A stretch of DNA of 24,804 nt from a virus, in the IMG/VR virus record IMGVR_UViG_3300025417_000087, positions 1 through 24,804 of that record; one strand, written 5' to 3'. This document shows, piece after piece, positions 1 through 24,804 of the stretch. The notes under the pieces were generated by a model. The model was not told the origin of the DNA and searched no databases. It was given only the letters and a program-made list of their open reading frames with translations. The translations under genes were made by a program, and so were the position numbers. Positions within the stretch are counted from its first letter, which is position 1. The number at the start of each line of letters is the position of its first letter.

Positions 1-111
1 GCTAACTTTATAAGGCGACCAATCTGCTTCACCTGTTGGCTCTGCCCATTGCGTATAAATACCAGACCATCCAGCCTTCTTAGCTATCTCTATGATTTCT
101 TCTTTAGTCAT
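1..111 (-). CDS. Small hypothetical phage protein, N-terminal part (runs off left edge)
   Basis: The reading frame opens at an ATG (111-109, minus) and stays open for 37 codons to the window edge, so only the N-terminus is seen. It begins MTKEEIIEIAKKAGW, an amphipathic helix of a type I associate with many small phage proteins. The function is unknown. The start overlaps the last codons of the upstream membrane micro-protein by 8 bases, with the ATG lying inside that gene, which suggests translational coupling. A weak GGTGA ribosome site lies just upstream. It is the last visible member of the minus-strand small-gene cluster. Confidence 0.6.
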   Translation of the reverse strand, partial: MTKEEIIEIAKKAGWSGIYTQWAEPTGEADWSPYKVS

Positions 112-220
112 GATTCATCACCATATACCCTATCCATACACACAACATCACAAGACCCGCGCTCATGAGAGCACAGATCAATGCGATGCAAACCAATATG
201 AAGCTGGTGACTTCATACAT
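104..220 (-). CDS. 38-residue single-span membrane micro-protein
   Basis: This short frame begins MYEVTSFILVCIALICALMS and continues hydrophobic to about residue 35, so nearly the whole protein is one membrane segment with a short polar end (NHD). No function can be named. Its ATG (220-218) lies inside the 3' end of the winged-helix-like gene (stop at 213-215) and its own stop (106-104) lies inside the next gene. It is therefore locked by overlaps on both sides, which argues that it is translated. Phage micro-proteins like this can be holin or antiholin accessories or superinfection factors, but nothing here decides that. Confidence 0.55.
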   Translation of the reverse strand: MYEVTSFILVCIALICALMSAGLVMLCVWIGYMVMNHD

Positions 221-593
221 TCTCAAAGATCTCTTTGAGCTCGATGTATAACGCCTTTGCTTCGTTCACCGGAATGTGAGACACGATGTATTCAGCAGAC
301 AGTCTTGGAGGCTTTGCAGGCTCTGGTACTTTTACCACTTCAGGTTCAGGCTTTTGTTCTGCTTTTTTGTACTTGAACTTGAGAGGTGTATAAACATTTT
401 GCAAAGCAAAGTATTTGCCGTTTTCTCTCTTGATCTTTTTCTCTTTCACGCAAGCCGTCAATATCGCAGTAGCAGAGCTTGGGTTTAATCCAATGCTCGT
501 GATGTAAGTTACAAGATCATGCGATCTGCAACCTGGATGACTGACCACATAATTGAAAGTTTCTTTTGTTACGTTGTTTGTAGGTTTAAACAT
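213..593 (-). CDS. Winged-helix-like small protein, unknown function
   Basis: About 126 residues. Residues roughly 9-62 look like a winged helix-turn-helix: a helix (TKETFNYVVSHPG), a second and third helix (RSHDLVTYITS; SSATAILTACVKEKKI) and a short wing (KRENGKYFAL). A Lys/Pro/Glu-rich linker and a C-terminal helical segment follow. It may bind DNA or be a phage regulator, but no partner or operator is visible. Start choice: ATG at 593-591 has a strong AGGAG site with 6-base spacing. An upstream in-frame GTG at 653-651 also has an AGGAGAG site and would give 146 residues with a 32-base overlap of the upstream gene. Either is possible. Confidence 0.7.
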   Translation of the reverse strand: MFKPTNNVTKETFNYVVSHPGCRSHDLVTYITSIGLNPSSATAILTACVKEKKIKRENGKYFALQNVYTPLKFKYKKAEQKPEPEVVKVPEPAKPPRLSAEYIVSHIPVNEAKALYIELKEIFENV

Positions 594-621
594 TTTTTTC
601 TCCTGTTGTTTCTTCCATTCG

Positions 622-894
622 TCAAATAGTTCCGAAAAGTCTTTGATAGGCACGTTTGATCTCTCCTATTGTTGCGTTGGGCTCCATCTTCACCATGCTC
701 CTCAGCCAGTATCTCTCCCACAGATCCATGATCATCACGCGGGCTCCGGCGTCCAAAAGCTCCTTGGTGCTATAGGCTCTGCCACCAGGTCCGTACCAGA
801 ATATTCTGGATGGCGGTCTGTTGTAAGGCGGTAAGTAAATAATGTCATTAAGCACCAGAACTGGCTGCTTAAATGTTGGTAGTCCTTCAGTCAT
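622..894 (-). CDS. Hypothetical phage protein, 90 residues
   Basis: I do not recognise a family. The protein starts MTEGLPTFKQPVLVLND and has a Pro/Tyr-rich stretch (YLPPYNRPPSRIFWYGPGG) followed by helical segments (STKELLDAGARVMIMDLWERYWL; IGEIKRAYQRLF). It looks like a compact soluble protein. The chosen ATG (894-892) forms a TAATG one-base overlap with the upstream coiled-coil gene and has GGGA about 8 bases upstream. An ATG two codons earlier (900) sits too close to that site. The tight coupling to its neighbours supports a real gene in the minus-strand cluster. Confidence 0.65.
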   Translation of the reverse strand: MTEGLPTFKQPVLVLNDIIYLPPYNRPPSRIFWYGPGGRAYSTKELLDAGARVMIMDLWERYWLRSMVKMEPNATIGEIKRAYQRLFGTI

Positions 895-1058
895 TAGCAT
901 TTCCCATCGTCAGTTTCATCTTGCCAAAACAGCTTGTCTTTGAGCTGTACGTTTTCTTTCAGTATCGTGTTGTACTCATCTGCCACTTTCTCGAGCAGCT
1001 GATGTGCCTCCTCAAGCTTGTAATGCAGTTCAGTCAGCGCGTTGATTACGGGGTGCAT
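894..1058 (-). CDS. Small coiled-coil protein, 54 residues
   Basis: The protein starts MHPVINALTELHYKLEEAHQ and is almost entirely a heptad-like helix rich in Leu/Glu/Lys, ending with an acidic tail (WQDETDDGKC). The function is unknown. The ATG at 1058-1056 has a GAGG site with 5-base spacing. A longer frame up to 1160 exists, but that extra N-terminus overlaps the upstream membrane-protein gene and has no comparable ribosome site. The true overlap with that gene is 13 bases. Proteins of this kind are common in phage small-gene clusters and may oligomerise. Confidence 0.65.
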   Translation of the reverse strand: MHPVINALTELHYKLEEAHQLLEKVADEYNTILKENVQLKDKLFWQDETDDGKC

Positions 1059-1240
1059 ATGTTCCTCACAAGTAAAGTAATCAATAAAAACAAAACAATT
1101 GCCACGGTGGCAATCATGTACCAACCAACCGGGTGTGGATTTGGGTCTCTGAAGAACCATTCAGCCATGTCCGGTGAACCTGGGAATGCCTCCTCTAGCG
1201 TGCGAGGGTAACGTCTTGTAGTGGGATTTAAGTCTTCCAT
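1046..1240 (-). CDS. Small membrane protein with 'YPRTLEEAFP' motif, 64 residues
   Basis: The N-terminal half contains TRRYPRTLEEAFPGSPDMAE, a short motif that I recognise from small phage proteins of otherwise unknown role. The C-terminal half (residues about 39-62, VGWYMIATVAIVLFLLITLL) is one membrane-spanning helix followed by a short RN-rich tail, so the topology is probably N-out or N-in with a C-terminal anchor. The ATG at 1240-1238 is chosen because an AAGGAG site precedes it at ideal spacing. An upstream in-frame ATG at 1264 lacks one. It is the first gene of the coupled minus-strand run 1240 to 1. Confidence 0.7.
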   Translation of the reverse strand: MEDLNPTTRRYPRTLEEAFPGSPDMAEWFFRDPNPHPVGWYMIATVAIVLFLLITLLVRNICTP

Positions 1241-1299
1241 GTTGCTCCTTGTGTTGTAAGACATGGAAACAATTTTGAATCATGTGTTAGATAATGTCT

Positions 1300-1659
1300 C
1301 TAGGGGTTTTCCCTAATACGGAAGTCAATTGTTTTATTTCCCTTCCACTTGTTGCATCGTGCGCATAAGGGCTGAAGGTTATTGATGTCAAGCGCGAGTT
1401 CTGGATAGTATTTTCTGGGCTTAACGTGGTCTATATTGATGGGTGAGCGCTTAGTGGCCGACTTGCCACATCTAAGGCATACAGCGCCGTATTTTTTAAT
1501 GGCCTCTTGTCTAAGCGCCCTCCAAGCGTCTGATATCAGGAACATATCGCAGTTGGCCCGCAGGTGCTCCACCAGCTCTGCGTCCGTCATGGACTCAACC
1601 CTCATCTTCCACGCTATCTTGGCCGCCCTACGCTTGAGATACGCTGTGCTCTTGCTCAT
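1300..1659 (-). CDS. HNH endonuclease
   Basis: 119 residues with a clear HNH nuclease fold in the second half: CLRCG (first zinc pair), INIDHVKPRKYYPEL with the catalytic Asp-His, NNLQPLCARCNKWKG with the second zinc pair and the Asn. The N-terminal half is a basic helical region that could contact DNA. Such stand-alone HNH proteins in phages nick or cleave DNA, for example at packaging sites beside terminase genes or as homing enzymes. No terminase is visible here, so the role is open. The ATG (1659-1657) has only a weak GTGGA site. It is followed after 59 bases by the coupled small-gene run, with no obvious terminator between them. It ends with TAG. Confidence 0.88.
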   Translation of the reverse strand: MSKSTAYLKRRAAKIAWKMRVESMTDAELVEHLRANCDMFLISDAWRALRQEAIKKYGAVCLRCGKSATKRSPINIDHVKPRKYYPELALDINNLQPLCARCNKWKGNKTIDFRIRENP

Positions 1660-1782
1660 AAAATTCCACTATGGTGAACTGCAAGGCTTTGGTGGGTGCA
1701 GATCTGCCTAGGAACCGAATCCTTTTTTTGGCAGATTTTCCACTACGGAGCCACGCTGAGTGTTCGGTGGAATGAGCTCTAT

Positions 1783-1929
1783 CTACAATGGCTCATCTCT
1801 AGGCGCTTTCCAGCAGTAGAGCTGTCTAGCATGGCCGCCTAAACCTTGAGCGCCACCCGCAGAACTGAACCACGGACACCCAAGGCATACCCCCATTCGC
1901 GCTTGCATCTTCTTTGCGCGGTACTTCAT
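1783..1929 (-). CDS. Possible 48-residue Cys-rich (zinc-ribbon-like) protein
   Basis: A short frame starting MKYRAKKMQARMGVCLGCPW contains a CxxC pair (residues 15, 18) and a later His33/Cys39 (GGHARQLYCW), which could bind zinc. The frame is open upstream for 20 more codons (a basic RKRKR-containing stretch) without another start codon. No good ribosome site precedes the ATG. After its TAG stop the same frame continues open for 24 codons to a second TAG at 1710-1708. This could be a real small gene, a decayed gene broken by an amber codon, or chance; the last cannot be excluded. It lies between the structured RNA locus and the HNH gene. Confidence 0.3.
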   Translation of the reverse strand: MKYRAKKMQARMGVCLGCPWFSSAGGAQGLGGHARQLYCWKAPRDEPL

Positions 1930-2039
1930 GGATAAGAACGTTGTAGAGACAGTGGACTGGGGACTACGCTTGCGCTTCCTACCCTTCCCTCATGCCGCTC
2001 ATAACCCGATAGACTCCATAAAGGGTAACGGCAGAAAGC

Positions 2040-2187
2040 AAAAAACCCATTGGTGAACGAGCTTTAGGCTTGGTTGCCGCATAGAGAAGTGTCGATACCA
2101 CTTTCCCTAGCTTTGACGAAGCCCGCTCACCAATGGGTTTGCGGATCGTTTGTATCGAAAACTACAACGGGTTACCAAGCCGTTGAT
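2040..2187 (-). ncRNA. Candidate structured non-coding RNA with own promoter and U-tract terminator
   Basis: On the minus strand, a transcript starting near 2187 would open with a hairpin (6-bp stem 2165-2170 with 2180-2185, 9-base loop). It then enters a domain closed by a perfect 14-bp stem (2043-2056 with 2127-2140). Inside that lie a 6-bp helix (2066-2071 with 2119-2124, one G-U) and a 5-bp hairpin (2087-2091 with 2099-2103, 7-base loop). The closing stem is followed directly by six U (2045-2040), so it doubles as an intrinsic terminator. An extended -10 box lies 7 bases upstream of the inferred start. No protein frame explains the region. It could be a regulatory RNA, or an attenuator or riboswitch-like leader for the minus-strand genes beyond it. 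I do not recognise a known RNA family. Confidence 0.5.
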
Positions 2188-2193
2188 GGCCAC

Positions 2194-2221
2194 AGTATAT
2201 CAAAAATAATTATTTATGCAA
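2194..2221 (-). promoter_or_regulatory. Candidate extended -10 promoter for the structured RNA
   Basis: The minus strand has TGATATACT (2202-2194), an extended -10 matching 5 of 6 consensus bases plus the TG. A poor -35 (TTGCAT, 2221-2216) sits at 16-base spacing. A perfect 12-bp AT palindrome (2204-2215) fills the spacer and could be a repressor site. Transcription would begin near 2187, exactly at the first hairpin of the candidate RNA. Confidence 0.4.
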
Positions 2222-2225
2222 TAGG

Positions 2226-2310
2226 TTGTTGGCGTTCACATAAAGCAGTGATGAGGTTGCACAACACTTCTAAGAATTGCCCTCACGGCGCTAACCCGCT
2301 TCGCCAACAA
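2226..2310. repeat. Long-range stem-loop (9-bp perfect inverted repeat, 67-base loop)
   Basis: TTGTTGGCG at 2226-2234 is perfectly complementary to CGCCAACAA at 2302-2310. Inside, 2252-2256 (TGAGG) can pair with 2281-2285 (CCTCA), so the element can fold as nested helices on either strand. It lies between the candidate RNA promoter and the terminator of the nuclease-like gene, and no coding frame explains it. It does not fit a tRNA: there is no T-arm or D-arm consensus. Confidence 0.4.
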
Positions 2311-2327
2311 ATTCATGTTATCACAGG

Positions 2328-2354
2328 AAAAAAATCCCGACACCAGGCCGGGAT
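2328..2354 (-). terminator. Rho-independent terminator for the 2398-2709 gene
   Basis: On the minus strand a stem ATCCCG/CGGGAT (2354-2349 with 2339-2334, 9-base loop) is followed by an uninterrupted run of seven T (2334-2328). It lies 44 bases beyond the stop codon of the minus-strand nuclease-like gene and would isolate that gene from the RNA locus beyond it. Confidence 0.75.
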
Positions 2355-2397
2355 AAAACTTCACAAAGAAGTAGCAACTACAGAAGAAACGCCTGCA

Positions 2398-2709
2398 TCA
2401 TAACTCAACTATTCTCACTTGCCAACGGTTTTTTACTTTGCGCCAACCATGCACCTCTATCTTGATGCCCGATGCCTTCACAACAACGTAGTTCTCATGC
2501 GTCAAAATCTTATTAACCCTTGTGCTAACGTGGCCATAAGACGTTGTTTGCACACCCATTACGACCCCTTCTGACAAGCAAAGTATGTCGATAAACCCTG
2601 CGAAATCGTTCTTGCGTTTGGTAAAAAAGTTAAATCTTTCAACGACTTCCGCATAAAACCCACGCTCTCGCATGTGCTTCAAACTGAGCTGAGTTGTGGA
2701 TGTTGCCAT
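2398..2709 (-). CDS. Small VRR-NUC/resolvase-like PD-(D/E)XK-family protein, possibly degenerate
   Basis: 103 residues from the ATG at 2709, which has an AGGGGA site. A longer frame to 2760 would run into the divergent promoter. The layout resembles small restriction-endonuclease-fold proteins: an N-terminal helix with Glu21, then a strand with Asp41 (GFIDILCL), then VMGVQTTSYG (Gln54, Thr56), and a C-terminal conserved-looking EVHGWRKVKNRWQ. I recall this VQTTS plus HGWRK pattern from a widespread phage/bacterial family of unknown biochemistry. The usual catalytic lysine position holds Thr and the Glu position Gln, so activity is uncertain. It is transcribed alone, divergent from the recombination operon, and ends at a good terminator. 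Confidence 0.75.
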   Translation of the reverse strand: MATSTTQLSLKHMRERGFYAEVVERFNFFTKRKNDFAGFIDILCLSEGVVMGVQTTSYGHVSTRVNKILTHENYVVVKASGIKIEVHGWRKVKNRWQVRIVEL

Positions 2710-2717
2710 AAGTCCCC

Positions 2718-2747
2718 TTGCAAGACATGAATTAGTGTGGTTACAAT
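2718..2747 (+). promoter_or_regulatory. Candidate promoter of the recombination operon
   Basis: TTGCAA (2718-2723) and TACAAT (2742-2747) are separated by 18 bases, giving 4/6 and 5/6 matches to sigma-70 boxes. They lie in the 73-base divergent gap before the first plus-strand gene, giving a leader of about 29 bases ending in AGGAGA. The opposite gene must also be driven from this gap, but I see only a weak -10-like ACTAAT on that strand. Confidence 0.45.
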
Positions 2748-2782
2748 GTGTTGCCAACAACCACTATTCTACAGGAGAAAAG

Positions 2783-2971
2783 ATGAAAGCATTCCCACAC
2801 ACCACTAATTATGGAATGGATTTAAGAGACTGGTTTGCCGGTCTTGCCATGCAGGGTGAGTTAGCAAGCCAAGATTCAGAAAACCATTGGGACAGTTGTA
2901 ATGTTCTTGCGCATTATGCTTATTCAGTTGCAGACGCCATGATGAAGGCCAGAAATGAAAATAACGAATAA
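2783..2971 (+). CDS. Small conserved phage protein (GMDLRDWFAGLAMQ motif), 62 residues
   Basis: This is the first gene of the plus-strand operon. The core GMDLRDWFAGLAMQGELAS followed by a helix ending YSVADAMMKARNE is a pattern I know from many phage early regions, but no biochemical role is established for it. It looks soluble and helical. The ATG at 2783 is preceded by AGGAGA at ideal spacing. A longer in-frame start at 2696 would cross the divergent promoter and the opposite gene's start, so it is unlikely. The 3' end overlaps the exonuclease gene by 17 bases. Confidence 0.75.
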   Translation: MKAFPHTTNYGMDLRDWFAGLAMQGELASQDSENHWDSCNVLAHYAYSVADAMMKARNENNE

Positions 2972-3833
2972 ATTCAACCTACCCGAGACGTTTGTCAACA
3001 TCATGCAGCGCCCTGCTTACAGCAAGGGCAAAGCACACTTATCCGCTACTGAGCTGATAACTGCCCCCAGGCTTGTACAGCTGCGTAAAGCGCACATGGA
3101 CGAGCTCGAGAGTGATGTGACTGAGAACGTCTGGTCTATCTTTGGGACCGCCATACACGGCATCCTAGAGCATGGTAAGGCCGAGAATCACGTCGTGGAG
3201 GAGCGCATTCATACGAGTGTAGAGGGCTGGAGAATATCCGGCGCTATCGACTTACAGATCATCAACGCAGACGGTTCTGTGACCATCAACGACTACAAGA
3301 CGACCGGTGCTTGGGCCGTTATGAACGAGAAGATTGACTGGGAATACCAATTGAACATCTACGCATGGCTGGTGGAGAAGGTGAAACAAATGCCAGTCAG
3401 GAACATCGAGATCGTGGCCATCATTCGTGATTGGAGCCGCAGAGAGGCCGAGACAAGGCAGAACTATCCCGATGCTCCGATAAAGGTCATACCGGTCAAT
3501 CTGTGGCCTTTTGAGCAGAGAGAGCAGTTTGTGATCGACAGAGTAAAAGAACACTCAAATGCTGAGATGGACGTTGAAATGGGCGAGAATCTACCGCTCT
3601 GCACGCCTGACCAGATGTGGGAGAAACCAACCAGTTACGCCGTTATAAAGGAAGGAAACAAACGCGCCACAAGCGTACATGCGACAGAAGCAGAGGCTCA
3701 AGAGGCACTCAAGACTGTCAAAGGAAAGGCCGAGATCGTGGTCCGGCCGGGAGAAAGAACACGGTGCGAGACGTTCTGCGCCGTTAATAAATTTTGCAAC
3801 CAATACAGAGATTACATAAATGAGCGTACATAA
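2955..3833 (+). CDS. PD-(D/E)XK (RecB/Cas4-like) exonuclease with probable Fe-S cysteines
   Basis: 292 residues. The RecB-family nuclease motifs are all visible: FGTAIHGILE with His68, GAIDL with Asp99, INDYKTT with Asp113 and Lys115, and QLNIY with Gln132/Tyr136. Cys216 together with Cys271, Cys275 and Cys281 near the C-terminus (C-x3-C-x5-C) resembles the four-cysteine 4Fe-4S staple of AddB and Cas4, though the first spacing is one longer than the usual CxxC. Such enzymes resect double-strand DNA ends. The immediately following ERF annealing gene (14-base overlap) and SSB-like gene indicate a phage recombination module, analogous in role to lambda exo/beta. The start has GAAGG about 7 bases upstream. 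Confidence 0.88.
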   Translation: MKITNKFNLPETFVNIMQRPAYSKGKAHLSATELITAPRLVQLRKAHMDELESDVTENVWSIFGTAIHGILEHGKAENHVVEERIHTSVEGWRISGAIDLQIINADGSVTINDYKTTGAWAVMNEKIDWEYQLNIYAWLVEKVKQMPVRNIEIVAIIRDWSRREAETRQNYPDAPIKVIPVNLWPFEQREQFVIDRVKEHSNAEMDVEMGENLPLCTPDQMWEKPTSYAVIKEGNKRATSVHATEAEAQEALKTVKGKAEIVVRPGERTRCETFCAVNKFCNQYRDYINERT

Positions 3834-4554
3834 AAAACTAATGCATGCCCGAATCATGATGATGAAGGCAAAGCTTGAAAAGACTGGTAAAAACAGTTTT
3901 GCAGGCTACAAATACTTCGAGTTGGGGGATTTCCTGCCTGCCGTACAACTGATCTTTGAACAGCTTGGGCTTTGCGGAATCGTGTCCTACGACAACGAAT
4001 ATGCGAGTTTGTGCATCACAGATACGGACGACGGAACAACCATCAGGATCACTTCCCCGATGGCCACAGCCCAGCTCAAAGGCGCACACGATATTCAAAA
4101 CCTGGGTGCTGTTGAGACCTATCAACGTCGCTATCTGTGGATGACAGCGATGGAGCTCGTTGAGAACGATCCTATCGACGCAAGCCCACCGATAGAAAAA
4201 CCCAAAGTGGCATTAATGCCAGAACAACTCCTACATAAAAAGGATTACAAGGTCGAGAACCCCAAACCAACAATACCCAAAGAATCCAAAGAGTTCCCCG
4301 GCTTGAAGGAAATTGGCGTGGCTGAGCCGATGGTTGAATGGCAGATCAACATTAAAGAGGTTAAAGATGGAGGATGGAAAGAAGCCGTTATGCAAGCCAC
4401 CAAAATGACCATAGAGCTCACAAAGACGCCAGAGGACGTGCAGAGTATCTACCGCGTCAATAAAGCGGTTTACGAGCGTTTAAAGACCGAGTTCCCAGTT
4501 GAGTTTACAGAGTTATTAGATTTATTTAAAACAAGAAAGGAAGCACTTAAATGA
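3820..4554 (+). CDS. erf: ERF-family single-strand annealing protein
   Basis: 244 residues. The N-terminal ERF domain is recognisable: KTGKNSFAGYKYFELGDFLP near residues 21-40, a beta-rich middle, and GAVETYQRRYLWMTAMELVE around residue 96-116, followed by an acidic DP. The C-terminal half (from about 125) is a Pro/Lys-rich linker and a helical domain likely used for oligomerisation or partner contact. ERF proteins bind ssDNA and anneal complementary strands during phage recombination and genome circularisation. The gene overlaps the exonuclease by 14 bases and the SSB-like gene by ATGA, so the three are probably made together. The role is inferred from family membership. Confidence 0.85.
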   Translation: MSVHKKLMHARIMMMKAKLEKTGKNSFAGYKYFELGDFLPAVQLIFEQLGLCGIVSYDNEYASLCITDTDDGTTIRITSPMATAQLKGAHDIQNLGAVETYQRRYLWMTAMELVENDPIDASPPIEKPKVALMPEQLLHKKDYKVENPKPTIPKESKEFPGLKEIGVAEPMVEWQINIKEVKDGGWKEAVMQATKMTIELTKTPEDVQSIYRVNKAVYERLKTEFPVEFTELLDLFKTRKEALK

Positions 4555-4814
4555 GCGCAGATTACCCCAACAGTGGCACTTTATTCACGGCCAAGAAGAT
4601 GTACAACGAGAAGTCTCCGCACTTCAACGGTTTCATCGAGATCGAGAAGGACCTATTACTGGCCTTGATCGAGAAGTCCGACGGCGATGAAGTCAAGATC
4701 AAACTTGACGGCTGGAAGCGCAAGGACAAAGAAGGCAATCACATGGTTTCAATGAAAGTAAATACTTATGAGAAAAAGCAACAAACCCCAATCGCCGACC
4801 CCTGGGACAATTAA
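4551..4814 (+). CDS. SSB-like small phage protein with acidic DPWDN tail
   Basis: 87 residues with the pattern SGTLFTAKKMYNEKSPHFNG, IEIEKDLLLALIE, KIKLDGWKRKDKEGNHMVSMKVNTYEKK and the C-terminus IADPWDN. The beta-rich core and short acidic-aromatic tail suggest an OB-like ssDNA-binding protein whose tail recruits partners, as in bacterial SSB. This is inference, as no formal SSB motif is complete. Its place directly after the ERF gene (ATGA overlap) supports a role protecting ssDNA during annealing. Alternatively it may be a phage protein of unknown role with this common architecture. Confidence 0.7.
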   Translation: MSADYPNSGTLFTAKKMYNEKSPHFNGFIEIEKDLLLALIEKSDGDEVKIKLDGWKRKDKEGNHMVSMKVNTYEKKQQTPIADPWDN

Positions 4815-4989
4815 GAACATCAGAGCGGCCATCAAGCTCCTGACAGATGAAAACTTAAAACTTAACGACAGGGTGAGGGAACAGGAGGAGTTAATCTCCT
4901 TCTTCACACAAAAAACTTTGAAACACAAAGCCATCATTGAATATTTGGAGAACAAGCTTGAGCGAGCCAATTCAGTTCGAAGCAATTAA
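4768..4989 (+). CDS. Small coiled-coil protein, 73 residues, unknown
   Basis: After a polar Pro-rich N-terminus (MRKSNKPQSPTPGTIKN), residues about 20-65 form a heptad-patterned helix (KLLTDENLKLNDRVREQEEL and onward to YLENKLERAN). The function is unknown. It overlaps the SSB-like gene by 47 bases and the next gene by 32. No good ribosome site precedes the ATG and no alternative start exists, so it would rely on coupling. Without it there would be a 143-base gap in an otherwise gapless operon, which is the main argument that it is real. Confidence 0.55.
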   Translation: MRKSNKPQSPTPGTIKNIRAAIKLLTDENLKLNDRVREQEELISFFTQKTLKHKAIIEYLENKLERANSVRSN

Positions 4990-5380
4990 AACGTCTTTGA
5001 AGCAGTCCAAAGATGGGTACATACTCACTTTGGCTGTTCACCCAGACGACCTGCCCGACGACTTAATGAGAGACTTTATTGGCTCCAGGTATGTTGTTGT
5101 GATGGTCCGGCTGGGTGACAACGAGATGCCAATGGTTCGAGAAGACGAGTTCCCGGGCGACATGGCTGTGAAAATAGCAGGCATGTTGTGTCGGGACAAA
5201 GAATTCTGGGAGTGGCTCAATCGCAAAGAATGGTTGATGGAGAAGAACGAGGCCGCTTGTGCAGAGTGGCTGTGCTCCTATCTTGATATTGAGTCCAGAA
5301 AAGAGCTCAAAACCAATCAGGAAGCGCGTACTTTGTTCAACCAGTTACGCTCAAGTTTTGAGCATTGGAGGAAAGAATGA
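4958..5380 (+). CDS. Conserved hypothetical phage protein (FEAIKTSLKQ family), TTG start
   Basis: 140 residues beginning MSEPIQFEAIKTSLKQSKDG. The N-terminal half (about 1-65) looks like a small alpha/beta domain (GYILTLAVHPDDLPDDLMRD, RYVVVMVRLGDNEMP). The C-terminal half is helical (EFWEWLNRKEWLMEKNEAAC) and ends with the pattern ESRKELKTNQEARTLFNQL. I have seen both halves in phage early regions without an assigned role. The TTG at 4958-4960 is chosen because GGAGA precedes it by 6 bases. An upstream in-frame TTG at 4937 lies before that site. ATGA coupling links it to the next gene. Confidence 0.75.
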   Translation: MSEPIQFEAIKTSLKQSKDGYILTLAVHPDDLPDDLMRDFIGSRYVVVMVRLGDNEMPMVREDEFPGDMAVKIAGMLCRDKEFWEWLNRKEWLMEKNEAACAEWLCSYLDIESRKELKTNQEARTLFNQLRSSFEHWRKE

Positions 5381-5652
5381 GTGACAAACTAATACCGTAC
5401 AGCGTTTATCTGCCGTCGGAATACTACGACAAGATCAAGCACTTGGCCAAAGAAAGAAAGGCCTCTGGTCTCATCCGAGACGCCATCTGCATGATCCTGG
5501 ACGGTGACGATGAGTTCAAAGCTGGGTACAACAAATGTGTCAGAGACGCCATCAAGGTGATCAAAGACAACAAGGACATTAAACATCTGGCCGTCAAAAA
5601 CGGTCCTGTGTCTGATGTGCTCACAAAACAAATGTTGAAGTTGTACAAATGA
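5377..5652 (+). CDS. Ribbon-helix-helix-like DNA-binding protein
   Basis: 91 residues. Residues 6-41 fit a ribbon-helix-helix: a short strand (IPYSVYLP), helix A (SEYYDKIKHLAKERK) and helix B (ASGLIRDAICMIL). The C-terminal half is charged and helical. Such phage proteins commonly act as small transcriptional regulators, so it could control this operon from the 2710-2782 gap, but no operator is proven. The ATG at 5377 has GGAGG upstream and an ATGA overlap with the preceding stop. A TTG four codons earlier is in frame but sits before that ribosome site. Confidence 0.7.
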   Translation: MSDKLIPYSVYLPSEYYDKIKHLAKERKASGLIRDAICMILDGDDEFKAGYNKCVRDAIKVIKDNKDIKHLAVKNGPVSDVLTKQMLKLYK

Positions 5653-5855
5653 GAACCGCTCATGCAATAGCCGTCTTCATCTCACGCGAGCTGGAGGACG
5701 CAATTCTGGAAGAGCCAACAGAAGTCTTTTTGGCTTTTGCTGGCCTCTTTTGCAGCATGGGGGTGCGCATGGGTGTTCCTGAAGATGACGCCATGAACCT
5801 CATTAAAAACGTCTACAAGGACGTTCTAGCCGATTCTATAGGGGAGATGCACTGA
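5649..5855 (+). CDS. Hypothetical helical protein, 68 residues
   Basis: I do not recognise the family. It is an all-helical-looking protein starting MRTAHAIAVFISRELEDAIL, with an aliphatic centre (VFLAFAGLFCSMGVRMGVPE) and an amphipathic C-terminus. The central stretch is hydrophobic but short and interrupted, so I do not call it membrane-spanning with confidence. It is coupled by ATGA to the ribbon-helix-helix gene and by a TGATG one-base overlap to the following gene. Confidence 0.65.
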   Translation: MRTAHAIAVFISRELEDAILEEPTEVFLAFAGLFCSMGVRMGVPEDDAMNLIKNVYKDVLADSIGEMH

Positions 5856-6076
5856 TGGAAGACAGAGAAAACTTTAGGGCTCTTGCGTCCATGTTTGCGC
5901 TCAATAGACTGGCGTATATGCATCACACGCAGTACCCCAATGAAGAACGCAATAAAGAAATAGCAGCTCAGGTTGCAAAACACGCCGTCATGTTTGCCGA
6001 TGCTTTACTGGACGAATTAGAACCAACGGAGGGGATCGTAGCCCTCAAGAAAAGGAAGAAGAATGTATCGGAGTAG
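5855..6076 (+). CDS. Hypothetical helical protein, 73 residues
   Basis: The family is unknown. It starts MEDRENFRALASMFALNRLA, is helical throughout and ends in a basic tail (ALKKRKKNVSE) that could touch nucleic acid. It is coupled by a one-base TGATG overlap to the upstream gene and overlaps the DUF1364-type gene by 14 bases. The preceding gene is of similar size and helical composition and the two are adjacent, so they might act together. That is only an inference from position. Confidence 0.65.
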   Translation: MEDRENFRALASMFALNRLAYMHHTQYPNEERNKEIAAQVAKHAVMFADALLDELEPTEGIVALKKRKKNVSE

Positions 6077-6371
6077 ACCGCTATTGAACGCCTGTCGTGA
6101 GCTGCCTTGCCAGCATTGCGGCACCATCGACGGGACCGTCATTGCGGCTCACTCTAACCAGCTCAGAGACGGCAAAGGACGCGGGCTTAAAGCCCACGAT
6201 TACCGTGTTGCGTCCCTGTGCTACACCTGCCACATGGAATTGGACCAGGGATCAAAACTCTCCAAACAAGAGAGGATTGATATGTTCGAGGAGGCCCATC
6301 GCAAAACGATTGGGCTCCTCTTTGAACGCGGCTTTATCGGTGTTTCTGAATCTGGGCAACCTGATCATTGA
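6063..6371 (+). CDS. DUF1364/YbcO-like HNH-type nuclease
   Basis: 102 residues. CRELPCQHCGTIDGTVIAAH gives the first Cys cluster (11, 16, 19) and His30. GKGRGLKAHDY contains His45-Asp46. ASLCYTCHMELDQG gives Cys53, Cys56 and His57, closing a zinc-bound HNH-like fold. This order matches DUF1364, whose E. coli prophage member YbcO has an HNH-like nuclease structure and lies among recombination genes, as here. A GGAAG site precedes the ATG, and the start overlaps the upstream gene by 14 bases. The 3' end overlaps the convergent giant gene by 38 bases, with no terminator between them. Confidence 0.85.
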   Translation: MYRSRPLLNACRELPCQHCGTIDGTVIAAHSNQLRDGKGRGLKAHDYRVASLCYTCHMELDQGSKLSKQERIDMFEEAHRKTIGLLFERGFIGVSESGQPDH

Positions 6372-9300
6372 ACTGCTTCATCAACATTACTTTTTGAGCT
6401 TCATTTTCCCTGATGTCTTTCATTGGGACTTTGTTTCTCAACATTACTTTTTTGTTTTGATTCATTTGATTGACAGCTTCATTGTATTGTGCGGCTGACG
6501 CATAGAACTGGGCGTCTGGATGAGCATTCATATACTTGCTTGGATCTTGTCCAGATTTTTGAATGTTTGTTATTTCATTCGCATACTTGTTCATCAACGT
6601 GATGTTGTTGTAGAACTTATCTTGAATGGCCGCCTGACTCTTTACATCGCCATAGAAACGTCCGGCAAGAGGAACCCTATACGATGGTAGCGGCTCGCTG
6701 GTAAATGGCGCCTTGAGTGTTTCTGCGGCCTTCATGACCTCACGAACAGCTCCTCCACCCAACTGACCAGCATAGTAATCCAACTCGTCAGCGGTTGGGC
6801 TGATTTTGCCTTTTGTAAACTGCGTTCCAGAAGGCGAGCTGATGTCATTCAAGAAGTGAGCAATAGCTTGACTAATGGCAGTTGCATTTTCTCGGCTACG
6901 CATAAACCCAGGCGTTGGCTTGGTTGCCATGTCCTCTTTGTAAATGGGGCGACCAAAAGCATCTTTGTTTGTGTAAACGGCAGCAATTGGATCAAGAGGT
7001 GTGGGCGTGACTTGCTGTAGGAAACTTCCAGATCCGAGTGGGTTGAAAGCATCCGCAAAAAGAGTCATCACTTGAGCTGTTGCATCTATTCCAGATTTTG
7101 CTCCGGTCATAAGATGCTGTCTGCCCAACACATACTCCGTTGCAATCCTTGCAACACCTGGGAATACATTGAATCCGGGCGGCATTGGGAAAAACAAATA
7201 TTTACCATTTGACAAGGGAAAAATAAAATTCTTGTCTTTGACGTAATCTGGTGGCTCGTCATTGTCAAATCCCATCGCAGCAAGTGCAATGGCTTGTATT
7301 ACGCCAACAATAAAACCGCCGGCCATGATTTTTCTACCGGCAGGACCGCTTAGGACTTGCGCCAATTTAACCGTGCCTTGAACCGCTGGGTTAAAGAATG
7401 CAAACAAAGCTTGCATGTAGGGCGTGTTTTGGCCCTTGCGATTAAAGTTAATGGTAATGTTTTTAGCTAAACTTGCGGCTCTATCTTCGCTCAATCCATT
7501 ATCCAAAGCAACCTTGAACACAGATAAGCGAACGGCATTTTCCATTCCATCGTTGTAATCTGACAAAAGATCAAATACAAAACGCGCGCGCCTCATTGCA
7601 GCACCACGAGTTTGTTTTTTCAATTCTCTTTCAATGATGGTGGTATCTTTACCACTAAACTTGCCTCGAGCAAAAGCTTCCCTAAAGCCAGTTGTTCCTC
7701 CAGCTCGACGCATTCTGTCATACATGTCAGACCAATACGTTGTCAAGGCTTGGTTTTTACGGGCTGCGCGCTCATTGCCAATGATTGCAAACATTGCGGG
7801 AAAGACGTGCGACAAAACTTCTTTTTGTTTGCCAGCCAAAGGTGTATTGGTCAAATTGAAGATTGCGCCTTGAGCATCTCGAGCAAAGTTAATTACACCA
7901 AAGACTGGGTTGAATTGTGTGTTAACCGATGCAAACCATCTGGTCACCATTGCTGTTGTGCCAAGTATTCCGCCCAGCGTTTGAGGGTCAAGATTACTTA
8001 ATGCGGCCGCCATTCTCATGGCTTTTTCATCTTTTGTATTGAAGAAAACGTAGCGATCTTTACCGTTGATACGGACTGGGAATACGTTATCGCTGTTTCT
8101 AAGCGCAGGATTGATTCTGTAAACCACCTTGCCGGTTACTGGATCAATGCTGGGTGTGGTTGGCTCTTGAATAAAGTTTTGCGCAACATTAACAGGAAGA
8201 CCCATGCTAATCAGCTCTTTGTACAAAGCGGTCTTGTCTTTGATTGCATCAGGATTAACTGGCAGCCAAAAGTCTGGGTTGGGATTCTTCAACGCCAATC
8301 CATACAGGGCTCGACCAACTCTTGCTTTTTCAGAGCGAATGATTGCGCTTTCACGTTGCATAGCAATGTTGGCCAAGATGTCTACAACAGTCTTGGTTGA
8401 TCCGTATGCGCGCTTAGAGGCCGATCCCTTGACCTGGAAACCTTTTCCAAGACCAGAACCGTGGTGCTTGAAGTCAAGCTCTTCCTGATCCCTCATTAGT
8501 GGAACATAGTGCTCGTATGCGTTGTTCCAGTTATCAATGACATCTTGTGTCTCAAGACCATTATCAACAAGAATTTGCTGTGTTTTCTTGATGATCTTGT
8601 CAATTTTTTCAGCAACTTTTTTGAGTTTGGTTTCTTTTTTTGGATCAAGATTTGCAAAATAAGCTCTGGCCGCAATGGTACTAATTCCAGATCCAGGGTT
8701 TTGGTTTACATCAGAAAACCTATCATTGATCTTTGCAATAGCATCGTTGCGCTCTTCGGCGGTGCGATTGTGCAAATACTGTTCAATTTCTGGAATCGTA
8801 AGGTTTTCCTTGATTGCATCAGAAATAACTGGGCTAAGCTCATCATCCAAAAAGTCTTTAACGGCATTTGCTGTACGGCCGTGATACAGCTCTTCTTTCA
8901 TATAAACATCAAACGCATCATCAATTGCGCCAATGCTTTTCTTGATTGCCGCTTGCACTTTTCTTGTGTCAACATGTTTGTCCACAATGGCGTGGTCAAT
9001 CGTGTCAATCAAATGGCCAATTTTTGTTTCCGGCTCAAGTTCCCAGCGAGAATTTCCAACTGGCTTGCCGTAAATATTTCGTTTGGGAGGGGGAAGACCT
9101 GGGAATAATTGCCCTTGTGGTCCTATAGGAGTTCCTCCACCTCCTTGATTGACTTGGCCGGGGCCACCAGCTTGTCCAGCTGTTGGTACAGGGAGTAGGC
9201 TTCCTTGTCTCCCTCCTGCTTGTACAGCTGAAGGTTGGTTGACACCCACCCCTTTAGCTGGTCCAGATGTACTTGAGGCTGAGGATTTGCCGTAATCTTC

Positions 9301-12300
9301 AAGAGACTTTGAAGTGTTCTGTGTAGTAGATTTTCCATATGCTTCCTTCATTGCAGCAAATGCGGATTCATGACGAGTCAAGGTATCCAATATGGCATCG
9401 CGATAATAATCAAGCATACCACTATCGGCAAGATAGTTGGCAACTTTTATCATCTGATTGTTATGCCCAACGCCGTGGTCCATGTCTGCCGTGTGGGCAA
9501 TCTCATGGATCATTGTAATGAGGATGGTCTCCCTGGCGCTAAACAAGCTTTTCTGTCCAAAATCATAGAACGGGTTAACAAACACGCCCTTATATGGAAC
9601 TCTGATGTGTACACCACCATACTTTTTATCAATTGAAATACCGCCAAAGAAAAGATTCTCAGGCTTGAGCATGTCGTATCTGTATAGGCCGCTCTTGGAA
9701 AGATCTTCTTTCATCTCAACCAACAATGTGCCCAGCTCTGCAAAGAACTTTTCTGGATCGCCGTACTGCCTACCAATCTCAAGATAATCAACGTTTGTGT
9801 TGTTATGAAAGACTGGCAGCTTTGGATCCTGCTTCATTTCGAGCATGAAATCGGCCATTTTTGGCGCTTCTTTTTCAGCCTTGAAGGTGGATTCTTTCTT
9901 TTGATCTTCTGGCTTAACCAACTCTTTGCCGGTTTTTGTCTTAACAAAACCATCGCTCACATAAATTTCTTTTGGTACAGCTGGTGGTTCAAATTTCTTT
10001 TCGTTTGCACCGCTTCTTGTATCAAAAGCTTTTTTGAGTTTTTTAGATGCATCTGCCACATCTGCGCCAGCCTCAATACGAGGCATTGAAACAATGCCCT
10101 TGAAGTTTTCTTGCAGGTCTTTGGCTTCATTGCCCATTGCCACTTGTTTTAAGTATTGGCCAAGAGACTTGATGTCTTTCTCTATGCGCGCCTTGAAACG
10201 CTCGCGGCTGTTTTCAAATGGATAATCTGGGTGTTTCGCATCTACATCTGGTTTGACGTTGATCAGAATATCATAGGGAATGACCTCTGAATCATTTAAA
10301 GCGAAGTCATTCTTAAATTGATATACGCCGCTGGACAAAACTTTGTGATTTGGCCTATTTGTATATCCGCTTGATTCTTTTCTTTCAACACCAAAATAAA
10401 CATCTGCATCACCCCACGAGAAGTGAACAGTTGTTAACTTGGGCATTTTGTCTTGATTGAAATTAACACCAATTGGTAACGTTTCTTTTTCACCATTGAA
10501 ATCAACGTTAACTTCGACAGGACCAACAAGCGGTTGAGTCAATGCGTCAAGTGATTCTATGCTCCAAGGAAACCAAATGCCTTTTTGTTCGCCAGTTTTA
10601 GGATCGGTGTAATTTTCTGGAATGGTAACTGTTACAGATGTGCCATGCTCTTTTTCTGGAGCTTTGGTTTTCTTGATATCAAACTTGCTATCAGCAATAG
10701 CCTGAGAATCAGTGTCAACGGTGGTCCTAATTCCATCTCTAACGGTATCGAGCTTGAGTCTTTCAGAGCCCAACATAAAGCCCATCTTGGCTAAACCCAA
10801 TCCGCCACTACGTTCTTTTGGATCAAGATCAGACTTATCAGATCCGGCCACAGTAAAAAACGCATCTTTCACAATACTTGGCGTCATGCCTCGAGCATTA
10901 TCTTTAACAGTAATTGTTCTATCAGCGGCATTGACAACAATGTCAATCTTTCCAACTTTAACAATGCCTAATTTGACTGCCGCCTTGGACGCATCAAAAG
11001 CGTTTTGCAGCAATTCTTTTACAGATACGTCTGCTATATTGGCTGCATACATGTTGGCGCCCAGGAGCTTGATTAAGCCGCCCATATCGGCGTTTAACTT
11101 ACCCTTTTCTGTGCCCGTCTCTTTATCGGATGCTTTAGACGCAGAAGCTTTTGGCTCTCTACCGGGTCTAAATTCAAACGATAGAGATTTTGCTGGCACA
11201 CGCTGGTAAGCTTTTGGATTTGTTGCGCTATCTGGCTTAAACTTAACGTAATCACCTTCGACGCCAAGAACAATACCTGGAACTGTTCCAAGTGTTACAT
11301 GATCTCCAGGCAAAAATTCTTGAGATTTTTTATCTACAGCATCATGTATTTTGTCATTCAAAGCTTCCATTTCGGCGGGCTTTGCTTCTACTTTGGGCTG
11401 GCCAAACAAATCCTCTTGACCACGAGCAGCTGCTTGATCGGCGGGCCTATCGCTACCGGTTAAAGTAAAGTCACTAACGCCTTCGTTTGCCTTGGCGCGA
11501 GCTTCTGCTTCACGCTCGGCTTTGGCGCGTTCTTCTTTAGCGCGCTCCTTGGCCCTTACTTCATCGGGGGTTTCGCTTTTGAGTGCCAGTTCATTTTCAC
11601 CTGGTTCAGAAACTCCAGCCTCGTGTTCGGGCTCATAGACCTGATTAGCTTGATCAGCTTTTCTTTGCTCATCGGCGGCTTCTTCAATGAGGAGATTGAC
11701 ATCTTTTAACTCCAGTTGTTCTTTTACTAAATCTTCTAATTCTTTGATGTTGCCTTCGATGTAATCAATATCGCCGGTCAGTCTTTCAATTTCTTGCTCG
11801 GCATCATACGTCATGTATTTGCCGGACTGCAATTTTTCTATGATGTATTGCTCTGACTGTTGCGGGTCAAAAGTAGGAGACTTGTAGCGCATATCATGAG
11901 GCAAATAGTCTTCTATTGCGCTACCGCTTACAATATCAACAAGCCTTCCTTCATCATTTGGGCTTTTGAGCTGTAGAAAATGGTTTTCAGGGCTTATGTT
12001 TTTAATTTCAGATAAACTCAGAGATTTTCTAAGAGCGCCAAAAAGACCGCCTTCTTTTTGCAAACGAGCTTTTTTTCTTCGTGCAACTTCAAGATCTTTA
12101 TTTCTTTCCTCCAAATCCATTTGCTCTTGTGTTTTTGGATATGGCAGATCTTCAATTGCGGGACGAACTTTACGAACTTGTGGTTTGGCTTCTTTTTTCT
12201 TGATGTCACCCAATAATTTTCGCGCGTCTTTTACAGCCTTGTCGTGCTCGATCAAAGCTTTGTTCAATTCTTTTTGCGCAGCTTGAATAGCTCTGTTTTG

Positions 12301-14565
12301 TTCGCCAGGTGTTTTTTTGTTTTTTCTGGATGATTCCTCGGCAACAATCTGACCTTTTTCATTTATGGCATTTGACGCATTATTCAGTTTTTCAATCGCA
12401 TTTTGATGTGCGTCAGGATCTTTTGCTGTTGGCAAGGCCTCAGCAAGCCTTTGAACGTATCCATTTGCTGTATTGATGGCGCCAACCGCAGTTTTAGATA
12501 TGCCCTCCAAAACAGGCAAAGGTGTAATAGCAGATTCAGAAACGCCAATTTTGGGCTTAACTTCTGGAATTTCTTCTTTTGGAACAACCAACAATTGATC
12601 GGGTGTAAATCCTTTGAGATCATCAATGTTTTTGATTAATACAGGATTTTCTTCATCTTGCTCATGGAATCCATAAACGGTATCACCATCACTGTGAGCT
12701 TTTTCTGCTTCTTGTTTTGTTTGAACAGGCTCTCCCTTATCCGCAATTTCCTCAAGAGTATGAGGAGCAGGTTGGGCAGCGGGCGCAGCTTGAGGCTCAG
12801 TGCGAGCAATAGTTTGGTTGGCAGTATCCGTAGATGATGTCGCATTGGTAATTTCTTTGCCATTCAACTCATCCAACATGGCTTGAGTGTCTTGGCTATT
12901 AGATGGAGGAGCAACATCTCCTTCTTTTGGCTCTTGCAAAACTTTCTCGGCGGCTTCCTGTTTTTCAATGTTTGCAGCCGTTAAAGGCGGTCTCTGCATC
13001 TCTTCTGGAGCAAACTGAGCATATGCATACGAGTTGGGATTTAAACGCGCTACAACGTCTTTATTGATGCCCTCTTGTGTAAATTCAGCGTTGGCAACAT
13101 CTTTTTTGATGGCGTTTGCAACAGCAAGATTGCGACCAAACTCAGTTTTCTCGAGCTGTCTTTGAGCCGCTTGCGTGCCTTTTGTGGCGCCAATAGCAGC
13201 ACCGGCAGTAGCGCCAGACTGAATAACTGTTTGTCTCAAGGTCTCAGCAAGCTGTTCATAAAGATCAGCCATACTTGGATTTTTGTTTGTGCCTATTCCT
13301 GGCAATATATCAATCCCATATTGGGTGGCAGTTGTTGCAAGCTCAGTAGGAAGCTCATGAGCAATCGCATTCATAAAATAGGCGGCAACGTCGTTTGCAG
13401 TAACTGGCTTTTTGTTTGGGGCTTCTTTGAACAATGTTTTCAATCCAGCCAATGACTTAGGCATACCAAATTGCTCAAACATAACTTCTGCGGCCGCTTG
13501 CAAACCAGCTCTTGCTGATGCTGCTACCGGGTCAAGACCAGCTTGCCTGCCTTCGCCATAAGCTTGGCCATACTGCTGAACGCCAGCAAACGCCAACATT
13601 GGTGCGGCAGTACCGGTAATTGTTCCAATTGCCATAACTGGAGCTTGAGTAGCAAGCGTGGCAATTGCATGTTGAGCCGACTTTTCAAATAGGCTTGGTC
13701 CAGTTGGCACATTGGCGCCTTTCTCGGACTCAACCCTTTGAGCGCCCATCAGATCTTTGGACATTTGGGTATCGCCAATCAGGTCAGCATAGTTTTGCAT
13801 CAAGCCCATGCCTGTTTGCGCAAGCTGTGATTTAGCTTCAGCGCCAACTCGAGTTAAGAATCCAGCCCCTTCAAGTTCTTTTGCCTGTTCTTGGACAGCT
13901 TTATCAGCTTGTTCACCAACAATATCAGGAGTCATTTGTTGAAAATCAGGACGAGATTGGCCTCTTAATGCGTCTAGTCTGGCTTGATTGATAGAATCTT
14001 GAGCGTTAAGCCCTTGACTTGCATAGCGATCAGCTTGAGTTTCAAGTCTTAAATCAGTAGCAAACTTTGCTTTTTCAGGCTGCAAGTCCATTGCTTTATA
14101 GCGGTCAGAAATGATCTTTGCCGCTCTGCCGCCAACAGTATTTTCTTGCTGAGTCAATCTATCAATGGTCTGCTGCCTTTTATCTAAATCCATTGCATCC
14201 AAATTCTTTTGCATGTTTGCAATAAAGTTTGGATTAAGACCTTGCAGGTTTTCTTGTGGCAGCTGAGTGCCAGCCAATACGCTTTGATATTCTGGCCTTT
14301 GAACATTGGCTATGGCAGACGCAAAATCATCCCCCATAGGGCTGCCAAGACTTGGTTCGGGCGCTTGTTGAACAGGCTGCGCTGGTACTTTTACCAATTG
14401 CTTGTCTGGCACGGAAATTGCCGAGTCATTTGCAGGCGTTTCTTTGGGCAATAAATCCTGCAAATTGCTGGAAATCAATTGCATCGCTTGATCAGGCGTT
14501 GTGCCTTCAGGGACCTCAAAGCGACCTATGCGACCGTCAGGCAATTCAAATCTTGCGATTGGCAT
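6334..14565 (-). CDS. Giant phage polyvalent (ejected) protein: GHKL ATPase, HExxH and LPD38-like regions
   Basis: 2743 residues, one unbroken frame. The N-terminus (FELPDGRIGRFEVPEGTTPD) is a tag common at the start of phage internal/tail proteins. Hydrophobic Ala/Gly-rich helices follow around 300-335, and charged coiled-coil segments lie up to about 1030. An SH3-like stretch (PGDHVTLGTVPGIVLGVEGD) comes before a GHKL/Bergerat ATPase at about 1150-1330: N-box ELLQNAFDAS (Glu1184, Asn1188), DNARGM (Asp1222), GGLGLAKMGF (1254 on). A zinc-metallopeptidase-like HEIAH sits at 1687-1691, and a Gly/Pro-rich linker is near 1770-1830. The C-terminal third includes FNRKGQNTPYMQALFAFFNP (2374 on), typical of the LPD38 region of large polyvalent proteins, then a membrane-like segment near 2415-2432. 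Such proteins are thought to be packaged and injected to modify the host. AGGA precedes the ATG. It is the last gene of the late operon. Confidence 0.9.
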   Translation of the reverse strand: MPIARFELPDGRIGRFEVPEGTTPDQAMQLISSNLQDLLPKETPANDSAISVPDKQLVKVPAQPVQQAPEPSLGSPMGDDFASAIANVQRPEYQSVLAGTQLPQENLQGLNPNFIANMQKNLDAMDLDKRQQTIDRLTQQENTVGGRAAKIISDRYKAMDLQPEKAKFATDLRLETQADRYASQGLNAQDSINQARLDALRGQSRPDFQQMTPDIVGEQADKAVQEQAKELEGAGFLTRVGAEAKSQLAQTGMGLMQNYADLIGDTQMSKDLMGAQRVESEKGANVPTGPSLFEKSAQHAIATLATQAPVMAIGTITGTAAPMLAFAGVQQYGQAYGEGRQAGLDPVAASARAGLQAAAEVMFEQFGMPKSLAGLKTLFKEAPNKKPVTANDVAAYFMNAIAHELPTELATTATQYGIDILPGIGTNKNPSMADLYEQLAETLRQTVIQSGATAGAAIGATKGTQAAQRQLEKTEFGRNLAVANAIKKDVANAEFTQEGINKDVVARLNPNSYAYAQFAPEEMQRPPLTAANIEKQEAAEKVLQEPKEGDVAPPSNSQDTQAMLDELNGKEITNATSSTDTANQTIARTEPQAAPAAQPAPHTLEEIADKGEPVQTKQEAEKAHSDGDTVYGFHEQDEENPVLIKNIDDLKGFTPDQLLVVPKEEIPEVKPKIGVSESAITPLPVLEGISKTAVGAINTANGYVQRLAEALPTAKDPDAHQNAIEKLNNASNAINEKGQIVAEESSRKNKKTPGEQNRAIQAAQKELNKALIEHDKAVKDARKLLGDIKKKEAKPQVRKVRPAIEDLPYPKTQEQMDLEERNKDLEVARRKKARLQKEGGLFGALRKSLSLSEIKNISPENHFLQLKSPNDEGRLVDIVSGSAIEDYLPHDMRYKSPTFDPQQSEQYIIEKLQSGKYMTYDAEQEIERLTGDIDYIEGNIKELEDLVKEQLELKDVNLLIEEAADEQRKADQANQVYEPEHEAGVSEPGENELALKSETPDEVRAKERAKEERAKAEREAEARAKANEGVSDFTLTGSDRPADQAAARGQEDLFGQPKVEAKPAEMEALNDKIHDAVDKKSQEFLPGDHVTLGTVPGIVLGVEGDYVKFKPDSATNPKAYQRVPAKSLSFEFRPGREPKASASKASDKETGTEKGKLNADMGGLIKLLGANMYAANIADVSVKELLQNAFDASKAAVKLGIVKVGKIDIVVNAADRTITVKDNARGMTPSIVKDAFFTVAGSDKSDLDPKERSGGLGLAKMGFMLGSERLKLDTVRDGIRTTVDTDSQAIADSKFDIKKTKAPEKEHGTSVTVTIPENYTDPKTGEQKGIWFPWSIESLDALTQPLVGPVEVNVDFNGEKETLPIGVNFNQDKMPKLTTVHFSWGDADVYFGVERKESSGYTNRPNHKVLSSGVYQFKNDFALNDSEVIPYDILINVKPDVDAKHPDYPFENSRERFKARIEKDIKSLGQYLKQVAMGNEAKDLQENFKGIVSMPRIEAGADVADASKKLKKAFDTRSGANEKKFEPPAVPKEIYVSDGFVKTKTGKELVKPEDQKKESTFKAEKEAPKMADFMLEMKQDPKLPVFHNNTNVDYLEIGRQYGDPEKFFAELGTLLVEMKEDLSKSGLYRYDMLKPENLFFGGISIDKKYGGVHIRVPYKGVFVNPFYDFGQKSLFSARETILITMIHEIAHTADMDHGVGHNNQMIKVANYLADSGMLDYYRDAILDTLTRHESAFAAMKEAYGKSTTQNTSKSLEDYGKSSASSTSGPAKGVGVNQPSAVQAGGRQGSLLPVPTAGQAGGPGQVNQGGGGTPIGPQGQLFPGLPPPKRNIYGKPVGNSRWELEPETKIGHLIDTIDHAIVDKHVDTRKVQAAIKKSIGAIDDAFDVYMKEELYHGRTANAVKDFLDDELSPVISDAIKENLTIPEIEQYLHNRTAEERNDAIAKINDRFSDVNQNPGSGISTIAARAYFANLDPKKETKLKKVAEKIDKIIKKTQQILVDNGLETQDVIDNWNNAYEHYVPLMRDQEELDFKHHGSGLGKGFQVKGSASKRAYGSTKTVVDILANIAMQRESAIIRSEKARVGRALYGLALKNPNPDFWLPVNPDAIKDKTALYKELISMGLPVNVAQNFIQEPTTPSIDPVTGKVVYRINPALRNSDNVFPVRINGKDRYVFFNTKDEKAMRMAAALSNLDPQTLGGILGTTAMVTRWFASVNTQFNPVFGVINFARDAQGAIFNLTNTPLAGKQKEVLSHVFPAMFAIIGNERAARKNQALTTYWSDMYDRMRRAGGTTGFREAFARGKFSGKDTTIIERELKKQTRGAAMRRARFVFDLLSDYNDGMENAVRLSVFKVALDNGLSEDRAASLAKNITINFNRKGQNTPYMQALFAFFNPAVQGTVKLAQVLSGPAGRKIMAGGFIVGVIQAIALAAMGFDNDEPPDYVKDKNFIFPLSNGKYLFFPMPPGFNVFPGVARIATEYVLGRQHLMTGAKSGIDATAQVMTLFADAFNPLGSGSFLQQVTPTPLDPIAAVYTNKDAFGRPIYKEDMATKPTPGFMRSRENATAISQAIAHFLNDISSPSGTQFTKGKISPTADELDYYAGQLGGGAVREVMKAAETLKAPFTSEPLPSYRVPLAGRFYGDVKSQAAIQDKFYNNITLMNKYANEITNIQKSGQDPSKYMNAHPDAQFYASAAQYNEAVNQMNQNKKVMLRNKVPMKDIRENEAQKVMLMKQFNDQVAQIQKHR

Positions 14566-14574
14566 GGCTTATCC

Positions 14575-16014
14575 TTATTGTTCAAAGCCTAGAAATTTTA
14601 CACCTTTTGGATTGTTTGGATTCATTCCAGGTGGCAATGGGCCTCTAGGTGTTGATCCAGGAACGCCAGATGGCAACGGCGCTCCGGGAACAGGCAATGG
14701 TGTTACTGGTGCAGAAGCTGGAGTGGAAGGCCCACCCAACCATGAAGGCCAATGCCATTCATCATCCTGACCGCCCGCAACACTGAATGTTGGAGTTGGC
14801 TCTGGAGGAAGATCCAATTTGTATTTATTGTAATATTTTTTAGTATTTTCATACATCGCTTTCTCATATTTGTCGTACATTTCTGTACCTGGCGAGTACA
14901 TTCCTTGAGCTTTTTTCAGCGCAAGATTGGCTGCCGCTGCTTCTGTTTCAGCCATATGTTGGGCTTTTAGAGCGTCTTTTTCTTGTTGGGTTGGTATTCT
15001 TGTTTCATACCACTTCCCTTCTTTTTCTTGTAAGACGCCAAGAGTTTGAGCTTTTAAAGCATTAGTGTCAGCTTCTTGTTTTTTAATTAAGTTTTCTTCA
15101 GCTTTGGCGTTGAGCTCTCCTGCCTTAGCTTGGGATGTGCTGAGTGCAGAAATGCCTGCAAGATCAAGATGTTTTCCGGCCATCATTGAAGATTGAGCGG
15201 CATTTTGCAAAGCAATTTGATCATGTACGTCACCTTTAAGTGCGGCATTTTTGGCTTGTTCGGCCAGGAATTGCGAATGATCAAGAGCGTCTTGAGAGTC
15301 CTGAATGGCTTTTTTGCCAGAAACATAAGCTGCAACGCCTTCTTTTCCACCGGCGGCGATGTTCTGAAAGGCATAAGGAGACGTGCCGCCCAACATTCCA
15401 AGACCAGCTTGCAACAATGCCATTTGTGTATTGGTGGCTTTTCTGTCTTCTATGTCAGCTTGTTTGGCTTGCAGCTTTTGAATGTATGGATCAAACAATT
15501 GAGCGGTTTTAGCCTGCTCTGGGGCGGCGGCCGCCTCAGCTCCAGCTCTTAATGTGCCTGTGTATTGGTTGATTTCTTCGGCAGTTGGATTGGTTGGCAA
15601 ATCAGCTTGCGTCAAGGGAGTATAGCCATAAGCACTACCGCCTTTATCAAAATGGTGTTCACCGGTAATACCGCCGCCTGCCATCTTTTGGAGATTGTCA
15701 GCTGGCAAAGTACCAATACCCTGTTCTTCAGGCAGCGCTTGCGGAGCGGCTTGAGGAGCGGACTGGGGCATACCTTGTTGCGGCATAGGACGCTGGGGCA
15801 TCATTTGCGCCAAGTCCTGTTGAACTACTGGCGGCTGTGCTTGGCCTGTTTGTTTAGCCATTTGCTGAGCGCGCATGTTCTTTCTGTCCTGGCTTTCTTG
15901 GAAGGCAAGAGGAAAAATGTAAGGGTCGTTTTGATGCATCTGTGCATACTGCGCCAACTGCGCATCAGACATCATGCGCAATGTAGAAGTTACATTATGT
16001 GGTGCTAAACTCAT
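14575..16014 (-). CDS. Internal virion/tail-associated structural protein, 479 residues
   Basis: A low-complexity Ala/Gln/Lys-rich protein. The N-terminal region is Gln/Pro/Met-rich (QQDLAQMMPQRPMPQQGMPQ). A Gly motif LQKMAGGGITGEHHFDKGG lies at about 107-125. Residues about 160-390 are long helices with coiled-coil character. The C-terminal 70 residues are Pro-rich. This composition and the position next to the polyvalent gene fit internal virion proteins of podovirus-type phages, which are ejected or line the DNA channel; the function is inferred. The ATG forms a one-base TAATG overlap with the upstream gene and has GGAGG 5 bases away. The Gly motif recurs in the 938-residue protein. Confidence 0.75.
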   Translation of the reverse strand: MSLAPHNVTSTLRMMSDAQLAQYAQMHQNDPYIFPLAFQESQDRKNMRAQQMAKQTGQAQPPVVQQDLAQMMPQRPMPQQGMPQSAPQAAPQALPEEQGIGTLPADNLQKMAGGGITGEHHFDKGGSAYGYTPLTQADLPTNPTAEEINQYTGTLRAGAEAAAAPEQAKTAQLFDPYIQKLQAKQADIEDRKATNTQMALLQAGLGMLGGTSPYAFQNIAAGGKEGVAAYVSGKKAIQDSQDALDHSQFLAEQAKNAALKGDVHDQIALQNAAQSSMMAGKHLDLAGISALSTSQAKAGELNAKAEENLIKKQEADTNALKAQTLGVLQEKEGKWYETRIPTQQEKDALKAQHMAETEAAAANLALKKAQGMYSPGTEMYDKYEKAMYENTKKYYNKYKLDLPPEPTPTFSVAGGQDDEWHWPSWLGGPSTPASAPVTPLPVPGAPLPSGVPGSTPRGPLPPGMNPNNPKGVKFLGFEQ

Positions 16015-17006
16015 TATGCCTCCATCTTAGCTAAAGCCAAGTCTGCAAGTCCATTGGATTTCTTTTCTTTGATTGCGCCACCTTTGGCACTAGATTTAAA
16101 TGCGCCCAATCCTGCCGCAGTCAAGCCCAAACCTGCTACTTGTGAAAGCATACTTGGAGGCGCTTGATAGACAGATGCAGACTGCTGAGTCATCGGCAAA
16201 CCGCGAATCAAGTTGGACATGAAGTTCAACTGCTGATAAGGATAGTTCTGAGCGTTTAAGAAGTTCTGCTGTTGGGTATTATCAATGTTCTGAATTTGCT
16301 GTTGTTGCTGACCGCCCAGCTGATTCTGCAAACCAATGATGCCCAGGTTTTGGTTGTACTGCTGGTTGCCTAGCGTACCCATCGTGTTGGCGCTTTGCAA
16401 AGCTGTATTCAAGCCTTGCATGCCTAAGTTAGCACCAAACTGTTGCTGCTGAGCATTAAGTTGGTTTTGGGTGTTGTACTGCTGTTGAGCGTTTTGGAAC
16501 GCGTTGTACTGGTTCTGACCCAGTTGTGTTTGTAGGGCAGCGTTACCTTGCGCTCTTGCAATTGCGTCTCTGCCACCACCAAAAGCGCCCGCCTGCGTAG
16601 CCTGTGCCTGTTGCGCTTGTTGAGCAATAGCAGCGTTGTTTCTTGCAGATGCATTCATGACATCCAAATATGGATTCATCATTTGCTGTGCATTATCAGC
16701 CGTGAAATTAGACGGCTGGAATGTGTATTGTGCGTTCAGCCCACCAAGCCCAGCCATACCTGCCAGCGCCGTAGCCTGCCCCAACTGAGGGGATGTTTGC
16801 ATCAGTGAAGCATTGTTAAACGCAGACTGCTGTAAAGGCGTAAACTGCGCAACCTGCTCACCCATGTATTGCTGATATGGGTTGGTGTTGATGTTGGTCA
16901 AAGACGCTGCATTACTGAGCATCTGTTGCGCATAAGGAGCAATCTCGGGAGCAAAGCCCGTTTGATATTCGGTTATCGAGGAAGGAGTTCCGGTCGTCGT
17001 GGTCAT
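16014..17006 (-). CDS. Gln/Asn-rich virion protein, 330 residues
   Basis: The N-terminus (TGFAPEIAPYAQQMLSNAAS) and VAQFTPLQQSAFNNASLMQ are a pattern I know from phage structural operons. The middle (about 125-275) is extremely Gln/Asn/Ala-rich with many short QQxYN-type units and includes GAFGGGRDAIARAQGNAALQ. The C-terminus has a Gly/Ala hydrophobic stretch (SQVAGLGLTAAGLGAF) and then KGGAIKEKKSNGLADLALAK. Long helices likely assemble in the tail or internal core. Its role in DNA ejection is inferred from context only. AGGA lies 7 bases before the ATG. It lies 9 bases after the 938-residue gene and overlaps the next start by one base. Confidence 0.75.
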   Translation of the reverse strand: MTTTTGTPSSITEYQTGFAPEIAPYAQQMLSNAASLTNINTNPYQQYMGEQVAQFTPLQQSAFNNASLMQTSPQLGQATALAGMAGLGGLNAQYTFQPSNFTADNAQQMMNPYLDVMNASARNNAAIAQQAQQAQATQAGAFGGGRDAIARAQGNAALQTQLGQNQYNAFQNAQQQYNTQNQLNAQQQQFGANLGMQGLNTALQSANTMGTLGNQQYNQNLGIIGLQNQLGGQQQQQIQNIDNTQQQNFLNAQNYPYQQLNFMSNLIRGLPMTQQSASVYQAPPSMLSQVAGLGLTAAGLGAFKSSAKGGAIKEKKSNGLADLALAKMEA

Positions 17007-17015
17007 GATATTTCC

Positions 17016-19832
17016 TTATACGGGAAGGTATTTGGCTGCGTTGGTGTTGGTCGCAACAGCATCTTTACCAGTTGTTTTGCGACGAGCGTTTTGAATGCGG
17101 TCCATCATCTTGTAGAGTTGACGAGCGCCTGCTTCAGTTGATCCATTGCCCAGCTCAGAAACGATACGAGCAGGAACCACAAACTCGCCATCAGCAAGAC
17201 GAGCAGGCTCAGGATCAGTGCTGCCGATAGTAGCAGGTATTGAATCAGAGACACCATCGCCTGGACCCCGGAGTAAACGTCCACCATCTGAGTACCCTCC
17301 CAAGTGACCAACTGACATACCGCCAGCTGCAAGACCAAGCAAACCTCCATGTGCGGCTTGTGCCACTTTATTTACGGTTTGCGCAATAGGACCATCACCT
17401 TGCATGGTTCCGTACAAAGTTCCATCAGCATTGTATTTTTTACCATCAACTCCGGTAAAAGTACCATCTCCGTTGGGGTATCCCATCAAGCCTTTTGCAA
17501 ACTCTGTATACCCCAAAACTTTAAGAGCGTTGGGATTGGTAAGACCTGTTTGTGGAACGCCCAAATAATCTTTGGTTGCGCTAAACGCAGGATCATAATT
17601 GGGGTTTGTCTTGTATGTGTGCGTTGCTGGGTCGTATATCTGCGGCGTATTGACCAAGTATTGAGGACTCAATGATTGGCCCATCAACTGTTGGTATGGA
17701 ACAGACACTTGTCCAGTTGGAGTGGTTGGGAGTGGGTTCCAAGGCGTCTTACCCATCAAGTAGTCATACGCCGCTTTTGATCCACCGGTTAAGGTGTTAT
17801 TGGCCGCGTTAAACTGATCCATGTTTTGATAAACAGGATTGACATACCCAGTGCTGCCACCTCCAGCAGTATAAGCATTGGTCACCTCATCCATGCCAGA
17901 GAATCCGCCATAAGGACGCCCCGGAACATTGGGAGTTATCGTTCTTGAGCCATCGGCATTAAACGTAATATCACCGGGATTGTTTACGTTGCCGTAAGGA
18001 TTGGATGTCCCAGCAGGCGCATTAGTCCCAGGGTTAGTTGGTAGGCGTGTGTTGGTTACATTACCCTGATCACCGGGTACAGGAGCTGTAGAATTGCCGC
18101 CATAACCTGTTTGTATTGTTCCTGTTTTGGTCAAAGGAATTTGAGTTTTTGCATCAGAGTAAATTTGAGCAGATGTTTTACCTGTTGCGCGAATTACGTC
18201 TTCTTCATTCAATCCAGAAGCACTCATCGCCGCTTGAGCTTGAGTCAACGTAGCATTGGGATGTGTTTGTATATAGTTTGTAATGCTATTGGTAATGCTG
18301 GACAACCCTTTTCCTTGGTTGACTGCATAAATGTCACCAGCTCCAGTAAAGGCTTGGCCAGTCGCTAGATTTTTGCCGTATGCAGAATCAGGTTGGTTAA
18401 AGAATTTGTCTACGTCATTCAAACTAATTCCAGAAGCCAACATAGCTGATTTAATATCAGATGCGCTGGCATTAGGGTGCGTAGCTGCATATGAATCAAT
18501 GGCGTTATAAACGCCTTGTATACCTTGGCCTTGACCAATCTGATACAAATCGGCCGCAGAAAGATTTAATGGAGCCGCATTTTGCTGAAGATAAGATGAA
18601 ACAGCATTAGGATCTGCATGATACTGAGCTTCAGCAGCCGCCAAACCCCCAGGCGTGTTTAGTACGGCAGCATTGTTTGGATCATTGAAAAACGTCGAAT
18701 ACTGATCTGCTGTGTAATTTGTATACGCGGGACCTGCGGCGGCTGGAGATCCAGCAGAAGCAGCTGGCGAACCATAATTCAAGCCACTAACATTTCCGGC
18801 ATAACCAAGATTTTGTGCAACTTGTGCGGCTTGATCTTCGCTTAAACCATATTTATTAACAACATCTTGGGCTGACATTCCAGAATTGGTAATATCTTGT
18901 GCGGCAGCCGCATAGTTACCAGCCTGATAATCAGCTAAAGCCTGATCTGGAGCAGCACTAGAAGCGGCGCTGCTATCGGTGGTTCCGCCATCATCATAAT
19001 GATGAATGCCACCACCTTTGGCCAACGCCACAAGGCCCCCAGTAGCGACTTGAGTAGCAGGCGCCATACCCTGATGCGTGTATCCACCCATAGGCGAGTA
19101 ACTGCTGAAACGGATAAAGCGTGTGTCAGGCGTATTGGGTACGTTTAATTTTTGGGGTGTGGCCAAAGATTTGAGGCCGTACACACCCGCGGCACCCAGC
19201 GCCAACTGTGTCGGTAAGTCCTGCTTTCCAAACCAACTAGTCAATTGGCTAAACGGAGATTGTTTTGGCACTTCAGTACTAAGACTGGGCAGTGTGGTAG
19301 TTGGCGCAGTGTAGCCCGTAGGCATTTTTAAACCCGTGCCAGAAGACGCATTTGGAGAAATTTGTGGTGCGGCATTGGGGGACAGATCACCCGCTACGTT
19401 TGCAGGAGCATTAACAGGCTGTGCGGGAGTTGGGCCTCCCATTGGATTGCCAGTACCTTGGTAACCCGCAGAAAGTTCGTTTGCTGTATTGGCCGAGTTA
19501 AGAGCGTTGGTGCTGTAATTGCCCATGCCTAAGCCTTCGCCAAGACTTGCGCCACCATATCCGGCCATACCCGCCATCAAACCTTGAGCCAAATTTCCTG
19601 AAGCAAGACCTGCAATTCCGCCAGTCACAAGCGCTGCGTTTCCTGCCGCTCCTAATCCAGCATCAAATAAACCGCCACTGCCAACAAGCTCACCAGCTCC
19701 ACCAGTAAAATAATCCAAAGCCGCAGCTGCCGCCATATCTACCAATGGGTTTTTGGTGGCATTAGAAATGCCTTTTCCAAGGTCATGGATACCGCCGGAT
19801 ATATTTGCTATTGGGTTTGAAAAGAAGCTCAT
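17016..19832 (-). CDS. Large low-complexity virion protein with repeats and GxGD...GEFVVPA C-terminal domain
   Basis: 938 residues. The N-terminal 110 residues are Gly/Ala-rich with hydrophobic helices (AALVTGGIAGLASGNLAQGL), suggesting membrane or channel contact. A Gly motif ALAKGGGIHHYDDGG lies near 267-281 and a related LAAGGMSVGHLGGYSDGG near 833-851. Two roughly 50-residue helical repeats lie at about 426-474 and 499-547. A Pro/Gly/Asn/Tyr-rich region follows. The C-terminal domain (about 852-916: GPGDGVSDSIPATIGS, RLADGEFVVPARIVSELGNG, ARQLYKMMDRIQNARRK) recurs at the ends of many phage structural proteins. It is probably an internal virion or tail protein. The start has GGAG 6 bases upstream. 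Confidence 0.75.
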   Translation of the reverse strand: MSFFSNPIANISGGIHDLGKGISNATKNPLVDMAAAAALDYFTGGAGELVGSGGLFDAGLGAAGNAALVTGGIAGLASGNLAQGLMAGMAGYGGASLGEGLGMGNYSTNALNSANTANELSAGYQGTGNPMGGPTPAQPVNAPANVAGDLSPNAAPQISPNASSGTGLKMPTGYTAPTTTLPSLSTEVPKQSPFSQLTSWFGKQDLPTQLALGAAGVYGLKSLATPQKLNVPNTPDTRFIRFSSYSPMGGYTHQGMAPATQVATGGLVALAKGGGIHHYDDGGTTDSSAASSAAPDQALADYQAGNYAAAAQDITNSGMSAQDVVNKYGLSEDQAAQVAQNLGYAGNVSGLNYGSPAASAGSPAAAGPAYTNYTADQYSTFFNDPNNAAVLNTPGGLAAAEAQYHADPNAVSSYLQQNAAPLNLSAADLYQIGQGQGIQGVYNAIDSYAATHPNASASDIKSAMLASGISLNDVDKFFNQPDSAYGKNLATGQAFTGAGDIYAVNQGKGLSSITNSITNYIQTHPNATLTQAQAAMSASGLNEEDVIRATGKTSAQIYSDAKTQIPLTKTGTIQTGYGGNSTAPVPGDQGNVTNTRLPTNPGTNAPAGTSNPYGNVNNPGDITFNADGSRTITPNVPGRPYGGFSGMDEVTNAYTAGGGSTGYVNPVYQNMDQFNAANNTLTGGSKAAYDYLMGKTPWNPLPTTPTGQVSVPYQQLMGQSLSPQYLVNTPQIYDPATHTYKTNPNYDPAFSATKDYLGVPQTGLTNPNALKVLGYTEFAKGLMGYPNGDGTFTGVDGKKYNADGTLYGTMQGDGPIAQTVNKVAQAAHGGLLGLAAGGMSVGHLGGYSDGGRLLRGPGDGVSDSIPATIGSTDPEPARLADGEFVVPARIVSELGNGSTEAGARQLYKMMDRIQNARRKTTGKDAVATNTNAAKYLPV
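18192..18560 (-). repeat. Two tandem ~50-residue helical repeats inside the 938-residue protein
   Basis: Copy 1 (coding bases about 18560-18405) has DLYQIGQGQGIQGVYNAI, SYAATHPNAS, SAMLASGISLNDV. Copy 2 (about 18343-18192) has DIYAVNQGKGLSSITNSI, NYIQTHPNAT, AAMSASGLNEEDV. The shared skeleton is Y-x3-QG-x-G, a helix, THPNA, then AM-x-ASG-x3-DV. A looser partial copy (GMSAQDVVNKYGLSEDQAAQ) lies closer to the N-terminus. Confidence 0.7.
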
Positions 19833-19864
19833 GCTTGCTCCAAGAATTTGTTTAAGTTTACCAT

Positions 19865-20188
19865 TTAGCCCACAATCCAGCTAGTACCATTTGAGTACAC
19901 CGGCACCATTACAGTACCCCCGCCAACAACAGCAGACCCAAAAGCAGGACTTGCTGCGTCCGACACATAGGTTTTAGTCCCCATATTGGCAGTTGACGCT
20001 GTTGGTAACGTTGCCACCGTGTAGATTGTTGCATTGGTGTTTGCGGTGGTAATTAACGTGTTTAACGCATCACTTAGCTGATTAAAGTACAGCCTCAATA
20101 TGTTGTTCAATTGCGCTTGATATTGCTGGTCAAACGCAGGTTGCGCTAACGGCAAGCTCGGTGGGCTGGTGTTTACTATTTTTGACAT
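19865..20188 (-). CDS. Small conserved virion-associated protein, 107 residues
   Basis: The N-terminal half FDQQYQAQLNNILRLYFNQL is an amphipathic helix. The C-terminal half is beta-rich with VATLPTASTANMGTKTYVSD and GGGTVMVPVYSNGTSWIVG. This arrangement is common directly after gp10-like tail genes in phages, and the beta part resembles the repeat ends found in tail-fibre or head-decoration proteins. The precise function is not established. It overlaps the stop of the gp10-like gene by one base (TAATG), so the two are probably made together. A 32-base gap separates it from the next gene. Confidence 0.75.
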   Translation of the reverse strand: MSKIVNTSPPSLPLAQPAFDQQYQAQLNNILRLYFNQLSDALNTLITTANTNATIYTVATLPTASTANMGTKTYVSDAASPAFGSAVVGGGTVMVPVYSNGTSWIVG

Positions 20189-22485
20189 TATCTGCGTCCA
20201 TCCGCTCTGGCATCAAATCGAGGAGCACCAAGCTGCCAGGCAGTATTGAGCTGGTTAGACTCCATCTTAAAGATGAACTGTCGGCCCCTGATGCGGGTAT
20301 ACACATAGCCGGTAAATGTCTCAGGATTGCCGTTAATATTAACACTGTAAACAGAATTGGGGTACGTTTGGCTGATACCACCACCCGAATTATTCAAAGA
20401 AGAAATGGTCATCGTCACAACAGGGTTTGTTGCGGATGAATTCTCAAACGTCAGATCAGGTAATACTTTAGATATAAAAGCAAAATGGTCTCCAGTTGGG
20501 TCTGAAATATCAAACTCAGATGAGGCTATGTACGCATCAATGGGAGCTGGTGTTCCGTTTGCGTTGTCGTTCAATCCGTACTCATGATCTACAAGATTGT
20601 TATAATAAGTGGCCGCCTCTGGGTATGGGCGCAGGCCTGAATCAATCCAAGCAGTTCTGGCCATTGTGCCGTAGTACCATACTTTTTCTAAGTAGTTGTA
20701 GACAACATAACTGTCGATTGTATTGCTGTTGGCTGAACAATAGAACCACCAAACCTCATTGAATGCCTCATTGGTGGACGCAAAGAACTGTTGGTTTTGG
20801 CTTGTGTTAATATTTGAAAACACATATCTACGCAGGTCACATTGAAGCGTTTGCACAGTACCGTTGTAGTAATAAAACTTATCGAATCCCATCCAATAAA
20901 CAACTCCTGATGCCAAAGCCATGCAGTTTTGGCCTGCAATAGACAGGTTATCACCCAACAACTGAGAACGCCAAATATAAGGAGCACCGATGTATTGCAC
21001 AGAATATGCACTTGAATCGGTCAAAACCAAAATCTCTTGGCGCGTCTGAATAGCAGAAACAATCCTAGAACCGTGCGACAGCCGTATGAATCCAGCAGAG
21101 TTGGTGGCATCTGGCGTCCAGTTATAAACGTCCTCTTGGTTTGACCAACGGATAAGCAAAGGATCAGGAAGAGATGACCCTAAATCATTGGCGCCAAATG
21201 CAAACACAAACCTTGATGTGTCTGAGACCATGAGGAAACTCTGCACAACTGGCACGTCCACAATCAAAGAAACGTAGGCGCTATAAGTCAGGGCGGGCGT
21301 AAGTTTACCTACATTCGCTGAAGACAAGACGCCAGTAATTGGCAAAACAAGCGGAGATATTGATGCGGTCATCGTACCGACGCTACCGACCGCTGTATTA
21401 CTTGTAAGATTAAATCCTGGTAAAGTTCCCGCAACCCCGCTTGCACCTACGCCCGTGAGAACAGGAGCTGCGGTAATGCTAGCTGTCATTGATCCAACAC
21501 TACCCGTGGCCTTTACCCCAGTCATATTGGGAGCACTGGTAGAGTTTACCAAATTACCGTTTGAATCAAGTAGATTAAAATTTAATCCGTTGACGTTGTA
21601 AACATAGTATGTCGTGTTGGCAGACATGCCTGGGGGCAAATTACCGCCAAACTGAAGCGCAGCACCTTCTGTATAAAGTACTGTTGATGTAACAACAATT
21701 GGAATGCCAGCTGTAATGGTAACGTTACCACCAAGAGAATTAAGAGCCGATCCTCGAGTTGCCAGTCCGCTACTTGCCGTCCAGTAATATATCGTTCCGC
21801 CATTGGGTGCAAAAAGTAAATTCTCACCCCAGTTCATTTGGCTCCACAAACGAAGACTGTTTGTAGCTGACGTGTTGCCCCAGCTGCCATTACCCCATGT
21901 ACCAGCGCCCCATCCCTGTAGGGGTGTTTCAATCGCTGGGCCAACACTTACTTGGTAAGCCGCAGATACAGAAGAGCCGCCTGTTGTGCCAGATGCAACA
22001 GAAGTTGCCGTGGTAATTGTGTAATTGTTAGTGTCAATGACTGAAGCTACTTGATACTGCCCGTTTAAAAGCGAAGCATATGCGCCAGAAACGCCACTAA
22101 AAGTTACAAAATCGTTTGCCGATGCGCCATGAGATGGGGAATAAACCTGTACGGTGGTTGTACCATTGCCTGTAAATGGATCTGTAGGTAGGGTTACGGT
22201 TGATCGGATTGGAGTAATATCGTTGTAGTTACCGCCGTTTTCAATGTAAAACTTTAGGTTTGTTCCTACGCCCATCAAGTTAAAACCATTAAGCGTCACC
22301 CAGTTCCACAATGAACGGCAAACGCCTTGATAGGTATAACTTGAGATCTGGTTCCAGCCGCCAATTACCTCCGCACTACCTTGGCGAAAACGCACTTTGT
22401 CGCACTCGTACCAACCACCTTCGGTCATGTAACGGGTGTTCTCGCGATTGACGCCGGGTCTGAATGTAGGCTTAATAAGTGGCAT
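20188..22485 (-). CDS. P22 gp10-like packaged-DNA stabilisation / tail hub protein
   Basis: 765 residues. The N-terminus PTFRPGVNRENTRYMTEGGW then VRFRQGSAEVIGGWN is the hallmark of the phage-stabilisation (P22 gp10-like) family. The second half (about 420-600) has beta-propeller-like repeats, for example RLSHGSRIVSAIQTRQEILV, TDSSAYSVQYIGAPYIW, GDNLSIAGQNCMALASGVVY, YWMGFDKFYYYNGTVQTL. Proteins of this family plug the portal after packaging and hold the tail needle. Residues about 112-170 and 240-400 look like inserted beta (Ig-like/bacteriophage surface) modules, including two copies of GSVGxMTASI about 40 residues apart, which is unusual for the family. The ribosome site is weak. The start lies 12 bases after the endolysin stop. 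Confidence 0.85.
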   Translation of the reverse strand: MPLIKPTFRPGVNRENTRYMTEGGWYECDKVRFRQGSAEVIGGWNQISSYTYQGVCRSLWNWVTLNGFNLMGVGTNLKFYIENGGNYNDITPIRSTVTLPTDPFTGNGTTTVQVYSPSHGASANDFVTFSGVSGAYASLLNGQYQVASVIDTNNYTITTATSVASGTTGGSSVSAAYQVSVGPAIETPLQGWGAGTWGNGSWGNTSATNSLRLWSQMNWGENLLFAPNGGTIYYWTASSGLATRGSALNSLGGNVTITAGIPIVVTSTVLYTEGAALQFGGNLPPGMSANTTYYVYNVNGLNFNLLDSNGNLVNSTSAPNMTGVKATGSVGSMTASITAAPVLTGVGASGVAGTLPGFNLTSNTAVGSVGTMTASISPLVLPITGVLSSANVGKLTPALTYSAYVSLIVDVPVVQSFLMVSDTSRFVFAFGANDLGSSLPDPLLIRWSNQEDVYNWTPDATNSAGFIRLSHGSRIVSAIQTRQEILVLTDSSAYSVQYIGAPYIWRSQLLGDNLSIAGQNCMALASGVVYWMGFDKFYYYNGTVQTLQCDLRRYVFSNINTSQNQQFFASTNEAFNEVWWFYCSANSNTIDSYVVYNYLEKVWYYGTMARTAWIDSGLRPYPEAATYYNNLVDHEYGLNDNANGTPAPIDAYIASSEFDISDPTGDHFAFISKVLPDLTFENSSATNPVVTMTISSLNNSGGGISQTYPNSVYSVNINGNPETFTGYVYTRIRGRQFIFKMESNQLNTAWQLGAPRFDARADGRR

Positions 22486-22497
22486 ACACGTTTGCGG

Positions 22498-23094
22498 TTA
22501 AGCGCCCAGAACGGCAAGCGCGTGTTGAGTCAATTTTATGCGTTCCTCAAGCCCAAATGTACCACCATTTATGCGTTTTGTTAAGCCCTGCCAGTTCTGA
22601 TATTCGGCCAATTCATTGCATCCGTGGGTCTTCCAAAACCAGCCTGCACTCAAAGCGGCATACATGGGGGTAGCAACCAATTGAGGATTCATTACAAAAT
22701 CCTGGTTCACAGCCTGGCCAAAGTGCCAATAATTATCATGACCAGTCAACTGTATACATCCACGCCCATGAAAGCGCCAGCCGTCTCCGGACGCTTCGTC
22801 TCGGTTTCCCATACGGCCAGAGTAAACGCGGTTGGCAATCTTCTCGGGATTGTGGGCGTAAACGGCAAACTCGTCGGGTTTAAACTTGTGACCAAACAGC
22901 TTTTGAAGGGTTTCGGCGCGATAGTTGAGGTTTTCTTCCAGTGTTTTGAAGTGGTTGCACTCGTGTGAACACTGTCCAATAAACGCAGCTTGTCGGTTAA
23001 GATCATTGATGCCAAACGTCGTAAAGGTTGTGGTCAAGGGTTCAGACCATTCTGGCCCTATACCCAGCGCGTGCAGCTTTTCAGTGCTAATCAT
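22498..23094 (-). CDS. Endolysin, glycoside hydrolase family 19-like
   Basis: 198 residues with GH19 (chitinase-like lysozyme) signatures: AAFIGQCSHECNHFKTLEEN with Glu45 and Glu54 as the likely catalytic acid pair, NLNYRAETLQKLF, ANRVYSGRMGN, WRFHGRGCIQLTGHDNY and WFWKTHGCNELA. It would cleave host peptidoglycan at lysis. No signal peptide or signal-anchor is present, so export must depend on a holin. It overlaps the i-spanin gene by ATGA and has GAGGGGG before the ATG. Several extra cysteines (42, 46 and later) are unusual for a cytoplasmic lysin and may be worth noting. The assignment is firm, the catalytic residues inferred by family pattern. Confidence 0.9.
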   Translation of the reverse strand: MISTEKLHALGIGPEWSEPLTTTFTTFGINDLNRQAAFIGQCSHECNHFKTLEENLNYRAETLQKLFGHKFKPDEFAVYAHNPEKIANRVYSGRMGNRDEASGDGWRFHGRGCIQLTGHDNYWHFGQAVNQDFVMNPQLVATPMYAALSAGWFWKTHGCNELAEYQNWQGLTKRINGGTFGLEERIKLTQHALAVLGA

Positions 23095-23663
23095 TTAACC
23101 CCCTCATTCACAGTTTCCATCACTTGGTTGTAGCGGGCGATGCAGGAGTTGTAGCTGACGATGGCGCTGTCTCCGTCGGCTGCGATTTGGACAATATCTT
23201 TAATAGCCTGTCGCTCAGATTCGGCTCCAGCGGATCCATCCCCAGAGGGGGAACTTGAATTGGCTTGTACACCACAGGTGGAGGGGAAGCGCAACTCGCC
23301 AGAGTCAATGCGAGCATTGATAGAAGCAGTCTTGGTCTTGATGTCATCTTTGGCCTTCTTCAGTTGGGTGGCTGCTTTTGCGAGTCTTCCGTTGAGCTCT
23401 GCTTCTTTTGCCCGAGACTCTGCATTAAGTCGCTCAATCTCTGCTTTATCTTCTGCAACTCTTCTTTCATAGCCGTGAATATTTGAGACATAACTTGCTC
23501 CTGTAAAGGATAAAAGAACCCCACCAATCTGAATCAGCAGGGAATAAGTTGCCACAACGGGCAAGATTCTAGCGAAGTAACTTAAAAAATAAAGTACCGC
23601 GCCACCAAACAAAGCGCCAAGCGCTAAGTAATAAAAGATGTTCCCAAACAGCAAACCAATCAT
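23091..23663 (-). CDS. Rz: Inner-membrane spanin (Rz-like) with two N-terminal membrane segments
   Basis: 190 residues. Two hydrophobic segments (about 8-31, IFYYLALGALFGGAVLYFLS; and 34-59, LPVVATYSLLIQIGGVLLSF) are followed by a charged coiled coil (about 62-112, YERRVAEDKAEIERLNAESR onward). After a Ser/Gly linker come a Cys-containing segment and a further helix. Rz proteins span from the inner membrane through the periplasm to an outer-membrane lipoprotein and fuse the membranes at lysis. Canonical Rz has one N-terminal membrane helix, so the second is unusual. The nested Rz1 frame confirms the assignment. GGGAGG precedes the ATG, and the start overlaps the upstream gene by ATGA. Confidence 0.82.
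   Translation of the reverse strand: MIGLLFGNIFYYLALGALFGGAVLYFLSYFARILPVVATYSLLIQIGGVLLSFTGASYVSNIHGYERRVAEDKAEIERLNAESRAKEAELNGRLAKAATQLKKAKDDIKTKTASINARIDSGELRFPSTCGVQANSSSPSGDGSAGAESERQAIKDIVQIAADGDSAIVSYNSCIARYNQVMETVNEGVK
23120..23347 (-). CDS. Rz1: Outer-membrane lipoprotein spanin (Rz1-like), nested inside Rz
   Basis: 75 residues, entirely inside the Rz gene in the +1 frame (starting at Rz codon 106). The N-terminus MTSRPRLLLSMLALTLASCA is a lipoprotein signal with lipobox Leu16-Ala17-Ser18-Cys19. The mature part is Pro-rich (SPPPVVYKPIQVPPLG) and ends Ser/Thr/Pro-rich, as in o-spanins. It would be lipidated, sent to the outer membrane and bind Rz to fuse the membranes at lysis. A GAAGG site lies 6 bases before the ATG. 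The nested arrangement is classical for lambda-type Rz/Rz1. Confidence 0.85.
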   Translation of the reverse strand: MTSRPRLLLSMLALTLASCASPPPVVYKPIQVPPLGMDPLEPNLSDRLLKILSKSQPTETAPSSATTPASPATTK

Positions 23664-24136
23664 ATGGCCTCCCGTCTAGCTGCTGCCATACGCTCACGCT
23701 CTTCTTCATGCTCTAAAGATGGCGGCGTAGTGGGAGGTGGAGGTGGGGTCCAAGCTGCACCAGGATCAATGCTGTAACCAGACATTGAGTTATCCAAATT
23801 GGTAATATTACCAGCAGGCGCTCCGTATATAGGGGAATACCCTACTCTTTGCTGGCCCATGCATGGATTGTATGGCGGTTGAAGCTGGGGTGGCTGGGTG
23901 GGTGCTGGTGGCTTGCCTGTCAATACCAAACTCAGTACCGTGAATATCTGCGCCATCGTCATGGATAGAATTGCAATGATGGCTTTATCAGCAGGGGCCT
24001 CAATGAACAAAGGCTGTTCGGTAAACACAATACCGTAAGCAAGCAATGACGCCACCATCACCATCACAAAACACATGGTTTTTAGGATGAATGACTTGGT
24101 TTCGTAGTCTAATTGTTCAGGGGTTTTGTGTGCCAT
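23660..24136 (-). CDS. Two-span membrane protein with Pro-rich tail, possible holin
   Basis: 158 residues from the ATG at 24136. Membrane segments lie at about 16-38 (FILKTMCFVMVMVASLLAYG) and 52-73 (AIIAILSMTMAQIFTVLSLV). The remaining 85 residues are Pro/Gly/Asn/Tyr-rich and end in a charged helix (HEEERERMAAARREAI). Position directly before the spanin/endolysin genes and two spans make it the best holin candidate here. The long tail is unusual for a holin, so a structural or signalling membrane protein remains possible. A longer frame to 24259 exists, but its extra 41 residues are a basic stretch overlapping the lipoprotein gene. The chosen start leaves a 20-base overlap and has a weak ribosome site. 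Confidence 0.6.
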   Translation of the reverse strand: MAHKTPEQLDYETKSFILKTMCFVMVMVASLLAYGIVFTEQPLFIEAPADKAIIAILSMTMAQIFTVLSLVLTGKPPAPTQPPQLQPPYNPCMGQQRVGYSPIYGAPAGNITNLDNSMSGYSIDPGAAWTPPPPPTTPPSLEHEEERERMAAARREAI

Positions 24137-24323
24137 TTTTCGGTTTGTTGAAATATTCCGGACAATTCTGCGCAGCCACGCAATAAGGCGGCTTGCAGTC
24201 CTCTTGCTCCCAGTTTTTAGGGTCCTGACAATGGTATCTGTAGCGGTCTTCACATGCACACAAAAGTAAAAAAAGTAAACATGTCAAACTCCTCATGTAT
24301 AGAAAATGGCGTTTTTTAATCAT
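24117..24323 (-). CDS. Small Cys-rich lipoprotein
   Basis: 68 residues. The N-terminus MIKKRHFLYMRSLTCLLFLL has a basic start and hydrophobic core ending in a lipobox Leu21-Cys22-Ala23-Cys24. The mature part (45 residues) starts CEDRYRYHCQDPKNWEQEDC and continues KPPYCVAAQNC, with four more cysteines in a regular pattern that suggests disulphides in the periplasm. I recall similar phage lipoproteins (CxDxYRYxCQDPxNW) without a known role. It could act in lysis, in superinfection exclusion or as a virion-assembly factor. GAGGGG lies just before the ATG, which overlaps the upstream stop by ATGA. Confidence 0.75.
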   Translation of the reverse strand: MIKKRHFLYMRSLTCLLFLLLCACEDRYRYHCQDPKNWEQEDCKPPYCVAAQNCPEYFNKPKNGTQNP

Positions 24324-24562
24324 TTCCCCTCAATCCTTGTCAAAGCTTTATTGACCCTAAGTTCCATCTGCCTCACATCCACATACATCCAAGCAATCAA
24401 CGGAATCAACAATAACAAAACAACCAACAAAACAACGATCAGTAGGATGGCGAGTGTGTCATGCTGAGAATCATTAGCCATATCCACATCAGCATCAGCA
24501 CTGTAATTGCTGTAGCCGCCATTCTTCCCTTTATTAGATCCGCCTTTTGCTCCTGTTGCCAT
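24320..24562 (-). CDS. Single-span membrane protein with Gly/Asn/Asp-rich N-terminus, 80 residues
   Basis: The N-terminal 36 residues are polar (ATGAKGGSNKGKNGGYSNYS, then DADVDMANDSQHD). Residues about 37-61 (LAILLIVVLLVVLLLLIPLI) are one strong membrane helix, followed by a short charged helix (RQMELRVNKALTRIEGK). The function is unknown, and a holin or antiholin role is possible. The start is uncertain: the first ATG (24562) lies 124 bases inside the upstream gene, with AGGGAG rather far away. An internal ATG at 24481 would give 53 residues and a 43-base overlap. It ends in an ATGA overlap with the lipoprotein gene. Confidence 0.6.
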   Translation of the reverse strand: MATGAKGGSNKGKNGGYSNYSADADVDMANDSQHDTLAILLIVVLLVVLLLLIPLIAWMYVDVRQMELRVNKALTRIEGK

Positions 24563-24804
24563 TTTGCCCGACGCTCCCTTAACATTTCCTCTCGTCTCGC
24601 TAGCGCTTGCACATTGGCAATGTGACCAATTTGCTGGTTGACCCGAGTATACAAATCCTTCAACTCATGTGGGACGTGGTATACCATGTAATCACTCAGC
24701 TCCGTATTCAACTTCTCCATCTGCAAATTGGCAATCGTGATCTTGATTGCAGCCTCTTGGCCTTCATCGTTATTTGCATGGAGAGCAAATTCTTCCTGTT
24801 CCTT
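24439..24804 (-). CDS. C-terminal part of a coiled-coil, tail-anchored membrane protein (runs off right edge)
   Basis: The frame is open to the window edge, so the start lies outside. The visible 121 residues begin KEQEEFALHANNDEGQEAAI. They continue through charged helices (VPHELKDLYTRVNQQIGHI, ALARREEMLRERRAKWQQEQ) and end in a hydrophobic helix (about the last 27 residues, MAATAITVLMLMWIWLMILS), consistent with a C-terminal membrane anchor. An internal TTG/ATG near 24726-24718 could start a shorter protein, but nothing favours it over a longer one. The last 124 bases also encode the N-terminus of the next membrane protein in another frame. The function is unknown. Confidence 0.55.
   Translation of the reverse strand, partial: KEQEEFALHANNDEGQEAAIKITIANLQMEKLNTELSDYMVYHVPHELKDLYTRVNQQIGHIANVQALARREEMLRERRAKWQQEQKADLIKGRMAATAITVLMLMWIWLMILSMTHSPSY

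Follow-up and report, generated by a model that had tools for sequence, protein, structure and literature searches.

A predicted Hsp90-type ATPase joined to a zincin-like domain in a giant polyvalent phage protein

Introduction

Of the weapons that phages deploy early, injected polyvalent proteins are some of the least understood. Those with an LPD38 domain (Iyer et al. 2017, PMC5512222), such as JC1 gp69 and the proteins of Traversvirus phi296, Vibrio phage 252E42.2 and MetMV, share with the protein described here a C-terminal region of about 900 aa, giant size, a location late in the run of virion genes and an assortment of effector domains unrelated to one another. Of these proteins, JC1 gp69 was found in CsCl-purified virions, with 51 unique peptides (PMC9144972). 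The text of Iyer et al. 2017 contains no mention of GHKL, Hsp90 or HATPase, and in the open-access literature, to which the search was confined, GHKL or HATPase domains are not joined with polyvalent proteins in this sense.

Other described families that resemble parts of this locus are the Hsp90 family (HtpG, TRAP1, Grp94; NCBIfam PRK14083), in which an N-terminal ATPase is followed by a middle domain with an SRE-type arginine; T4-type RIIA, a phage GHKL protein that Iyer 2021 places in counter-defence and regards as poorly understood; the WLM/YgjP-like zincins (Wss1, YgjP); and MPTase-PolyVal (PF18818), the usual polyvalent zincin.

Results and Discussion

The giant protein and its genomic context

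The window, that is, the whole stretch of 24,804 nucleotides analysed (IMG/VR record IMGVR_UViG_3300025417_000087), contains on its minus strand an uninterrupted ORF with an ATG start that encodes the giant protein (Table 1). The domain order is Bergerat/GHKL ATPase, HExxH motif and LPD38. The very long chain, the unrelated domains (LPD38, ATPase and zincin) and the presence of an LPD-type domain are those of a phage-type polyvalent protein. Long low-complexity linkers flank the ATPase and zincin on both sides, and the small domain that precedes the ATPase, possibly SH3-like, is missing from the most distant relatives.

Table 1. Features of the giant protein and of neighbouring genes in the window.
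Feature	Residues	Position	Strand	Evidence
Giant polyvalent protein, 2743 aa		6334..14565	(-)	ORF; Pfam matches to LPD38 and HATPase; named-phage and IMG/VR homologues
Inter-domain linker FTLTGSDRPADQAAARGQEDLFGQP	1033-1057	11395..11469	(-)	in relative L002 duplicated either side of an inserted GNAT domain
Small conserved domain before ATPase	1083-1140	11146..11319	(-)	conserved in A4; HMM match in 51/76 proteins
Bergerat/GHKL ATP-binding domain, Hsp90 type (predicted)	1151-1320	10606..11115	(-)	Pfam, NCBIfam HSP90 family, PDB profile search, AF2 with Foldseek/VIA, invariance in 76 sequences
N box ELLQN, E1184...N1188 (KELLQNAFDAS)	1183-1193	11002..11016 (ELLQN)	(-)	motif; 76-sequence conservation
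G1 box DNARGM	1222-1227	10885..10902	(-)	motif; 76-sequence conservation
G2/lid box GGLGLAK	1254-1260	10786..10806	(-)	motif; 76-sequence conservation
Middle (S5-type) domain	1345-1490	10096..10533	(-)	AF2 model vs Hsp90 N+M, model residues 10-428, Z 21
NSRERF, counterpart of Hsp90 middle-domain SRE motif	1452-1457	10195..10212	(-)	R1454 is Arg in 76/76; HtpG NVSRE seen in L145; rIIA PSRE
Zincin-like metallopeptidase domain, WLM/YgjP-like (predicted)	1585-1750	9316..9813	(-)	AF2 secondary structure; WLM/YgjP-like profile matches; Wss1p
Metal site HEIAHTADMDH: H1687, E1688, H1691, H1697	HEIAH 1687-1691	9475..9507	(-)	motif
Gly/Gln/Pro-rich linker, module to C-terminal part	1764-1830	9076..9276	(-)	sequence
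LPD38-type C-terminal region	1860-2739	6349..8988	(-)	phrog_14770 6.5e-164; 131 phage records by tblastn; JC1 gp69 2.4e-43
Pfam LPD38	2436-2633	6667..7260	(-)	2.5e-34
Putative DNA ejection protein nearby, 330 aa		16014..17006	(-)	phrog_4287 7.6e-10
Virion structural protein, 765 aa, same gene run		20188..22485	(-)	phrog_3287 1.2e-59

A reading of this DNA made earlier from the sequence only had described the C-terminus as LPD38-like. The Pfam match supports that description, with a refinement in its extent: the homologous region covers about 900 aa and continues for about 110 residues after the Pfam domain. Given the homology to virion-borne JC1 gp69, the giant protein is likely packaged and injected. 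An ejection-protein gene near the giant gene was also found in relatives L004, L003, L105, L099, L101 and L106. We regard the protein as probably an internal virion protein of the polyvalent kind, from a phage that was tailed and probably short-tailed.

The Hsp90-type ATPase and middle domain

The GHKL boxes that the sequence-only reading had reported (E1184, N1188, DNARGM and GGLGLAK) are all intact, and with GTSVTV at 1308-1313 the N, G1, G2 and GT motifs of the GHKL superfamily are complete. The Pfam models HATPase_c_3 (1.4e-8) and HATPase_c (4.5e-6) both matched the window protein above the gathering score. The HSP90-family model matched it at 1.2e-13 and also matched 48 of the 49 relatives, versus seven for Topo VI and two for MutL, and Hsp90 was in all matches listed by the PDB profile search (E 4.9e-13). 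The cut-offs of the curated Hsp90 families were not reached (50.5 vs 455 bits for PRK14083 and 25.1 vs 371 for HtpG).

The AF2 model of the module, built from the 49 relatives, had a pLDDT of 86.6 and a pTM of 0.81; an earlier run with 13 close sequences had given a pLDDT of 55. Hsp90 was its fold match (E 8.5e-13; Z 21 over the N and M domains), with Topo VI-B and GyrB nearly as good (Z about 20). The matches to Hsp90 end near model residue 430, and the zincin comes next. The Bergerat fold, on whose appearance in a predicted structure the earlier domain call had been made to depend, is present in this model, and the reading as an LPD38 polyvalent protein with a real Bergerat-fold ATPase is upheld. 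Judged by sequence models and predicted structure, the GHKL part is of the Hsp90 type, the middle domain included, with R1454 as the catalytic-type arginine. Its lid differs (GGxGxAK, versus GQFGVGF in Hsp90), and the zincin stands where a recognised Hsp90 C-terminal domain would follow. Since the C-terminal dimerisation domain of Hsp90 was not identified, closure of a clamp would need another dimer contact.

Two features lay beyond the earlier reading: the Hsp90-type middle domain with its NSRERF motif and the third metal ligand H1697.

Remodelling of host chromatin, which had been suggested as a role, was dropped: the domain scores as Hsp90- or RIIA-like and there is no sign of a chromatin action like that of MORC, the sequence models favouring Hsp90.

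The T4-type RIIA GHKL domain was the nearest named-phage match to the module (tblastn 2e-4), with 1.3e-15 for the A7 profile and an hhalign E of 1e-8, and RIIA PHROGs matched two or three distant module members. RIIA, too, has an SRE-type motif (PSRE), and the GHKL unit might do the counter-defence job of T4 RIIA, arriving with the DNA rather than being made early. We consider this improbable. HtpG is on a par with RIIA (hhalign 4.1e-9) and almost every member has a match to Hsp90 models; the similarity to RIIA spans only about 125-160 residues; and RIIA is a stand-alone protein encoded by a separate gene, paired with RIIB and, in the one example examined, without HExxH, whereas the module is part of a giant chain and includes a zincin. 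The RIIA family phrog_2979 has no match in the window.

The zincin-like domain

The HEIAH sequence, placed by the earlier reading about 430 residues downstream, begins 433 residues after the G2 box and is the sole HExxH of the window protein, with 0.03 expected from its composition. The peptidase-like nature suggested for it agrees with a zincin-like domain with predicted ligands intact. The predicted third ligand, at HExxH+10, is H1697; of the 76 module sequences, 65 have H at this position and 10 have E (HExxHxxxxx[H/E]). In the AF2 model a helix and three strands precede the HExxH helix and one more helix, the order of the zincin core, with pLDDT >90 in most blocks.

At E<=0.5, the WLM profile matched 11 and the YgjP-like profile seven of 35 members, the best at 1.1e-4 and 2e-4; the window protein scored 12.6 bits against WLM, below the Pfam cut-off of 26, and Wss1p was matched in the PDB profile search at 0.0024. 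By motif, secondary-structure order and these weak profile matches, the domain appears most like WLM/YgjP, with which it shares the HExxHxxxxxH spacing. The structure-match list (VIA) for the whole module was filled by the ATPase part and hardly probed the zincin fold. The differences from WLM/YgjP proteins are the H or E of the third ligand and the Hsp90-type ATPase to which all the copies found are joined.

Identity with the classical polyvalent MPTase is unsupported. The zincin core order is the same, and PF18818 had no match in the window protein and matched only two of 35 members weakly (best 0.058). Many module relatives carry a separate second HExxH besides the module's own; this different motif occurs in 29 of the 49 relatives and is absent from the window protein.

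Conservation and exchange of the module

The ATPase and zincin form one module in giant ORFs of about 66 IMG/VR contigs, with identities from 99% down to about 20%. Residues E1184, N1188, D1191, D1222, G1226, G1254, G1257, K1260 and R1454 are 100% conserved across 76 module sequences, and HExxH is found in 75 of them; the exception, L130, has HEAAH just past the aligned stretch. In a scan with the zincin alone, every locus returned also has the ATPase where the contig is long enough. The dN/dS of the module is 0.04-0.07. That the module would be a dead or structural domain, kept merely as a spacer, is very hard to reconcile with catalytic residues invariant down to 20% identity and a dN/dS of about 0.05.

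Among 49 representatives, the module adjoins 20 N-terminal and 13 C-terminal clusters (at least 13 unrelated C-termini), and its position varies, the extremes being close to the N-terminus and close to the C-terminus of the chain. DNA identity between the window and L002 is 90-100% over residues 1051-1900, 39-78% before 950 and 56-90% after 1900. The accompanying domains in relatives are LPD38, LPD39, ART-PolyVal, ddrB-ParB, InPase, MutS_I, SLT and LPD1/5/22, and a DarB-like antirestriction PHROG is also present among them. Two folded domains, with both active sites under strong selection, are constantly coupled and exchanged as a cassette in a polyvalent context.

The Hsp90-like part could also refold or pull the chain (or the DNA) after passage through the tail, with the zincin cutting back cargo that has jammed or misfolded. 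The Hsp90-type N and M domains, the adjoining putative ejection-protein gene and, in two relatives, a transglycosylase domain on the chain that bears the module are consistent with such an aid to ejection. This role is nevertheless unlikely, as the Hsp90-zincin module is missing from all five named LPD38 giants checked and so is not generally required for entry, and a mere chaperone would not need an invariant zincin.

Proposed mechanism

We propose, with a probability of roughly 45%, that the module is an injected ATP-gated protease, in which an Hsp90-type clamp is fixed to a WLM/YgjP-like zinc protease that acts on host proteins; the ATP gating, the protease activity and the host targets are all what we infer. 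The core unit would be the clamp (the ATPase and the middle domain with its catalytic-type arginine) tethered to the predicted protease. It would be idle in the capsid; after injection, ATP binding would shut the clamp around a client protein, which would be handed over to the tethered protease, or opened up for it, and cut. The most likely clients would be host proteins of early entry, such as defence proteins or proteins on the DNA as it enters. Two observations favour this choice: the cassette has moved between proteins whose effectors differ, and a second, different zincin, which could carry out self-processing, is present in over half of the relatives.

The main rival explanation is self-processing, in which the ATP of the host cytoplasm signals arrival, the clamp shuts and the zincin cuts the chain at linkers, freeing the other domains. 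The same was proposed for polyvalent MPTases (Iyer et al. 2017, PMC5512222), and in the window protein, which has no second zincin, the only HExxH and the long flanking linkers would suit such a role. We find it a less probable account, at perhaps one chance in four: a second HExxH could do that job in 29 of the 49 relatives, the usual polyvalent MPTase model is weak and found in few members, the position of the module varies and no cleavage site was identified.

Returning to the injected protease, a broader and more tentative proposal is a new class of ATP-dependent protease, with an Hsp90-type clamp driving a WLM-like protease as an exchangeable cassette of injected virion proteins, host ATP being the switch, which would destroy host proteins or release other effectors at the onset of infection. 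As far as we found, polyvalent proteins in which a protease-like zincin is invariably fused to an Hsp90-type ATPase have not been described. The module is a defined unit of 600 residues with known catalytic residues, open to expression and testing, and could reveal how the action of phage proteins is timed to arrival in the cell.

Distribution

The module is widespread in environmental phages, yet was found in none of 50,697 named phage records. By tblastn against named phages, the window module had no match at 1e-5 and only rIIA at 2e-4, and three divergent modules had none at 1e-8. The plasmid search returned a single match, an unrelated ATP-binding protein, and at 1e-25 none of 397 other Pseudomonadota genomes had the module as a host gene. 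A divergent copy is present in two MAG contigs, L044 and L045, both of which resemble phage contigs.

Giant protein and its gene neighbourhood

In the 24.8 kb viral record, the giant protein is encoded by an uninterrupted ORF, and its neighbours on the same strand encode a putative DNA ejection protein (phrog_4287), a virion structural protein (phrog_3287) and an endolysin. The HNH endonuclease, the exonuclease and the Erf-like annealing protein compose an ordinary phage recombination set. In several relatives the ejection-like and low-complexity proteins keep their place close to the giant gene, including some whose giant protein has an unrelated C-terminus.

Features located in the window
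Feature	Position	Strand	Remark
HNH endonuclease	1300-1659	-	
Exonuclease	2955-3833	+	
Erf-like annealing protein	3820-4554	+	
Giant protein	6334-14565	-	2743 residues
Linker FTLTGS[ND]RPAD..AA..GQ..LF	11395-11469		within the giant protein
Ejection-like and low-complexity proteins	16014-19832		330 and 938 aa

Every motif named in the sequence-only reading is present at the residue it gave. Pfam models identified HATPase_c_3 (1.4e-8), HATPase_c (4.5e-6) and LPD38 (2.5e-34) in the protein, which contains a single HExxH, with 0.03 expected from composition.

ATPase and peptidase domains

The NCBIfam HSP90-family model matches the module of the window protein at 1.2e-13, and also matches 48 of 49 relatives. 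A profile of these 49 relatives retrieved Hsp90 chains from the PDB (best 4.9e-13), which make up all 60 of the matches listed. The AlphaFold2 model built on the same alignment (pLDDT 86.6, pTM 0.81) has Hsp90 as its top Foldseek match (8.5e-13), and VIA-align superposed it on Hsp90 across both the N-terminal and the middle domain with a Z of 21, Topo VI-B and GyrB scoring little below. The GHKL ATPase fold proposed earlier is thus borne out by structure prediction. In the middle domain, NSRERF corresponds to the SRE motif of Hsp90, and its Arg is conserved in 76/76 module sequences. An Hsp90 equivalog was ruled out, since the module scores far beneath the curated cut-offs of the family models. 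For RIIA of a T4-like phage, the match is comparable to that of HtpG (hhalign, 1e-8 vs 4.1e-9) and confined to the ATP site.

The HExxH domain is modelled by AlphaFold2 as a helix, three strands, the HExxH helix and a further helix, and the metal-site pattern across the family is HExxHxxxxx[H/E]. By motif and conservation, it is firmly predicted to be a zincin. Among family models, WLM (11/35 members, best 1.1e-4) and YgjP-like (7/35, best 2e-4) matched best, against 2/35 at 0.058 for the usual polyvalent MPTase model, so kinship to WLM/YgjP is a lead. The PDB profile search gave Wss1p at 0.0024, a score that chance dynein matches also reach.

Distribution and conservation of the module

In successive rounds of scanning IMG/VR, about 66 contigs proved to combine the ATPase, the middle domain and the zincin, with module identities from 99% to about 20%, in ORFs of about 1,700-5,100 residues except at contig ends. 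At the sensitivity used, a search of 50,697 named phage records did not find the module, and it was likewise not found in five named LPD38 giants or in 397 Pseudomonadota genomes. It exists in UniProt, as the BFVD viral protein A0A516L4L2 matches all of it (5e-44). The terms GHKL, Hsp90 and HATPase are absent from the text of the 2017 polyvalent paper (PMC5512222), a 2021 jumbo-phage paper mentions GHKL for topoisomerase and RIIA only, and in the open-access literature we found no paper joining these terms with polyvalent proteins in the present sense. Divergent modules (44-45%) also occur in Neisseriaceae and Woesearchaeota MAG contigs, which are probably mis-binned viral contigs, because the genes around the module look phage-like.

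Across the 76 module sequences, conservation is 100% for R1454 and for the residues of the ATP site, and HExxH is present in 75, an alignment cut accounting for the remaining one. Among close relatives, dN/dS is 0.04-0.07. In a scan for the zincin alone, every locus also had the ATPase wherever the contig extends that far. Since both active sites are strongly selected and never found apart, the sequences argue for coupled work of ATPase and zincin. Its substrate, ATP gating and timing are matters that we infer: an ATP-driven clamp may present a client to the protease, or may open the client.

The client could be the giant protein itself. Self-processing by the module's own zincin is a serious rival, because no second HExxH was found in the whole 2743-aa window protein. 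However, 29/49 relatives carry a second, different HExxH outside the module, which may have that task and makes host proteins the likelier clients. Extra HExxH motifs in the 49 relatives number 32 against 1.0 expected, one being the module's own site in locus L130. Examples of the second zincin motif (LHEIVHAATE and others) lie at residue 1671 of L102 and 1838 of L105.

Probable packaging and injection

Over its C-terminal 880 residues, the window protein shares homology with giant proteins from Traversvirus, Vibrio podoviruses, Methanosarcina virus MetMV and Burkholderia phages. The MetMV giant (MK170447, archaeal host listed) is of LPD38 type, with 36% identity over 888 aa to the window. JC1 gp69 (4515 aa; LPD38 at 4195-4401) yielded 51 unique peptides from CsCl-purified virions (PMC9144972). 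Its match to the window protein (2.4e-43) supports, by homology, packaging of the latter in the virion. A relative with both module and LPD38 (L116) bears an N-terminal transglycosylase domain (residues 67-161), in keeping with an ejected, wall-crossing protein.

Cassette exchange

Clustering of the flanks of 49 representatives, with no mutual match between clusters at the threshold used, gave 13 C-terminal and 20 N-terminal clusters; a small domain directly upstream of the module is common to about two thirds of the module sequences. Distant and near modules have a C-terminal cluster in common (L127/window, L131/L099, L132/L102), thus module and flank differ in history. At the DNA level, the window is 90-100% identical to relative L002 over residues 1051-1900 and far less so on either side, and is nearest to identical to relative L004 over the first 550 residues.

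Module-bearing proteins also contain LPD38, LPD39, ART-PolyVal, GNAT, SAP, H-NS, transglycosylase, RadC, InPase, ddrB-ParB, MutS_I, LPD1, LPD5 and LPD22 domains, a mixture that typifies polyvalent proteins as Iyer et al. 2017 described them. The linker of the window protein recurs at residue 1111 of L040 and at residues 945 and 1134 of L002, one copy on each side of an inserted GNAT domain, a layout that hints at a cassette docking point or a site of processing.
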